Origin: an uncultured Opitutia bacterium | GTDB taxonomy: Bacteria > Verrucomicrobiota > Verrucomicrobiia > Opitutales > Opitutaceae | Length of the DNA: 64,000 bases | Assembly (NCBI GenBank): GCA_903902745.1 | Contig: CAIUWA010000048.1 | Coordinates: forward strand, 62,001 to 126,000 | Direction: 5' to 3' | In this document: positions 1 through 64,000 of the stretch, piece by piece | How positions within the stretch are numbered: the first letter of the stretch is position 1 | Layout of the letters: each line of letters begins with the position of its first letter | Program-made: the position numbers and the translations under genes | The notes under the pieces: model-generated | Databases searched by the model: none | What the model saw: only the letters and a program-made list of their open reading frames with translations | Told to the model about the DNA's origin: nothing

Positions 1-1
1 G

Positions 2-1666
2 AAGCTCGCCGAGAAATACCGGTTTGCCGAGGCGGAGGCCTACCAGCGCCAGGCGCTGCAGTTCGATCCGCTCTATCTGCCGGCCAAGGCCGAGCTCGCC
101 AGTGATCTGCTCCGGCTCGGCCAGGAGGAGGAGGGCTGGGATCTCGCCCAGCAGGTGCATGCGAAGGACGATTACGATGTCGAGGCCTTCAATCTCGTCA
201 CGCTGCACGACACGATGGCGAAATACACCACGCTGACGAACGAGGATTTTGTCCTGCGCATGACCGCCCACGAGGCGGAGGTCTACGGCCCGCAGGTGCT
301 GGACCTCCTGGTCCGCGCGCGCGCGAAGCTGACCGTCAAGTACGGGATCGAGCTGGCGAAGCCGACGTACGTCGAGGTCTTTGGCGACCAGAAGGATTTT
401 GCGGTGCGGACGTTCGGCATGCCGGACATTCCCGGTTTTCTTGGCGTGTGCTTCGGTCGCGTGGTCACGGCCAACGGTCCCGCGGCCAACGCCGCGTCTC
501 CGGCCAACTGGCAGGCGGTGCTGTGGCACGAGTTCTGCCACGTCATCACGCTGCAACTCACCAAGAACAAGATGCCGCGCTGGTTGAGCGAGGGAATCTC
601 TGTCTACGAGGAGAGTCAGTCCGATCCCTCGTGGGGCATGCGCATGACCCCGCGTTATCGGGAGATCATCATGAAGGGCGAGATGACGCCGGTCGCGAGC
701 CTGAGCGCCGCCTTCCTGGCGCCGCCTAGCCCGGAGCATCTCCAATTTGCCTATTTCGAGTCCTCGCTCGTCGTGCAGTTCATCGTCGAGCACTACGGGG
801 CGGACCGGCTCAAGGCCATCCTGCAGGATCTGGGTGAGGGCTCGGAAATCAACGAGGCGATCGCCGCGCACACGGCGCCGCTGCCGGCGATCGAGAAGGA
901 ATTTTCGGCCTACGCGAAGACACAGGCCGAGCAACTGGCCCCCGGACTGGATTGGGAGAAACCGAAGGCGGACCTGATGGAGCCGGGGGCGGAGAAGGAC
1001 CTGCTGGACTGGGCGCACAAGCATCCGGACAACTACTGGGCCCTGACGATAAGTGCGCGCGATTTCATGGGGGCGAAGAAATGGCCCGAGGCGAAGGACG
1101 TGCTGCTACATTCGATCACCTTGTATCCGCGTCAGGCCGGGGGGGAGAGCGCCTACCGGCTGCTGGCCGAGGTGCATCGCGCGCTGGGGGAAGCCAAGGA
1201 GGAACGCTCCGTGCTCGCGCGCCTGACCGACCTCGATGACGACGCGATCGAATCCTACCTGCGGCTGATGGAGCTCGCCCAAGAGGCGAAGGACTGGCCG
1301 GCGGTGGCGCATGCGGCCGGACGCTATCTGGCAGTCAACCCACTGGTGGTTCCGCCTTACCGCTACCTGGCGCGGGCCAGCCTCGAGCTGGATGACACCA
1401 AGGCGGCGATCGCCGCGGACCGCACGCTCCTGAAACTGGATCCGCCGAATCCGGCGGACACGCATTTCCAACTGGCGCAACTGCTCCACCGCACCGGCGA
1501 TCCGGAGGCCCGGCGGCACGTGCTCGAGGCGCTGGAGGAAGCGCCGCGTTACCGCGAGGCGCTGGCGCTGCTCACCGAGATCAACCGGTCGCCGGCGCCT
1601 CCCGTGCCGGCGTCGCCGGGCGGGCCGGAAACCGTCCCGCCGTCCGCGCCGCTCCGTCTCCCGTAA
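2..1666 (+). CDS. TPR protein with HExxH peptidase-like domain (5' end missing)
   Basis: The frame is open from the first bases of the window, so the N-terminus lies outside. The visible part starts and ends with tetratricopeptide-like helical repeats. In the middle is an HEFCH zinc-binding motif (nt 527-541) followed by RWLSEGISVYEE, the arrangement of peptidase MA-like gluzincins, where a downstream Glu completes the metal site. The C-terminus is a Pro-rich tail. It ends one base before the next start, so it heads or belongs to the operon that runs to 14,049. Such TPR/peptidase MA proteins are usually exported, but the signal peptide cannot be seen here. Substrate unknown; the fold call is by motif only. 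Confidence 0.85.
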   Translation, partial: KLAEKYRFAEAEAYQRQALQFDPLYLPAKAELASDLLRLGQEEEGWDLAQQVHAKDDYDVEAFNLVTLHDTMAKYTTLTNEDFVLRMTAHEAEVYGPQVLDLLVRARAKLTVKYGIELAKPTYVEVFGDQKDFAVRTFGMPDIPGFLGVCFGRVVTANGPAANAASPANWQAVLWHEFCHVITLQLTKNKMPRWLSEGISVYEESQSDPSWGMRMTPRYREIIMKGEMTPVASLSAAFLAPPSPEHLQFAYFESSLVVQFIVEHYGADRLKAILQDLGEGSEINEAIAAHTAPLPAIEKEFSAYAKTQAEQLAPGLDWEKPKADLMEPGAEKDLLDWAHKHPDNYWALTISARDFMGAKKWPEAKDVLLHSITLYPRQAGGESAYRLLAEVHRALGEAKEERSVLARLTDLDDDAIESYLRLMELAQEAKDWPAVAHAAGRYLAVNPLVVPPYRYLARASLELDDTKAAIAADRTLLKLDPPNPADTHFQLAQLLHRTGDPEARRHVLEALEEAPRYREALALLTEINRSPAPPVPASPGGPETVPPSAPLRLP

Positions 1667-1667
1667 A

Positions 1668-2564
1668 ATGAAAAAGGCGCGGATCATTCTTCCCGTGTTT
1701 CTGCTGCTGGCGGGGCTGGTCATGGCGCAGCGCTTTGGGGGGCGCCGCTTCGGCGGCTTTGGCGGCGGCGGTTATGGCGGAGGAGGGGAGGGCGGCAACA
1801 TTCCCGAGAATGTGCATACGGCGCGGGAGGTCCCGTCGCACAGCACGGACACGCCCGTGTGGACGAATCCGGCCGGCTTTGCCAAGGACGTGTTCACCTT
1901 CGTGCGGGTGCGCCGCCAGCGCGGGAACGGCCCCGGCGGCAGCTGGACGACGGACACGCCCGACAGCGACCTGAACCTTTCCTACCGGCTGCAGCAGATG
2001 ACCTCGATGAAGGTGAGTCCGGACGGCTGGTATCTTAAACTCACCGACAAGGAACTGGCCGACTATCCCTTCATCTACATGGTGGAGCCGGGCAGCCTTT
2101 ATCTCACGGAGGAGGAGGTCGTCGCCCTGCGGAAGTATCTCCTCAACGGCGGATTCCTCATGCTGGATGACTTCTGGGGCGATTCAGAGTGGGCCAACGC
2201 GGCGCACGTGCTGAAGCAGGTTTTCCCCGAACGCAGCTTCGCCGAGCTCCCGCTGGACCACCCCATCTATCACTGCGTCTTCCAGATCAACTCGAAGGGT
2301 CAAGTGCCTAATTACCGGCAGGGCGAAGCCAGCCAGTATGACGGCGTGACGTGGGAGCCGTTTCACGACGGCGATGTCCGGACCGTCCACCACCGCGTCA
2401 TCTATGACGACAAGGGCCGCATCATGGTGATCGCGACGCACAACACCGACAACGGCGACGGCTGGGAGCGCGAGGGCGAGAACCACTACTATTTCGAAAA
2501 CTTTTCCGAGAAGATCGCGTATCCACTCGGCATCAACATCATCTTCTACGCGATGTCCCACTAA
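1668..2564 (+). CDS. DUF4159 domain protein, exported
   Basis: A 298-residue protein with a signal peptide (MKKARIILPVFLLLAGLVMAQ), a Gly/Arg-rich linker to about residue 45, then one domain matching DUF4159 by its pattern (LNLSYRLQQMTSMKV, LRKYLLNGGFLMLDDFWG, ELPLDHPIYH). DUF4159 has a class I glutamine amidotransferase-like flavodoxin fold and typically travels with MoxR, DUF58 and vWA genes, as here. The LLNGGFLMLDDFWG segment is the expected beta-alpha-beta turn. Start chosen because the ATG follows the preceding stop by one base and gives an intact signal peptide. Biochemical role unknown; probably periplasmic. Confidence 0.85.
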   Translation: MKKARIILPVFLLLAGLVMAQRFGGRRFGGFGGGGYGGGGEGGNIPENVHTAREVPSHSTDTPVWTNPAGFAKDVFTFVRVRRQRGNGPGGSWTTDTPDSDLNLSYRLQQMTSMKVSPDGWYLKLTDKELADYPFIYMVEPGSLYLTEEEVVALRKYLLNGGFLMLDDFWGDSEWANAAHVLKQVFPERSFAELPLDHPIYHCVFQINSKGQVPNYRQGEASQYDGVTWEPFHDGDVRTVHHRVIYDDKGRIMVIATHNTDNGDGWEREGENHYYFENFSEKIAYPLGINIIFYAMSH

Positions 2565-2565
2565 C

Positions 2566-3611
<1,046 letters not shown>

Positions 3612-3615
<4 letters not shown>

Positions 3616-4562
3616 TCGCCAGCGCGCACAGTCCAGGCCTGTCCTCCACGGCGCTCATCGACCCGCGGGCGTTGATGAGCATCCGCAACCTGGAGCTGCG
3701 CGCGCGGGTGGTCGTCGAGGGTTTCTGGAAGGGCCTGCACCGGAGCCCGTATCACGGCTTCTCCGTCGAGTTCACCGAATACCGCCAGTACACGCCCGGC
3801 GACGATCCGCGCTACCTCGATTGGCGGGTGTATGCGCGCAGCGACCGGTATTTCATCAAGAAGTTTGAGGATGAGACCAACCTCCGCTGCCACCTGCTGG
3901 TGGACCAGAGCCGCTCGATGGGCTACGGCTCAACCGGCTACACCAAGTCACAATACGCGGCGACGCTGGCCGCAACGCTGGCGTATTTTCTCCACCTGCA
4001 GGGCGACGCCGTCGGCCTGCTGACCTTTGACGAGCAGGTGCGCGAATACCTGCCGGCCCGCCATCGCATGGGCCACCTGCGCCAGCTCATGCACGCGCTG
4101 GAAAAGCCGGCGGGCGGCCGCGCCACCAATCTCACCACGCCGATCGAGCGCATCACCGGCCTGGTCCGGAAGCGCGGCCTGGTGGCGTATGTGTCGGATT
4201 TCCTCGCGCCCATCGAGCAACTGGAGCCGAGCCTGCTCGCGCTCACGGCCTGCGGGCACGAGGTGACGGTTTTCCAGGTGCTGGACCCGGCGGAGCTGAC
4301 CCTGAACCTGGAGAAAGCCGCGATGTTCGAGGACGTGGAATCGGAGCGGACCATCTACATCGATCCCGTGCTGGCGCGGAAGGAATACGTGCCCCGGATC
4401 GAGGCGCATTGTGCGGCCGTCCGGGCGATGTGCGAAAAACTCGGCATCAGTTATCACCGTCTCGCGACGGATCAGCCCCTCGATCTGGCGCTGTTTGAAT
4501 TTGTCCAGGGACGCATGCGCCGCGGCCGGCTGAGCCGGCCGGCTGCGCGAAGCCACGCATGA
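3612..4562 (+). CDS. DUF58 domain protein (vWA-like)
   Basis: A 316-residue protein of the DUF58 family. The signature YRQYTPGDDPRYLDWR is at residues 58-73 and a MIDAS-like DQSRS at 98-102, so it is a von Willebrand A-related domain able to bind a divalent metal. The open frame extends upstream to 3381 inside moxR, but the ATG at 3612 overlaps the moxR stop in an ATGA, the pattern seen at several junctions of this operon, and removes a Pro/Arg-rich shadow. DUF58 is the usual direct partner of MoxR. No membrane segment; likely cytoplasmic or membrane-associated. Precise function unknown. Confidence 0.92.
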
Positions 4563-6682
4563 GTTTTCTCGCGCCACTTTTCATGCTGGGGGCCCTGGCG
4601 ATCGCCGCGCCGGTGATCTATCACCTGATCCGCCGGACGACGCGCGAGCGGACGGTCTTCAGCTCGCTCATGTTCCTGCTGCCCACGGCGCCGCGCCTGA
4701 CGCATCGCAGCCGCCTCGAACATATCCTGCTCCTGCTGCTCCGGTGCCTGGCGCTCGGGTTGCTGGCGCTGGGTTTTGCCCGCCCGTTTCTGCGCAAGAC
4801 GGCCCCGAGCGCGGCGGCGGCCGGGCAGTCGCAGCGGATCGTGGTGCTGGTCGATGTCAGCGCGAGCATGCGGCGCGCCGGCCTGTGGGCCGACGCCCGC
4901 GAGCGGGTGGCGGCGGTTTTGCGGAAAGTCACGCCCGGCGACCAGGTGGCCGTGTTTACCTTTGGCCGGCAGGTGAGCCCGGTCGTCAGTTTTGAGGAAT
5001 GGAGGAACGCGCTGCCGGACGAGCGGCCCGCGTTGGTGGCCACCCGGCTGGCGGCGACCGTGCCCGGCTGGGAAGGCACGCATCTGGGCAACGCGCTCAT
5101 CCGCGCCGCCGAGGCGCTCTCGGATGCCGATGCCGAATTGAAACTCGCGCCCGGTCCGCGCCGGATCGTGCTGGTCAGCGATCTGCAGGCCGGGAGCGCC
5201 TTTGACTCGTTGCAGGCCTACGACTGGCCGAAGGGACTTGAAATCCAGGTGGAACCACTGAAGGCCCGCAATCCGACCAACGCCGGCCTGCAGCTGGTGG
5301 CGGATTCGCCCGACGCCGACGCCCAGGCGGTGCCCGCGGTGCGCGTGCGGGTCAGCAATGCCGCGGATTCCACGCGGGAGCAGTTCCGGGTGGGCTGGGC
5401 CCTGGCGGAAGGGACCGAATTTTCGGGGCCGGCAGTCGACGCCTATGTGCCGCCCGGCCAGAGCCGGGTGATGGCGGTGCCGGTGCCGGCGAACACGGCG
5501 GGTCTGCAGCGCATCGTGCTGCGTGGCGACGACGAGGACTTTGACAACACCGTCTATGTCATGCCGCCGGAGAAACAGCAGTTGAACGTGGCCTATTTTG
5601 GCGGCGATGCGGCGGATGACACCCATCAGCCGCTGTTTTTCCTGGAGCGGGCGCTGCCGAACAACCCGCATCTTTCCGTGAAGGTTAACGTGCACACCCC
5701 CGCGGCGGCGCTTTCGCCGGTCGAGGAGCGGGACACGAAGCTGTTCTTCGTCACCGAAGCGCTGTCCCCCGGGGTCGCCGCGCAGCTGCGGGAACAGGTG
5801 CTCGCGGGAAAAACCGTCGTGTTCACCCCCAAGGCTGCCGCGGCCGCGCCGACGCTGGCACAACTGCTCGCGATCAATGACCTGGGCCTGGAGAACGTGC
5901 AGCCGGCCAATTATGCCATGCTGGCGGAGATTGACTTCCAGCATCCGCTGTTCGCGCCCTTCGCGGATCCGCGCTACAGCGACTTCACCAAGATCCACGT
6001 CTGGAACTACCGCCGCGTCAAAGCCGCCGCCATTCCCGGGGCGCGCGTGCTGGCCAAGTTCGACAGCGGGGACCCGGCGCTGCTGGAAATCCCGGTGGGC
6101 AAGGGCCGCGTGCTGGCTTTGATGGCGGGGTGGAACCCGGAGGACAGCCAGCTGGCCGTTTCCTCGAAATTCGTCCCGCTGCTTTATTCCATGCTCGAGC
6201 TCGGCGGCGGCCTGTCCGCCCAGAGCACCCAGATTTCCGTTGGTGATCCGATTGCGATCGCCGCCGGGACCGACCCGGTGGCGGCCGTGGCCGTCGGATT
6301 GCCGGATGGGACGACGGCGACCCTGCCCGCCGGAGCGCCGGCCTTTGCGCAGACGCAGCAGCCCGGCATTTATCAGCTGAACCTGGGCTCGCGCACGCTG
6401 CGTGTGGCGGTGAACCTCGATGCGGCGGAGAGCCGCACGGCGCCGCTGCCCGCGGACCAGTTGGAGCGCTACGGTGCGCCCGGGCCGCAGCCGGTCGTCG
6501 ATACCGCGCGGGAGGCCCGGCGCGAGGCGTTGATGCAGGGAGCCGAGGCGGAAAGCCGGCAGAAGCTCTGGCGCTGGTTTATCGCAGCGACGATGGCGGT
6601 CCTTTTATTTGAATCGGCACTGGCAGGCTGGACGGCACGCCGGCAGGCGGGCAGTGTCACTACGGGAGGCATAACACCATGA
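4559..6682 (+). CDS. BatA-type vWA membrane protein
   Basis: A 707-residue protein. The N-terminus (FLAPLFMLGALAIAAPVIYHLI, then HILLLLLRCLALGLLALGFARPF) is the two-helix BatA or aerotolerance-regulator N-terminal domain. It is followed by a vWA domain with a full MIDAS DVSAS at residues 99-103. The middle is a long periplasmic beta-rich region and a second Rossmann-like segment (LFFVTEALSPGVAAQLREQV). A C-terminal helix (WRWFIAATMAVLLFESALAGW) sits near residues 670-690. It overlaps both neighbours by 4 bp. By analogy with Bat proteins it may act in envelope stress, but the substrate is unknown. Confidence 0.88.
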   Translation: MSFLAPLFMLGALAIAAPVIYHLIRRTTRERTVFSSLMFLLPTAPRLTHRSRLEHILLLLLRCLALGLLALGFARPFLRKTAPSAAAAGQSQRIVVLVDVSASMRRAGLWADARERVAAVLRKVTPGDQVAVFTFGRQVSPVVSFEEWRNALPDERPALVATRLAATVPGWEGTHLGNALIRAAEALSDADAELKLAPGPRRIVLVSDLQAGSAFDSLQAYDWPKGLEIQVEPLKARNPTNAGLQLVADSPDADAQAVPAVRVRVSNAADSTREQFRVGWALAEGTEFSGPAVDAYVPPGQSRVMAVPVPANTAGLQRIVLRGDDEDFDNTVYVMPPEKQQLNVAYFGGDAADDTHQPLFFLERALPNNPHLSVKVNVHTPAAALSPVEERDTKLFFVTEALSPGVAAQLREQVLAGKTVVFTPKAAAAAPTLAQLLAINDLGLENVQPANYAMLAEIDFQHPLFAPFADPRYSDFTKIHVWNYRRVKAAAIPGARVLAKFDSGDPALLEIPVGKGRVLALMAGWNPEDSQLAVSSKFVPLLYSMLELGGGLSAQSTQISVGDPIAIAAGTDPVAAVAVGLPDGTTATLPAGAPAFAQTQQPGIYQLNLGSRTLRVAVNLDAAESRTAPLPADQLERYGAPGPQPVVDTAREARREALMQGAEAESRQKLWRWFIAATMAVLLFESALAGWTARRQAGSVTTGGITP

Positions 6683-9600
6683 TGGAAAAATTCCTGAATT
6701 CGCGGCTGCAACCGGTGATCCGCCGCCACCAATGGTATGCGCTGAGCTGGAAGCTGGCCGTCACGTGGACGGTGGCCGCGCTTGCGGGCTCCGCGTTCCT
6801 CGTCTGGCAGCGGCAGACCGGCTGGGCCTCGCCGCTGACCATGCCCGTCATTGCCGCGCTGGCCGCCGGTGCCTCCGTCCTCGTGCTGGTGCGCCAGTAT
6901 GAGCGGCGTCCGGACCACCGTGCGATTGCGCAGCGGATCGAGCAGCAGAATCCGGAGTTGAAGGGACTGCTCCTGACGGCGGTGCAGCAGAAACTGCCGG
7001 ACGGAAGCACGCCGGGCTATCTGCAATATCGCGTGCTGCAGGAGGCCATGGAACGCAGCCGCGCGAGCGACTGGCGCAACATCGTCCCGCGCTCGCGCCT
7101 GTGGCTGGCCGTGGGCGCGCAGTTCGGGGCGCTGGCCCTTTTTGTCCTGACGCTTTCGCATTTGCGCACCGGCCGGGTCACGGAATCCGGCGGCCTGCCG
7201 CGGGTGCCGTTTTCGGGCGTCGCAGTGACGCCGGGCGACGTGGAGCTGGAGCGCGGCGAAAGCCTCGTGGTGCTGGCCCGTTTTGGCGGGGCGCTGCCGG
7301 CCAACGTCAACATGGTTGTCCACGCCTCCGGTGAAACGCCGCGCAACGTTGTCCTCGTGAAGAGCCTCGCCGATCCGGTCTTCGGCGGCAGCGTGCCCGA
7401 GGTGGCGAAGGATTTGGTGTACCACCTCGAATACGGCGGCAAGAGCACGCGCGACTACAAGGTCACTGTCTATGAGCATCCCCGGCTTGAGCGGGCGGAC
7501 GCGGAACTGACTTTCCCCACTTACACCGCGCAGGAACCGAAGCGGATTGAAAACACGCGCCGCATCAGCGCGGTCGAGGGCACGCGGCTCGATCTCTCGC
7601 TCCAGCTCAACAAGCCGGTTACCTCGGCCAAGTTGGTGGCCCGGGATGCGAAGAAAACCGTGATTCCGCTGCAGGTGGCCGCGGACAAGGCGGTGGCCTC
7701 GTTGCCGAAATTCTCGCTCGCGGCCAGCCAGACCTATGACCTGCAACTCGTCGACGCCGAGGGCCGGACCAACAAGGTCTCCGCGCCCTTTGTGATCGAT
7801 GTGCTGACCAACAAGCCGCCGGAGTTGCACGTGACGTCGCCGCGGGGCGACGTGCGGCCCTCGGCCATCGAGGAAATCGCCTTCGAGGGCACAGTGTGGG
7901 ACGACTTTGGTTCGCCGGCCTACGGCATCGCCTACACCCTCGCCGGAGGCGAAACCAAGACCGTCGAGCTGGGCCACGCGGTGCCGGCCAAGGAAAAGCG
8001 TCCATTCAGTTCCACCCTGCACCTGGAGGATCTCGGCGTGCAGCCGGACCAGCTGATCTCATGGTATGTCTGGGCCGACGACATCGGGCCCGACGGCAAG
8101 GTGCGCCGGACCAATGGCGACCTGTTTTTTGCGGAGATCCGCCCGTTTGAGGAAATTTTCAAGGAGAGCCAGCAGCAGCAGGAACAACAGCAGGGTCAGG
8201 GCCAGGGTAATCAGAACCGGAAACTGACCGAGCTGCAAAAGCAGATCATTAATGCCACCTGGAAACTGCAGCGTGATGCGTCCAACCCAAAGTATCCCGA
8301 CGATGCCACCGTGGTGCACGACTCCCAGGAAGACGCCCGCTCGCAGGCCGGCGCCTCCCAGGAGAAGGCGGAGGATCCCCGGACCAAGGCGCTTTGGACG
8401 GCAGTGACCCAGCAGATGGAGCAGGCGTCGACCCGCCTGAAGGAGGCGGCCAAGTCACCTGGCCCGCTCGCCCAGGCGCTCACGGCGGAGCAGTCGGCCT
8501 ATCAGGCCCTGCTCAAGCTGCAGGCCCGCGAGACCCAGGTTTCCCGTTCGCGCGGCCGCGGCCAGGGCGGAGGCGGGCAGCAGGCCAACCAGCGCCAGCT
8601 CGACCAGCTCGATCTTACCCAGCAGGAAAACCGCTACGAAACCCAGAAGCAGGCGTCGCCAGTGCAGAGCCCGGAGCGGCGCGAACAACTGCAGGTGATG
8701 AACCGCCTGCAGGAACTCGCCCGCCGCCAGCAGGACGTCAACGACCGGCTGAAGGAGCTGCAGACCTCGCTCCAGGAGGCGAAGACGGAGCAGCAAAAGG
8801 AGGAGATCAAAAAACAGCTGAAGCGGCTGCAGGAGGAGCAGCAGCAGATGCTCGCCGACGCGGACGAAGTCCGGCAGCGCATGGAGCGCCCGGAAAACCA
8901 ATCGCAGATGAACGAGCAGCGGAAGCAGATGGACCAGACGCGCAGCGACCTGCAGCGCGCCGCCGACGCCGCGGGCGAGGGCTCCGTCGCCCAGGCGCTG
9001 GCCGCCGGTACGCGCGCGCAGCGCCAGCTGCAGGACATGCGCGATGAACTGCGCAAGGAGAGTTCGAGTCAGTTTGCCGACGACCTGCGCAACATGCGCA
9101 CGGAAGCCCGGGAACTGGCGAGCCAGGAAGAGGCCATTGCGCAGAAGATCGGCGGGGCGGGCGACACCAAGCAGCGCAAAAGTCTCAGCGACACGCCGGA
9201 CCAGCAGGGTGTGGTTGACCAGCTTGAGAAGCAGAAGGAGCGCATGAAGGAGCTGGTTGACCGGGCCAAGCAGGTCTCGGAGCAAGCGGAAAACACCGAG
9301 CCGCTCCTGGCCCAGAAACTTTACGACAGTGTCCGCAAGCTCGGGCAGACCGACGAGGCGACCGCGAAGGAGTTCCAGCAGGAACTGCTCCGCAATGGCC
9401 TGTTGACCCGCGGCCTCAACGACCGCCTCGAGGACAAGAATGCCCAGGAGGGATCGAAGTCACTCGACCTGACCGCCGAAATGCTGCGGCAGGGCTACCT
9501 GCCGCAGGCCACGCAGGCCGAGCAGCGGGTGCGGGCGGGAATCAATGATTTGAAGACCGGCGTGGAGCGCGCCGCGGAAAGCGTGCTCGGGGACGACACC

Positions 9601-10644
9601 TCGGCCCTACAGATTGCGCAGTCCGAACTCGATGCCATCACGGAGCAGTTGATGCGCGAGGCGGCGCAGGCCCAGGGCGGCGGAGCTCAGGGTGACCCGG
9701 CGCAAAAGGGAGGGGCGCAAGCCGGTGCCGCGGGCCAAGGCCAGCAGCAGGCGAATGCGGGAACCCCCGGTGGCAGTCAACCGGGTGAGCGCCAGGGTGA
9801 GGGCGAACGCGCCGCGGCCGACGGGCAGGATCCGTCCGGCCAGGCACAGCGCCTGGCGGATGCGGGCAATCAAGGCCGCGGGCAGAATCCCGGCCAACGG
9901 GGCCAAGGTCAGCGCGGACAACGCGGCCAGCCCGGTCAGCAAGGGCAGGGCGGCCAGCCGGGACAGCAACCGGGCGAAGGCCAAGGACAAGGTCAGGCCC
10001 AGGATGGCCAGCAGGTGGCGGACGCGAGCGGCCAGCCGGGCCAGCAAGGTCAAGGCCAGGGCCAGCAGGGTCAGGCCGGTCAACAAGGCCAGGGTCAAGG
10101 CCAGGGACAGGGTCAAGGACAGGGTCAGGCCCAAGCCGGCGGACAACGCGGTGGCGGGCAGCGAGGCGGCGCCAATGGCGGACAGCGCGTTGCCGGTGGT
10201 GGCAACCGCGGCGGAAACCAAGCGGGTGGCGGTGGCGGCGGTGCTTGGGGTGGCTTCGACAATCTGCTCAACGGCGGCACGGATCGCGGTCCGGTCGCAA
10301 ACGGCGGCCCCCTCACCGGCGACAATTTTGGCGTCTGGTCGGACCGGCTGCGTGACGTGGAGGAAATGGTTGATTCCCCGGAGTTGCGGGCCGCGGTGGC
10401 CGCGGCCCGGGAACGCGCGCGTCTTCTGCGGCTGGACTTCAAGCGTGACCTCAAAAAGCCCGACTGGGCGGTCGTGCAACTGCAGATTGTGAAGCCGCTC
10501 ATCGAGGTGCGCAGCCGGATCAGCGACGAGCTGGCCCGCCGCGGCTCGCGGGATTCATTGGTGCCCATCGACCGGGATCCCGTGCCGAACCGGTTCGCCG
10601 AGTCGGTCCGGAAATATTACGAGGAGCTGGGCAAGGACAAGTGA
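6679..10644 (+). CDS. Giant DUF4175-like membrane protein with Gln/Gly-rich tract
   Basis: A 1321-residue protein resembling the DUF4175 proteins found beside MoxR/vWA genes. Order seen: two N-terminal helices (about 24-43, 53-73) and a third near 141-160; beta-rich, Ig-like periplasmic segments to about 490; a long charged, Gln-rich coiled coil (about 495-880); a Gln/Gly low-complexity stretch (about 995-1190); and a conserved C-terminal helical domain (WSDRLRDVEEMVDSPELRAA). ATG at 6679 overlaps the previous stop by 4 bp; the second ATG at 6682 is an equal choice. The architecture suggests a large envelope scaffold. The family match is from memory of architecture, not a search. Confidence 0.8.
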   Translation: MMEKFLNSRLQPVIRRHQWYALSWKLAVTWTVAALAGSAFLVWQRQTGWASPLTMPVIAALAAGASVLVLVRQYERRPDHRAIAQRIEQQNPELKGLLLTAVQQKLPDGSTPGYLQYRVLQEAMERSRASDWRNIVPRSRLWLAVGAQFGALALFVLTLSHLRTGRVTESGGLPRVPFSGVAVTPGDVELERGESLVVLARFGGALPANVNMVVHASGETPRNVVLVKSLADPVFGGSVPEVAKDLVYHLEYGGKSTRDYKVTVYEHPRLERADAELTFPTYTAQEPKRIENTRRISAVEGTRLDLSLQLNKPVTSAKLVARDAKKTVIPLQVAADKAVASLPKFSLAASQTYDLQLVDAEGRTNKVSAPFVIDVLTNKPPELHVTSPRGDVRPSAIEEIAFEGTVWDDFGSPAYGIAYTLAGGETKTVELGHAVPAKEKRPFSSTLHLEDLGVQPDQLISWYVWADDIGPDGKVRRTNGDLFFAEIRPFEEIFKESQQQQEQQQGQGQGNQNRKLTELQKQIINATWKLQRDASNPKYPDDATVVHDSQEDARSQAGASQEKAEDPRTKALWTAVTQQMEQASTRLKEAAKSPGPLAQALTAEQSAYQALLKLQARETQVSRSRGRGQGGGGQQANQRQLDQLDLTQQENRYETQKQASPVQSPERREQLQVMNRLQELARRQQDVNDRLKELQTSLQEAKTEQQKEEIKKQLKRLQEEQQQMLADADEVRQRMERPENQSQMNEQRKQMDQTRSDLQRAADAAGEGSVAQALAAGTRAQRQLQDMRDELRKESSSQFADDLRNMRTEARELASQEEAIAQKIGGAGDTKQRKSLSDTPDQQGVVDQLEKQKERMKELVDRAKQVSEQAENTEPLLAQKLYDSVRKLGQTDEATAKEFQQELLRNGLLTRGLNDRLEDKNAQEGSKSLDLTAEMLRQGYLPQATQAEQRVRAGINDLKTGVERAAESVLGDDTSALQIAQSELDAITEQLMREAAQAQGGGAQGDPAQKGGAQAGAAGQGQQQANAGTPGGSQPGERQGEGERAAADGQDPSGQAQRLADAGNQGRGQNPGQRGQGQRGQRGQPGQQGQGGQPGQQPGEGQGQGQAQDGQQVADASGQPGQQGQGQGQQGQAGQQGQGQGQGQGQGQGQAQAGGQRGGGQRGGANGGQRVAGGGNRGGNQAGGGGGGAWGGFDNLLNGGTDRGPVANGGPLTGDNFGVWSDRLRDVEEMVDSPELRAAVAAARERARLLRLDFKRDLKKPDWAVVQLQIVKPLIEVRSRISDELARRGSRDSLVPIDRDPVPNRFAESVRKYYEELGKDK
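9676..10245 (+). repeat. Gln/Gly low-complexity coding tract
   Basis: Inside the giant protein, about 190 codons are dominated by Gln, Gly, Ala and Pro. The densest part (about 10,045-10,140) is a degenerate tandem of a GGTCAAGGCCAG-like 12-mer encoding GQGQ. Repeat slippage could easily change its length between strains. It also produces a long open frame on the opposite strand (Leu/Ala-rich) that has no gene-like features. Confidence 0.85.
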
Positions 10645-10657
10645 GCGACCAACCGTG

Positions 10658-13057
10658 ATGTCATTTGCGGCGCTTACCTTCTCCGGGTGGAACTGGCTCT
10701 GGCCCGCGACCGGCTTCCTGGCGGTGTGCGCGGTCATCCTTGTTTGGAGCTACCGGACCTCGCCGGGTGGTAGGGTGCGCTGGGTCTGCCTCGGCCTGAA
10801 GGTCGCGGGCCTCACCGCCCTCGCACTCTGCCTGCTGGAGCCACTCTGGTTCGGCCAGCGCGCGCGTCGTGGGGCCAACCTGTTCGCAGTCGTCGCGGAC
10901 AACAGCCAGGGCATGCAGATCAAGGACGCGGGCGACACGCATTCGCGCGGTGAAGCCCTGCAAAAACTGGTCGATCCGGCGCAGGCGGACTGGATGGCGA
11001 CTCTCGGCGACACTTTCGACCTGCGGCGCTATATCTTCGACACCCGTCTGCAAACGACGACGGATTTCCATGAACTGGTCTTCGATGGCCGCTCCACCGC
11101 CATCGGCGCCGCCTTGCATACCTTGGCGGAACGCTTTCAGGGCCGCCCGCTGGCGGGTGTCATCCTGCTGACCGATGGCAATGCCACGGATCTCCACGAG
11201 CCGCTGCCGGACCTGTCCAAGCTGCCGCCGATCTATCCGGTGGTCATTGGACGCCGCGATCCGGTGCGGGATGTTTCCATTCAGCAGGTGGCGGTGAGCC
11301 AGACGGCGTTCGAGGATGCGCCCGTTTCCATCCAGGCCGATGTCATTGCCACCGGCTACCGCGGCCAGCCCATTGGGGCGCGCCTGATTGACCGGACCGG
11401 CAAGGTCATCCAGGAGCAGACCCTCGAAGGCCGGGGGGAAGGGGACAATCTGGCATTTCGCTTCCAGTTGAAGCCCGAACAGAAAGGGCTCTCGTTTTAT
11501 CAGGTGAAGGTCGCGCCGCGCGAAGCGCCCGCGCCCCAGCCAACCACGCCAAACGCGCCGGCCGCCGCCGACAGCACCGGGGAGGCCACCCTGGCCAATA
11601 ACGACCGCGTGCTCGTCGTGAACCGCGGCGAGGGGCCTTATCGCATCCTGTACGTGGCGGGCCGGCCCAACTGGGAGTACAAGTTCCTCAACCGCGCGGT
11701 GCAGGAGGACAAGGAGATCGACCTCGTCGGCCTGATTCGCGTCGCCAAGCGGGAACCCAAGTTTGATTTCCGCGGTCGCGTGGGCGAGACGAGCAATCCC
11801 CTTTTTCGTGGCTTCGGCGACCAGACCCCGGAAGAGGTGCAGCGTTATGACCAGCCGGTCCTGATCCGCCTCAACACCAAGGATGAGGTCGAGCTGCGCA
11901 ACGGGTTTCCCCGCGTGCCCGAGGATCTTTATGGCTATAACGCCGTCATCCTGGATGACTTGGAGGCGGAGTTTTTCGCCCCCGAGCAGGCGCTCCTGCT
12001 GCAGAAGTTCGTGTCGGAGCGCGGCGGCGGTTTCCTGATGCTCGGCGGCATGGAGTCCTTCCAGGAGGGCAAATACGCGCGCACGCCGGTCGGCGACATG
12101 CTGCCGGTATATCTGGACCAGCCGCGGGAAATGCCGCCGCCCGCGGTCGAGCCGCGACTTGAGCTGACGCGCGAGGGCTGGCTGCAGCCGTGGGCCCGCT
12201 TGCGGGACAATGAATCCGACGAGAAGGCGCGCCGCGAGGCGATGCCTGGTGTTGGAGTGATCAACCGGGTCCGGGGCGTGAAGCCCGGTGCCAGCGTGAT
12301 CGCCACCCTCCGCGATCCCAACGGCGGCGAAATCCCCGCGCTGGCCGCGCAGCGTTTTGGCCGCGGCCGCACGGCGGCCCTGATGGTCGGCGATGTCTGG
12401 CACTGGGGCTTTCAAAATCCCGACACTCACTCGGACATGGACAAGGCTTGGCGCCAGATGATGCGCTGGCTCGTGGCCGACGTGCCGAAGCGCGTGGAAC
12501 TCGCGGTCGAGCCGCAGGCCGAGGAAGCCAACAATGCGGTGCTGCTGCAGGTGCGTGTGCGTGACGAAAAATACCAGCCGCTGGATGACGCCGCAGTAAC
12601 CATTGAGGTCCAGCCGGTGCTGTTCGAGGGCACTGCGGGCGCCCTCGGAAATCCCATCCGCCTGCAGGCCGAGCCGGCGTTGAGCGAGGCCGGACTTTAT
12701 CAGGCCACCTACATTCCCCGCCTGACCGGAGGCTACAAGGCCACGGCCGTGGTGACCAACACCGTGGGGGCGGAAGTCGGGCGCGCCGAGGCCGGCTGGA
12801 GCGTGGACCTGGCCGGCGAGGAATTCCGCTCGCTGACTCCGAACGTCGCGCTTCTGGAGGCCATCGCGCGCAAGACCGGCGGCGAGGTGGTCGCCGCCGC
12901 CGATTTGAGTTCGTTCGCGCGCAAACTGCCGAGCTTCAAGGCTCCGGTCATGGAAACCTGGTCGTATCCCTTGTGGCACACGCCCCTCATGTTTATCTTT
13001 GCCCTGGCCTGCCTGCTCTCCGAATGGGGCCTGCGACGCCTGAAAGGCATGCCATGA
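10658..13057 (+). CDS. vWA / glutamine amidotransferase-like membrane protein
   Basis: A 799-residue protein with two N-terminal helices (about 8-28 and 40-60), a vWA-like domain, a class I glutamine amidotransferase-like region (about 330-600, with GPYRILYVAGRPNWEYKF and ERGGGFLMLGGMESFQEG), an Ig-like region and a C-terminal helix. The vWA MIDAS is altered: DNSQG in place of DxSxS. A GTG at 10655 directly precedes the ATG at 10658; I prefer the ATG. This domain order is typical of the last large gene of MoxR/DUF4159 loci. It overlaps the next start by 4 bp. Likely an inner-membrane protein with a large periplasmic part; function unknown. Confidence 0.85.
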   Translation: MSFAALTFSGWNWLWPATGFLAVCAVILVWSYRTSPGGRVRWVCLGLKVAGLTALALCLLEPLWFGQRARRGANLFAVVADNSQGMQIKDAGDTHSRGEALQKLVDPAQADWMATLGDTFDLRRYIFDTRLQTTTDFHELVFDGRSTAIGAALHTLAERFQGRPLAGVILLTDGNATDLHEPLPDLSKLPPIYPVVIGRRDPVRDVSIQQVAVSQTAFEDAPVSIQADVIATGYRGQPIGARLIDRTGKVIQEQTLEGRGEGDNLAFRFQLKPEQKGLSFYQVKVAPREAPAPQPTTPNAPAAADSTGEATLANNDRVLVVNRGEGPYRILYVAGRPNWEYKFLNRAVQEDKEIDLVGLIRVAKREPKFDFRGRVGETSNPLFRGFGDQTPEEVQRYDQPVLIRLNTKDEVELRNGFPRVPEDLYGYNAVILDDLEAEFFAPEQALLLQKFVSERGGGFLMLGGMESFQEGKYARTPVGDMLPVYLDQPREMPPPAVEPRLELTREGWLQPWARLRDNESDEKARREAMPGVGVINRVRGVKPGASVIATLRDPNGGEIPALAAQRFGRGRTAALMVGDVWHWGFQNPDTHSDMDKAWRQMMRWLVADVPKRVELAVEPQAEEANNAVLLQVRVRDEKYQPLDDAAVTIEVQPVLFEGTAGALGNPIRLQAEPALSEAGLYQATYIPRLTGGYKATAVVTNTVGAEVGRAEAGWSVDLAGEEFRSLTPNVALLEAIARKTGGEVVAAADLSSFARKLPSFKAPVMETWSYPLWHTPLMFIFALACLLSEWGLRRLKGMP

Positions 13058-14049
13058 GAACCTGGATGGCCAGTCTGATCCTGTTGGCGGTGCCGGCCTT
13101 CGCCGAGACTGCGCCAATGGCCATGCCGATGCCGGCCGCGACCAGCGATGGCACGACGGTGATCGTGGTCGTGGGTGCCCCGGGCGAGGAGGAATACGGC
13201 ACGGTGTTCACGGAGGAAACCGGGCGTTGGGAAAAAGTGGTTGCCCAAGCGGGAGCCAAATTGCGCACGATCGGACTCACGGCTGCCGGAACCGGAGCCA
13301 CGAGCGATTTCAACCTGCTCAAGCAGGCCATCGAGGCCGAGCCCACGGAGGGTCGGGGTGAGCTCTGGCTCGTGTTCATCGGCCACGGCACCTTCGACGG
13401 CAAGGAGGCCAAGTTCAATTTGCGCGGGCCGGATCTGGCCGCGACGGAACTCGCGCTCTGGCTCCAGCCGTTTCACCGGCCGCTCGCTGTCATTGACACA
13501 TCATCGGCCAGCGCGCCCTTCCTGAACAAGCTCGCTGGTGCCAACCGCGTGGTGATCACGGCGACCCGCAGCGGTTTTGAACAGAATTATGCCCGCTTCG
13601 GGCGTTACCTGTCCGAGGCGATCAGCGATCCGCAGGGCGACATCGACAAGGACGGGGAAACCTCGCTGCTGGAGGCTTTCCTCAGCGCGTCAGCCCGGCT
13701 GACGGAATTCTACAAGACCGAGGGCCGACTGGCGACGGAGCATCCGCTACTCGACGACAACGGTGACGGCTTGGGCACGCCGCCGGACTGGTTCCGGGGT
13801 GTCCGGGCCATCAAGAAGGCGGCGAACGGCGCCACGGCGGACGGCCTGCGGGCCCAACAGTTCGTGCTCGTCCGCAGTGCCGCGGAACAGAAACTTTCCC
13901 CGGCGGTGCGCGCGCAGCGCGACGAGCTGGAACTGGCGCTGGGCAAACTGCGCGATTCGAAGGCCAAGCTGGCGGAGGATGAATATTACCGCCGGCTGGA
14001 AGCGCTGCTGCTGGAACTGGCCAAGCTCTACGAAACTCCCGCCAGTTGA
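13054..14049 (+). CDS. Caspase-fold protein with serine at the catalytic Cys position, exported
   Basis: A 331-residue protein with a signal peptide (MRTWMASLILLAVPAFA). It shows the clan CD outline: ELWLVFIGHGTFDG carries the Gly-His-Gly dyad motif (residues 110-112), and about 35 residues later LAVIDTSSASAPF occupies the place of the usual D-A-C-x-S-G. The Cys position is Ser150, so thiol catalysis is not expected. It then has an EF-hand-like DIDKDGETSLLEAF (Asp196, 198, 200) and a second LLDDNGDGLG, and ends in a helical, Leu-rich tail. ATG at 13054 overlaps the previous stop by 4 bp. Last gene of the MoxR operon. Either a pseudoenzyme or a serine variant; unproven. Confidence 0.75.
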   Translation: MRTWMASLILLAVPAFAETAPMAMPMPAATSDGTTVIVVVGAPGEEEYGTVFTEETGRWEKVVAQAGAKLRTIGLTAAGTGATSDFNLLKQAIEAEPTEGRGELWLVFIGHGTFDGKEAKFNLRGPDLAATELALWLQPFHRPLAVIDTSSASAPFLNKLAGANRVVITATRSGFEQNYARFGRYLSEAISDPQGDIDKDGETSLLEAFLSASARLTEFYKTEGRLATEHPLLDDNGDGLGTPPDWFRGVRAIKKAANGATADGLRAQQFVLVRSAAEQKLSPAVRAQRDELELALGKLRDSKAKLAEDEYYRRLEALLLELAKLYETPAS

Positions 14050-14066
14050 AGACGTTCGTCCAACCA

Positions 14067-14189
14067 TTTTTTGCCACGAAAAGGCACAAAAAATCTATGG
14101 CTGCGGCACGAATCGCTATTGCGCCTATAGGCGCGCGGAGGATTCAAGCCGGAGCCTTGGAATTTTTTAGGCCTTTTCGTGGCAAAAAA
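14067..14189. repeat. MITE/REP-like inverted repeat, 18-bp perfect arms
   Basis: The left arm TTTTTTGCCACGAAAAGG (14,067-14,084) is exactly complementary to the right arm CCTTTTCGTGGCAAAAAA (14,172-14,189). Similarity continues inward (CACAAAAAAT against ATTTTTTAGG), giving about 28-nt imperfect arms around an 87-nt centre. It fills the gap between two genes and keeps a frame open upstream of the next gene, which would otherwise suggest a false N-terminal extension. No transposase and no clear target duplication were seen. Confidence 0.75.
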
Positions 14190-14192
14190 TCC

Positions 14193-14981
14193 GTGGTTTG
14201 GGATTGGCCGGGACTTCGGCGAACCGCCCTCGCTCTGACGGTGCTGATGGCTGCCGGGCGGGTGGCGGCGCAGGTCACGGAAAGCCCCATGACCGTGGCC
14301 CCGGGCCACTTTCTACTGAAGGTGGATGCGGTGAGCCTCAAGTTCGAGGACCAGGCGTCGGTGCCCGTTGGCACCCGTTATTCCGCGGTGGGCGTGGGTG
14401 CGACTTTCCTGACCACCGGCCTGTCGGAGCATGTGGATCTGCAGGTTGGGCTGGAATTGTTTTTGCGCGCCCGGCTCAAGACCAGCGGCGGCACGACGTC
14501 GAATTCCGGCATCGGCGACCTCTACATCCGGCCGAAGTGGACGTTCTGGAGCGACGCCGGCCTGCAGTCCCTGGCGGCGGTGATGCCCTATGTGAAACTG
14601 CCGAGCAATTCCGGCGGGGTGGGCAATCATGCGGCCGAGGGTGGGGTTATTGTGCCCTGGTCGATGGCTCTCGATCGCGGCTATCGCGCCGGGGCGATGG
14701 CGGAGTGGGCGGTGGTGCGCAACGATGCGGACAACGGCTATGATTCGCGCTGGGGCGCGTCGATGGTGCTGCAGGGCGATTTGAATCCTTCGGTCGGATT
14801 ATATGCCGAAAGCACGCTGGCCCTTACTACCGCCGGTCTTTCGCGCACGGCGCTGACGGCGGGTGGCGGCCTCACGGTGGAGGCGACCCGGAACGTGCAG
14901 ATTGACCTCGAGTTTTCCGCCGGACTTACCCGCGGCGCCGCCGACTGGAACCCGGTTTTGCGAGTGCGCTGGCATTTTTGA
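14193..14981 (+). CDS. Outer-membrane transporter-like beta-barrel protein
   Basis: A 262-residue protein from the GTG at 14,193, which gives a signal peptide (WPGLRRTALALTVLMAAGRVAAQ) with a VAA-Q cleavage site. The rest is alternating short beta strands and it ends in RVRWHF, a C-terminal aromatic typical of outer-membrane barrels. Segments such as GIGDLYIRPKWTFW and GNHAAEGGVIVPWSMAL resemble the 'transporter' family related to phenol-degradation meta-pathway proteins (PF13557-like). The frame is open further upstream, but that part lies in the inverted repeat. Start codon uncertain (ATG 14,247 possible). Substrate unknown; same strand as the operon before it but separated by the repeat. 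Confidence 0.72.
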   Translation: MVWDWPGLRRTALALTVLMAAGRVAAQVTESPMTVAPGHFLLKVDAVSLKFEDQASVPVGTRYSAVGVGATFLTTGLSEHVDLQVGLELFLRARLKTSGGTTSNSGIGDLYIRPKWTFWSDAGLQSLAAVMPYVKLPSNSGGVGNHAAEGGVIVPWSMALDRGYRAGAMAEWAVVRNDADNGYDSRWGASMVLQGDLNPSVGLYAESTLALTTAGLSRTALTAGGGLTVEATRNVQIDLEFSAGLTRGAADWNPVLRVRWHF

Positions 14982-15182
14982 ACCCCGAGGCGGCTGAAAG
15001 ATCGGCTGCCGACCATAGCGGCAGAGCGAGATAAATTCTTCCGGGTGCATGATGCAGGAAGGCTGCTTGGGCTGATTGCCAGCGGTGGGCGCAGGCGGAG
15101 AAAATGGCCGTTGGGCGGTCGTCGCTGGTATTATTGGACCGGACGGCGCATGGCATATGGCCTGCTTAAGGGAGGCACCCTC

Positions 15183-17618
15183 ATGACCAAACCTATCCTC
15201 GCGCTCGCGGCCCTCTTGGCCTCGTCCCTGCAACTCGCCGCCCAAACCGCGGCTCCCGCCAAGACGAGCGACATGCCCACGGGCGAACCCATAAAAATGG
15301 ATGCGTTCGAAGTAAAGGACGTGCCGATCGCGCAGCAGATCCTGCCGACGGCGCGGCCGTTCAACTCCGTGTTCGGCACGGACGACAACATCGTCAGCGT
15401 GCCGCGCAATGTGACGATCATTTCCAGCCAGCAACTGCGGGACATCAGCATCGATAGCGTGCTTGATTTCTCGAAGCTCACTTCCAGCGCCTACACGACG
15501 ACCAACTTTGGCGCCCCCTCCAACCCGAGCATCCGCGGCCAAACGGCCGATTTGTTCATTAACGGCGTGCGGGGCCGCATCACCAGCAACGGCAACGGTC
15601 TCCCGCTCGACTTCAACTCGGTCGAGTCAGTCAACATCGTAAAGGGGCCTGCTACAGCCGTGCAGGGCACCTCGATGTACGTCGGCGGTTTCATCGATCT
15701 CATCACCAAGCGCCCGTATTTTGACGGTTTCAAGGGCTCGGTCAGCGCGACCATCGGCTCGTACTCGCAAAAGGAGTGGACGGTCGACGTGGGTGGCCCG
15801 ATTTCCCCGCAGACCGCCTACCGCTTCAGCTATTCAGGGCAGGACAGCAAGGGTTACTGGCACGACTACTACAACAAGAACCACTCCATTTACGGCGCGC
15901 TCACGTTCAAGCCCTCGCCCCAGTACGAGATATTCTTCAACACGACCGCGGCCTTCTACCGTTATACGGAAAACTGGGGTATCAATCGTCCGACTCAGGA
16001 CCTGATCGACAACGGCAACTACATGACCGGCATCAATAATAATCCGGCGCCGGATGCCTCGGGCAATTACTTCGACTCAACGGGAAAATTGATCGCGCTT
16101 TTCCCGATGAATCTCGGCACTCCCGCGGGTCCCGCGGCGCCGCAATCCGATGCCCAGAATTCAAAATGGGTGACCTCGGGTTACCCGGTCTCGAACCGCG
16201 TGGTCTTCGGGCCGACCGTGCAGATCGACCGGCACGCCCGTCTGCTCATGCCGGGCAATCATTCCACCGGCCGCGAGTTCAACTTTCAGGCAATCCAGAC
16301 TTACATCGGGAGCCCTGACTTCCGGGTCATCAACAATACCTTCTGGAGCTACACCGCGCGCAATACGCTGAGCACCTATTATTACTCGGAAATCATCGAT
16401 CCCTCCTGGTTCGCCGAGAACCGGACGGAATTCATCTTCAGCAAGCCGAAGTATTCGATCAACGCGGGGCTCGACCTGCGCTACCAGCGGACCAAGGCGT
16501 ACGATGATTACTTCTTCGAGCCGGCCAACGTGTGGGACATCACCAAAGACCTTACAGCGGTGAACGTGTACAACTCGGTCAACTTCCCCGCCTTCGTCAC
16601 CAGCCGGCCCGTTCCGGGCTGGCCGGGCCGCTATGCCACCGCGGGCATCATGAACGGTGATTCGAACGACAGCCACGGCACGACGATTGGGCCCTTTGCG
16701 CAGGCCACCTGGAAGTTCGGCGAGAAATTCGACTTTGTCACCGGGGCCCGGCTGGACCGCTTTACCGCCCATGTGCGTGAACCGCTGACAGTCCCGGCCT
16801 TCATCTGGCCGGTGGACCACGTCGAGCAGAGCATCACGGTGACGAATCCGAACTACAACGGCAGCCTGATTCTCAAGCCGACGACAACCTCCAGCGTTTA
16901 TCTGACCTACAACTACAGCAAGAACACGTCCGGCGCCGTCGGCAACGGCGGTGGCATCACGGGCTGGGCGAACAACCCGGCTGGCGACTTCCTTGGCTAC
17001 CTGCAGAAAGACAGCTTCACGCAGCCCAGCGAGCTGCTGGAACTCGGCACCAAATATGCCCTGATGAACAGCAAGGTGTTCCTGAACTTCGCGGTCTACG
17101 ACCAGAAGCGCACGTTCAAAAGCACCAGCAGCACGATCATCCAGAAATTCCACACCCGGGGATTTGAGGCCGAGCTCAACTACCAGCCGGACAAGCATTT
17201 TTACAGCACGTTGTCCTATTCGGCAATCGATGCGACCACGACGGCCGGCTTTCAGTCGGATGGCGGCGTGGGGGCATTCTACAATTCCAAGAGCGGGGAG
17301 GGACGGGTTTCCGGTCTGCCCAAGAGCCTCTTTAACGGCTTGGTCTCTTATGTGTTGGACAACGGTATCGGCTTCACCGCGAACGCCGTCGTCACCAGCC
17401 CGATCAACAACAACTTCGCCGGCACACTGGTCATTCCATGGCAGTATTCGATCGATGCGGGCATTTCCTACCACTCCAAGGCCTGGGAATACCGTTTGAA
17501 CATCTCCAATGTGACCAACGAGAAAAATTGGGCTCCTCCCAACGCGGTTTACGGCAACGCCTCCATTCTGGCGCTGCCGGGCACCCAGGGGCAGCTCACG
17601 GTCAAGTATAGTTTCTAA
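15183..17618 (+). CDS. TonB-dependent outer-membrane receptor
   Basis: An 811-residue receptor. The signal peptide is MTKPILALAALLASSLQLAAQ, and IKMDAFEV at residues 37-44 is a plausible TonB box. The plug domain follows (about 60-175; IRGQTADLFINGVRGRIT and VESVNIVKGPATAVQGTSMYVGG), then a long aromatic-rich barrel ending in QLTVKYSF. The ATG at 15,183 has GGAGG 8 nt upstream, which decides it over the longer frame open from 15,045. A strong terminator follows at 17,645. The substrate is not readable; the permease and deaminase genes downstream make purines an attractive guess, but siderophore-type receptors look similar. The 200 bp upstream show no riboswitch I can recognise. Confidence 0.93.
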   Translation: MTKPILALAALLASSLQLAAQTAAPAKTSDMPTGEPIKMDAFEVKDVPIAQQILPTARPFNSVFGTDDNIVSVPRNVTIISSQQLRDISIDSVLDFSKLTSSAYTTTNFGAPSNPSIRGQTADLFINGVRGRITSNGNGLPLDFNSVESVNIVKGPATAVQGTSMYVGGFIDLITKRPYFDGFKGSVSATIGSYSQKEWTVDVGGPISPQTAYRFSYSGQDSKGYWHDYYNKNHSIYGALTFKPSPQYEIFFNTTAAFYRYTENWGINRPTQDLIDNGNYMTGINNNPAPDASGNYFDSTGKLIALFPMNLGTPAGPAAPQSDAQNSKWVTSGYPVSNRVVFGPTVQIDRHARLLMPGNHSTGREFNFQAIQTYIGSPDFRVINNTFWSYTARNTLSTYYYSEIIDPSWFAENRTEFIFSKPKYSINAGLDLRYQRTKAYDDYFFEPANVWDITKDLTAVNVYNSVNFPAFVTSRPVPGWPGRYATAGIMNGDSNDSHGTTIGPFAQATWKFGEKFDFVTGARLDRFTAHVREPLTVPAFIWPVDHVEQSITVTNPNYNGSLILKPTTTSSVYLTYNYSKNTSGAVGNGGGITGWANNPAGDFLGYLQKDSFTQPSELLELGTKYALMNSKVFLNFAVYDQKRTFKSTSSTIIQKFHTRGFEAELNYQPDKHFYSTLSYSAIDATTTAGFQSDGGVGAFYNSKSGEGRVSGLPKSLFNGLVSYVLDNGIGFTANAVVTSPINNNFAGTLVIPWQYSIDAGISYHSKAWEYRLNISNVTNEKNWAPPNAVYGNASILALPGTQGQLTVKYSF

Positions 17619-17644
17619 GGCAAAGCCGGTCCGGCTTCAAGGGG

Positions 17645-17672
17645 GGCCGCCCGAAGTCGGGCGGCCTTTTTT
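17645..17672 (+). terminator. Rho-independent terminator after the TonB receptor
   Basis: A perfect 9-bp stem GGCCGCCCG / CGGGCGGCC closes an AAGT loop and is followed by six T residues. It lies 27 nt after the receptor stop, so the receptor is transcribed apart from the permease downstream. Confidence 0.92.
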
Positions 17673-17762
17673 ATAGCCCCATGCCTGGACGGCATGAGTC
17701 CGGCTAAGCTTTCTGTTGCGCAAGGAATCCCGACCTGTCGCATCTCCTGCCCGCTTATCCTC

Positions 17763-19097
17763 ATGGAAGTCCTGCCGCCTCCCATCACCGCCTCCTCCAC
17801 CACGGGCATTGTTTATGGCCTGGAGGATCGCATCCCACTGGGCACCGCCATCCTCGTCGGAGCCCAGCATGTTTCCGCCATGGTGGTCGGCACGATCACG
17901 CCGCCCCTCATCCTAGCGAGTGTGCTCAAGTTTTCGCAGGCCGACACCGCCTATCTCATCAGCGTTGCGCTGCTCGCCTCCGCACTCGGCACCTGGCTGC
18001 AGTGCCGCCGGCGCGGCCCCGTCGGATCGGGGTTGCTGAGTGTCACGGGCACCAGCTTCGCCTTTCTGCAGCCGCTGACGGTCGCCGGCCAGGCCGGTGG
18101 CCTCGCGTTGATGCTGGGCCTATCATGTGTCACGGCGCCGATTCTAATTGTGTTGGCGCCCTTTGTCTCGCGGTTGCGGAAGGTCTTCACGCCGCTGGTT
18201 TCGGGGGTGGTCGTGCTGCTCATCGGTGTTTCCCTCATTCCCACTGCGTTCTACGGCCTGGCGGCGCCGGTCCACCCAGGTTCACCACCGTGGCTCAGCC
18301 TGGTCATTGGCCTGGTGGTCATCGCGGTCATCGTCGGGGCGCAAGCCACGGGACGAGCGTGGGCGCGCATCGCGGGTGCGGCCTGTGGCGTGATCGTCGG
18401 TTGCATCGTCTGCGGCCTGGCCGGCGGCCTGCATGCGCCCGAGCCGGCGTCCGGCGCCTGGTTCACGCAACCGCGGCTGCTTCCGCATGGCTTTGCCTTC
18501 GATTGGAAATTTGTGCCGCCGTTCGCCTTCATCTATCTCGTGTCAATGCTTGAGGCGATGGGCGACATCACGGCCACCTCGCAACTTTCCGGGCTGGTCA
18601 CGACCGGACCGGAGCACTGGCGGAGGATTTCGGGCGGGGTGCTGGCCGATGGGCTCAACAGCACGGTCACCGCTCTCTTCGGCGGTTTCCCCAGCGCGAC
18701 CTATGCGCAGAACAACGGCGTCATCCAGATCACGGGCGTGGCCAGCCGGCGCGTGGGTTATGTCATGGCGGTCATGCTCGCCCTGCTGGGACTGTTCCCT
18801 GCCATCGGGCGCTGGGTAACAGTCATGCCGCCCTCCGTCCTTGGCGGGCTCGCGCTGATGATGTTTGGCCTCGTAGCGGTCGCGGGCGTGCGGCTCCTGA
18901 TCGGTGCCGGGCTGGGTCAACGCGAGGGCGTGATTGTGGCGCTCGCGCTGGGGGTCGGGCTCGGGCTGCCGACCCAGCCTGCGCTTCTCGGCAGCCTGCC
19001 GGGATTTCTGCAATCACTGCTGGAGTCAGGTATCTCGGCCGGCGGGCTGACGGCACTGATCCTGAATATTCTCTGGCCCGATCGAAGAGCCGGCTGA
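17763..19097 (+). CDS. NCS2/NAT xanthine-urate-uracil permease
   Basis: A 444-residue inner-membrane symporter of the nucleobase-ascorbate family with about 12-14 hydrophobic segments. Diagnostic motifs are GLEDRIPL near the start, ILVGAQHVSAMVVG in TM1, and QNNGVIQITG at about residues 316-325, which fits the family signature (Q/E/P)NxGxxxxT(R/K/G); a Gln at its first position favours xanthine or urate over uracil in characterised members. ATG 17,763 leaves the usual short tail before the first helix; ATG 17,694 is an alternative adding 23 residues. The 8-oxoguanine deaminase gene starts 42 bp downstream, probably co-transcribed. Imports purine bases by proton symport. Confidence 0.88.
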   Translation: MEVLPPPITASSTTGIVYGLEDRIPLGTAILVGAQHVSAMVVGTITPPLILASVLKFSQADTAYLISVALLASALGTWLQCRRRGPVGSGLLSVTGTSFAFLQPLTVAGQAGGLALMLGLSCVTAPILIVLAPFVSRLRKVFTPLVSGVVVLLIGVSLIPTAFYGLAAPVHPGSPPWLSLVIGLVVIAVIVGAQATGRAWARIAGAACGVIVGCIVCGLAGGLHAPEPASGAWFTQPRLLPHGFAFDWKFVPPFAFIYLVSMLEAMGDITATSQLSGLVTTGPEHWRRISGGVLADGLNSTVTALFGGFPSATYAQNNGVIQITGVASRRVGYVMAVMLALLGLFPAIGRWVTVMPPSVLGGLALMMFGLVAVAGVRLLIGAGLGQREGVIVALALGVGLGLPTQPALLGSLPGFLQSLLESGISAGGLTALILNILWPDRRAG

Positions 19098-19139
19098 GCC
19101 CTTGCTCCCGCCGGGCCTCCGGCATTCGCTGCTGTCACC

Positions 19140-20504
19140 ATGGGCACACTGCTCGTCAAAAACATCCACACGCTCGTCACGATGAACGCGGCGCGGGAGG
19201 AAATCCGCCATGGCGCCCTTTTCGTGCGCGACCATGTCATCGAGCAGGCGGGCGCGGCGGCGGCTCTTCCACCGGTGGCGGATGAGGTGCTGGATTTGCA
19301 GGACCGGCATGTCGTGCTCCCCGGACTGGTCAACACGCACCATCATTTCTACCAGACCCTCACTCGCGCGATCCCGGCGGCGCAGAACTGTGATTTGTTC
19401 CAGTGGCTCAAGGCGCTCTATCCCCTCTGGGCGGGACTCACGGCGGAGGGAGTCTACGGCAGTGCCCGGATGGCGGCGGCGGAACTGATGCTCTCGGGCT
19501 GCACCACGACCAGCGACCACCTCTACCTTTTCCCGAACGACTGCACGCTCGATGACGAGATTCGTGCCATGCAGGAAATGGGGATGCGCTTCCATGCTTG
19601 TCGAGGCAGCATGAGCGTGGGGGAGAGCCAGGGCGGCCTGCCACCGGATGTGCTGGTGGAAAAGGAATCGGCCATCCTCCGCGACAGCGAGCGGCTGATC
19701 GCGCGCTACCACGACCCGGCGCGCCATGCCCGGCTGCGGATCGCGTTGGCGCCCTGTTCGCCCTTTTCCGTTTCGCGTGACCTCATGCGCGAGTCGGCCG
19801 TGCTGGCCCGCACTCACGCCGGCGTGCGCCTGCACACGCACTTGGCTGAAAATGCCGCGGACGTGGCCTACAGCCTGGAGAAATTCGGTCTGACGCCCGG
19901 AGATTATGCCGAGTCGGTAGGCTGGGTCGGTCCCGAGGTGTGGCACGCGCACTGTGTGCAGCTGAGCGACGACTCGATCGCGAAGTTCGGCCGCACCGGC
20001 ACCGGCGTGGCGCACTGCCCGTGCAGCAACATGCGCCTGGCCAGCGGCATCGCCCCGGTGAGGAAGATGCTTTGCCAGGGCGTGCCGGTCGGTCTCGGCG
20101 TGGACGGCGCGGCGTCAAATGACGCTTCCAATCTCCTGCACGAGGCCCGCGCCGCCTGCCTGCTGGCACGCGTCGGCGAACAGGATGCCTCGGCCATGAC
20201 GGCGCGGCAGGCGCTGGAACTTGCGACCCTTGGCGGCGCGCGCGTGCTGGGGCGAGATGACATCGGGAGCCTCGAGCCGGGCATGGCCGCCGATTTTATC
20301 GCGATCAACCTCGACCGTCCCTCATTTGCTGGCGCCCAACACGACGTGGTCGCGGCGCTGGTGCTTTGCCAGGCGGATGCGGTGGATTATAGTTTCATCC
20401 ACGGAAAGCGTGTCGTCGACCAAGGCCGGCTGACCATGGTGGAGTTGCCGCAACTGGTGGAGGAGACAAACCGGCTGTCAGCGCAGCTGCTGGCGGAGAT
20501 TTGA
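19140..20504 (+). CDS. 8-oxoguanine deaminase (amidohydrolase)
   Basis: A 454-residue cytoplasmic amidohydrolase of the guanine/8-oxoguanine/chlorohydrolase group. Metal and catalytic positions are all visible: NTHHHFYQT (HxH), LHTHLAENAADV (His, Glu), WHAHCVQL (His), GLGVDGAASND (Asp). The combination NTHHHFYQTLTR, SDHLYLFP and GVAHCPCSNMRLASGIAPV matches bacterial 8-oxoguanine deaminases, which turn 8-oxoguanine into urate. It follows the NCS2 permease on the same strand, so the pair likely imports and deaminates purine bases. A weaker alternative is a guanine or isocytosine deaminase. A convergent hairpin separates it from the opposite operon. Confidence 0.85.
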   Translation: MGTLLVKNIHTLVTMNAAREEIRHGALFVRDHVIEQAGAAAALPPVADEVLDLQDRHVVLPGLVNTHHHFYQTLTRAIPAAQNCDLFQWLKALYPLWAGLTAEGVYGSARMAAAELMLSGCTTTSDHLYLFPNDCTLDDEIRAMQEMGMRFHACRGSMSVGESQGGLPPDVLVEKESAILRDSERLIARYHDPARHARLRIALAPCSPFSVSRDLMRESAVLARTHAGVRLHTHLAENAADVAYSLEKFGLTPGDYAESVGWVGPEVWHAHCVQLSDDSIAKFGRTGTGVAHCPCSNMRLASGIAPVRKMLCQGVPVGLGVDGAASNDASNLLHEARAACLLARVGEQDASAMTARQALELATLGGARVLGRDDIGSLEPGMAADFIAINLDRPSFAGAQHDVVAALVLCQADAVDYSFIHGKRVVDQGRLTMVELPQLVEETNRLSAQLLAEI

Positions 20505-20536
20505 GCGGGACACCGGCAAACGGTATGTCCCGGCTC
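20503..20536. terminator. Convergent hairpin between two purine operons
   Basis: GAGCGGGACA pairs with TGTCCCGGCTC (one bulged G), with an inner CCG/CGG pairing. The hairpin spans both stop codons in the 30-bp gap between convergent genes. There is no T-tract, so it is a candidate bidirectional stop, not a classical intrinsic terminator. Confidence 0.4.
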
Positions 20537-21887
20537 AGGCGCCGAAGAAGCGCTTCAAGGCCGGCACGTACAAGCCTTGGAAAATGTGCAGGAAGAAGAG
20601 CACGGCCAGGCCGTAGGTGAAGGGAGTCAGCGTCCGGCCGCGGCCGGTGGCGAGGGCGATGAGGGTGAGGGCGATGACGCCCATGCCGAGGCCCTCGGCA
20701 ATGCTGAACGTTAGCGGGATGCACAGCAGGGTGACCACGGCTGGCATCGTCTCGGTAAAGTCATCCAGTTTTATCTCAGCGACGGTCTGGAACATGAAGA
20801 CGCCCACAACGACCAGTGCAGCGGCCGTGGCGGCGCTGGGGATGATCAGGATCAGGGGGGTGAGGAACAGCGCGAGCAGGAAGCAGATCGCGGTGGTGAT
20901 GGCCGTTAGCCCGGTGCGCCCACCGGCCTCGACGCCGGAAGCGGACTCGATGTAGCTCACGACGGTCGAGGTGCCGAAGAGTGAGCTGATGATGGCGGCG
21001 AGCGAGTCGGCGACGAGCGCCCGGCCGGCCTTGGGCAGGGTGCCGTCGGGCTTCAGCAGGCCGGCGCGCTTGGTCACGCCGATCAGGGTGCCGATGTTGT
21101 CGAACATATCCACGATGAGGAGCGTGAGCATGATCGGCAGCGCGAGGGAGAAATGCTGGAGCAGGAAATCGAAGTTCAGCTTCAGCATCACGGGCTCGGG
21201 CGAGGCCGGGCGGGAGAAGATCGACGAGGGCATGGGCGTCACATGCCCACCTTTGCCGTCCGGCACGAACAGGCCGACGAGGGTGATGACGAGGATCGAG
21301 AGCACGATCGCGCCCGGCACGCGGCGCGAGACCAGCACGGCGGTCAGCACAATGCCGAAGAAGGCGAGCGCGACCGGCGGGGAGCCGAAGTTGCCCTGCG
21401 CCACGAAGGTCGCGGGGTTGGCCACCACGATGCCGGCGTTCTTCAGGCCGATAAAGGCGATGAAGAGCCCGACGCCGCAGGTGATGGCGATCTTCAGCGA
21501 ATACGGGATCGACTGGACGATCTTCTCGCGCACGCCGGTGAGTGACAGCAGCAGGAACGCGACGCCGTTGACAAAAACGAGGCCGAGGGCCGACTGCCAC
21601 GGCACGCCGGCGCCGAGGCAGACCGTGTAGGTGAAGTAGGCGTTGATGCCCATGCCCGGGGCGAGGGCGATTGGGAAGTTCGTCATCAGGGCCATCAGGA
21701 TGGTGCTCATCGCCGCGGTCATGGCCGTCACGGTGACGAGTGCGGCCTGCGGCATCCCGGCGTCCTTCAGGATGAGCGGATTAACCGCGAGGATGTAGGC
21801 CATCGCGGTGAACGTGGTGAGGCCGGCCTGCAGTTCACGCCGGACGGTAGTGCCGGATTGGTCGAGTTTGAAGAAACGATTGAGCAT
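20535..21887 (-). CDS. AzgA/PbuG-type purine permease
   Basis: A 450-residue NCS2-superfamily permease of the AzgA-like branch, with about 12-13 hydrophobic helices. Family marks: LDQSGTTVRRELQAGLTTFTAMAYI near the N-terminus, NPLILKDAGMP, APGMGINAYFTYTV, and VDMFDNIGTLIGVT in the middle. Characterised members import adenine, guanine or hypoxanthine with protons. It is the last of four minus-strand genes; its start is 19 bp after the stop of the exported nucleosidase-like gene, so it probably takes up bases freed in the periplasm by the three proteins encoded upstream. Confidence 0.92.
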   Translation of the reverse strand: MLNRFFKLDQSGTTVRRELQAGLTTFTAMAYILAVNPLILKDAGMPQAALVTVTAMTAAMSTILMALMTNFPIALAPGMGINAYFTYTVCLGAGVPWQSALGLVFVNGVAFLLLSLTGVREKIVQSIPYSLKIAITCGVGLFIAFIGLKNAGIVVANPATFVAQGNFGSPPVALAFFGIVLTAVLVSRRVPGAIVLSILVITLVGLFVPDGKGGHVTPMPSSIFSRPASPEPVMLKLNFDFLLQHFSLALPIMLTLLIVDMFDNIGTLIGVTKRAGLLKPDGTLPKAGRALVADSLAAIISSLFGTSTVVSYIESASGVEAGGRTGLTAITTAICFLLALFLTPLILIIPSAATAAALVVVGVFMFQTVAEIKLDDFTETMPAVVTLLCIPLTFSIAEGLGMGVIALTLIALATGRGRTLTPFTYGLAVLFFLHIFQGLYVPALKRFFGA

Positions 21888-21906
21888 GGAAATAGCAGGG
21901 GGAGCG

Positions 21907-22734
21907 TCAGGGGGTGCGCGCCGGCATCGGCATGGCCAGCGGAGGTAGATTTTCCAGGAAATTCAAGGTAAACAATCCGGTTGCCCGGGCGGCGGACGCA
22001 TTAAAGGGCACGCCCTCGTAGGGCGCGTCGCTCACGACGCGAAAGGCGATGTAGCGGATGCCATAGGCGCGGGCGACAGCGGCAACGTGGCCGGACTCCA
22101 TCTCCTCGACATCCATGCCGAAATTCCGCGCGGACCAGCGCACGCGGTCGAGCTCGAGGTTGACCTCATGCGCCGACCCGATCACGCCCGCAAACACGCG
22201 ACCCATCGGGTTGCGGCTGCGCAACGCGACCGCGAGGGCGGCGGGGTCGCCGGCAAATCCCTCAGGGTAGGGCACAAGCTGACCGGACACGGGATCGCGC
22301 AGGCGCTGCGCCACAGGCGTCCAAGCCATCGGCGAACTGCCCTGGCCGGCGGCCGTGACGGGCGAGATGAAATTGCCGTAGTCAAGCGCGCGCTGCCCGA
22401 CGATGATGTCATGCAGCGTGAGATAGGGCGCCTGGGCGCCGCTGGTGCCCTCGTTGACGATGAGGGTGGGATGAAACTCCTCGATCCCGATGACGGTGGC
22501 CGTCGTGCAATTGATCAGGGCCTGGCCGGTGAGCGAGACGGCGACGCGGTGCGGCCCGATATGTCCGATCCAAAAGCTGAAGGGACCGATCGTGACCTTG
22601 CGCGCCTCGGGCCCAAGCCCGGCGATGAGTTCGCGGACCTCGAGTTTTTCGGCGCCCTGCACGAGGACATCGACCGGCTCGGCGGCGCGGAGGACGCTGG
22701 CGAGCGCCAGCAGCAGGAAAAATGAGCGTCTCAT
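21907..22734 (-). CDS. Exported MTA/SAH nucleosidase-like protein
   Basis: A 275-residue protein with a signal peptide (MRRSFFLLLALASVLRA) and a nucleoside phosphorylase/nucleosidase fold. The nucleoside-binding Met-Glu is in DVEEMESGHVAAVA and the catalytic Asp in FRVVSDAPYEG, as in MTA/SAH nucleosidases. A Gly-rich strand LIVNEGTSGAQ matches the family core. The frame stays open far upstream, but the ATG at 22,734 overlaps the preceding stop in ATGA and starts a clean signal peptide. An exported location is unusual, since characterised bacterial homologues are cytoplasmic. Likely releases a purine base from nucleosides in the periplasm; substrate not determined. Confidence 0.82.
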   Translation of the reverse strand: MRRSFFLLLALASVLRAAEPVDVLVQGAEKLEVRELIAGLGPEARKVTIGPFSFWIGHIGPHRVAVSLTGQALINCTTATVIGIEEFHPTLIVNEGTSGAQAPYLTLHDIIVGQRALDYGNFISPVTAAGQGSSPMAWTPVAQRLRDPVSGQLVPYPEGFAGDPAALAVALRSRNPMGRVFAGVIGSAHEVNLELDRVRWSARNFGMDVEEMESGHVAAVARAYGIRYIAFRVVSDAPYEGVPFNASAARATGLFTLNFLENLPPLAMPMPARTP

Positions 22735-23489
22735 CGCCAGGCCTCCACAAAGCGCCGGGCGAAATCCGCGGCATCGGCCGCCGTGCCGTCCACGACGCGC
22801 ACGCCGAGCACGGGCACGCCGAGTAGCGCGGCACAACCGGCGATGTGGGCGGATTCGCCGTCCTCGGTGCTCGTGTGCCACATCGTGTGCAGCCAGGCGA
22901 CCCGGTCGGCCTCGCGGTTGACCTGGTTGGCGGAGCCGAGCACGCCGCGGAGCACGCGGCCGTGTGGAGACGTGAGGGCCAACGCGACGGACAGCGCGGG
23001 GGCGTCGGCGGGAAAGGTCATGGCCGGTGTTTCCTTCTCGCCCGCCGTCATCAGGAGGTGGGGCAGCTGCTGCCATTGCAGCGGATGAATGCCCTGTCCG
23101 AGGCTGGACGGCGGAGAAAAAAGTCCATCGAAGGCGGCAAAACTTTCGCTGACCACGATGTCCCCGGCCTTGAGCGCCGGATCGTGCGCCCGGGCGCTGC
23201 CATAGGAGAGAATCAGTCGGGGAGCATGCAGGCGGATGGCGAGCGTCGTCGCGGCCACCGCATTGAGCGGATCGCCTTCGCTGCGCGCGAGCAGGACGGA
23301 TTTGCCGGCCAGGGTGCCGCGCCAGAAGGTCCAAGCGGCATGCGTCTCACTCTTGGACTGGCCGAGTTGTTGCACGAGCGGCTGGAGGAGCGCGTCGTCC
23401 GCGGCGATCAGCAGCAGGTCAACCTTCTCCGTCTGGGCGCGCGCCACGACCGCGACGCAAAACACGCAAAAAAGGAACAGGCGCTTCAT
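22731..23489 (-). CDS. Exported nucleosidase-fold paralogue with altered active site
   Basis: A 252-residue protein with a signal peptide (MKRLFLFCVFCVAVVARAQ). It aligns along its length with the next gene: ATTLAIRLHAPRLILSYGSA corresponds to TATVIGIEEFHPTLIVNEGT, and GSANQVNREADRVAW to GSAHEVNLELDRVRW. The active site differs. The Met-Glu-Ser stretch is EDGESAHIAG, and the Ser-Asp of RVVSDAPYEG is replaced by RVVDGTAADA. It may have a shifted specificity or be inactive. It overlaps genes on both sides by 4 bp (ATGA), so the three are translationally coupled. Confidence 0.75.
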   Translation of the reverse strand: MKRLFLFCVFCVAVVARAQTEKVDLLLIAADDALLQPLVQQLGQSKSETHAAWTFWRGTLAGKSVLLARSEGDPLNAVAATTLAIRLHAPRLILSYGSARAHDPALKAGDIVVSESFAAFDGLFSPPSSLGQGIHPLQWQQLPHLLMTAGEKETPAMTFPADAPALSVALALTSPHGRVLRGVLGSANQVNREADRVAWLHTMWHTSTEDGESAHIAGCAALLGVPVLGVRVVDGTAADAADFARRFVEAWR

Positions 23490-24556
23490 GGCTGGGGTGC
23501 CTCCGGCAAGTGATCGGAATAGCGACTCCAGTTGGCGACGAGTTCATGGACCACGCGGCTGCCTACGCGATACGCTGCCTCGAGCGATGGAAGATACGCG
23601 CTGTAGATCCCGAGTTGCTCCCCGCTCATGCTTTCGGCCGCGGTGGCTCCGGGCCATTGCATATCGTAATTGCTCGCCGTGCGCAGCACGAGTACGCGCT
23701 TGGGATCGGCCCGGCCGGCGCGCCCGAGGTAGGTGAGGGAGCGCAGCGTGCCGCTGTCCTCCATCGCGGTGGTCACGTAGTTGCCCTTGCCATCGGTGTA
23801 GTAGCCGACCCAGGCGTTGGCCCACTGGTTAAGCAGCTTGCCGTGCCAGTAGGTGCTGCCGGCGAGATTGGCCCCGATCATCACGAAGGGCGGACGCTGG
23901 GCGTTGGGCGAGCCGGTGTAGGTGGCGCGACGCTTCTGCATTTGTTCGTTGTCGATCAGAGGAGTGTCACGGGTGAGTTGCCAGGCCCATTGCACCAGTC
24001 CGGGATCCAGTTGGTAGAACTGGCCGGCCGCATAGTCTTCGGTGCGGCGTGGTTGCTCATAAGGGCGGCTCTTCCCGAGCGGCACGTAGCCGCTCGGCCA
24101 GCCGTCGGGAATTTCCCGTGCATCAATCTCGTGCGCCAGATCGCCGTCGACGACGTAGTCGGCCCAGACGGCGGAGCCGAGAGAGGCGTCGGCGGGGTCG
24201 ATTCCGGCGATGCCGGCCACGAGCCAGTAGCTCTGGCGCAGGTCAAAGCGCGGATCGCAGCCGAGCGCCATGATCGAGGCGGCTGCGTTGGTGTTGCCGA
24301 CTCCGGTCACGAGGCCGATCACCGAACCATTGGCGTTGGCCCGCACGTCATGGCTTGCGGCGGGTAGGGGAATGACGCGATCCAAGTGCTCACGCTCAAC
24401 CCAGAATTGAAACTCGCCGGGGGTGTCTCCGGTGTCAGCGCCGGGTTCGAACATCGTCACCACGACCACCTTGGGTCGGATGAGATCCGCCGCGGCGTGG
24501 GCGGACGGGAGGAAGCCTCCCAGCAGGGTAAGGCCGAGCAGCGGGCGAATAATCAT
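23486..24556 (-). CDS. NUP-family purine nucleoside-binding protein, exported
   Basis: A 356-residue protein with a signal peptide (MIIRPLLGLTLLGGFLPSAHA). It matches the NUP family (named after the Candida purine nucleoside permease; a nucleoside phosphorylase-like fold): RPKVVVVTMFEPGADTGDTPGEF, YWLVAGIAGIDPADASLGS, WADYVVDGDLAHEIDAREIP, TAMEDSGTLRSL and VLRTASNYDMQWPG. Despite the name it has no membrane helices beyond the signal, so a soluble periplasmic enzyme or binding protein is more likely. The open frame continues upstream but the ATG at 24,556 begins the signal peptide. First gene of the minus-strand purine operon, divergent from the hydrolase at 24,629. Confidence 0.85.
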   Translation of the reverse strand: MIIRPLLGLTLLGGFLPSAHAAADLIRPKVVVVTMFEPGADTGDTPGEFQFWVEREHLDRVIPLPAASHDVRANANGSVIGLVTGVGNTNAAASIMALGCDPRFDLRQSYWLVAGIAGIDPADASLGSAVWADYVVDGDLAHEIDAREIPDGWPSGYVPLGKSRPYEQPRRTEDYAAGQFYQLDPGLVQWAWQLTRDTPLIDNEQMQKRRATYTGSPNAQRPPFVMIGANLAGSTYWHGKLLNQWANAWVGYYTDGKGNYVTTAMEDSGTLRSLTYLGRAGRADPKRVLVLRTASNYDMQWPGATAAESMSGEQLGIYSAYLPSLEAAYRVGSRVVHELVANWSRYSDHLPEAPQP

Positions 24557-24628
24557 GGTGGACCGGATTAGTTGCCAAAGCACGGCCTGTGCCGCCGGTC
24601 GAGTTGCGGATTGCGCGGGGGCAGCGGA

Positions 24629-25531
24629 ATGACGAATGGTTTTGGGATGCCGGTCACCGACAGCCATGTTCACCTTTATCCGCCCGAGGCCAACCGGGAT
24701 CCGGCGGGCTGGGCGGCGGCCCGGAAGGAAACCCATTGGGCCACCCTGGCCACGCGGAGGCGCAAGGATGGCCGGCCCGTCCAGGGATTTGCCGGAGTGG
24801 AGACACTGCTGCGCGCGATGGATGCCGCCGGCATCGCGCGCGCTGTGCTGCTCGGCTGGTATTGGGAGCACGCGGAAACCTGTGCCGAGCAAAACCGGTT
24901 CCATGCGGAGTGCGTCAGGCTGCATCCGGACCGTCTGTCCGCCTGTGCCTCGCTGCATCCCGCCGCTGGCCGGGTGGCGACTCTGGCCGAGGTGCGCCGG
25001 GCGTGCGATGAAGGCCTGATCGGGTTGGGAGAGCTGTCGCCGCATTCCCAGGGTTATGCCGTGGATGATCCGGTATTCCGCGAGGTCCTCGCGCTGGCCG
25101 CGGACTTGAAACTGCCGGTCAACCTGCATGTCACCGATCCCGACAGCCGCGATTTTCCCGGCCGGGTGGCGACGCCACTGGCGGACTTCACGCGGCTGGC
25201 GACGGAATTCCCGGGAACGACCTTCATCCTGGCCCACTGGGGTGGACTGCTGCCGTTGCGCGATCCTGCCGCGCTCAAGCTGACGAATGTCTTTTATGAT
25301 ACGGCCGCCTCACCGTTGCTATATGGACCGGAAATCTGGCACCGATTTATTGACGCCGTGGGGGCGGAGCGCGTTTTGTTTGGATCGGATTTTCCGCTCA
25401 ACCTTTATCCCAAACTTGAACTCGAAGCCGAGCTTGGGCGGTTGGTGGAGGAAGCGCGCAGCTCCGGTCTCGCGCCGGATGGTTTGGCTGCTGTTTTCCA
25501 CGATAACGTAGCGCGAATTTTCCGACTGTAG
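24629..25531 (+). CDS. TIM-barrel amidohydrolase (ACMSD/PDC-hydrolase type)
   Basis: A 300-residue metal-dependent hydrolase of the amidohydrolase-related family. It starts with MPVTDSHVHLYPPE (HxH metal site), has GELSPHSQGYAVDDPVF in the barrel, LPVNLHVTDP (His), TFILAHWGG (His) and VLFGSDFPLNLYP (catalytic Asp). These match ACMSD-like or 2-pyrone-4,6-dicarboxylate hydrolase-like enzymes, not TatD nucleases. ATG 24,629 has GGGGGCAGCGGA just upstream; the open frame before it is ignored. It is divergent from the purine operon with only 72 bp between, so they may share control. Substrate unknown. Confidence 0.8.
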   Translation: MTNGFGMPVTDSHVHLYPPEANRDPAGWAAARKETHWATLATRRRKDGRPVQGFAGVETLLRAMDAAGIARAVLLGWYWEHAETCAEQNRFHAECVRLHPDRLSACASLHPAAGRVATLAEVRRACDEGLIGLGELSPHSQGYAVDDPVFREVLALAADLKLPVNLHVTDPDSRDFPGRVATPLADFTRLATEFPGTTFILAHWGGLLPLRDPAALKLTNVFYDTAASPLLYGPEIWHRFIDAVGAERVLFGSDFPLNLYPKLELEAELGRLVEEARSSGLAPDGLAAVFHDNVARIFRL

Positions 25532-25542
25532 GAGCGGGTAGC

Positions 25543-25634
25543 GTAGGGCCCGACCTTGGTCACGGCCGGTTTGGGACGATAGCGCTGCTGGACGAAGCGC
25601 AGAAGCGGAGAGGCCCGAGCAAGCTCGGGCCCTA
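25543..25634. repeat. REP-like inverted repeat, GTAGGGC...GCCCTAC family
   Basis: GTAGGGCCCGA near the left end is complementary to TCGGGCCCTAC at the right end (11 bp perfect). The right end also forms a hairpin of its own, GGCCCGAGC-AA-GCTCGGGCC. It sits between two convergent genes. The same GTAGGGC/GCCCTAC ends occur at 33,132-33,245, so this is a dispersed family. Confidence 0.65.
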
Positions 25635-26912
25635 CAGAGAGGGATAAGCGCGCCACTGTTGCAGCGCCCAGGGGATCACGGGACTCTGCAGGTGGTTGAC
25701 GATCACTTGGAGCCCGGTGCTCAAACCGGAGGGAAGAGTCACGGGCAGCGTCAGTACGGGAAGGCCACCGAGGCTAACGGGAGTAGTGAGATCGAGCAGG
25801 CGCACGCGATTGGCCTGGTTGCATTCCACCTTCGTCAGAGCGGGACAGGGGGTTGCAGGCATAACCAGATAATCGAAGGTCAGGAAATAACTCGCCCAGA
25901 CGGATCGCACCGCAGTGCGGATAATTGCGGCGCTCGCACGCTCCTCGTCGGTCAGGTGCCGCCCGCGATCAATTCGCTCCCAGACCGTCGGGCTGTAGCG
26001 GGCCCGGTGTGAATCAAGCCAGCGGGCGTGGGCTGAGGCGGCCTCGAGGGCGGTCTGCACACTGTAACTGCCGGTGGCTCCGGCGAAGGCGTGAGCCAGA
26101 GCACCGCGGGTTGCCTCATCCGCGGGTGGACAAAGTTTGCCGGCTGCCATGCGGCAGGCCGCCGCCACATCGGCGTCGAGTTCTCCGAGTTCGAGGTAGC
26201 AGCCATGCAGCTTGCGCTGGCTGGAGCCGAGCCCGAGGAGTGCAGAATTGGCGGCGGCCAAGTCGTCGGCGCGGGCGGTGAACCAGCCCGCGGTATCGAA
26301 ACTGGGTGCAAGCGGAAAGGCATCGGCGATCCAAACGTGCCTGGGCGTCATCCTGAACCCGAACAAACCGCAGAAGGCGGCCGGTACGCGGACGGAGCCA
26401 CCCGTGTCGGAGCCGATGGCAAACGGGACAATACCCGCCGCCACTGCTGCGGCCGAGCCACTGCTGGACCCGCCGGTCGTGCGGCCGGGAAACCGGGGAT
26501 GTTCGCAGTCGCCGTAATTGGGGTTCTCGCCCGTGATGCCATATGCGAATTCATGCAGGTGCGTCTTGCCCGCGCACACTGCACCGGCCAGTCGGAGCGC
26601 CTGCACGAGATGACAGTCGTCGCCAGCTCCCGGCCGCACCTCGGGCAGGAAAGTGGATCCGGCAAGAGTGGGCACGCCGGCGAGATCAAAGAGATCCTTG
26701 ATCAAATACGGCACGCCATGCAGCGGCGCACGGGCATCCGAAGCCGCAAAGGCGGCGGCCAGTGTTTCCTCCGTCGGGAGCCAGGCCACCACGGCGCGCT
26801 GCTGGGCGGGTGAAAGCCGGGTCGCCACCCGCCGGCGCAACTCCCGCGTGGCCCCGGCCGGATCGCCGGCCATCTGTCGCCACTCGGTAAAGCTGTTCGG
26901 CAGTTCGGGCAT
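25632..26912 (-). CDS. Amidase (amidase-signature family)
   Basis: A 426-residue amidase-signature enzyme with the Ser-cisSer-Lys triad positions visible: Lys in GVPYLIKDLFDLAGVPT, the Gly/Ser-rich TTGGSSSGSAAAVAAGIVPFAIGSDTGGS, whose second Ser patch (DTGGS) carries the nucleophile. It hydrolyses a C-N amide bond in the cytoplasm; the substrate cannot be told. Similar enzymes occur next to RidA and in purine or pyrimidine ring-opening pathways, and here RidA and a metal hydrolase flank it. The ATG at 26,912 is the first in frame and gives a normal N-terminus. An inverted repeat lies upstream. Confidence 0.88.
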   Translation of the reverse strand: MPELPNSFTEWRQMAGDPAGATRELRRRVATRLSPAQQRAVVAWLPTEETLAAAFAASDARAPLHGVPYLIKDLFDLAGVPTLAGSTFLPEVRPGAGDDCHLVQALRLAGAVCAGKTHLHEFAYGITGENPNYGDCEHPRFPGRTTGGSSSGSAAAVAAGIVPFAIGSDTGGSVRVPAAFCGLFGFRMTPRHVWIADAFPLAPSFDTAGWFTARADDLAAANSALLGLGSSQRKLHGCYLELGELDADVAAACRMAAGKLCPPADEATRGALAHAFAGATGSYSVQTALEAASAHARWLDSHRARYSPTVWERIDRGRHLTDEERASAAIIRTAVRSVWASYFLTFDYLVMPATPCPALTKVECNQANRVRLLDLTTPVSLGGLPVLTLPVTLPSGLSTGLQVIVNHLQSPVIPWALQQWRAYPSL

Positions 26913-26946
26913 GACTCCATTTCGACAGAGCCAGATCCCAAGGCAA

Positions 26947-27070
26947 GTTTCGCGCAGAGTCGCGGAGGTGCGAAGGCATATGGCTCAAATAAAAACTCCC
27001 CCAATCCGCCCGATCGGCGAATTTATGGTTACGGTTTCACTGCTCTGCGCCTTTGCGTCTCTGCCGAAAC
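26947..27070. repeat. Inverted repeat, GCAGAGACGC family
   Basis: The left arm GTTTCGCGCAGAGTCGCGGA (from 26,947) pairs imperfectly with the right arm GCGTCTCTGCCGAAAC (ending 27,070) and its CTCTGCGCCTTT inner part, over about 28 nt. The centre is AT-richer than the surroundings. It lies between divergent amidase and RidA genes. Any regulatory role is secondary; it looks like a dispersed non-autonomous element. Confidence 0.6.
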
Positions 27071-27125
27071 ATGACCGAACGAAAAATCTTTGCGTCGAGG
27101 AATTTTTGCCTGACGCTTTTGCCAC

Positions 27126-27587
27126 ATGAACCCCGAAGCCCGCCTCGCTGAACTCGGTCTGACGCTGCCCAATCCACCTCCTGCTGCCGGCAGTTATGTG
27201 CCCACCGTTCGCACCGGCAATCTGCTCTATTGCGCTGGCACCGTTTGTGTTTGGAACGGCCAGTTGACCCACACGGGACAGGTGGGCAAGGAGCAGACCA
27301 TCGAGACCGGGATCAAGGCCGCTGAGATCTGCGCGCTCAATACTCTGGCGAACATCAAGGCCGCCACCGGTTCGCTCGACCAGGTGGCGCGGGTCGTCTT
27401 TGTCTGCGGCTTCGTCAACGCGGTGAATGGCTTCACCGACAGCCCCGCGGTCATCAATGGGGCGAGCGAGCTTTTCCTCAAAGTCTTCGGCGATGCCGGC
27501 AAGCACGCCCGCGCGGCGGTGGCGGTCTGCGGCCTGCCACGGGGCTCGACCGCCGAGGTACAGGTGGTCGTGGAACTCAAGCCATGA
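27126..27587 (+). CDS. RidA/YjgF-family enamine/imine deaminase
   Basis: A 153-residue RidA-like protein of the longer type (YjgH/TdcF-like length, not the short 128-residue form). Features: PAAGSYVPTVRTGNLLYCAGTVC, the NTLANIKAATGSLDQVARVVFVCGFV block, and HARAAVAVCGLPRGSTAEVQVVVEL with the conserved Arg that binds the carboxylate. RidA proteins form trimers and hydrolyse reactive enamine/imine intermediates; relatives act in pyrimidine and other N-heterocycle catabolism. It overlaps the next gene by 4 bp, a tight pairing with an esterase. Confidence 0.92.
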   Translation: MNPEARLAELGLTLPNPPPAAGSYVPTVRTGNLLYCAGTVCVWNGQLTHTGQVGKEQTIETGIKAAEICALNTLANIKAATGSLDQVARVVFVCGFVNAVNGFTDSPAVINGASELFLKVFGDAGKHARAAVAVCGLPRGSTAEVQVVVELKP

Positions 27588-28381
27588 ACCCCTCCAACCG
27601 CCCAGGGCGCCTGCTGCACCTGACTCTTCTCGCTGCGCTGGCCATAGGGGTTGTCGCGGCCCAAGCTCAATCGACTCCTCCCTCGGACATGAAACTCTTT
27701 CTCCTCATCGGTCAGTCGAACATGGCGGGCCGCGGGGTCGTCGAGGCGCAGGACAAGGTGCCGCATCCCCGCGTGTTCATGCTCAACGAGCAGCTCGCCT
27801 GGGTGCCCGCGATCGATCCGATGCACTGGGACCGCCCGGATCGGATCGGGGCGGGGCCGGGTTCGACGTTTGGGCGCGTAGTGGCGGAGGCGAATGCGGG
27901 CGTGATGGTCGGATTGATTCCCGCGGCCGTGGGCAGCACTTCTCTCGATCAATGGGCAGTGGGCGGGGAACTTTACACCAACGCCGTGGCTCGGGCCCGA
28001 GAAGCGATGAAGCATGGCAAGCTGGCGGGGATCCTCTGGCATCAGGGCGAGTCCGACAATGCGCCGGAGAAGATCGCCTCTTATCCGGAGCGTTTCGCCA
28101 AAATGATCGCGCAACTGCGTTTCGACCTGAATGCCGGAGACGTGCCGGTGATCGTGGGCGAGATCGGGCGTTTTCACGTCGGAAGCCCGGCCATCAATCC
28201 CATGCTGGCGAAGCTGCCGGCGCGCGTGGCCCTGTGCGCCTGCGTTTCATCCGAAGGCCTCGCGGACAAGGGCGACAAGGTGCATTTCGACACGCCGGCC
28301 GCGCGTGAGTTTGGCCGGCGCTATGCGCAGGCGTGGTACGAGCTGAGCAAGGCCGGACGGACGGCCGGGACGACAAAATAA
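27584..28381 (+). CDS. Sialate O-acetylesterase-like SGNH hydrolase, exported
   Basis: A 265-residue protein with a signal peptide (HLTLLAALAIGVVAAQAQ). KLFLLIGQSNMAGRG carries the nucleophilic Ser of the carbohydrate-acetylesterase (PF03629-like) group, and GILWHQGESDN the second conserved block. A possible catalytic Asp/His pair lies in the C-terminal KGDKVHFDT segment. It would remove acetyl groups from sugars in the periplasm or outside the cell. Translationally coupled to ridA by ATGA overlap, a pairing I cannot explain by pathway. Confidence 0.87.
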   Translation: MNPSNRPGRLLHLTLLAALAIGVVAAQAQSTPPSDMKLFLLIGQSNMAGRGVVEAQDKVPHPRVFMLNEQLAWVPAIDPMHWDRPDRIGAGPGSTFGRVVAEANAGVMVGLIPAAVGSTSLDQWAVGGELYTNAVARAREAMKHGKLAGILWHQGESDNAPEKIASYPERFAKMIAQLRFDLNAGDVPVIVGEIGRFHVGSPAINPMLAKLPARVALCACVSSEGLADKGDKVHFDTPAAREFGRRYAQAWYELSKAGRTAGTTK

Positions 28382-28427
28382 TTTTGCGACCGAACCGCGG
28401 CCCTACGCCCGACCCCAGCGGGGCAGT

Positions 28428-29768
28428 TTACAAGGTCTTGACCAGCACCTTGGCGTTGCGGCCGCTGTCCTCGTAGAGTTTCAGACGGGCGTCGGGCAGG
28501 ATGTCCTTCGTCGTCTCCTCGAAGCCGCAGACGCCGGTGAAGAAACCGAAGCTCTGCGTTGAGAGGGCGATCGCGGTGGTGGCGCCCCGCTCCTTGGCCA
28601 TCAGGCCGGCATACTCGACCATTTTCTTGCCGATGCCACGGTTGTGGTAGAACGGCAGCACGTAGAGCGAGCCGATTTCGGCCAGCAGCGGCTTGCCCGG
28701 ATAGAAATAGAGCGTGACGCAGGCGATGATGTTCTCGTCGACCTCGAACACGAAGAATTGGTCGATGTTTTCCTCGATCGCCTTCTGCGTCCGGTAGACG
28801 AGTTCCTCGCGCTTCACGGCATTGCGCGTGAGGTTGTAGATCAGCCGCACGTCGCGCCGCTGCGCCTTGCGGATCTGCTGGTAGTCGTTGCCGTAGATGA
28901 GCGAGCCGACGCCTTCGCTGGAGAAAATCTCGTTGAGCAGGCCGTCAAAGACCCGGCCGTCGACGACATGCACGCGCGGCGTGCCGGACTCGATGGCCTT
29001 CACGGCATGCTGGGCCTTGCTGAAGCTCGTCTCACCAATCTGCTCGGGATGGTCCTTCAGCAGGGCGCGGAGGACGTCGACCGAGATTTCGCGGCGAACC
29101 TCGCCGTCGATCTCGAGTCCCGGCTGCGGGGTGAGATAGATGACCTTCGTGGCATGGAGGGCCTCGGCGAGCTCGGCGGCGAGCAGGTCGGAGTTGACCC
29201 GCAGGGACCGGCCGTCGGGGCCGAAGGCGATGGGGGACACGACGGGCACGACCTGCCGGTCGATGAGTTCTCCGATGAAATCCTTGTCGATCCGCTCGGC
29301 CTTGCCGGTGAACTGCTGGTCCACGCCCTTGATGATGCCGACCGGGAGCGCACGCACGGCATTGGTCGTGGCGCATTTCAGGCCGTTCTGGGTGAGTCCC
29401 TCGACGAGGGCATGCGCGACCCGCGACGACGCCCGGATGGCGAGGTCGAGTGTGGCGGCGTCAGTCACGCCAGTGCCATCGGCGTTCGTGATCGGAATCT
29501 TGCGCATCACGGAAAGTTCCTGGATCTGCTGGCCGATGCCGTGGACGAGCAGAACCTTGATGCCGAGGCTGCGGAGCACGGCGACGTCGACGAGCAGGTT
29601 GCTGAAGTTTTCATCGGCGATGATGGAGCCATCGAGCGCGATGATAAAAATCTGCCCCTGGAACCTCGGCACGTATTTCAGGATGCCGCGGAGGTCCGTG
29701 GGTTTGATCACCGTCGCCTGCGCGGGGGCCGCGGGGGACGGAGTGGAATTGCCATTGCCGTTGCTCAT
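28428..29768 (-). CDS. argA: N-acetylglutamate synthase, amino-acid kinase plus GNAT fusion
   Basis: A 446-residue protein catalysing acetyl-CoA + glutamate to N-acetylglutamate, the first step of arginine synthesis. Residues about 27-275 are an amino-acid-kinase domain (VLLVHGIGQQIQ, VVSPIAFGPDGRSLRVNSDLLAAELAEAL), which in ArgA binds arginine for feedback. Residues about 300-440 are a GNAT acetyltransferase (IGSLYVLPFYHNRGIGKKMVEYA with the acetyl-CoA loop, and GFFTGVCGFEETTKDILP). The order and length match classical ArgA. The N-terminal 20 residues are Asn/Ser/Pro-rich. The small membrane gene upstream ends 43 bp before it. Confidence 0.93.
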   Translation of the reverse strand: MSNGNGNSTPSPAAPAQATVIKPTDLRGILKYVPRFQGQIFIIALDGSIIADENFSNLLVDVAVLRSLGIKVLLVHGIGQQIQELSVMRKIPITNADGTGVTDAATLDLAIRASSRVAHALVEGLTQNGLKCATTNAVRALPVGIIKGVDQQFTGKAERIDKDFIGELIDRQVVPVVSPIAFGPDGRSLRVNSDLLAAELAEALHATKVIYLTPQPGLEIDGEVRREISVDVLRALLKDHPEQIGETSFSKAQHAVKAIESGTPRVHVVDGRVFDGLLNEIFSSEGVGSLIYGNDYQQIRKAQRRDVRLIYNLTRNAVKREELVYRTQKAIEENIDQFFVFEVDENIIACVTLYFYPGKPLLAEIGSLYVLPFYHNRGIGKKMVEYAGLMAKERGATTAIALSTQSFGFFTGVCGFEETTKDILPDARLKLYEDSGRNAKVLVKTL

Positions 29769-29811
29769 CAGTGGTGGGACGCGCTCGTTCTCGACGATGC
29801 GGCGCGCCTCG

Positions 29812-30423
29812 TCAATGCACTTGCAGCGTCCATTGGCGCGACGTGCGGCCGCCGACCAGCGTCACGGCGTAGCGGCCCGGCTTCAGCGCCCCGGCCGGCA
29901 CCGTGAGCAAAAGGGTGGTGTCGCGAGTGCGCGCGAGCAGGCCGCCGTCGAGTTTCTCGAAGGCCGGCACGAGGATGAGTTCGCCGTCGCGGCGGTAAAG
30001 CTGACCCCCTGTGGGCTGTGCCTTGTTGTCGGCGAGCGTGCACGTGAACTGAATGGAGTAAGCCTGGTCCGAGTTTGCGCTGCCAGTGGCGGTGACGCTG
30101 TCGATGGAGACGGGGAGGACGGGCTGGTCGATCAGGGCGCCGGTGAGCGCCGCGGGGAGGCCGCCCGGCGCCGCGGTCACGTCGGTGGAGGCGCCGGAAC
30201 GAACCGGATCGGCGGGACGCTGGGTCCCAAGCATGATGCGCTGATAACCCGTCGAAAGCAGCCGGGCCGTGGTGGCGCGGTTCTTTGTGTCCTCGTAGGG
30301 CCGGAAAGCCGGGCCGGGCTTGCGGAAATGCAGCGTCAGATAGGTGTAGGGTACGATGACGACGATGATCGCCAGGACGACCCATTTCATGGGCCAGGGC
30401 TTGCGGGAAGGAGCGGCGGGCAT
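29812..30423 (-). CDS. Single-pass membrane protein, unknown function
   Basis: A 203-residue protein with a short Lys/Arg-rich N-terminus (MPAAPSRKPWPMK), one membrane helix (WVVLAIIVVIVPYTYLTLHF) and an extracytoplasmic Ser/Thr/Gly-rich beta domain ending RYAVTLVGGRTSRQWTLQVH. No family recognised. The start at 30,423 puts the helix near the N-terminus; the frame is open a little further, to 30,468. It is divergent from proS and directly upstream of argA on the same strand, so it may be co-transcribed with argA. Confidence 0.72.
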   Translation of the reverse strand: MPAAPSRKPWPMKWVVLAIIVVIVPYTYLTLHFRKPGPAFRPYEDTKNRATTARLLSTGYQRIMLGTQRPADPVRSGASTDVTAAPGGLPAALTGALIDQPVLPVSIDSVTATGSANSDQAYSIQFTCTLADNKAQPTGGQLYRRDGELILVPAFEKLDGGLLARTRDTTLLLTVPAGALKPGRYAVTLVGGRTSRQWTLQVH

Positions 30424-30551
30424 GGCGGAGGGAGGACGAGGGAAAGGGGCGGGGGCCGCGGGAGGCAATCGCGAAGCGCACCGATCCGCCGGCCATGATT
30501 TGACGCGGACCGCGCCAAATAAATTTGCCCCAGCCCGCAGGGGGCTGTTTC

Positions 30552-32336
30552 GTGGCGGACTTCATGAAGTTCTGGTCGCAGTATTTTATCCCCACGCTCA
30601 AGGAAAGTCCGGCGGACGCCGAGATCGCCTCCCACAAGCTGCTCGTGCGCGCGGGCCTGGTCCGCAAGCTCGGCGGCGGGCTTTACACCTATCTGCCGCT
30701 CGGCCTGCGGGTGATGCAAAAGCTCACCCAGATCTGCCGCGAGGAGATCGAGCGCGGCGGCGGCATCGAGCTCTGGATGCCGCACGTGCATCCCGCGGAA
30801 TTGTGGGAGCAGGGCCCGCGGTGGGCCGCCGCGCGCGAAATCATGTTCCGCACGGACAGCGCCGGCAGCGGCAAGGGCCGGTCGAAGGAGCCCGAGTTTG
30901 TGCTGGGCCCGACGCACGAGGAGGTCATCACTCCGCTGGTGAAGGCCGAGATCAGCAGCTATCGCGACCTGCCGAAGAATTTCTTCCAGATTGCCACCAA
31001 GTTCCGCAATGAGATCCGCCCGCGCTACGGCCTGATGCGCGCGAAGGAGTTCGTGATGATGGACGCGTACTCGTTCGACGCCGACGATGCCGGCGCGGTC
31101 AAAAGCTACCAGGCGATGAAGACCGCGTATGAGAATTTCTTCCGCCGCATCGGCGCGCTCACGATCGCGGTTGAGGCCGACACCGGCGTGATGGGCGGCA
31201 GTTTCTCGCACGAGTTCATGGTGCCCGCCGAGGTGGGGGACGACGACGTGATCTACAACGAGGAGAGCGGCTACGCGGCCAATCGCGAAAAGGCGACCAG
31301 CGCCCTCGTGCCCGCCGACCTCAAGGATGCGCCACCCACCGGGGCCACGGAGGAATTTGCGACTCCCGGCGTGGTGACCATTGCGGCGCTGGAGACGGCA
31401 CCTTACTCGGTCCCGGCGGACCAGCAGTTCAAGACGCTGGTTTACATCGGCGACGGCAAGCCGTTCCTGGTCATTCTGCGTGGCAGCGATGAACTGGAGG
31501 AGGCGAAGCTGGGCGCGCTCGGCTTCATGTTGCGGCGTCCGGCCACGCCTGACGAGATCGCACCGGTGATGGGTGCGAAACCCGGCAGTCTCGGCGCGGT
31601 CAAGGGCACGATCTTAAATCCCGGCGCCCTCGCGGGCGTTTTCGCCGACCATGCCATTCGCCTCGTTGGCAACGGCACCACCGGCGCGAACAAGGACGGA
31701 TTCCACCTGCGTCACGTTAACGTCGGCCGCGACCTCGCCATCACCCAATTCGGGGATTTTCGCCGCGTGCGGCCGGGCGAGCCCGATCCGAAATCGGGCC
31801 AGCCGCTCAAGGTTCGCCGCGGCATCGAGGTCGGCCACATCTTCAAGCTCGGCACCAAATATTCCGAGAAATACGGCGCGGTCTATACCGACGACCAGAA
31901 GCAGTCGCACCCCGTGGTCATGGGCTGCTACGGCATCGGCATCAGCCGCACCCTGCAGGCGCTCATCGAGCAGAGCCACGATGCTGACGGCATCGTCTGG
32001 CCCTGGCCGGCGGCACCATTCCAGGTCCTCATTTGCGTCCTGGATCCGCAGCTGCCGGAGGCGATGGATCACGCCAAAAAGCTCGCGGCCGCCGCGGAGC
32101 AGGCTGGCGCGGACGTGCTCATTGACGATCGCGCAGAGCGGCCGGGCGTGAAATTCAAGGATGCCGACCTCATCGGCATTCCCCTGCGGCTCACGATCGG
32201 CGGCAAGGGGCTCAAGGAAGGGATCATCGAACTCAAATGGCGCAACCAGAAGGAAGTCGCGAAGATTCCGCTCGCGGAGGCTGAGCAACAGGTAGCCGCG
32301 GCCGTGACCAAGGCGCAGGCCGGGACCAAGGCATGA
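30552..32336 (+). CDS. proS: Prolyl-tRNA synthetase
   Basis: A 594-residue class II aminoacyl-tRNA synthetase of the bacterial type. Motif 2 region NFFQIATKFRNEIRPRYGLMRAKEF, then an inserted editing domain (about 230-390; LVYIGDGKPFLVILRGSDELEE) that hydrolyses mischarged Ala-tRNA, then motif 3 (CYGIGISRTLQALIEQ) and an anticodon-binding domain. The GTG at 30,552 has a clear GCAGGGGG 7 nt upstream and is preferred; the ATG at 30,564 (MKFWSQYF) is the conservative alternative. Its stop overlaps the clpS start by 4 bp. Confidence 0.95.
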   Translation: MADFMKFWSQYFIPTLKESPADAEIASHKLLVRAGLVRKLGGGLYTYLPLGLRVMQKLTQICREEIERGGGIELWMPHVHPAELWEQGPRWAAAREIMFRTDSAGSGKGRSKEPEFVLGPTHEEVITPLVKAEISSYRDLPKNFFQIATKFRNEIRPRYGLMRAKEFVMMDAYSFDADDAGAVKSYQAMKTAYENFFRRIGALTIAVEADTGVMGGSFSHEFMVPAEVGDDDVIYNEESGYAANREKATSALVPADLKDAPPTGATEEFATPGVVTIAALETAPYSVPADQQFKTLVYIGDGKPFLVILRGSDELEEAKLGALGFMLRRPATPDEIAPVMGAKPGSLGAVKGTILNPGALAGVFADHAIRLVGNGTTGANKDGFHLRHVNVGRDLAITQFGDFRRVRPGEPDPKSGQPLKVRRGIEVGHIFKLGTKYSEKYGAVYTDDQKQSHPVVMGCYGIGISRTLQALIEQSHDADGIVWPWPAAPFQVLICVLDPQLPEAMDHAKKLAAAAEQAGADVLIDDRAERPGVKFKDADLIGIPLRLTIGGKGLKEGIIELKWRNQKEVAKIPLAEAEQQVAAAVTKAQAGTKA

Positions 32337-32638
32337 TTGTCGCCCAGGCCAAGCCGCAGCATGCCCCGCAGCCCCAGCACGAGACCGAGCTGGCGCTGGA
32401 GGGCATCTGGCGCGTGGTGGTGTTGAACGATCCGGTGAACCTGATGTCGTATGTCGTCATGGTCTTCAAAAAGGTCTTCGGCTTTGATGAAAACAAGGCC
32501 CGCCGCCACATGCTGGAGGTGCACGAGCAGGGCCGCTCGGTGGTCTGGACCGGATTGCGCGAGAAGGCGGAGGCGTATGCGTTTACCCTGCAGCAATGGC
32601 ACCTGACTGCGGTGCTCGAAGCCGATGAAGCGCGTTGA
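32333..32638 (+). CDS. clpS: ClpS, N-end rule adaptor of ClpAP
   Basis: A 101-residue ClpS. The core WRVVVLNDPVNLMSYVVMVFKKVFG carries the Asn-Asp that contact the destabilising N-terminal residue, followed by HMLEVHEQGRSVVWTGLREKAE. An N-terminal His/Gln-rich extension is the usual flexible part that enters ClpA. It starts within the proS stop (ATGA) and runs 14 nt into the next gene, so three genes are coupled. No clpA gene is in the window. Confidence 0.94.
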   Translation: MIVAQAKPQHAPQPQHETELALEGIWRVVVLNDPVNLMSYVVMVFKKVFGFDENKARRHMLEVHEQGRSVVWTGLREKAEAYAFTLQQWHLTAVLEADEAR

Positions 32639-33086
32639 GGTCAAACTGAGCCTGCCCGTCGTCGCCCCGCTGCTCGACATCGTCAAGTCCGCGGCGGACT
32701 CGCTGCAAGTCGACCTGGCCGCCCCGCAGGCGATGAAGGACATCGAGGGGGAGTTCCGCGACGCCTGGAACGGGGAACTGCTGTCCGCGCAAAACGGAGA
32801 CCTGCGCACGCTGCTGGCGCTTTTCGACAGCGAGTTTTTTGCGACCGGCGTGATCGGTTTTGACGAGGAAAACGCGGAGGCGATTGTCCGCGCCTGCTCG
32901 GCGGTCCGCCTGCGCCTGCGGGCACGCTATCTCGTGGGGCTGGAGGATGAGAAACTCGAGAGCGGGGACGTCGAACTCGTGCAGCTCGACGAAGGGGTGC
33001 GAAAGGCCTTCATGTGCTACCTGTTTCTCGCGACCATCCAGGAGCTGATCATCCAGCATCTCGATTCATCGATCATCGAGTCGTGA
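32625..33086 (+). CDS. Small acidic protein downstream of clpS, DUF2017-like
   Basis: A 153-residue, acidic, mostly helical protein with no signal or membrane segment (WNGELLSAQNGDLRTLLALFDSEFF, RKAFMCYLFLATIQELIIQHLDSS). I do not recognise a catalytic motif. In other bacteria a DUF2017 gene commonly follows clpS; its length and helical character fit that, so a related role is possible. It overlaps clpS by 14 nt, which implies coupled translation. Confidence 0.75.
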   Translation: MKRVEVKLSLPVVAPLLDIVKSAADSLQVDLAAPQAMKDIEGEFRDAWNGELLSAQNGDLRTLLALFDSEFFATGVIGFDEENAEAIVRACSAVRLRLRARYLVGLEDEKLESGDVELVQLDEGVRKAFMCYLFLATIQELIIQHLDSSIIES

Positions 33087-33131
33087 GCGGGCGGCTGGCG
33101 TTGTCCGAGGTTCGGGTTGGGTCCTGATTTG

Positions 33132-33245
33132 GTAGGGCGGCGACTCCGCTCGCCGCCGGGAACGTCGTCGGGGTCTAGGCGGAGCCACTCGCTGCTGGAT
33201 GGGCTCGGACCTTGGGCCCGGCGCGGAGCGGAGTCCGCGCCCTAC
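33132..33245. repeat. REP-like inverted repeat, GTAGGGC...GCCCTAC family
   Basis: GTAGGGCGGCGACTCCGC at the left pairs with GCGGAGTCCGCGCCCTAC at the right with few mismatches; the centre holds GCTCGCCGCC and GGGCCCGG-type inverted pieces. It shares its outer ends with the element at 25,543. It fills the first part of the gene-free stretch 33,087-33,519; the rest holds the 6S-like RNA. Confidence 0.65.
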
Positions 33246-33291
33246 CGCGCATCGAATAGAAGTGGGCGCACATTTATTCCCGCATTGGCGT

Positions 33292-33319
33292 TTGACGGGG
33301 GCGGGGCGGGACCTACCTT
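33292..33319 (+). promoter_or_regulatory. Sigma-70 promoter of the 6S-like RNA
   Basis: TTGACG (33,292-33,297) and TACCTT (33,314-33,319) with a 16-bp spacer. This puts the start near 33,326, just before the predicted closing stem of the RNA. Confidence 0.6.
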
Positions 33320-33325
33320 CTTCCC

Positions 33326-33515
33326 CGACACCCTGCAGTGTTCGAGGTGCTTTGATAACTGCTCTTTGCCTTGAAATCATTACGGGAGCTGAAACCGTCG
33401 CGGAAGATGCTAGGCCGTAAATCGGAAAGCAGACGCTGCGGTGGAGGTGCCCACCTAAACATAAAAAGGTCCTGAGCCTTTGAAGCGCTCGGCACAGGTG
33501 GGGTGTTACTCTTTC
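33326..33515 (+). ncRNA. ssrS: Probable 6S RNA
   Basis: The roughly 185-nt transcript predicted between promoter and T-rich end folds into one long irregular rod. CACCC (33,329-33,333) pairs with GGGTG (33,501-33,505). GTGTTCGAG (one bulged U) pairs with CTCGGCAC. TGCTT pairs with AAGCG. The 5' TGTTCG and the 3' CTCGGC are typical of 6S closing stems, and length and single-rod shape with a large internal loop fit 6S RNA, which binds sigma-70 RNA polymerase as an open-promoter mimic. It ends in TTACTCTTTCTCTT. No SRP, tmRNA or RNase P motif is present. A covariance search was not run, so the family call is provisional. Confidence 0.6.
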
Positions 33516-33519
33516 TCTT

Positions 33520-33867
33520 ATGAACCCGGTTTATTACTCCATCCTCCATGTCTTTTCGCTGCTGGTCCTGACGGCGCACACGTTCATGGCGTTTGCGAAC
33601 CCAGTGCCGGATCAGCGCAGGCAGACATTGATCATCACGGGCATCGCCAGCCTGTTGATGCTGGTCAGCGGCTTTGGGATGATTGCACGAGTATACCAAG
33701 GGCACGTTTTTGGCTGGATGGTGGTGAAAATAATTTGCTGGTTCCTGTTCACCGGTCTGGCTGGGATCGCGTTCCGCCGTCCGCTGCTCCGCGGAAAGCT
33801 GGCGGCCGGTGGCCTGGGCCTGCTTTTGATTGCCCTGTTCATGGTTTACCTCAAGCCGACGTTCTAA
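33520..33867 (+). CDS. Small four-helix membrane protein, unknown
   Basis: A 115-residue protein with four hydrophobic segments (YSILHVFSLLVLTAHTFMAF, LIITGIASLLMLVSGFGMI, WMVVKIICWFLFTGLAGIAF, GGLGLLLIALFMVYL). No family named with confidence. Its ATG begins within a few bases of the end of the 6S-like RNA and has no Shine-Dalgarno sequence, so it is probably read from transcripts that run through the RNA gene or from a promoter inside it. The polymerase gene starts 12 bp after its stop. Confidence 0.78.
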   Translation: MNPVYYSILHVFSLLVLTAHTFMAFANPVPDQRRQTLIITGIASLLMLVSGFGMIARVYQGHVFGWMVVKIICWFLFTGLAGIAFRRPLLRGKLAAGGLGLLLIALFMVYLKPTF

Positions 33868-33879
33868 GGCGGCTGCTTC

Positions 33880-36057
33880 ATGGCTGGCACGATCTGCGGG
33901 CTGTGGATTGCGGAAGATGGGCGGGCCCATGTCACAGTCGCCACCCCGGAAGGTGCGCGCGAGGAGCACGTCGAATCATTCCGGCCGTTCGCTTGGCTCA
34001 ACGACACGCCGGCCGGTCTCAGCCTGCAGGGCCTCACGCTCGAGCGATTGCAGGGCACGGGACCGTTCGACCGGCTCGTGCAGGCGGACGACCTCGGGGT
34101 TTACGACGCGTTCCTGAAGCAGGCCAAGGAGACGGTGGGCGTCGACGCTATCCGGCCGATGGAGAGCCAGTTTTTGCTGCAACACCGGCAGCGACTTTAT
34201 CGCGAGCTGAGCTTCAGCCAGTTGCGACGCTGCCAGCTCGACATTGAGACCGGGTCCACGGACGGCAGCTTCAGCGATGCGATGCGCCCCGGTGACCGGG
34301 TGCTGGCCGTGGGCCTGCGCTTCAACGGTCGCAACCGCCTGCTCGTGCTGGAGGAGCTGACCAACGCGGCCGAGAAAAAGCTGCTCCAATCCCTGAACAC
34401 GGTGCTGGCCGAGGAGGATCCCGATGTCATCGAGGGGCACAATATCTTCAAGTTCGACCTCGATTATCTCCGGCAACGCTGCCGGCTGCACAAGGTGCCC
34501 TGCGCCTGGGGCCGCTTTGGCCAGAAGGCCGCGTTCCGCAACAGCCGGCTGAAGGTGGCCGAGCGTTGGATCGATTTTCCGCGGTGCGACCTGCCAGGGC
34601 GGGCGATCGTCGACACGTATCTGCTGGTGCAGCTCTATGACATCACGACCCGCGAGCTGACCGCTTATGGATTGAAGGACGTGGCGGTCTATTTTGGCAT
34701 CACCGACGAGGACAGCGCGGAGCGCACCTACCTGGCCGGCAACAAGATCTTTGACGCGTACCAGCATGACCGCCCGAACTTCCTGGCTTATCTCGGCGAC
34801 GACCTGCGCGAGACGCAGGGCATCGCCGACCTGCTGCTGCCGACCTATTTCGAGCAGACCCGGACGTTTCCCACGATGCTGCAGGAGGCCACGCTGCGCG
34901 GCACCACCAGCAAGATCGACCTGCTGTTTCTGGAGGAGTATTACCACGCGCGCCATGCCTGCCCGGTGCCACCGGAGATGAAGCCGTTTGAAGGAGGGTA
35001 CACGCGGAGCTTTCAGGAGGGCGTATTCCGGCATGTGTTGCACTTCGATGTGGCCTCGCTCTATCCCAGCCTCCTCCTGGCGATCGATCGCAATCCGCGG
35101 AACGACCCGCTGGGGGTCTTCATCCCGCTGCTCAAGACCCTCCGGGAGTACCGCCTGAAATTCAAGCTGCTCGCCCGCAACGCCCCGACGGAGGAGGAGC
35201 GAGCAGAGGCCCAGGCCCGCCAGTCGAGCTTCAAGATCCTGATCAATTCGTTTTATGGCTACCTGGGCTTTTCCGGCGCGCGCTTTGGCGACGGTGAACT
35301 CGCCGCGGAAGTCACGCGTCGGGGGCGCGAGCTGCTGCAGGCGCTGATCGACGAGTTTGCGAAACACGGCTGCACCATCCTGGAGGCCGATACCGACGGG
35401 ATCTACCTCTCATCGGAAAGGTATTTTGCCGAACCCGATGCACTGCTCGGGCTCGTCGCCACGATTTTGCCTCCGGGCATCGAACTTGAGTATGATGGAC
35501 GTTATGCGGCGATGTTCTGCTACAAGGCGAAAAACTACGCGCTCTTCGACGGTCGGAAGATCACGCTGCGCGGCAGTGCGCTCCGGTCGCGTGGAATCGA
35601 ACCATATTTGAAAAAATTGAGCGATCAGCTGATCCGCTTCCTGGTGGGTGAATCGGCGGAGTCACCGGTGCCGCTGATCGAGGGCTACCGGAAACGCCTC
35701 GAGGCGCGCACGGTGCCGGTGGATGAAATCGCCAAGAGTGAGACCCTCAGCCAGAATCCCGATGCGTACGAGCGGCTCATGACCGAAGGCGGAAAACCCC
35801 GGCGCGCGGCGGCCGAGGCGGCCTTGCAGCTGACCCCAAGGCCGCGCATGGGCGACCGGGTGAGCTATTACATCACAGCGAAGGCCAAGGGTAAAACGAG
35901 CGACTGGCAGAGGGCCCGTGCGGTTGCTCTCTATGACGCGGTCGCCGCGCCCTATGATCCAGTCTATTACACGGACAAACTCGACGACTGGTTGGAGCGA
36001 TATGGCCGGTTTCTGGGAGTGAAACCGCCGGGCGACGGGCAGGGCGAACTATTGTAG
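33880..36057 (+). CDS. Family B DNA polymerase (Pol II-like)
   Basis: A 725-residue polymerase with both domains intact. Exonuclease: LDIET (Asp121, Glu123), EGHNIFKFDLDYL (Asn188, Asp193) and YLGDD near 305 supply Exo I-III. Polymerase: motif A DVASLYPS (Asp390), motif B KILINSFYGYLGF (about 451-463), motif C ADTDG (Asp504, Asp506). It is shorter than E. coli Pol II (783), mainly at the N-terminus. Bacterial family B enzymes act in lesion bypass and replication restart. No LexA box was recognised upstream. GC and codon use match the neighbours. Confidence 0.92.
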   Translation: MAGTICGLWIAEDGRAHVTVATPEGAREEHVESFRPFAWLNDTPAGLSLQGLTLERLQGTGPFDRLVQADDLGVYDAFLKQAKETVGVDAIRPMESQFLLQHRQRLYRELSFSQLRRCQLDIETGSTDGSFSDAMRPGDRVLAVGLRFNGRNRLLVLEELTNAAEKKLLQSLNTVLAEEDPDVIEGHNIFKFDLDYLRQRCRLHKVPCAWGRFGQKAAFRNSRLKVAERWIDFPRCDLPGRAIVDTYLLVQLYDITTRELTAYGLKDVAVYFGITDEDSAERTYLAGNKIFDAYQHDRPNFLAYLGDDLRETQGIADLLLPTYFEQTRTFPTMLQEATLRGTTSKIDLLFLEEYYHARHACPVPPEMKPFEGGYTRSFQEGVFRHVLHFDVASLYPSLLLAIDRNPRNDPLGVFIPLLKTLREYRLKFKLLARNAPTEEERAEAQARQSSFKILINSFYGYLGFSGARFGDGELAAEVTRRGRELLQALIDEFAKHGCTILEADTDGIYLSSERYFAEPDALLGLVATILPPGIELEYDGRYAAMFCYKAKNYALFDGRKITLRGSALRSRGIEPYLKKLSDQLIRFLVGESAESPVPLIEGYRKRLEARTVPVDEIAKSETLSQNPDAYERLMTEGGKPRRAAAEAALQLTPRPRMGDRVSYYITAKAKGKTSDWQRARAVALYDAVAAPYDPVYYTDKLDDWLERYGRFLGVKPPGDGQGELL

Positions 36058-36088
36058 TTGTCCGCTGGCCGCCGGCGTTGAAGCCGGC

Positions 36089-36487
36089 TCACTTCTTCGC
36101 TTCGACCATGATCCCGCGCTGGGATTCAATGTCAGAAGGGAGATCGGTTTTTCCCACGGGAAAGCCATTGGCGCTGAGGAGATAGGCGGTCAGGTCGGTG
36201 CATTGCTCCCGAGTCAGGCCGCCCGGGTCATCCGACGGCATCGTCCGCCGGGTCAAATCCACCAGGCGATTGACGGTTTTGCCCCTCCATTTTTTCAGAA
36301 AGGCCTCCCCGACCAGTGGCGGGGAGTCGTCGACGCCCTCCAGATCCTGCCCGTGGCAGCGGGAGCAATCGGACTTGTAAAGCTTTTGGCCACGCCCGGC
36401 CTGCTCGCTGGAATAGACCCCGTCCCAGACGGAACTGGGTGCAGCAGCGGCAGCGCCGGCCAAAAGAAGGAGCAAAACTGGTTTCAT
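36089..36487 (-). CDS. Exported c-type cytochrome
   Basis: A 132-residue single-haem cytochrome c with a signal peptide (MKPVLLLLLAGAAAAA). CSRCH at residues 41-45 binds haem and Met83 in RRTMPSDDPGG is the likely sixth ligand. The pattern GQKLYKSDCSRCHGQDLEG and LTAYLLSANGFPVG resembles small cytochromes that accept electrons from periplasmic dehydrogenases such as PQQ or molybdenum enzymes. A molybdenum hydroxylase pair lies on the same strand 700 bp upstream, a plausible partner. Alone, its donor cannot be assigned. Confidence 0.9.
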   Translation of the reverse strand: MKPVLLLLLAGAAAAAPSSVWDGVYSSEQAGRGQKLYKSDCSRCHGQDLEGVDDSPPLVGEAFLKKWRGKTVNRLVDLTRRTMPSDDPGGLTREQCTDLTAYLLSANGFPVGKTDLPSDIESQRGIMVEAKK

Positions 36488-36635
36488 GGTTGAATGAGGT
36501 GGGCAGTCGGAGGTGTAGGGCCGCTTGAGGTGATGTGATGGCGGAAATCAAATCGACCTTGTTAGGGCGGAGCCGCAGCGGATCAATTCCAATTTATGTT
36601 TACCGCTTGGACCTTCGGCAGGGACGCCGGTTCGG

Positions 36636-37118
36636 TCAAACCGGCGGAGGAGCGGCGCTGCTCAGCAGTCCAAGAGTTTCGGGATCCAGCGGCTCCTCCT
36701 TGAGCAGCTCCAGCAGCTCATCGACGTGCGGGGCATAGGCGGGAGGCGTGTCAGTGGGAAAGGAGAGCCGGGCCCGCAAGGTGAAGCGCAGGGCATTAAG
36801 GAAGGAAATGCGGGCCAGCTCCCGCCTTTTGAGCGCCATATAATTGCGGCCCGCCTCCAAATTGAGCGCGGCGTAGAGCAATACCCTGGCCCGGGCATTG
36901 TCGGGCTCCTCGCCCTCTGTCAGCATGAGGAAGTGCTGCTCGGGGGTGAACTGGAACAATTGTGCGGCCTCGAGCGCAAAGAGACGCTCACAGGATTGGA
37001 CGATGGCTTCGAGTGCCTCCTGTTCCCGGCCGGCCTTGCGGTGGAAGACCGCGCGGGCGAGGAACTGGCTTACTTCCTCGATGAGGCGCAGGAGATAGTC
37101 GCGCCGGGAGCTGAGCAT
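36636..37118 (-). CDS. TPR-like helical protein, DUF6483-like
   Basis: A 160-residue, all-helical protein with no signal. The N-terminus RRDYLLRLIEEVSQFLARAVFHRKAG, followed by QEALEAIVQSCERLFAL, resembles the DUF6483 family (small TPR-like proteins mostly seen in Firmicutes); the match is by eye. The end is PPPV-rich. It lies between the cytochrome and the molybdenum hydroxylase on the same strand, 73 bp after the latter. Function unknown. Confidence 0.75.
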   Translation of the reverse strand: MLSSRRDYLLRLIEEVSQFLARAVFHRKAGREQEALEAIVQSCERLFALEAAQLFQFTPEQHFLMLTEGEEPDNARARVLLYAALNLEAGRNYMALKRRELARISFLNALRFTLRARLSFPTDTPPAYAPHVDELLELLKEEPLDPETLGLLSSAAPPPV

Positions 37119-37191
37119 GATTTAAAAAGAAACCGCCGCGCTCCGTTCAACGGCAGCGCGGCGGGGAGGAGGTTGGAACGTGGGCGCCGGT

Positions 37192-39423
37192 TCAGCTCCA
37201 GCGCAGGTCGGTGCGCGAGAGCGGGAACTGGCGGACGCGTTTGCCGGTGGCGGCGAAGATCGCGTTGCCGATGGCGGGCGCCACCGGTGGGATCGCGGGC
37301 TCGCCGAGGCCGGTCGTCGGATAGTTTGTCGAGAGGAAGTGCACCTCCACCCGGGGCGGGGCATCGTTGATCCGGATCATCGGATAATCGTTGAGGTTGT
37401 TCTGCACGATCCGGCCGCGCTCGATGTTGAGCTCCTGGAACATCATGGTGCCGAGTCCGTCGATGACGGAGCCCTGCACCTGGTTCTCGGCGCCGCTCCG
37501 ATTGACGATCTGGGCGCCGATGTCGCAGGCGGCCACGACGCGGTCGACCTTGAGCTGGCCGTCCTTGGAGACGGTGACCTCGGCGACCATCGCGATGTAA
37601 CCGGCGTGGCTGAAGTGGAATGAGATCCCCTGGCCCTGGCCTTTCGGGAATCGTTTCGGATTCCAACCGGCCTTTTCAGCGGCGAGCTTCACGACTCCGG
37701 TCATGCGATCCGCGTTATAATTGCCGCTCTTCTTCTGGCTGAGCAGATCGAGGCGGAATTCGAGCGGATCGCGGCCGGCGGCGTGGGCGAGCTCGTCGAT
37801 GAAGCCTTGCATGACAAACGAGAACACATTGTTGCCGGGCGCACGCCATGGTCCCATTGGGATGTTGCACTCCATCACGCTCTGCTCGGCGAGATAGTTT
37901 GTGAGGAAGCGCGCCGGGAACTGATCGGCATCGAGGCTGCCGCCGCTCTTCGTCTGCAGCGAGGGTGCGCCACCACCACGGCCCACACCCATCGAGCCGA
38001 AGGTGACGAAGTGGTTCTTCCAGGCGACGAGCTTGCCGTTGGCATCAAGCCCGCCCTTCAGGAAGTGGAAGCCACCGGCGCGGAATTGATCGTGGTGCAG
38101 ATCATCCTCGCGGCTCCAGGTGAGCTTGACGGGAGCAGGAACCCGCTTGGCGATCGCCGCGGCTTCAATGATGAAATCCGCCGACAGACGCCGGCCGAAA
38201 CCACCGCCGGCGCGCATCATGTGCACCGTGATGTTGGCGGCAGGGATGTCGAGCAGCTGCGTGATCATCGGGTTGCCTGCGGCGGGGTTTTGCGTGGGCG
38301 CCCAGATTTCCATCTTACCGTCGTGGTAGTGGGCGGTGCAATTCTGCGGCTCGATGCTCAGGTGCGAGATAAACGGATAGCTGTAGTCGGCCGTGATCAC
38401 CTTGGCGGCACCGGCGAAGGCCGCATCGACGTCACCGTCCTTGAGCACGGTCGAGCCGCCGGCCTGGCTCGAGAGCGCCTTGGCCTTGGAGGTAAACGCA
38501 TCCCAGCTGTCATTGGCGAATTTGCCCTCGTCCCAGACAACCTTGAGCTGTTTCCGGGCGCTGAACGCGGCCCAGGTGGAGTCGGCGATGATCGCGACGC
38601 CGGGCATGAGCCCCGCGGTGTTGGCGGTGCCTTCGATGATGAATGCATCCTTCACGCCGGGAAGCGTCTTGATCTGGTCGGTGTTGGCGCTGACGACCGT
38701 GCCGCCGAAGACGGGGCACTTCTCGTAAACGGCGTAGAGCATGCCGGGCAGCTTCGTATCGATGCCAAACAACGACTGGCCGGTGACAATCTTCGGGTTG
38801 TCGACACCGGTGATGCGGGTGCCGAGGAGCTTGAAATCCTTCGGATCCTTCAACTTCACATCCGCGGGCGCGGGCACGGGGAGGGTGGAGGCCTTGGCGA
38901 CGAGTTCGCCATAGCCCAGGGTGCGCTTGGAAGCGGCGTGGTGGATCGCGGTTCCGGAGGCGTTGCATTCAGCAGAGGGCACGCCCCAGGTCTGGGCGGC
39001 AGCCTGCACGAGCATCGTGCGAGCAGTCGCGCCGAGCTTGTGGAACTCATCGTAATTGGTCGGGGTGGAGCGGCTGCCACCGGCGCTCTGGCTGCCGTAG
39101 GCGGCATCAAGGTCGCCTTGGACGATGACGACATCCTTCCAGCTGACCTCGAGTTCCTCGGCGATGATCATCGGCAGCGAGGTCTTGATTCCCTGGCCGA
39201 TTTCCGGCTGCTTGGAAACGATGGTGACGACGCCGTTGGGCGCGATGCGGATGAAGGCGTTGGGCTTGAACTCGGCTCCGGCCACGGGCTTCACGACTTC
39301 GGCCCCGGTCGCGGAACCGGAGGACTTGAGATAGAAGCCGAGAACCAAGCCGCCGCCGGCGAAGGCGGAGAACTTCAGGAAATCACGGCGATCGACGGGG
39401 CGGGAAAGGGTGGGGGTGTTCAT
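37192..39423 (-). CDS. Molybdenum hydroxylase large subunit (xanthine dehydrogenase family)
   Basis: A 743-residue molybdopterin-binding subunit of the isoquinoline 1-oxidoreductase/aldehyde oxidase type. A twin-arginine signal ([20 protein letters not shown]) points to Tat export after folding. Family marks: [43 protein letters not shown] and the catalytic Glu in [17 protein letters not shown]. The frame is open beyond 39,423, but the ATG there overlaps the stop of the 2Fe-2S subunit by 4 bp and begins the Tat signal. No FAD subunit gene is adjacent, as in IorAB-type enzymes that pass electrons to a cytochrome. Substrate unknown (N-heterocycle or aldehyde). Confidence 0.92.
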
Positions 39424-39944
39424 TTGACGGCCTCCTGCAGTGAAGCGACCGTGGGGACGGCTCCCATGGAATTCATGGCGTCGCCCTCGATGGGGATGCC
39501 CGCGGCCCGCTTGATGCCGGCGCGGATGCGAATATAAGTGGCGCAGCGGCAGAGATTGGTCATTGCGTCGTCGATTTCCTGGTCGGCCGGCTTGGGATTC
39601 TCCTTGAGGAGGGCCGCAGCTGCCATGATCTGGCCGGCCTGACAGTAGCCGCATTGGGCGACGTCGAGTTCGCACCAGGCCTTTTGCAGCGGATGCGAGC
39701 CATCGGTGGAGAGACCCTCAATGGTGGTGACCTGTTTTCGACCGACCGTGGAGACGGTGGTCATGCAACTGCGGGTGGCCACGCCGTTGAGGTGGACGGT
39801 GCAGGCGCCGCACTGGCCGACGCCGCAACCAAATTTGGTGCCGACGAGTTCGAGGCTGTCACGCAACACCCACAGCAGCGGGGTGTCGGGGGCTACGTCC
39901 ACATTGCGGGACTGTCCGTTGATCTGCAGCGTATATTTGCTCAT
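39420..39944 (-). CDS. 2Fe-2S subunit of the molybdenum hydroxylase
   Basis: A 174-residue iron-sulfur protein with two 2Fe-2S clusters: the plant-ferredoxin type (C40, C45, C48, C60 in [17 protein letters not shown]) and the helical type (C98, C101, C132, C134 in CGYCQAGQ and LCRCATY). It passes electrons from the molybdenum site. No signal peptide, so it would cross the membrane as a passenger of the Tat-targeted large subunit. First gene of the pair, coupled by ATGA. Confidence 0.95.
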
Positions 39945-40065
39945 GAGCGAAGGGAATGGGGGCTGACTGACCGCGGGGGAACAGTCAGAAAAGTAACAAA
40001 AATAAAACCGCGGTCAATGGGAGATCCGCGGTTCGGGTGAAATTTCGGTGACGGTGAAATTCTGC

Positions 40066-40596
40066 TTACTTAGCCGCCGCGCTTCGGCGGACGACCCAGT
40101 CGACAATCGGCGCGTCATCGCGTTCATGTCGCCAGACGAGGCTTAGAAATTCAGCGGGCTGGATGTCATGGGTCTTGAAGAAGTTGCGGTCGCCCCCGCA
40201 GCAGTACATGAGCGAAGCCGGCAGCTCGCCCCGGAGTTTGGCCCGCGCTTTCGGCAGGAGGCGTGGCAGCCAGGCGATGCCATTGATCGCGTCGGCCTTG
40301 GCCGGCATTTTTGCATCGTCGAGCACCGTGGTCGAAGCCTTGCCCGCCTGGATATTGAGAAAATAATCGCGGCGCACCGCCTCGATCGCGAGGGCGTTGT
40401 CGTAGCCCGGCTCGCCATGGTTGTTCTGGTCCTCGGCGTAGTCGTAAAGACTCTGGGCACCGATGCCGTTGCTGGAAAGCCAGGCCAGCTCGTCGGGGGT
40501 GAAGAAGGTCTTGGCGTCACGCTGGCCCCCGGCATAAAGCCCGGCGGCCTTGTCGTAGAGCGCGTGGAATTTCTGGGCGAAGTCGTAGTGTTTCAT
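40066..40596 (-). CDS. DUF5069 family protein
   Basis: A 176-residue cytoplasmic protein. The segment LPRLLPKARAKLRGELP followed by SLMYCCGGDRNFFKTHDI matches the DUF5069 signature; the N-terminal part (DFAQKFHALYDKAAGLYAGG) looks like an added small helical domain, making it longer than the single-domain form. The family is frequent in Verrucomicrobia and has no assigned function. Stands alone between the hydroxylase pair and RNase R. Confidence 0.85.
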   Translation of the reverse strand: MKHYDFAQKFHALYDKAAGLYAGGQRDAKTFFTPDELAWLSSNGIGAQSLYDYAEDQNNHGEPGYDNALAIEAVRRDYFLNIQAGKASTTVLDDAKMPAKADAINGIAWLPRLLPKARAKLRGELPASLMYCCGGDRNFFKTHDIQPAEFLSLVWRHERDDAPIVDWVVRRSAAAK

Positions 40597-40612
40597 AGCG
40601 GGGGTAATCTAG

Positions 40613-40697
40613 CACAGAGGACGCAGAGCGAGCCGGGAGGCAAGCCAGCGGATCAATTTTCGGAATTCAAATCTCCGGGCGCTCCGCATTTTCTGCG
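40613..40697. repeat. Degenerate GCAGA-type inverted repeat
   Basis: GACGCAGAGCGAGCCGGGAG on the left and CTCCGGGCGCTCCGCATTTTCTGCG on the right are imperfectly complementary (ACGCAGA/TCTGCG and CCGGGAG/CTCCGGG cores). It resembles the better kept element at 26,947. It lies between two minus-strand genes and may act as a weak hairpin at the 3' end of the RNase R transcript. Confidence 0.4.
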
Positions 40698-40705
40698 TTA
40701 ATAAA

Positions 40706-43087
40706 TCAGACCGGCTTGAAATCGATCGTGCGCTTGAAGCGGTCGACCTTGTGGACCATGACGTCGAGGCGGCCGTTCAGCTCAAAGCGACGCTTGGTTC
40801 GCCGGCCGATCAGGGCGGTGCCGGCGGAATTGGGCACGTATTGGTCGTCCGTCAGCGTGGAGGCGGGGACGAGGCCGAAGGTCATCGACTCGAGGAGCTC
40901 GATGAAGAAACCGTGGGGGCGGACATCGGTGATGACGGCGGCGAAGACGGTCTTCTTTTTCTTTTCGGCCTCCCGCTCGAAAAACTCGAGTAGCTTGATC
41001 TTGACGCTTTCGCGCTCGGCCTCGGCGCTGTTGATCTCGGTGAGGCTGAGGTGTTCGCCGAGACTTTCCATCCCGGCCAGGTTGTAGTTGGGAGCCTGAC
41101 CCGGTGTGACCGGGTGCCCGGCATGCTTGATGAGATAGAAATCGAAAACGCGGTGCACCACGAGGTCGGCGTAGCGCCGGATGGGCGACGTGAAGTGGGT
41201 GTAGTCCTTTTTGTGCAGGCCATAATGCCCGTCCGGCGTGGCGCGGTAGGCGGCTTTCTTCAGGCTGCGCAGCAGCTGGGTGCGCAACGTGTAGCCCTGC
41301 GGATGGGTCCGCAGCGTCTCGAGCAGCTTCACGATCTCCTCGCGGTGCGAGAGGTTGCCCACCTGGATATGGAACGTGCCGAGCAGCTGGCGGTATTCGG
41401 CGAGCTTTTCCTCATCGGGATCGTCGTGGACGCGGTAGAGCGACGGCAGCTTGTGCGTGCGGGTCAGCCGGGCGACGGCCTCGTTGGCCGCGAGCATGAA
41501 CTCCTCGATGAGTTGGTGGCTTTCGTCATGTTCGATTTTCTCCAGACGGTCGGCGTAGCCCTCAGCGTCGACGAAGATCTTCGTCTCGGGCATGTCGAGG
41601 TCGAGGCTGCCGTGCGCCATGCGCTCGGTGCGCAGGCGCTTGGCGATGGTCCAGAGTTTGCGCACCCAGCTTTGCAGGTCGACAAGCTCGAGATCACTGA
41701 GCGAGTTGAGCGCCCGCCCGGTCGCGCCAGTTTGGTGCTTGGGCGGCAGGGGCAGGGCGCGGATGCGCTCAAGGTCGTTTTCGAAGAGCAGGGCGTAAGC
41801 CTGCTTATAGGTGAGGCGCTTGCGGCTGCGGATGACAGTGTTGGCGAACGTCGTCTCCTTGAGCCGGCCGTTCTGGGCAAAGATGAGGAAGGCGGCCTTG
41901 CACAGGCGGTCCTGGGCCTCGACCAGCGAGCAGAGGCCGTTGGACAGCTTCTCCGGCAGCATTGGGATCACCGTGCCGACGAGGTAAGTGGAGTTGCCGC
42001 GCCGCTGCGCCTCGCGATCGAGGGCGGTGCCGGATTTCACGTAGGCCGACACGTCGGCAATGTGGATGCCCACGCGAGTCTCGCCATCGGCGAGCGTCTC
42101 GATCGAAAGCGCATCGTCGAAATCCTTCGCATCGTCCGGGTCAATGGTGAAGACCGGCACCGTGCGGTAATCGAGCCGGTTGGCCAGATCACGGGCCTGC
42201 ACGGTGTCGGGGAGATGAGCGACCTCGCGCTCGACCTCGTCGGGGAAGGTTGGATCCAGGTCAAATTTAGTGAACACTCCCAGCAGCTCGGCACGCGGCT
42301 CGAAGGTGCGGCCAAGGCGCGCGGTGAGTTCGCCGGTGAGCGGGTCGTTCCTGCGTTCCCACGGCGCGAGGCGCACGACGACCTTGTCGCCGGGGGTCGG
42401 CACGGGTTTCACGCCGGATTTGGCGGGATCGGGGACAAGGATTTCGTAGACGAAACGTGGATCATCCGGGGCGACGTAGAAATTGCGTCCCGTTCGGCGC
42501 AGCTCGCCCACAATGGTGTCGCGCCCGCGCTCGACCACCCGCAGCACGCGGCCGACGGTTTCGCCTGCACGCCGGCCCTTCCGGCCCTTGTGAACCTGCA
42601 CCGCGACGCGATCGCCGGGCAGCGCGACGCCACTGTCCTCGGGAAAAATCTGCACGGAGGTCTGCAGGGGATCGCGCGCGCCTTCGGGAACGACGAAGGC
42701 CGAGCCACCGGCCCGGAACTGGATGCGCCCGAGCACTTCGCCCGGCCCACCGCTGGCGGCTGGCTCAGCACGGGAGCGCTGGGGCTTCTTATGCGAGGTG
42801 CCGGGCCCGGGGGTGTGGGCTGGGGCCGGGGCATGACGGGAGCCCGGGACAAAAATCGGGCGGGCGGTGTGGGAAGGCTTGGGCAGATCGCGGGCATACA
42901 CCCGGAGCTTCACGCGGTTGCCGGGCACCCGCACGATCTGGCCGTCGCCGAGGAGACGGCCCAGTTCATGGGCGAGGGGGCCGCGCAGCTTTTTATTGAG
43001 GCCCAGCCGGCGGGAGAGCTCGGTTTCATTGGACGGGCGGTAGCCCGGCTCAGACAGCAGGGCCAGGAGACGTTCGCGAAGATTCAT
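40706..43087 (-). CDS. rnr: Ribonuclease R
   Basis: A 793-residue 3'-5' exoribonuclease of the RNase II/R family. Order: a helix-turn-helix-like N-terminus (RPSNETELSRRLGLNKKL), a Pro/Lys-rich linker (about 75-125), cold-shock domains, the RNB catalytic domain with FTIDPDDAKDFDDALS (four Asp binding Mg) near residue 320, and a C-terminal S1 domain (FAAVITDVRPHGFFIELLE). It degrades structured RNA. The very long open frame on the opposite strand is a composition shadow. Divergent from glgA with 76 bp between. Confidence 0.95.
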   Translation of the reverse strand: MNLRERLLALLSEPGYRPSNETELSRRLGLNKKLRGPLAHELGRLLGDGQIVRVPGNRVKLRVYARDLPKPSHTARPIFVPGSRHAPAPAHTPGPGTSHKKPQRSRAEPAASGGPGEVLGRIQFRAGGSAFVVPEGARDPLQTSVQIFPEDSGVALPGDRVAVQVHKGRKGRRAGETVGRVLRVVERGRDTIVGELRRTGRNFYVAPDDPRFVYEILVPDPAKSGVKPVPTPGDKVVVRLAPWERRNDPLTGELTARLGRTFEPRAELLGVFTKFDLDPTFPDEVEREVAHLPDTVQARDLANRLDYRTVPVFTIDPDDAKDFDDALSIETLADGETRVGIHIADVSAYVKSGTALDREAQRRGNSTYLVGTVIPMLPEKLSNGLCSLVEAQDRLCKAAFLIFAQNGRLKETTFANTVIRSRKRLTYKQAYALLFENDLERIRALPLPPKHQTGATGRALNSLSDLELVDLQSWVRKLWTIAKRLRTERMAHGSLDLDMPETKIFVDAEGYADRLEKIEHDESHQLIEEFMLAANEAVARLTRTHKLPSLYRVHDDPDEEKLAEYRQLLGTFHIQVGNLSHREEIVKLLETLRTHPQGYTLRTQLLRSLKKAAYRATPDGHYGLHKKDYTHFTSPIRRYADLVVHRVFDFYLIKHAGHPVTPGQAPNYNLAGMESLGEHLSLTEINSAEAERESVKIKLLEFFEREAEKKKKTVFAAVITDVRPHGFFIELLESMTFGLVPASTLTDDQYVPNSAGTALIGRRTKRRFELNGRLDVMVHKVDRFKRTIDFKPV

Positions 43088-43163
43088 ATTAGATTCCCCG
43101 ACCCGGCGCGCAGGCCGAGCTTTGGGATTGGATTGAACAAACCGGCCGTCATAACGTGGGGCG

Positions 43164-44606
43164 ATGAAAATCGTCCAAGCCGCCGCGGAATTGTTCCCCT
43201 ATGTGAAGACGGGCGGCCTGGCGGATGCGGCGGGTTCGCTAGCGCGCACGCTGGCTGATCACGGTCATGAGGTTTCGGTATTTTTACCAGGCTACCGGGC
43301 GGTGCTGGAACACCGCGACGCCGCCGGTGCCGCCCGCAAGCTGAACCTGAAGATTGAGATGGGCGACGTGTTTTTGACCGGCGAGGTGCGGGTGTTTTCG
43401 CCCGGGAAGAACCTCACGGTCTACCTGATTTGCCGGGAGGAATTTTTCGACCGCCGCGGGCTTTATGGCAACGGCGAGCGCGATTTTGAGGACAACCACG
43501 ACCGCTTCATCTTTTTCTCCAAGGCGGTGGTCGAAACCCTGCGCCTGCTGGAAATGCAGGCCGATATCGTGCACTGCCATGACTGGCAGACGGCGCTGCT
43601 GCCGGTGCTGTTGCGCTACGCCGAGCGCAGCCACGGCCTGACGCTGGCAATGAAGACCGTCTGCACGATCCACAACATTGCCTTTCAGGGCATCTTCCCG
43701 ATGCGCTCATTTTATCGGACGAATCTCCCGGACGACCTGCTGGGCATCGACGGGTTGGAATATTACGGCCAGATCAGCATGCTCAAGGGCGGCATCCTCT
43801 TCGCGGATCGTGTGACGACCGTGAGCCCGCGTTATGCGAAGGAAATCCAAACGGCGGAATTTGGCTGCGGGCTCGAGGGGGTCGTGGCGACCCGGGCCGA
43901 TGACCTGACCGGCCTGCTCAACGGGATTGATTCCGCGGTCTGGAATCCGGCCACGGATGTCCATCTGCCGGCCAAGTTCTCGTCGAGCAATCTCGCCGGC
44001 AAGCAGAACTGCCGCGCCCAACTCCTGAAATTGCATGGGTTGGACTCGAAATTCAAAGGCCCGGTCTTTGGGATGGTCTGCCGGTTCACCGAGCAAAAGG
44101 GCCTCGATTTCATCCTCGCGAACAAGAATTTTTTCCTGGGTGAAAATTGCCGCCTGATCGTGCTGGGCTCGGGCGAGAAACGCTATGAGGAAGCCCTCCA
44201 TGATTTGGCCGCGGCCGCGCCGGACCGGATCAGCATCAGTCTCCGGCTCGATGAACCGATGAGCCACCTGATCGAGGCTGGCAGCGACTTTTTCCTGATG
44301 CCGTCGCTTTTCGAGCCCTGCGGCCTGAATCAAATGTATTCGCAGGCCTATGGCACGGTGCCGCTCGTGAGCCGCGTGGGCGGTCTCGTGGATACGGTGA
44401 CGGATGCTGATGAGGAACCCGAGACGGGAAGCGGCCTGTGTTTTTCCCCGACCATTGCAGGTCTGGAGGACGGCTTGCAGCGGGCGTTGAAGCTTTACGC
44501 CGACAAGCCGAGGCTCGCCGCCGTGCAGCAGCGCGGCATGAAAAAGGATTTTAGCTGGGCAAAGGCCGCCCTGGCCTACGAGGAACTTTATCGGAATTCA
44601 CTTTGA
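43164..44606 (+). CDS. glgA: Glycogen synthase (ADP-glucose type)
   Basis: A 480-residue GT5 glycosyltransferase that adds glucose from ADP-glucose to glycogen. [13 protein letters not shown] at residues 15-27 is the donor-binding loop, and [15 protein letters not shown] near 387-401 the conserved C-terminal block with the catalytic Glu. Length matches bacterial GlgA. Its stop overlaps a possible TTG start of the photolyase gene. Other glycogen genes are not in the window. Confidence 0.95.
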
Positions 44607-44632
44607 GCCGGGGGCCGCGACCTGACCGCAGG

Positions 44633-46108
44633 ATGGGTTCCCGCTCACCGGCGGCGGTTGCACCGACTGTGCTCTGGTTCCGGCGCGATCTCCGGCTGGC
44701 CGACAATCCGGCGCTGAAGGCGGCGCTGGCGCGTGCGGCTCCGATTCTGCCCCTCTATATTCTGGATGTGGCTGGCGACGGCCGCTGGCCGCCTGGTGGG
44801 GCGGCGCGCTGGTGGCTGCATCACTCGTTGGCCGCCTTGGATTCTTCATTGCGGGAGTTGGGCTCCCGCTTGATTTTTGCCCGGGGGGATTCGTCAGACA
44901 TCCTGCGCAAATTTGTCCGGAGCACGAACGCCGGGGCGGTTTATTTGAACCGGTGCTACGAGCCGGCGACGATGACGCGTGATCGCGTGGTCGAGGACGG
45001 ACTCGTCCGAGATGGAATTGAAGTGAAAAACTTCAATGCCGCCCTGCTGTTCGAGCCGCAGGAGATCGCCAACAAAGAGGGCGGGCCCTTTCAAGTGTTC
45101 ACACCGTTCTGGCGCCGCTGCCTCGCGCTGCCGGTGTCAGAGCCGGTCGGGTTCACGGCCAAGATCCTGCCGGCGCCTGTGCGCTGGCCTGCGTCGCTGC
45201 AACTCGGGCAATTGCAGCTACTGCCGGCTATAAAGTGGTATGTCGGACTGCACACCAATTGGACCCCGGGCGAAAAGGGGGCACAGGCCCAGCTGAAGAA
45301 ATTCATGGCCAGGGCCCTGGACAGCTACGCGGATGAGCGTAACCGGCCTGATGTGGACGGATCCTCACGGCTCTCGCCCCGGCTACATTTTGGCGAGCTG
45401 GGGCCGCGACAGGTCTGGGCGGCGGTCAAGACTCGTTCCAGCGCCACCGGTGTGTTTCCCCCGAGCAACGGCGCGAGGATATTTCTCAGCGAGATCGGCT
45501 GGCGTGAGTTTGCGCATCACTTGCTGGTCCACTTTCCCGACATGCCGGAGCGGCCCTTGCGCAAGGAGTTCGCGCGCTTTCCGTGGGCGAGGGATCCTGG
45601 CGGCAAGCAGCTAGAGGCTTGGCAGCGCGGGCGGACGGGCTATCCGATCGTTGACGCCGGCATGCGGCAACTCTGGCACACCGGATGGATGCATAATCGG
45701 GTGCGAATGGTGGTCGCGTCGTTTCTCGTGAAGCACCTTCGGCTGCCCTGGACACTGGGCGCGTCATGGTTTTGGGACACGCTGGTTGATGCCGACCTCG
45801 CAAACAACACCCTCGGTTGGCAGTGGAGCGCGGGCTGTGGTGCGGATGCCGCTCCATATTTCCGGGTGTTCGCCCCGGTGCTGCAGGGCAAGAAGTTCGA
45901 TCCGAAGGGCGACTATGTCCGGCGCTGGGTTCCTGAATTGAAACAACTGCCGGCTGCGCACATTCATTGTCCCTGGGAAATGTCGGCGGAGGAACTAGCC
46001 GCAGCTGGCGTGCGACTGGGTGTGAACTATCCCCGGCCAATCGTGGAGCATACGTCCGCCCGCCGGGCCGCATTGGACGCTTGGAAGATGATGCGGGCAA
46101 AGATTTGA
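44633..46108 (+). CDS. phr: Deoxyribodipyrimidine photolyase
   Basis: A 491-residue photolyase/cryptochrome. The N-terminal antenna domain begins [16 protein letters not shown]. The C-terminal FAD domain has [26 protein letters not shown] and [25 protein letters not shown], with Trp residues of the electron-transfer chain, and the Asn-Asn in [11 protein letters not shown] at the flavin site. Class I CPD photolyase is the best fit. ATG 44,633 is chosen; a TTG at 44,603 inside the glgA stop would add 10 residues and couple the two genes. Confidence 0.93.
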
Positions 46109-46187
46109 GCCCGCCGCATCACCGCGGCCGGGATTCTGAAAATCATGCTTTCCATGCAACCGCATCGGAGTATGTTGGCGGACTTTT

Positions 46188-46607
46188 ATGTCAAAAACCC
46201 TAATTATTCTAAAGCCCGACTGCATGGCGCAAAAACATGTCGGTAATGTGATTGGCCGCTTTGAGAATGCGGGATTCAGCATTGTGGGATGCAAGATGAT
46301 CCAGCTTACGCCGCAGATTCTGCGTGAGCATTATGCGCATGTGGCCTCTAAGCCGTTTTATCCTGAGATCGAGCAATTCATGAGTTCGAGCCGCGTGCTA
46401 GTGCTGGCCTTGGAGGGGGAGAATATTGTGGCCAAGGTTCGGGATCTGCTGGGGCCGACCGACTCGAAAAAGGCCGCCAAGGGAACGATCCGCGGCGATT
46501 TTGGCACCGATATGATGAAGAACGTGGTGCACGCCTCCGACAGCGATGAGAACGCCCGGATTGAGTTGGCGCGTTTCTTCAAAGCGGATGAGCTCTTCAA
46601 GGCCTGA
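46188..46607 (+). CDS. ndk: Nucleoside diphosphate kinase
   Basis: A 139-residue NDK. It transfers phosphate from ATP to NDPs through His115 in NVVHASDS. KPDCMAQKHVGNVIGRFENAGF at the N-terminus and GTIRGDFG near residue 99 are diagnostic. Length is normal. The ATG follows an A/T-rich stretch with no good Shine-Dalgarno sequence. Downstream is a long, AT-richer gene-poor region. Confidence 0.96.
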   Translation: MSKTLIILKPDCMAQKHVGNVIGRFENAGFSIVGCKMIQLTPQILREHYAHVASKPFYPEIEQFMSSSRVLVLALEGENIVAKVRDLLGPTDSKKAAKGTIRGDFGTDMMKNVVHASDSDENARIELARFFKADELFKA

Positions 46608-46743
46608 GAACGGCTTTGCCATTATTTCCCAACAGCTTGCCTGTTAAGTACTAGCTAAGTCGGAAGATATTCCCTCAAACCATTTGGCTTCAGTTGGATG
46701 CCCGTTTCCTGTCTCATGGCAGAGAATCGGATTTGAGCAGTAA

Positions 46744-46801
46744 AAATATTTGTAGTTCCTCATAGATAGCGTCTTGGGAAATATTACCCTGCGCAATATT
46801 T
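46744..46801. promoter_or_regulatory. Three AAATATT-type sites upstream of the small-protein promoter
   Basis: AAATATTT (46,744-46,751), AAATATT (46,779-46,785) and AATATTT (46,795-46,801). The last two form an inverted repeat with a 9-nt spacer, and the final T overlaps the -35 box. The placement suggests an operator, but AT-rich stretches give such matches by chance. The region 46,608-46,743 upstream is AT-richer than the window and holds nothing else I recognise. Confidence 0.35.
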
Positions 46802-46827
46802 GACACGGCTCCAAGTCACTCTACTTT
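46800..46827 (+). promoter_or_regulatory. Strong sigma-70 promoter of the 36-residue gene
   Basis: A consensus -35 TTGACA (46,800-46,805) and -10 TACTTT (46,822-46,827) with 16-bp spacing put the start near 46,834. The leader of about 83 nt contains a hairpin ACTAGG...CCTAGT at about 46,834-46,854, then the Shine-Dalgarno sequence. Confidence 0.7.
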
Positions 46828-46916
46828 CACAGCCTACTAGGGAAAACTTCCTAGTTCATTGAAATGTCGAGCTCCCTCAGTGGAGTAAGACCCAAGAGAT
46901 AGAAAGGACTACCGCC

Positions 46917-47027
46917 ATGCAAATGACGACAGCCCTCAACTACGTGGTAACGGTTTGGAGCATCCTCGGCGTATTATTCATCGCCGCGGCTGACTACAGA
47001 ACGAAACTGCCGAAGTTGAATAAATAA
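46917..47027 (+). CDS. 36-residue single-pass membrane peptide
   Basis: A short gene encoding 36 residues: an N-terminus MQMTTALNY, one hydrophobic helix (VVTVWSILGVLFIAAA) and a basic tail (DYRTKLPKLNK). AAAGGA lies 8 nt before the ATG, a better ribosome site than most genes here. It stands alone between its own promoter (46,800) and a strong terminator (47,037), 9 nt after its stop. The positive-inside rule puts the Lys/Arg tail in the cytoplasm. No homologue comes to mind; candidates are a small regulator or accessory subunit of a membrane complex. It could also be a regulatory RNA that happens to carry a frame, but the RBS spacing argues for translation. Confidence 0.7.
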   Translation: MQMTTALNYVVTVWSILGVLFIAAADYRTKLPKLNK

Positions 47028-47036
47028 GAAAACAGC

Positions 47037-47065
47037 CCCACCCCCCGAAAGGGGGGTGGGTTTTT
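47037..47065 (+). terminator. Rho-independent terminator of the 36-residue gene
   Basis: A perfect 10-bp stem CCCACCCCCC / GGGGGGTGGG with a GAAA tetraloop, followed by TTTTTC. One of the two best terminators in the window. Confidence 0.95.
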
Positions 47066-47163
47066 CTTTGGTAAAGTTCCCCACGTCCGGCGTGAAGCGT
47101 CCCGAGGCCGTTGCGGGCAAATTCATGGGCCTCCTTATTGGCCGTGCCATCAGGCGAAGGAGG

Positions 47164-47230
47164 CCTGCCAAGCTGTAGCCCAACGGGCGTAGGCTGGCCT
47201 GCCAAGCCGTAGCCAACAGGCGTAGGCTGG
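47164..47230. repeat. Two tandem 33-34 bp units abutting the tRNA gene
   Basis: CCTGCCAAGCTGTAGCC...GGCGTAGGCTGG (47,164-47,197) is repeated with few changes at 47,198-47,230, and a partial unit (AGGCGAAGGAGG) precedes them. The last three bases of the second unit are the complement of the tRNA CCA end. On the tRNA strand they lie directly downstream, where they could shape the 3' trailer. Confidence 0.7.
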
Positions 47231-47302
47231 TGCCCCCACGGGGAATCGAACCCCGCTTTGAAGATTGAGAATCTCCTGTCCTAACCGATAGACGATGAGG
47301 GC
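47228..47302 (-). tRNA. tRNA-Glu (anticodon CTC)
   Basis: The minus strand folds into a full cloverleaf. The acceptor GCCCTCA pairs with TGGGGGC. The D-arm contains GGTTAG. The anticodon stem GGAGA/TCTTC closes the loop TTCTCAA, giving anticodon CTC (reads GAG). The T-arm is CGGGG-TTCGATT-CCCCG. Discriminator A and an encoded CCA end at 47,228. The 247 bp between it and the ABC operon (47,303-47,549) hold no gene; a TTGACG at 47,341-47,346 on the minus strand might be its -35 box. Confidence 0.95.
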
Positions 47303-47549
47303 ATCAATCGAGCGGCCAACAGTTGGGTTTTGTCGCTTTGCGTCAAGTGCGAGTTAGTCGGATAAATTTAGCGCATGGAGCCTCCTTGGAGCCCATGGTC
47401 CGCTCCGATGAGAGTGGCCGATGAGATGTATTCTGGTTGGATGAACGACCCGCTCCGGCGATTGTGCTCGCGGGATTTTTCCTTGGCCGATAGGCCGCTC
47501 AGGGCTTAAATCTTTTCTCAGCCCCCAAATTCAGACGACAGGCAATTCG

Positions 47550-49430
47550 ATGGAAAAACGTTTTGGAATCAAAGACCTGGTGGTGGCCTCGCTCCTGGCC
47601 GGACTCATTGCGGTGGTCATCCTCGCCATGGTCCAGTTCGACCGCCAATACGAGCAGGTCCTCACCATCAAGACCCAGAACGACCAGCTCTCGAGCGAGA
47701 TGGCGCGAATCAAGCGGCAACTGAGCGAGCTTTCCGCCGGCGGCCCGTTGACCACCCCCACCGGCAGCACTGTGCGGCCTCAGGAAGTGGCGGGGGGCGT
47801 CGATGCCTTTACTCACATTCGGGAGGCGGAAAAGCTCCCGGGCTTTGCCCGTGGCGGATGGTTCGTGGACAACTTTGCCACCAAGATAGGGCGGGTTACT
47901 CCACTCGTCAGCCAGGACGTATATGCTGCCTGGGTGCAAGGCTTGGTCCAGGAAACTTTGGCCGTGCGTGATCCATTTAGCGTGGAGTTCGTACCGCGCA
48001 TGGCTCGCTCGTGGAAGGTCAGCGACGACGGTTTGACCATGCGGTTTGAATTGCGCGATGACGTGACCTTTTCGGACGGCCATCCCTTTACCGCCGATGA
48101 TGTGGTTTTTACCTACGATTGGATCCGCAATCCCGAGGTGGATGCCCCGCGTGACCGGTCAGCCCTGACCACTTTCAAGAGTGTCAAAAAGATCTCTGAC
48201 TTCACGGTCGAGTTCACATTCTCCGAACCCTATTATTTGAATTTTGAGGTCGCCGCCTTCACCCAGATTCTGCCGAAGCATTTCTACTCCAAGTTTACGC
48301 CGAAGGAATTCAACGAAAAGGTGGGGCTGCTGCTCGGTTCCGGTCCGTACATGCTCGAAAATCCCGAAACCTGGACTCCGGGCAATGGTGTGACCTTGGT
48401 GCGGAATCCGCGGTATTGGGGAGTGTCGCCGACCTACGACCGGATGATTTTTCACGAGATTGAGGATACCGCGGCGGAAGAAGTGAGCTTTGGCAATCAG
48501 GAGCAGGATCTGATCCGGGCACTGCCTGAAACCTATGAGCGCCTCATCCATGACAAAAGAATCATGGGCCTCGCCAACGCCTACGAAGTGCCCAATCCCT
48601 ACAGCGGCTACTATTACATCGGGTGGAACGAGAAGCGAAAAATCGATGGGCGCGAAACTTCCACCGCCTTTGCCGACAAGCGTGTGCGTCAGGCCATGAC
48701 CCTGCTCATCGACCGCGAGAGGATCAACAAGGAGGTGCTGCTGGGTTACGCGACGGTTGCCTCCGGTCCGTTTCAGCCGGACAATCCCCAGTCGGATCCA
48801 GCCATCAAACCCTGGCCCTTCGATCCGGAGCGCGCGAAGAAATTGCTGCAGGCAGCCGGCTTCGAGGATCGAAACAAGGATGGGATCCTCGAGGATCCCG
48901 CCGGCATTCCGCTCAAATTCAAATTATCGTATCCGGGAGGAAACCAGACGATTGAAAAGATGGTGTTCCTCGTCCGTGACAATTTGGCCAAGGGCGGGGT
49001 GGCGATGGAACCAAACCGGCTCGATTGGCCGGTACTGATCAATCACCTCAATCTGGGCGATTTTGATGCCGTCACGTTGGGCTGGAGTGCCAATCCGGAA
49101 AGCGACGTCTATCAGATGTTTCATTCCAGCCAGATCGCCGATCAGGGCGACAACCGAATCAGCTACATTAACCCGGAGCTCGACAAGGCGATCGTAGCGG
49201 CTCGCGGCACCATGGACGTGGCCAAGCGGATGGAACTCTGGCATCAGGTCCATCGGATTGTACATGAAGACCAGCCCTACACCTTTCTTTTCAACCGCGC
49301 GGCGCTCCGGCTGATAAACAAGCGGGTCCAGAACGTCACGCCATCCAAGATCGGGCAGAATTTCGAATACCTTAATCCCGGCATGATTCCGTGGTTCATC
49401 CCCCGGGGCCAGCAGCGCGTGGCGCAGTGA
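47550..49430 (+). CDS. Oligopeptide-type ABC transporter substrate-binding protein
   Basis: A 626-residue family 5 solute-binding protein (SBP_bac_5). Unlike most, it has no lipobox: residues about 10-30 (LVVASLLAGLIAVVILAMVQF) form an uncleaved-looking anchor, then a coiled coil (EQVLTIKTQNDQLSSEMARIKRQLSEL, about 36-62), a Ser/Gly/Pro linker, and the two-lobed binding domain (LVQETLAVRDPFSVEFVPRMARSWKVSDDG; FSDGHPFTADDVVFTYDW; NKRVQNVTP). It delivers peptides or similar ligands to the permeases encoded next. First gene of a five-gene operon. Confidence 0.93.
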   Translation: MEKRFGIKDLVVASLLAGLIAVVILAMVQFDRQYEQVLTIKTQNDQLSSEMARIKRQLSELSAGGPLTTPTGSTVRPQEVAGGVDAFTHIREAEKLPGFARGGWFVDNFATKIGRVTPLVSQDVYAAWVQGLVQETLAVRDPFSVEFVPRMARSWKVSDDGLTMRFELRDDVTFSDGHPFTADDVVFTYDWIRNPEVDAPRDRSALTTFKSVKKISDFTVEFTFSEPYYLNFEVAAFTQILPKHFYSKFTPKEFNEKVGLLLGSGPYMLENPETWTPGNGVTLVRNPRYWGVSPTYDRMIFHEIEDTAAEEVSFGNQEQDLIRALPETYERLIHDKRIMGLANAYEVPNPYSGYYYIGWNEKRKIDGRETSTAFADKRVRQAMTLLIDRERINKEVLLGYATVASGPFQPDNPQSDPAIKPWPFDPERAKKLLQAAGFEDRNKDGILEDPAGIPLKFKLSYPGGNQTIEKMVFLVRDNLAKGGVAMEPNRLDWPVLINHLNLGDFDAVTLGWSANPESDVYQMFHSSQIADQGDNRISYINPELDKAIVAARGTMDVAKRMELWHQVHRIVHEDQPYTFLFNRAALRLINKRVQNVTPSKIGQNFEYLNPGMIPWFIPRGQQRVAQ

Positions 49431-49442
49431 TTCCGGAGGCCG

Positions 49443-50678
49443 ATGGTCAGCTACCTCATTCGCCGGATCCTGCTGTTCATCCCGACGATGATCGGTGCGA
49501 CGGCCATCATTTTTCTCCTGATGGCCTATGCGCCAATCAAGATCGTGGACGTCCTCCTGCCGCCGGGCGGGGATATGAAACCCGGGCAGCGTGCCGTGCG
49601 CGAGGCCTACATTGAGGAGAGGTATGGCTTGGACCGGCCTGGCTACGTCCAATATTTTCACTGGCTGAACAATATCTCGCCGCTCGGCTTTCACGTGTGG
49701 AAGCGTGACGACGAACCGGTGAGGGCGGCCCTGGCCCAGCGCGAAAAGCTCTTTGCGGAAAACCTGCCGAAGCTGAAGGCGGCACACCTTGACTGGACCG
49801 AGCGCACGATCCGCACCCGGATGCGTGCGATGGCCCGAGAGCAGGGCATCAGTCCCATGCCTGGCGACCTGCGTTTCGACCGTCTGCCTTTCAAATGGCC
49901 CGACCTTGGCGACAGTTTTGTGCAGTCGCGGCCGGTGGGCCCGATCATTCGGGAGGCTCTGCCCGTGACCATCATCCTTCAGGCGATCTCGCTGCCGCTC
50001 ACGATCGGCATCGCTTTGTTCAGCGGGATCTGGGCGGCGCGGTATCGCGGGAAAAAGCAGGATGTTGTCGGTGGCACGTTCCTCCTGGCGCTCTATTCGA
50101 TCCCGGTGATCTGGGTCGGGGTGATGCTCATCGGCTATCTCGGCAACGTGGAATTCATCAAGGCCTTTCCAGTCGGCGAGCTGCACAGCATCAATGCCGA
50201 TACCATGACGTTTCTGCCCCGCGTTGCGGGAGGCTTCAAACCCGGATATCTGCTCGATACCGCGTGGCACCTGATCCTGCCGATCATCTGTATCAGCTAC
50301 GGCGGCTTTGCCTTTTATTCGAAGCTCACCCGGACGAGCCTGCTGGAGACCCTGGGGAGTGACTACGTCCGAACGGCGCGGGCCAAAGGCCTCTCCGAGA
50401 ATGTCGTCGTTTACCGGCACGCGCTGAGGAATTCGCTGCTGCCGCTGATCACGGTTGCGGCCTCGTTTCTTCCGGCGATCATCACCGGCTCAATTGTCGT
50501 GGAGACAATCTTCAGCCTGAACGGCATGGGCAAGCTGGTGGTCTTCTCGCTCCTCGCCAACGACCGCGAATTGTTTCTCAGCATCTCCACGATCATCCTG
50601 ATCCTCGAGCTGGTGGGGTTTCTCCTCGCGGACGTCGCGTATGTGGTGGCGGACCCGAGGGTGAGCTATGACGCCTGA
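49443..50678 (+). CDS. ABC peptide permease, OppB/DppB type, enlarged
   Basis: A 411-residue permease. TM1 is YLIRRILLFIPTMIGATAIIFLL; the cytoplasmic EAA loop is SDYVRTARAKGLSENVVVYRHALRNSLLP. About 306-340 residues is usual; the excess is a charged periplasmic insert between TM1 and TM2 (about 35-165, ending WPDLGDSFVQSRPVGPII). It starts 13 bp after the binding protein and overlaps the next gene by 11 bp. It pairs with the OppC-type protein to form the channel. Confidence 0.93.
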   Translation: MVSYLIRRILLFIPTMIGATAIIFLLMAYAPIKIVDVLLPPGGDMKPGQRAVREAYIEERYGLDRPGYVQYFHWLNNISPLGFHVWKRDDEPVRAALAQREKLFAENLPKLKAAHLDWTERTIRTRMRAMAREQGISPMPGDLRFDRLPFKWPDLGDSFVQSRPVGPIIREALPVTIILQAISLPLTIGIALFSGIWAARYRGKKQDVVGGTFLLALYSIPVIWVGVMLIGYLGNVEFIKAFPVGELHSINADTMTFLPRVAGGFKPGYLLDTAWHLILPIICISYGGFAFYSKLTRTSLLETLGSDYVRTARAKGLSENVVVYRHALRNSLLPLITVAASFLPAIITGSIVVETIFSLNGMGKLVVFSLLANDRELFLSISTIILILELVGFLLADVAYVVADPRVSYDA

Positions 50679-51873
50679 ACTGCCGCCTTCCTCCCTGCCG
50701 CCGGTTGAGCGCCGGAGCCGGCCCCCAATGGTTCAGGCCATGGTGGACATCATGGGAGAGCACGGCGCCCGGGCCGGCATTATTTGGATTGGGATCCTGG
50801 CCTGCATCGCGGTGTTTGCCCCGTTTCTGGCGAGCAGTTTTCCGGTGGCGCTGCAACTCAGGGATGGATCGTGGGAATTTCCCCTGTTTCACAATCTGCG
50901 TTCGTTGGATCTATTGTTGGTGGTGAGCTTCATGGCCGGGATATTCCTGGCTGTTTTCCAGCGCCGGGCTTCGCGTCGTCCGGTCAAGATCGCCGCGGGC
51001 GTGGTCGCGATTGCGGCGCTGCTCGCTCCGTTTATTCCCGGCCCGCCGCAGAACATCGTCTGGGAGAATTACCGGGTGCGGGAGGTCGCCGGTGAATTCA
51101 CCAAAGTCTACCATGCGCCGGTTCCCTACAGCGCGAATGACCGCATGCGCGACCATCCGGAGGACACCCTCCAGCCGCCCAGCGCCCGGCATTGGCTCGG
51201 GACCACGGTCTTTGGCGAAGACATGCTGAGCCGCATGATCCACGCATCGCGGGTGGCTCTGACCATCGGCATTCTAGCGACCGTGCTCTCCGTGGTCATC
51301 GGGATAATCGCCGGAGGACTGATGGGCTACTTCGCCGGCTGGACGGATTTGCTGGGCATGCGGGTGACGGAGATGGTGGAGGCGATTCCCCGGCTCATCC
51401 TCCTGCTGATCATCACCTCGTTTTTTGGGCGGAGCATCTACCTAATGATGACGGTGATCGGCCTGCTCGGCTGGACCGGGAACGCGCGGTTTATCCGGGC
51501 CGAATTCCTGAAGCTGCGGAACCAGGATTTCGTGCAGGCGGGAATCGCCGCTGGCTTGCCGCTGCGCAGCATCCTGTTCCGCCACATGCTGCCGAACGCG
51601 ATCGCACCAGTGCTGGTCGAGGCGAGTTTCGGCATCGCCGGCGCCATCCTGCTGGAATCGGTCCTCAGTTTTCTGGGCCTTGGACTGGCGGCGGAGGATC
51701 CCAGCTGGGGCCAGCTGCTCAACCAGGCCCGTTCCAGCGGCACGGGTTTCAACTGGTGGATCGCGACATTTCCCGGCCTGGCGATCTTCCTCACGGTCTT
51801 TGCCTACATCCTCGTGGGTGAGGCGCTGCGCGACGCCCTGGATCCCAAGCTGCGCGGTAGTTCGCGCGATTAA
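50668..51873 (+). CDS. ABC peptide permease, OppC/DppC type, enlarged
   Basis: A 401-residue permease with an extra N-terminal portion: TM1 (AGIIWIGILACIAVFAPFLAS), then two more hydrophobic segments (LDLLLVVSFMAGIFLAVFQ, AAGVVAIAALLAPFIPG) before the canonical HWLGTTVFGEDMLSRMIHASRVALTIG. The EAA loop is NQDFVQAGIAAGLPLRSILFRHMLPNAIAP. Usual length is about 280-300. The extra helices may seat the enlarged OppB-type partner. Overlaps that gene by 11 bp. Confidence 0.93.
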   Translation: MTPELPPSSLPPVERRSRPPMVQAMVDIMGEHGARAGIIWIGILACIAVFAPFLASSFPVALQLRDGSWEFPLFHNLRSLDLLLVVSFMAGIFLAVFQRRASRRPVKIAAGVVAIAALLAPFIPGPPQNIVWENYRVREVAGEFTKVYHAPVPYSANDRMRDHPEDTLQPPSARHWLGTTVFGEDMLSRMIHASRVALTIGILATVLSVVIGIIAGGLMGYFAGWTDLLGMRVTEMVEAIPRLILLLIITSFFGRSIYLMMTVIGLLGWTGNARFIRAEFLKLRNQDFVQAGIAAGLPLRSILFRHMLPNAIAPVLVEASFGIAGAILLESVLSFLGLGLAAEDPSWGQLLNQARSSGTGFNWWIATFPGLAIFLTVFAYILVGEALRDALDPKLRGSSRD

Positions 51874-51896
51874 GCCCATGAAAACGAGGATACACC

Positions 51897-53021
51897 ATGT
51901 CTGAGCCCCTCTTGGAGATTCGCAACCTTACCGTGGGATTCACGGCGGGTTCGCGTCAGGTCGTTCCGGTGCGGGATGCGAACGTTGTCATTCACCCCGG
52001 CCAGACCGTCGCCCTCGTGGGCGAGAGCGGATGTGGAAAATCAGTCACGGCGCTGTCGATCCTGCGGTTGATTCCTTCTCCGCCCGGAAAAGTGCTGGAG
52101 GGTTCGATCAATTTTGGCGGCCGGGATCTGCTGGCGCTGACTGAACCCGAAATGAGGGCGGTGCGGGGGAAGGAGATTGCGATGATTTTCCAGGAGCCCA
52201 TGACGAGCCTGAATCCGGTCTACACGATCGGGGAGCAGATCGCCGAGGCGGTCGTGCTGCATCAACAGGTGGAGCTGGCGGAAGCGTATCGCATTGCCGA
52301 GCAGGCTTTGCGCGATGTCGGCATCGCCGAGCCCGGCCGGAGGCTGTTTGAGTATCCCCACGCGCTTTCCGGTGGCATGCGGCAGCGAGTGATGATTGCG
52401 ATGGCCTTGGCCTGCCGGCCCAAGCTGCTGATCGCCGATGAGCCGACCACGGCGCTTGATGTCACGATCCAGGCCCAGATTCTCGAGTTGCTCCGGAAAC
52501 TGCAGCGCGAAACGGGCATGGCGATTCTGCTGATCACACACGACCTCGGCGTGGTGGCGGAAAATGCTGACGTCGTGAATGTCATGTACGCCAGCCGGTT
52601 GGTGGAATCTGCGACGGTGGAGGACTTGTTTGACCGGCCGATGCATCCCTACACGGAAGGACTTTTCCGCTCGGTGCCCAAACTTGGGGTGAAGGCGGAT
52701 CGCTTGATGGCGATCCCGGGCTCGGTGCCGAATCCAGCCCGGTTTCCGGGCGGCTGCAAATTTCATCCCCGTTGTTCGCGGGCGCGCGCGCTCGCCGGTG
52801 GCCTGCCGCCCGCCGAGACGGTGGAGGTGGAATCGGGCGGCGAGCGCTTCCAGGTGCCCCAACGCTGCCACGCCGAGGAACCGCGGCTGCACGAGATGGC
52901 GGCCCGGCATTGGGTGGCGTGTCATCAGGTGCCAGGATATGATGACCACCCGCCGACCGCGCCGCGGATCGAGCACAAGCGCACCGTGACGCCAACAACC
53001 GTGGGTGAGGTGACGGCATGA
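51897..53021 (+). CDS. ABC peptide transporter ATPase, OppD/DppD type
   Basis: A 374-residue ATPase. Walker A GESGCGKS (about 44-51), signature [17 protein letters not shown], Walker [15 protein letters not shown] and the C-terminal oligopeptide-transporter domain with [13 protein letters not shown], whose Cys residues bind a 4Fe-4S cluster in some relatives. It drives import with the OppF-type partner, whose start overlaps its stop by 4 bp. The C-terminal tail (about 330-374) is longer than usual. Confidence 0.95.
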
Positions 53022-54082
53022 GCGAGGACGCCGCCAATCGATCCCCCTTGCTGGAGGTAAAAGACCTCCGGACCTATTTCCCGATTCGCCGGGGCATCTT
53101 GAAGCGTACGCACGGCCACGTGAAGGCGGTCGATGGTGTATCTTTCACGGTGCAGGCGGGACGGACCCTCGGATTAGTGGGGGAATCGGGTTGCGGAAAA
53201 ACGACGGTGGGAAGGACTATCCTCCGCCTGATTCCGGCCAGCGGCGGCACGGTCCGGTTCAAAGGCGCGGATTTTTTCCAGCCCCGCGGAGAGGAACTGC
53301 GCAGGCTGCGGCGGCAGATGCAGATTATCTTTCAGGATCCGGTGAGCAGCCTGAACCCGAGACTGACCGTGACGGATATCATCGGCGAACCGATGCGGGT
53401 CCATGGCATCGCTCAAGGCCGGGACTGCGAGGAACAGGTAGCCGCGTTGTTGCGGCGCGTAGGGCTGGATCCGGCCTATGCCTCGCGGTATCCGCATGAA
53501 TTTTCCGGGGGACAGCGCCAGCGCATCGGCATCGCGCGCGCACTGGCACTGAATCCCGACTTCATCGTTTGCGACGAACCGGTGAGTGCCTTGGACGTTT
53601 CGATCCAATCTCAAATCCTGAACCTGCTCGCCGACCTCCAGCAGGAACGGGGCATCGCGTATCTCTTCATCGCCCACAACCTGGCGGTGGTGGAGCATTT
53701 TTCCGATGACGTCGCGGTCATGTACCTCGGGAGGATCGTGGAAAAGGCCGCCGCGCGGGATCTCTATGCGAATCCGAAGCATCCCTACACGCTGGCTTTG
53801 CTGTCGGCTGTGCCCGAGACGAATCCCCGGCCGCGCCGGCAGCGAATCGTGCTTTCCGGCGAAGTGCCGTCGGCCAGCAATCCACCAGGGGGCTGTCCCT
53901 TTCATCCACGCTGCGCCCTGACCCGCCTGACTGCGGCTTCGGCCGGGGCGGGTGACACCGTGGAAATCGCGGTGGGTGGCGCGAAGGTGCGCGTGCTCCG
54001 AAAGTGTGCCGAGGAGACTCCTCCGCTGGAGCAGAAACAATCTGCTCCGGGCCATATCGCCGCCTGCTGGATTGCGAAGTAG
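53018..54082 (+). CDS. ABC peptide transporter ATPase, OppF/DppF type
   Basis: A 354-residue ATPase. Walker [16 protein letters not shown]-loop [14 protein letters not shown], signature [19 protein letters not shown], Walker [16 protein letters not shown]-loop FIAHN, and a C-terminal [11 protein letters not shown] block. Last gene of the operon, convergent with the YifB gene 20 bp away; no terminator hairpin is evident in that gap. Confidence 0.95.
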
Positions 54083-54102
54083 CAGCAGCGTGGACCGGGC
54101 AG

Positions 54103-55641
54103 TCAGTAAAACAAATTCCGGTCCAGGCTCCGGTACTGGATGGCTTCGAGTAAGTGCGGGCTGGCGATGGTTTCAGCACCGGCGAGGTCGGCGATGGTGC
54201 GGGCGACCTTGAGGATGCGGTCATAGGCGCGGGCCGAGAGGTGGAGCTGTTCCATGGCTTGCTGCAGCAGGTCGCCGAGCGTGGCATCGAGGGCCCCGTG
54301 CTGGCGGATCTGCGCGTGGCTCATGCGGGCGTTGCTGGTGACCTTGGTCCCGGCAAATCGAGCGTGCTGGCGGGTACGGGCCGCCTCAATCCGCGTGCAA
54401 ATGGCCCGGGAAGACTCGCCAGATTTGGTCGAGCGCAATTCCGTCAGCGACAGGGCCGGCGCTTCAACATGCAGATCGATGCGGTCCAGCAAGGGTCCGC
54501 TGATGCGCGCCCGGTAGCGCTGGATCTGGGTGGGCGAACAGCGGCATTCGTGCTTGGGATCGCCGAGGTAGCCGCACGGGCAGGGGTTCATGGCAGCCAC
54601 CAGCATGAAGCAGCAGGGCAGGGTGACTTTGCCGGCGCTGCGCGAGATGGTGACATCGCCGTCCTCCAGCGGCTGGCGCAGCACCTCCAGCGCGGAGCGC
54701 TTGAACTCCGGCAACTCGTCGAGAAACAGGACGCCGTGGTGGGCGAGGGAGATTTCCCCGGGCCCGGGAATGGTGCCGCCACCGAGCAGGCCGACGTCGG
54801 ATATCGTGTGATGGGGGCCGCGGAAGGGCCGGGTGCCCCACGTCATTTCACCGCTGATGGTGCGGCCGGCGGCGGAGTGAATGCAGAGAATTTCCAGATG
54901 TTCGTCGAGGGTGGGAGCGGGCATGATGGTCGGAATGCGCTTTGCGACCATGGATTTCCCGGCGCCAGGCGGGCCGATCATGAGGAGATTGTGGTTGCCC
55001 GCCACAGCGACCTCCACGGCGCGCCGCAGGGCGTGCTGGCCCTTGATCTCAGCAAAGTCGGGTCCCCCGACCACCGGGCCGGCTTGGCGCAGGCGCGTCC
55101 GATCCGGTGACAACGGCGTGAGTTTCATTTCTCCGGCGAAGAAACGAAAGGCCCGGTCAAGAGAATCGATTTCGTAAACTTCAACGCCTTCGACGAGCGA
55201 GGCCTCGGCGGCGGAGATCGGTGGCAGCAGCAGGCCGCGCAGGCCAAGACTGCGAGCCAGCCGCGCCATGGCGAGGGCGCCACGCACGGGCCGGACCGCA
55301 CCGGAAAGGGCGAGCTCACCGGCAATGAGATAGTCGCCGAGGTCATCAACGTGGAGTTGGTCCGTGGCGACCAGCAGCCCGAGTGCAATGGGCAGGTCAT
55401 AGATCGGACCCTCCTTGCGGACATTGCCGGGGGCGAGGTTGATGGTGGTGCGGTTCCATGGCATTTTGAAGGCGCTGTTGGCCATCGCGGAGTAGACCCG
55501 GTCGCGCGACTCCTTGACCGCCGCATCGGGCAGCCCGACGAGCACGAGATCCGGTTTGCCACTTTCGCCGGTATTGACTTCGACGTGGACCAGCGCAGCG
55601 GCGATGCCTTGGAGCGCAGCGGAGGTGATGGAGGCGAGCAT
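54103..55641 (-). CDS. YifB/ComM-type Mg-chelatase-like AAA+ ATPase
   Basis: A 512-residue protein. The N-terminal ChlI-like, Lon-protease-like fold (about 20-165; [30 protein letters not shown]) precedes an AAA+ core with Walker [17 protein letters not shown] and Walker [12 protein letters not shown]-terminal Mg_chelatase_C domain carries [17 protein letters not shown] and [14 protein letters not shown]. ComM orthologues are hexameric helicases that extend branch migration during natural transformation; type IV pilus genes nearby fit that role. Alone on its strand. Confidence 0.93.
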
Positions 55642-55678
55642 ATGCGTAGGAACGCATGCCGCGGGTCCAGTCTATCAG

Positions 55679-56536
55679 TTATTTTCGCGTGGACGCCGAA
55701 ATCCGGGATTTTATCTCCGCAATATTGACTTCGATGGCGTCAATGTAGGGATTGGGTCCATGGGGGTAGGGATCGGCCAGAAAGCGGTACATGCCCTGGA
55801 AATCGTTCTCGAGCTTGGGGCGGACAAAATTGGTCCAAAACGCCGGGGTCTTCGCAATTAATTCGTCGGCGGAGTGGAAGGCCCGTTCAGCAGGTGGCAC
55901 ATGATAGAAATCATCGGATTCCTTGAATTCACCAAAGAGAATCTCCAACTCGCCGGGGTAGTCGGGGGCGGCCAGCTGCCCGAGGTAGTCGGCTGTGGCG
56001 ATTGAACAGCCGATAATCTTCTCGACCGGAGCGCGGAAATCCATGCGGGCGATTTCCGTGCGGGGGCCGGTACAACTGATGGCGGCCAGCACATCCTGCA
56101 CCTCGGTGATCGTGGCGCCAAGCCGGGGCAGATAGGCGGCCGCGAAGGCACAGCTGCGCAAGACGTGCGTGTAGGTGTATTTCGCGCCGGTGCCCTGGGT
56201 GTCGGTGCGCAACTTCAGATATCCGGTGTCATGCAGAATGACGCCTGCCAGCCCAAGCTCGAACTGGCGCGGTGTCACGCGCGGCACGGCATCGGCCCGA
56301 TGGCGCCCGGCCATCAGTCGCGCAAAACAGAGCGTGGCCTGCAGGGTATGCTCGAGATCATGATAGCGCAGATCCACCGCCTGGTAGTCGGGATGGCGCC
56401 CGGTGAAAAACGCGTCGACATCACACAGCAACGTCCCGAGCCAGTCTGAAGACGCGCCGGGAAACATCTCCGCAAACAAACCCTTTACGGCGGCGCCAAC
56501 GGCCGGGGCGCTTCTGGTGTCGATGCTTGCGAGCAT
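55679..56536 (-). CDS. HD-domain phosphohydrolase-like protein
   Basis: A 285-residue protein. RYHDLEHTLQATLCFARL and LAGVILHDTGY carry the H...HD metal-binding pattern of HD or cyclic-nucleotide phosphodiesterase folds. The ATG at 56,536 (MLASIDTRS) is chosen because the open frame upstream is basic, low-complexity and crosses the intergenic region. No signal, no partner domain. The substrate, possibly a nucleotide, is unknown. Divergent from coaE. Confidence 0.8.
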   Translation of the reverse strand: MLASIDTRSAPAVGAAVKGLFAEMFPGASSDWLGTLLCDVDAFFTGRHPDYQAVDLRYHDLEHTLQATLCFARLMAGRHRADAVPRVTPRQFELGLAGVILHDTGYLKLRTDTQGTGAKYTYTHVLRSCAFAAAYLPRLGATITEVQDVLAAISCTGPRTEIARMDFRAPVEKIIGCSIATADYLGQLAAPDYPGELEILFGEFKESDDFYHVPPAERAFHSADELIAKTPAFWTNFVRPKLENDFQGMYRFLADPYPHGPNPYIDAIEVNIAEIKSRISASTRK

Positions 56537-56661
56537 GGAGATGATTCGATTGAAATAACCCCGGAAGGCGGTGTGAGCTGACCCTGAGCGACTAAATTTA
56601 ATGCTTTTCAGGCATAGCGTAGGCAAGTGAAATCTAGGGTTAAACCCTCATGTAGTTAATT

Positions 56662-57246
56662 ATGATTTTAGGTATTACCGGTGGACTTGGATGCGGTAAA
56701 TCCACTGCAGCTAAAGTATTTATAAATCACGGATTTCAGCACATCGATTCGGACGCATTGATCCGTGATGAGGTGCTTAAGGATGCTGGGGTTATCGCGG
56801 CAATTCTGGAGCGCTTTGGCGATGAAGCGGTCGGCGCGGACGGAATGGTCAATCGCGTCCGCCTCGCCGCCATGGTTTTTGCCGATGATCAAGCTCTGCG
56901 CTGGCTCGAGCATCTGACGCATCCCTTGCTTTTTGCGCGCTGGCGCACGTTGCTGGCGGCGGCACCGACGGCGCGCTGGGTGGTGGAAGTGCCGCTGCTC
57001 TTCGAGAAACAGTTGGAGAATTGGTTTGATTTCATTGTCTGCGTCACGTGTGCTCCGACCCAGCAACTGACCCGGCTAGAGCAACGCGGTCTGACACGCA
57101 CGCTCGCTGCGCAAAGGATTTCCAAGCAACTGCCCTTGGCGCGCAAAATTGAGCTGTCGGATTTTGTCCTGCTGAACGACGGGTCCCCCGATTTTCTCCA
57201 CAAACAGATCGACCTGCTGGTCGATGCCCTGCCTGTCGCCCGCTGA
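56662..57246 (+). CDS. coaE: Dephospho-CoA kinase
   Basis: A 194-residue kinase making the last step of coenzyme A synthesis. P-loop GGLGCGKST at residues 7-15, then DSDALIRDEV with the Asp that binds the substrate, HPLLFARW and VVEVPLLFEKQLENWFD. Normal length. Directly upstream is an AT-rich stretch with GGGTTAAACCC; the gene ends in a GCCCGC-tgaa-GCGGGC hairpin that includes the stop codon (57,238-57,253), a weak terminator candidate before rho. Confidence 0.95.
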   Translation: MILGITGGLGCGKSTAAKVFINHGFQHIDSDALIRDEVLKDAGVIAAILERFGDEAVGADGMVNRVRLAAMVFADDQALRWLEHLTHPLLFARWRTLLAAAPTARWVVEVPLLFEKQLENWFDFIVCVTCAPTQQLTRLEQRGLTRTLAAQRISKQLPLARKIELSDFVLLNDGSPDFLHKQIDLLVDALPVAR

Positions 57247-57311
57247 AGCGGGCCATTTCCTTCCGCCGCATTTCCCCGCGGCCCAACCCTTTTCAAGCCT
57301 AATTTATTTGT

Positions 57312-59165
57312 ATGGAGCTTCCTCCCAAGACCGATAGCGACGATACCCCTGCCTCCACTGGCAACGAAACCGAGTCTGGCGACGCCAAAAAATCGCGCCG
57401 CCCGCGTCCCCGGACGCGCTCCAAAAAAAGCTCCGGCTCCGACGTGGAGTCAGCTGCGGAGGCCCCGGCTCCAGCGGCTGAGCCAGTCCGGGAGCCCCAG
57501 CCCCAAGTGGACGAGCGGGCGATGTTCGAGCCTTCCGGCGCTCCCAGCGGACCTTCGTCTGGCGGCAATGCTCCGGTGGAATCCACCGGACAGGCTCCGG
57601 CGGGAAATGATCAGGGCCACGGTGGCGGCCAGCCCCAGCAGGGCGAATGGCAGGGACAGGAGCGTGGATTCTGGAAAAGGAACCGTCGCGATAAGCGGGG
57701 CAAACGCGGTAAATTTGGCGGCGGTCCATGGCAGCCGGGTGGCGGTGGTGGTGGCAATGGCGGCGGATATTCGCCGCATCCCCAGCAACCGAGGCCCCCG
57801 GTGGATACCGGTCAGGTTTACGGAGATCTGCCCGATCCGGCGAAATTTGCGGACTTGGCGGCGCTCGACAAACTCGCCGACGAGGTATCGAGCGGCAAGG
57901 GCGAGGCGTTTTACCTCGATGAAATTTATGCGCTTAACCTGGCGGACCTGACGGCGTTTGCGCGCAAGCTCGGTGCCACCTTCGACGGCGCTCCCGCCCG
58001 CCGGTTGTTGCTATCGAAAATCTTTGCCTATGCGGCGGAGAACAAACGCGAGATCCGCGACCGCGGCTGGATCGACCTGACCGACCGGGGCGCATTCGGC
58101 TTCGTGGTGCATGAGCACGTCAACTACCGGCTCTATCCCGAGGACGCTTATCTGCCCGAGAGTTTCATCCGGGCTTATGGCTTGAAACGCGGCCATCAAG
58201 TCGAGGTGCTGGTGCGCGCGCCCGAGGGCGCGGAGCGCTGCCCGGTGGTCCTGAAGGTTTTCAAGGTCATGGGCCTCAAGCCGGACGCGATCGAGAAGAT
58301 CACGCCCTTCGAGGAGCTCGTGCCCTATTATCCGTTGAAGCGCATTTTGCTCGAGGCGACGGAGATTCACAAGGACGTGTCGATGCGGGCCGTGGACCTC
58401 CTCACGCCGGTCGGCTTTGGCCAGCGCGGGGTGATCGTGGCTCCGCCGCGCACCGGCAAGACCGTGCTCCTGCAGAACATCGCCAACTCCATCTCGAACA
58501 ACTATCCCGAGGCCAAGCTCATCATGCTGCTTATCGACGAGCGGCCCGAGGAGGTCACCGATTTCCGACGGCATACCAAGGGCGAGGTCGTCAGCTCGAC
58601 CTTCGACGAATCGCCGGAGAACCACATTCATTGCGCCGAGATGGTCGGGGAAAAGGCGCGCCGCCTGCTGGAAATGGGCGAGCATGTCGTGATCCTGCTC
58701 GACTCGATTACGCGCCTGGCCCGCGCTTACAACGCGCTCGCCTCCAATGCCGGCAAGATCATGTCCGGCGGCCTCGAGGCCACTGCCCTGCAGAAGCCCA
58801 AGCGCTTCTTCGGTGCGGCCCGCAACATCGAGGGCGCGGGCAGCCTCACGATCCTCGCGACCGCCCTGGTCGACACGGGCAGCCGCATGGACGAGATCAT
58901 CTTTGAGGAGTTCAAGGGCACCGGTAACATGGAACTCCACCTTGACCGCGGCCTTGTGGAGAAGCGCATCTTTCCCGCAATCAACATCGACCGCTCCGGC
59001 ACGCGCAAGGAGGAGCTCATTTATCATCCCGAGGAGATGCAGCGTGTCTACGGCCTGCGCCGCGCAATGCAGGGCATTCCGTCGGTCGAGGCGATGGAGA
59101 TGTTCCTGACCCGGCTCAAGAAGACCAAGTCCAACGCGGAGTTCCTCATGAGCCTCAACCGCTAG
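57312..59165 (+). CDS. rho: Transcription terminator Rho with long disordered N-terminal extension
   Basis: A 617-residue Rho hexamer subunit. The first 170 or so residues are disordered, Ser/Lys/Arg- then Gly/Pro/Gln-rich. Then the RNA-binding N-terminal domain, and the ATPase domain with P-loop [11 protein letters not shown] (about 377-387), Q-loop [12 protein letters not shown] and [13 protein letters not shown]. coli Rho is 419 residues, so about 200 are added, including a substantial insertion before the RNA-binding fold. Similar extensions in other bacteria change RNA binding or phase behaviour; here this is inferred. Confidence 0.96.
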
Positions 59166-59206
59166 CTGGGCGGAGGTTCCGTCCCGCCCCGAGACCCTGC
59201 CCACCC

Positions 59207-60826
59207 GTGACCTCGGACGACGATGTGATCCAGATCGCGATCGACCGGGGATTGGCGTCGACGGGCAAGGTCACGGAATTTCTCGCCGCCGAATCCGGCC
59301 TGCCCCGGATCCGCCTGCACAACCTTCGGGTCGAACCCGAAACGCTCGGGTTGGTTCCGCGCGCCTTTGCGGTGCGACACGGCCTGCTGCCTTTGAGCCA
59401 TGACTCGCGGCGCCTGCAGGTGGCGGTGGGCGACCCGTTCAATACCGATGGCATTGATGGGGTGCACTATCTGACCGGGCTCGATGTCGTCACAACTCTA
59501 GCAGCGGCGGATGAATTGCGTTCGGCGATCGACCGCGTTTACGGACCGGATGCGTCCTCTGCGCTGGAGCCATCCGCCGATGTCAGTTTACTCACGGCCA
59601 ATTTTGACGGAGAAGAACCCGGCATCGCCGATGAACTTGCGGGTGGTGAAGAATCGGATGCGCCGATCATCGCGCTGGTGCAGACCATCATTGAAAAGGC
59701 GGTGGTGCGCGCGGCGTCCGATATACATTTTGAGCCGCTGGAGACCCGCTTCCGTGTCCGCTATCGGATCGACGGGATCCTGGTCGAGGACGGGAATCCG
59801 CCGAAGCGTCTGCAGGCGGCGATTATTTCCCGCCTGAAGATCATGGCGAACATCTCGATCGCGGAGAAGCGCGTTCCGCAGGATGGACGCATCCGGGTGA
59901 CCGTGGCGGGGCGATCACTTGATCTGAGAGTGTCCTCGCTCCCCACGGCCCATGGGGAAAGCATCGTGATGCGCGTGCTGGATCAGGCAGGTGTGAAGAC
60001 CGGCCTGTCCGAACTCGGGTTTTCCAACGAAGACCGGCGGCTCTTCGAGCAATTGATCAAGCTGCCAGACGGCCTCCTGCTAGTCACGGGCCCCACGGGC
60101 TCGGGCAAGACCACGACGCTTTACAGCTGCCTCCATCATCTTAACCAGACCGACCGTAAAATCATCACGGTGGAAGATCCGGTGGAATATCAGCTGGCCG
60201 GCATCAATCAGGTTCCGGTGCGCCCGGAAATTGGCATGACCTTTGCCGCGGCATTGCGCGCCATGCTCCGGCAGGCGCCCAATGTCGTGATGGTGGGCGA
60301 AATTCGCGACCGGGAGACGGCCGAGATCGCCATCAATGCCTCGCTCACGGGCCATATGGTGTTTTCGACGCTACACACCAATGACGCACCCGGAGCGGTC
60401 ATCCGCCTGATCGACATGGGGGTGAAACCCTTTTTGGTCTCCACGTCCTTGCGCGCGGTGCTGGCCCAGCGATTGGTGCGCCGGAACTGTCCGGCCTGTT
60501 CCCGTCGCTACCAGCCCCAGCCACAGGAACTCCAACTCCTGAAAATTGCGCCGGAGGCTGCGGCCCTGGCGACTTTTATGAAGGGCGGCGGCTGTGCGGA
60601 CTGCCATGGCACGGGTTATCACGGCCGGATCGGAATTTTCGAGCTGCTGGTGGTGGACGATGAGTTGCGACTGTTGATTCATGCCCAGGCCGGCGCGGCA
60701 CAGATCCGGGAGAAGGCCGTGGCCCTCGGCCTCCACACCCTGCGCGAGGATGGCATTCGGAAGATCACCGCCGGTTTGACCACCATCGAAGAAGTCGTCT
60801 CCATCACGGTTGACGACCGCGACTGA
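59207..60826 (+). CDS. PilB/GspE-type secretion ATPase (first copy)
   Basis: A 539-residue ATPase starting at GTG (MTSDDDVIQIAID). The N-terminal MshEN/GspE_N-like domain spans about 1-140; the core has RYRIDGILVEDGNPP, Walker [16 protein letters not shown], Asp box TVEDPVEYQ, Walker B VVMVGEIRDRETAEIA, and a four-Cys zinc site (NCPACS and CADCHG). It powers pilus or type II secretion assembly. A second copy lies beyond pilT; this one is shorter at the N-terminus. 31 bp before pilT. Confidence 0.92.
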   Translation: MTSDDDVIQIAIDRGLASTGKVTEFLAAESGLPRIRLHNLRVEPETLGLVPRAFAVRHGLLPLSHDSRRLQVAVGDPFNTDGIDGVHYLTGLDVVTTLAAADELRSAIDRVYGPDASSALEPSADVSLLTANFDGEEPGIADELAGGEESDAPIIALVQTIIEKAVVRAASDIHFEPLETRFRVRYRIDGILVEDGNPPKRLQAAIISRLKIMANISIAEKRVPQDGRIRVTVAGRSLDLRVSSLPTAHGESIVMRVLDQAGVKTGLSELGFSNEDRRLFEQLIKLPDGLLLVTGPTGSGKTTTLYSCLHHLNQTDRKIITVEDPVEYQLAGINQVPVRPEIGMTFAAALRAMLRQAPNVVMVGEIRDRETAEIAINASLTGHMVFSTLHTNDAPGAVIRLIDMGVKPFLVSTSLRAVLAQRLVRRNCPACSRRYQPQPQELQLLKIAPEAAALATFMKGGGCADCHGTGYHGRIGIFELLVVDDELRLLIHAQAGAAQIREKAVALGLHTLREDGIRKITAGLTTIEEVVSITVDDRD

Positions 60827-60856
60827 TGCCGGCACCACTTTAACCAAGGAACGCCC

Positions 60857-61939
60857 ATGAGCTATGAAATGAACGACTTGCTGGACCTGATGGTGGATCA
60901 GAACGCCTCTGATCTTCACATCCAAGTGGGGCAGCCCCCTTCACTGCGGCTCAGCGGCAGCATGACGCCGATCGACGGCCCGCCCCTGACACCGGCCGAC
61001 ACGGAGAAACTCATGCTGTCGATCACGCCCGATGCGCACATCAGCAACGTGAAGCTGAACGGTGGCGCCGACTTCGGTTTTGCCTTCGGTGAAAAGGCGC
61101 GCTTCCGCGTCTCGGTGCTCAAGGCCAAGGGCAACTACGGCCTCGTGCTGCGGCAGATCCCCTACAAAATGTTCGGTCTGCGCGACATCGGCATGCCCGA
61201 CAAGATTCGCGAGCTCCTGTACCGGCCCCGCGGCCTGATTCTCGTCACCGGCCCGACCGGTTCCGGCAAGTCCACGACCCTGGCTTCGATGGTGAACTAC
61301 ATTAACGAGAACCGCGACGGCCACATCATCACCATCGAGGATCCGATCGAGTATTATCACCCGCACAAGCACTGCATCGTCACCCAGCGCGAGGTGCATT
61401 CGGACGTGCCGAGTTTCTCCGAGGCAATCCGGCGCGCGCTGCGGCAGGATCCCGACATCATTCTGGTGGGTGAAATGCGCGACCTGGAGACGATTGAGGC
61501 CGCCATCAGCGCGGCCGAGACCGGTCACTTGGTCTTCGGCACCCTGCACACGAACAGCGCGGCCAAGACCATCGACCGTATTGTCGACGCGTTTCCTGCG
61601 AACATGAAGGACATGATCCGCACCCAGCTGGCCTCATCGGTCGTGGCGGTCATTTCCCAGGTGCTTTGCAAAAAGATCGGTGGCGGCCGCATCGCGGGCT
61701 ATGAGATCATGGTCAACACGACCTCGATCGCCTCCCTCATCCGCGAGAACAAGACCTTCCGTATTTCCTCTGACATCCAGACGGGTGCAGCACTGGGCAT
61801 GATCACCATGGACACCCATCTGATGAGCCTCGTGAACCGCGAACTGGTCTCGCCCGACGAGGCGCTGGAGAAGGCCCAGGATCCCGTCGGTATGCGGGAG
61901 AAGCTCACCGGCATGGGCTTTGAGCTGCGGCAGCTCTAG
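60857..61939 (+). CDS. pilT: PilT, twitching-motility retraction ATPase
   Basis: A 360-residue PilT. It retracts type IV pili. [24 protein letters not shown] opens the N-terminal domain; Walker [21 protein letters not shown], Asp box [10 protein letters not shown], Walker [17 protein letters not shown], and the [11 protein letters not shown] and [18 protein letters not shown] boxes are all PilT-typical; it lacks the Cys zinc site of PilB. ATG at 60,857 has CAAGGA upstream. Confidence 0.95.
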
Positions 61940-61944
61940 AGACC

Positions 61945-62010
61945 GTAGCAGCCAAGGTAGCGTGGCTGATTAAACACCGCCCGAAACAGCCTCGTTACCT
62001 CGGCTGCTAC
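61945..62010. repeat. Inverted repeat between pilT and the second pilB-like gene
   Basis: GTAGCAGCCAAGGTA (61,945-61,959) is complementary, with one mismatch, to TACCTCGGCTGCTAC (61,996-62,010), and ATTTTTATT follows. It could act as a weak terminator or be a REP-like element. It fills most of the 94-bp gap. Confidence 0.55.
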
Positions 62011-62033
62011 ATTTTTATTCAACAGGAACCGCG

Positions 62034-63731
62034 ATGTTCGCGAACCACGACCAGGAGATCTACGACTATCTGGACGCGCACCGTCTGGTACGGCGGGCGG
62101 ATCTGGATGCCGTGAGGAAAAAGGCGCAGGGTGCGGGGCGCCCGCTGGCCGATGTCCTGGTGGCGGAGGGCATCATCCAGGAGGAAGTCCTTCGCGAGAG
62201 GCTTTCCGAGTATAGTGGCTGCAAAATCAGCTCGGAGCTGCCGGCGTCACCCTCCCAGCAGAGCATCGCCGAACTGCCACCCAACCTTGCCCGCGCTTAT
62301 GGAGTCGTTCCCGTGGGCGCCGATGCCGATGGAATCGAGCTGCTGACCGGCGATCCGTTCAATCTTCAGACCGTCGACGATCTGACATTTGTCCTCGGGA
62401 GGGATGTGCGTCTATCCTTTGCGCCTCCGGATCAGGTGGCGGGCCTGCTCCAGCGTTTTTACGGCGAAGCCAGTGGCGGAAGGACGGAAGAATTACCGGT
62501 GGCGATGACCGATCCGGAAACGGCGAGGGCCGATGGCGAACTTTCATCCGATGATCTCGCGGCCATGGCGAGTCAGGCTCCCGTCATCCGGCTGGTCAAT
62601 GACGTGCTCGGCCAGGCGGTGCGCGACAAGGCGAGCGACATTCACTTCGAGCCATTCGAGCATGAATTCAAGATCCGCTACCGGATCGATGGCACCCTCC
62701 ATGATCTGACTCCGCCACCGCGCCACCTCGCGCTGCCGGTAATCTCGCGTCTCAAGGTGATCGCGAATCTGAACATCGCCGAGCGGCGCCTGCCGCAGGA
62801 TGGTCGTATCCGGATCACCCTGGCAGGCCGGGCCGTCGACCTGCGCGTGTCGACCTTGCCGACCCAGTTTGGCGAGAGCGTGGTGTTGCGCGTGCTGGAT
62901 TCGTCGGCAGTGCAACTGGACATCGCGCAACTCGGCCTGCCATTGCGAGTAGAGCAGGAGCTGCGCGAAGTCATCCGCCGGCCCAACGGCATCTTCCTCG
63001 TCACCGGCCCGACCGGCTCGGGCAAGACCACCACGCTTTACAGTGCGCTCCGCGGCATCAATCGGCCGGACCTCAAGCTGCTGACCGTCGAGGATCCGGT
63101 GGAATACGAGATCGAGGGCATCATGCAGGTGCCGATCAACCCGCCGGCCGGACTCACGTTTGCCTCAGCCCTGCGCTCTTTCCTCCGGCAGGATCCGGAT
63201 GTCGTAATGGTCGGGGAAATCCGCGACCTTGAAACCGCGCAGATCGCGCTGCAGGCCTCGCTCACGGGGCACTTAGTGCTTTCCACGCTTCACACCAGCG
63301 ATGCCGCCGGAGCCATCACTCGTCTGATCGATCTCGGCGTGGAACCGTTTCTCATTTCCTCGTCCCTGCAAGGCGTGCTCGCACAGCGCCTGGTGCGGCG
63401 CATCTGTCCGCATTGCCGCACCGCCTCCGAGCCTTCACCGGAATTACTCGCCGAGTGCCGGCTCACTCCGGATAGCGTGGCAGACCGGACTTTTTTCCAC
63501 GGCGAAGGCTGCAAGCAGTGCAATTACACGGGTTATCGCGGCCGCATGGGCATTTTCGAGTGGCTGCGCATGACGGACGATATTCGCCGCTTTATCGGTG
63601 AAAAGGCCCCGCGGCACCGGATCCAGCTTAAGGCGGTCGAACAGCAGGGCATGCGCACTCTGCGCGCCGAGGGGCTGCGAGCGGTTTTCGAGGGATTTAC
63701 GACCATCGAGGAAATCATCAAGTACACTTAG
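62034..63731 (+). CDS. PilB/GspE-type secretion ATPase (second copy)
   Basis: A 565-residue ATPase, closest to PilB by length and N-terminal MshEN domain (LVRRADLDAVRKKAQGAGRPLADVLVAEGII). Core: RYRIDGTLHDL, Walker [46 protein letters not shown], zinc Cys in ICPHCR and GCKQCNYTGYRGRMGIFEW. PilB builds the pilus that PilT retracts. About 110 bp separate it from the PilC-type gene. Confidence 0.94.
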   Translation: MFANHDQEIYDYLDAHRLVRRADLDAVRKKAQGAGRPLADVLVAEGIIQEEVLRERLSEYSGCKISSELPASPSQQSIAELPPNLARAYGVVPVGADADGIELLTGDPFNLQTVDDLTFVLGRDVRLSFAPPDQVAGLLQRFYGEASGGRTEELPVAMTDPETARADGELSSDDLAAMASQAPVIRLVNDVLGQAVRDKASDIHFEPFEHEFKIRYRIDGTLHDLTPPPRHLALPVISRLKVIANLNIAERRLPQDGRIRITLAGRAVDLRVSTLPTQFGESVVLRVLDSSAVQLDIAQLGLPLRVEQELREVIRRPNGIFLVTGPTGSGKTTTLYSALRGINRPDLKLLTVEDPVEYEIEGIMQVPINPPAGLTFASALRSFLRQDPDVVMVGEIRDLETAQIALQASLTGHLVLSTLHTSDAAGAITRLIDLGVEPFLISSSLQGVLAQRLVRRICPHCRTASEPSPELLAECRLTPDSVADRTFFHGEGCKQCNYTGYRGRMGIFEWLRMTDDIRRFIGEKAPRHRIQLKAVEQQGMRTLRAEGLRAVFEGFTTIEEIIKYT

Positions 63732-63839
63732 CGCTCTTGCGGCGGGCTCTGACTGTCACGTCTGGATGGGGGGGCAGTGAAGTGCGCCAGGTGCGAAAGT
63801 TGAAAGAATCAGTAGAATGCCGGCGTTTCAGAAGGTGGA

Positions 63840-64000
63840 ATGGCTGCAGCCCAAAAGACCAGGCGAACAATTGTTTTTGGCCGGAGAGTGGTTGGCAGCC
63901 AGGAACGGGCGATTTTTACACGACAACTGGCCACGCTGATCAAAGCGGGCATGCCGATCGTCCGCGCCTTGGACGCACTTTCCCGCCAGGAGAAAAACGC
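63840..64000 (+). CDS. PilC/GspF-type inner-membrane protein (3' end missing)
   Basis: The window ends 53 codons into this gene. The visible part, AIFTRQLATLIKAGMPIVRALDALSRQEKN, is the opening of the first T2SSF domain. ATG 63,840 has GAAGGTGGA just upstream; an ATG at 63,816 is in another frame and stops early. The short, basic N-terminus before the domain looks normal or slightly reduced. It forms the platform for the two ATPases upstream. Confidence 0.85.
   Translation, partial: MAAAQKTRRTIVFGRRVVGSQERAIFTRQLATLIKAGMPIVRALDALSRQEKN

Follow-up and report, generated by a model that had tools for sequence, protein, structure and literature searches.

Are purine nucleosides split outside the cytoplasm by the products of a gene cluster in an Opitutaceae-like genome, that of a bacterium related to Opitutus? 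The window analysed here is a stretch of 64,000 nucleotides from this genome. The initial annotation had claimed that three exported-looking phosphorylase-fold proteins and an AzgA permease are encoded in one operon, and this is borne out by the coordinates, the ATGA overlaps and the Pfam matches. The minus-strand genes of NUP, PNP2, PNP3 and the AzgA-type permease are all present where it had placed them; ATGA overlaps join NUP to PNP2 and PNP2 to PNP3, and a gap of 19 nt separates the stop codon of PNP3 from the start of the permease gene. The four-gene operon thus stands, but the unit is wider than had been proposed: it reaches past the operon to a divergent TonB-dependent receptor, a XanP-like permease and a deaminase at 15183-20504. 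The genes of the locus are the following.

23486..24556, minus strand: NUP, of PF06516 (the Pfam 'purine nucleoside permease' family), a predicted exported nucleoside-cleaving enzyme
22731..23489, minus strand: PNP2, of PF01048, a predicted exported MTAN-fold protein with the catalytic site remodelled or lost
21907..22734, minus strand: PNP3, of PF01048, a predicted exported MTAN-type nucleosidase with intact catalytic residues
20535..21887, minus strand: AdeP/AzgA-type NCS2 purine-base permease (PF00860; identity to E. coli AdeP)
19140..20504, plus strand: 8-oxoguanine/guanine-type deaminase, predicted cytosolic (NF006055; low signal score)
17694..19097, plus strand: XanP/PbuX-like NCS2 permease (PF00860; identity to E. 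coli XanP)
15183..17618, plus strand: TonB-dependent receptor, the predicted outer-membrane importer of the locus (PF00593, PF07715)

An Rfam search of 14000-29000 gave no match. Promoter-like matches numbered 4 (1.8 expected) and terminator-like matches 12 (7.7 expected), and no conclusion was drawn from either.

The best reading of these sequences, to which I give a probability of roughly two in three, is a purine-nucleoside utilisation locus with outer-membrane entry, periplasmic splitting and base import via NCS2 permeases. Nucleosides, or adenosyl compounds related to them, would reach the periplasm through the TonB-dependent receptor. Judging from fold, residues and signal-like starts, the exported NUP would split purine nucleosides there, while the exported PNP3 would hydrolyse 5′-substituted adenosines (MTA/SAH-like) or adenosine to the free base, accompanied by PNP2 as a partner subunit or a re-specialised enzyme. 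Homology suggests that the AdeP-type permease and its XanP-type counterpart would then move adenine, hypoxanthine or guanine and xanthine over the inner membrane, and that the cytosolic guanine/8-oxoguanine deaminase would process the bases.

The transport and deamination steps follow from familiar families. The AzgA-type permease matches PF00860 (Xan_ur_permease) with an E value of 1.6e-46 and is closer to AdeP and GhxP (43% and 38% identity to the E. coli proteins) than to XanP and UraA, which gave no match at 1e-3. The XanP-like permease (PF00860, E value of 3.1e-72) shares 39% identity with E. coli XanP and 26% with UraA. The deaminase scores 681 bits against the NF006055 cut-off of 532. 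The receptor carries both PF00593 and PF07715, and receptors 60-77% identical adjoin matching genes in six other loci (L095, L097, L098, L100, L103, and L104).

NUP, although annotated as a permease, looks from its sequence like an exported nucleoside-cleaving enzyme. It matches PF06516 with an E value of 2.7e-116 and 388.6 bits, against a curated cut-off of 27. Since the AF2 model, built from four sequences, is poor (pLDDT of 34.4), the fold assignment rests on profile comparison: hhalign matched NUP to a set of eight MTAN-type sequences with a probability of 95.6, and to the PNP3 set alone and the PNP2 set alone with 3.7% and 1.3%. Searching the PDB with NUP, both by phmmer and by profile, gave no credible match, and a scan of viral contigs revealed no relative. 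Residues E48, E266, and R292 are invariant (35/35) and S295 is kept in 34/35, while the acid position is occupied by Asn or Asp.

PNP2 and PNP3 both belong to PNP_UDP_1 (PF01048), with E values of 8.1e-23 and 5.3e-24, respectively, the latter at 85.3 bits against a cut-off of 25.1. PNP2 had been labelled a diverged paralogue; it is paralogous to PNP3 (32% identity) and not to NUP. The best PDB match of PNP3 is 5b7g (E value of 4.9e-41), and its equivalents of E12, E174, R193, and D197 are kept in 12/12 copies. E12, E174, and D197 (E. coli MtnN numbering) are the catalytic residues of MTA/SAH nucleosidases. The NCBIfam equivalog cut-offs lie well above the PNP3 scores (54.1 vs 169 for NF004079, 26.9 vs 73.8 for TIGR01704); therefore, PNP3 was placed in an exported MTAN-like branch and was not named MTAN. 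In PNP2, the D197 column holds neither D nor N in any of the 11 complete copies, and E12 is kept in five and lost in six, the window copy among the latter, while E174 is retained in 10. The PNP2 fold is nonetheless that of MTAN: its AF2 model (pLDDT of 85.3) best matches 5b7q (Z of 29.1, rmsd of 3.1, 226 aligned). The gene is under purifying selection (dN/dS of 0.16 vs L096). Thus judged by its residues, PNP2 may be no purine-nucleoside cleaver. One computed tree had 1/10 inner branches starred, and no conclusion was drawn from it.

Are the three proteins exported? Signal peptides had been claimed for all of them, and signal-like starts were found by a home-made score (not SignalP): 5.45 for NUP, 6.85 for PNP2 and 5.97 for PNP3, compared with 2.38 for the deaminase. 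The score was calibrated on 26 E. coli proteins (15 cytosolic, 2 exported, 9 membrane), whose class labels are in part provisional; the top cytosolic protein scored 4.98, the exported ones 5.39 and 6.03, and one of the nine membrane proteins 6.92. The two other PNP_UDP_1 proteins of the genome scored 4.74 and 4.59, the latter at an internal start. PNP2 thus stands well clear of the cytosolic proteins, whereas NUP exceeds them only narrowly. The score is at least 5 in 11/12 PNP2 and 11/12 PNP3 copies, with segments that vary in sequence and stay hydrophobic.

The distribution of these genes was then compared between 21 genomes with NUP and 36 others; all Fisher p values given here ignore shared ancestry. 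An AdeP-type permease is present in 19/21 NUP genomes vs 13/36 others (p of 7e-5). Of the 19 genomes with both, 10 have the two genes no more than 6 kb apart, and 18 have a single permease copy. An adenosine deaminase relative is present in 10/21 vs 0/36 (p of 8e-6), and five of these 10 genomes have it at most 6 kb from NUP; five of the seven copies examined look exported, and the genome of the window has no such relative. An adenine deaminase lies near NUP in L062, L065, L072, and L077 (Pfam) and in L079 and L097 (tblastn), and a cut copy lies about 9 kb from NUP in L068 (tblastn). IU_nuc_hydro is above its cut-off in 13/21 vs 12/36 (p of 0.05). The idea that NUP genomes are poorer in CNT nucleoside importers found no support (9/21 vs 16/36, p of 1). 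A Sphingobium plasmid, from a different phylum, has genes for LysR, NUP, an exported-looking adenosine deaminase, a TonB receptor, a second NUP, and an NCS2 permease. For five annotated plasmid stretches (L114-L118), from 47 records with NUP, the tables, which are incomplete, show within 6 kb neither a purine permease nor a TonB receptor, nor any adenosine or adenine deaminase. As for the pair, PNP2 always precedes PNP3, and PNP3 is paired with PNP2 in all 12 loci. The pair stands directly before an AdeP-type permease in 8/12 distinct loci, which fits the use of adenine set free; the retrieved sequence of the other four has no such permease.

Could the genes serve another purpose? It is unlikely, though worth weighing seriously, that PNP2 and PNP3 clear MTA/SAH or S-adenosyl compounds or act in signalling, which would leave NUP and the permease as the only feeding route. 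Among solved structures, both lie closest to the periplasmic MTA/SAH nucleosidase of A. hydrophila, which one paper discusses as a possible sign of MTA availability for signalling (PMC6302742). Exported-looking SAM-hydrolase relatives occur in L069, L095, and L098, and the retrieved sequence of L081, L094, L099, and L101 has the pair with neither permease nor NUP; against this stands the permease that directly follows the pair in most loci. That NUP, PNP2, and PNP3 are periplasmic nucleoside-binding proteins or sensors is very unlikely. The lost residues of PNP2 and the Asn or Asp of NUP would suit such non-enzymes, but PNP3 keeps every catalytic residue tested, and Asn occupies the acid position in 4/4 exported-looking relatives examined and, by alignment, in the protein of A. 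hydrophila that is listed in the PDB as a nucleosidase.

It is highly improbable that NUP works as its family name says, as a nucleoside permease or part of a transport system. Candida albicans NUP, likened to the window protein by the family name alone, is treated as a transporter in the sections of the paper that describe it, having been characterised in yeast as a carrier of purine nucleosides and also of thymidine (PMC9431476). The same sections report that an adenine-requiring yeast with this NUP grows on adenosine and shows no sensitivity to the adenosine analogue toyocamycin, which fits adenine release outside the cell. The window NUP is read as an exported enzyme: it has no transmembrane segment, as against ten in the adjoining permease under an identical rule (a 19-residue segment above 1.6 on the Kyte-Doolittle scale, which also misses the NUP signal segment), so that it does not resemble a membrane permease, and it has the PNP-fold profile match and the invariant Glu, Glu, and Arg. 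The least probable alternative, for which there is hardly any room, is that the N-termini fail to act as signal peptides and that NUP, PNP2, and PNP3 all work in the cytosol. The score is home-made, NUP clears it narrowly, and four outer NUP relatives have no signal-like start (L078, L080, L085, and L086), but the persistent hydrophobicity in PNP2 and PNP3 and the periplasmic location of their nearest solved relative argue otherwise.

Periplasmic base release followed by import therefore remains the best-supported reading of the locus, and the relatives strengthen it. What has to be given up is its novelty as a process, as periplasmic nucleoside splitting is already known from Pseudomonas Nuh and the exported nucleosidases of Aeromonas and Borrelia, and perhaps the role of PNP2 in cleaving purine nucleosides. 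Nuh has the inosine-uridine hydrolase fold. The window proteins match NUP and PNP_UDP_1, and IU_nuc_hydro is absent from the Pfam matches of all three at 1e-3; the system would work like Nuh without being a member of its family. A ribose/nucleoside utilisation locus of Bacteroides (rus) also combines a TonB receptor with nucleoside-cleaving enzymes, of another fold and in a ribose-centred route. According to a review, P. aeruginosa Nuh splits adenosine and inosine in the periplasm and the products are then taken up, by outer-membrane and adenine importers reported there as unidentified (PMC5437708). The likeness of the window to this system is predicted from the genes, and it differs in that candidate importers are encoded alongside. 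Of all solved structures, the exported A. hydrophila nucleosidase (PDB 5b7g/p/q) comes closest to both PNP2 and PNP3 in sequence and to PNP2 in fold as well; it has Asn where PNP3 has Asp. B. burgdorferi Bgp and MtnN, likened by description only, are exported MTA/SAH nucleosidases serving purine salvage, as one paper states (PMC7557402).

The new parts are the reinterpretation of NUP and the PNP2/PNP3 pair, and the gene set as such looks new. As a tentative extension, which I consider possible and rather doubtful, PNP2 and PNP3 may form an obligate two-gene periplasmic nucleosidase, with PNP2 as a conserved pseudoenzyme subunit or re-tuned to another base (e.g., pyrimidine). The pair would sit inside a modular theme of extracytoplasmic adenosyl-compound breakdown (TonB receptor, exported adenosine deaminase and SAM hydrolase, NUP, NCS2 permeases), with a Pseudomonadota version lacking PNP2/PNP3, and the NUP family would be mostly secreted nucleosidases. 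If this is true, the proteins that databases call 'permease' in this family are for the most part secreted enzymes, so that nucleoside transport is mispredicted from genomes, perhaps in fungi too. For a nucleoside route through the periplasm, the locus also supplies candidate partners in the outer and inner membranes, the kind that the review leaves unassigned for Pseudomonas. If the reading is true, it would widen what Verrucomicrobiota can draw on among dissolved nucleosides.

The purine locus of the window comprises the following genes:

23486-24556, minus strand: NUP (Pfam NUP)
22731-23489, minus strand: PNP2 (Pfam PNP_UDP_1)
21907-22734, minus strand: PNP3 (Pfam PNP_UDP_1)
20535-21887, minus strand: AdeP-type NCS2 permease (Pfam Xan_ur_permease)
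17694-19097: second permease, XanP-like (39% identity with XanP)

The initial annotation of NUP, PNP2, PNP3, and a purine permease as one operon was borne out, as all four lie on the minus strand and ATGA overlaps join NUP to PNP2 and PNP2 to PNP3. GGAGG precedes the PNP2 and PNP3 starts. In a sequence comparison with E. coli permeases, the permease at 20535-21887 was 43% identical to AdeP and 38% to GhxP and had no match to XanP or UraA. The window belongs to a genome of 3.29 Mb (52 contigs, 98% complete), and the gene order of the locus is shared by MAG contigs under the names Opitutae, Opitutus, Lacunisphaera, Opitutaceae, and Verrucomicrobia. Amidohydro_2, amidase, and Rid-family genes (24620-27587) adjoin the locus and keep its neighbourhood in L070, L076, L079, L097, L103, and L104, even without NUP. 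Elsewhere, positions 6679-10644 encode a protein of 1321 residues that has an extended low-complexity region rich in Gln and Gly and lies in a MoxR/BatA-like gene cluster.

Are the three proteins exported? A home-made signal-peptide score was calibrated with a set of 26 E. coli proteins: all 15 cytosolic proteins stayed below 5.0 (highest 4.98), the two exported proteins scored 5.39 and 6.03, and one of the nine membrane proteins scored 6.92. The window's NUP (5.45), PNP2 (6.85), and PNP3 (5.97) all exceed the best cytosolic value on this score, in agreement with the signal peptides claimed for all three, and the two other PNP_UDP_1 proteins of the genome scored 4.74 and 4.59. Including the window, at least 5 was reached by 11 of 12 PNP2 and 11 of 12 PNP3 copies, L104 being below for both (2.97 and 4.28). 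Among 25 N-termini of NUP relatives (without the second halves of two fused proteins), 18 scored at least 5 and three scored 4.65-4.95, a count biased upward because the start was picked to favour a signal. The remaining four (L078, L080, L085, and L086), outer relatives at the order level, have no signal-like start and may represent a cytosolic branch of the family.

The closest PDB match of PNP2 (1.1e-35) and PNP3 (4.9e-41) is the Aeromonas hydrophila MTA/SAH nucleosidase (MTAN) 5b7g, whose sister entries are titled periplasmic. An AF2 model of PNP2 (pLDDT 85.3) matched 5b7q with Z 29.1 and rmsd 3.1 over 226 aligned residues. Numbered after E. coli MtnN, the catalytic residues E12, E174, R193, and D197 are all present in 12/12 PNP3 copies. 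In the 11 complete PNP2 copies, R193 is always present and E174 is present in 10, while E12 is present in five and lost in six (Leu in the window). D197 is Gly in nine and Ala in two, with an acidic residue one position before in 10; G78 is Arg and F151 is Gln in all 11, and M173 is always substituted. PNP2 is therefore more than a decayed copy, with its ribose side retained and its base side remodelled. Speculatively, having Gln and Arg close to the base could equally suit a pyrimidine, as in uridine phosphorylase. Four exported-looking MTAN-type proteins, examined out of 10 matched plasmid records (Pantoea, Acinetobacter, Metabacillus, and Photobacterium), all have Asn at D197; therefore, such a replacement alone is no sign of a dead enzyme. 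Against L096, dN/dS was 0.16 for PNP2, 0.087 for PNP3, and 0.088 for NUP, values that are rough at the dS of about 0.8 to 1.9 in the listed pairs.

No transmembrane segment was seen in the window's NUP, despite the family name 'purine nucleoside permease', and sequence searches of the PDB turned up no relative. In an alignment of 35 NUP sequences, E48, E266, and R292 are invariant, S295 occurs in 34, and position 296, counted by eye, holds Asn in 31 sequences and Asp in four. With hhalign, NUP aligned over its full length with eight MTAN-type sequences (probability 95.6), placing E48, E266, R292, S295, and N296 opposite MtnN E12, E174, R193, S196, and D197; the probability was 3.7% against the PNP3 set alone and 1.3% against the PNP2 set alone. 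The assignment of an MTAN-like fold to NUP is thus good at the level of profiles, though not structural. According to PMC9431476, a yeast that requires adenine can grow on adenosine when it has Candida NUP but does not become sensitive to the adenosine analogue toyocamycin, which the authors read as transport of narrower selectivity, citing thymidine transport. Both the growth and the insensitivity would be equally well explained by extracellular cleavage followed by adenine uptake. In L065:8527-10593 (minus strand, 688 residues) and L072:8799-10832 (plus strand, 677 residues), two NUP domains are fused in one frame, beside genes for a twin-arginine-type adenosine deaminase and an adenine deaminase.

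PNP2 immediately precedes PNP3 in all 12 distinct loci (the window, L061, L081, L094, L095, L097-L101, L103, and L104; L096 and L102 are the contigs of L061 and L094, each counted once), found by close-relative searches with PNP2 or PNP3 that distant single copies could escape. In L097 (9551-9826), the reading frame of PNP2 is interrupted after codon 92 and PNP3 is intact; this is either a lost gene or a MAG assembly error. An AdeP-type permease follows the pair in eight loci, a TonB receptor lies nearby in eight (L061 by a partial match only), a XanP-like permease in seven, and NUP in five; L081, L094, L099, and L101 have other neighbours. PNP2 was detected at 1e-20 in 4/387 sampled genomes of the phylum, all in the window's family; the pair is thus an addition of narrow range, whereas the NUP-permease theme to which it is joined is broader.

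That theme was assessed in 57 genomes, 21 of which, including the window's own, carry NUP. An AdeP-type permease (E up to 1e-60) occurs in 19 of these versus 13/36 others (Fisher p 7e-5, shared descent ignored); of the 32 genomes possessing it, 31 have one copy. Ten of the 19 have the permease and NUP within 6 kb of each other; the permease is 12.3 kb away in G007, 144 kb or more in G021, G040, and G055, and on a separate contig in G019, G027, G034, G035, and G038. A relative of adenosine deaminase, counted at E up to 1e-40, occurs in 10/21 NUP genomes versus 0/36 others (Fisher p 8e-6, shared descent ignored), within 6 kb in five of the 10; none was found in the window's genome at this cut-off. 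The idea that NUP genomes are without CNT nucleoside importers was unsupported (9/21 versus 16/36 others); the window's genome has none, like 32/57 genomes overall.

Adenosine deaminase genes next to NUP look exported in five of seven loci, with Sec-like starts in L069, L095, and L097 and twin-arginine-like starts in L065 and L072; L066 has a weaker start, and that of L077 is unclear. Adenine deaminase lies near NUP in L062, L065, L072, and L077 by Pfam and in L079 and L097 by tblastn, which also found a cut copy about 9 kb off NUP in L068. Two further kinds of gene accompany NUP:

L095:14465-15364, L069:11302-12114, L098:4761-5642: SAM hydrolase (SAM hydroxide adenosyltransferase) relatives with signal-like starts
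L062:8916-9857, L068:10352-11206, L071:6002-6811: a third exported-looking PNP_UDP_1 kind

The former adjoin NUP and TonB receptor genes, and periplasmic release of adenosine from SAM is possible there. The latter share 55-60% identity with the L062 copy and are distinct from PNP2 and PNP3.

Outside the phylum, six of 47 plasmid NUP records were examined. Plasmid stretch L119 of Sphingobium sp. V4 has two adenosine deaminases, the second with a signal-like start, two NUP genes, a LysR regulator, a TonB receptor, and a Xan_ur permease; several of these genes lie end to end, and the order is adenosine deaminase, LysR, NUP, adenosine deaminase, TonB receptor, NUP, permease. By contrast, within 6 kb of NUP, the incomplete gene tables of L114-L118 (three beta- and two alphaproteobacterial) showed neither a purine permease nor a TonB receptor, and no deaminase for adenosine or adenine; a sugar ABC transporter lies near NUP in L117 and GTP cyclohydrolase II in L114. 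A gene of the latter family lies near NUP in both a verrucomicrobial genome (L066:12048-13655) and this Mycetohabitans megaplasmid (L114:7241-7870), which may be chance.

The main rival explanation is that PNP2 and PNP3 serve MTA/SAH clearance or signalling. Exported MTANs are established for Borrelia burgdorferi (PMC7557402) and A. hydrophila (PMC6302742 and the PDB titles), and periplasmic nucleoside splitting, as proposed for the locus, is established for Nuh of Pseudomonas aeruginosa (PMC5437708). Periplasmic splitting was thus already known, while the TonB receptor-NUP-NCS2 locus, the PNP2/PNP3 pair, and NUP as an exported enzyme were not found in the literature searched, which covered few subscription papers. 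Nucleoside use remains the most likely working of the locus: the TonB receptor would take the substrate through the outer membrane, NUP and PNP3 would split nucleosides in the periplasm, more likely by hydrolysis in view of the retained E12 equivalent, and the two NCS2 permeases would bring in the bases, which would then be deaminated in the cytosol. This proposal is readily testable.
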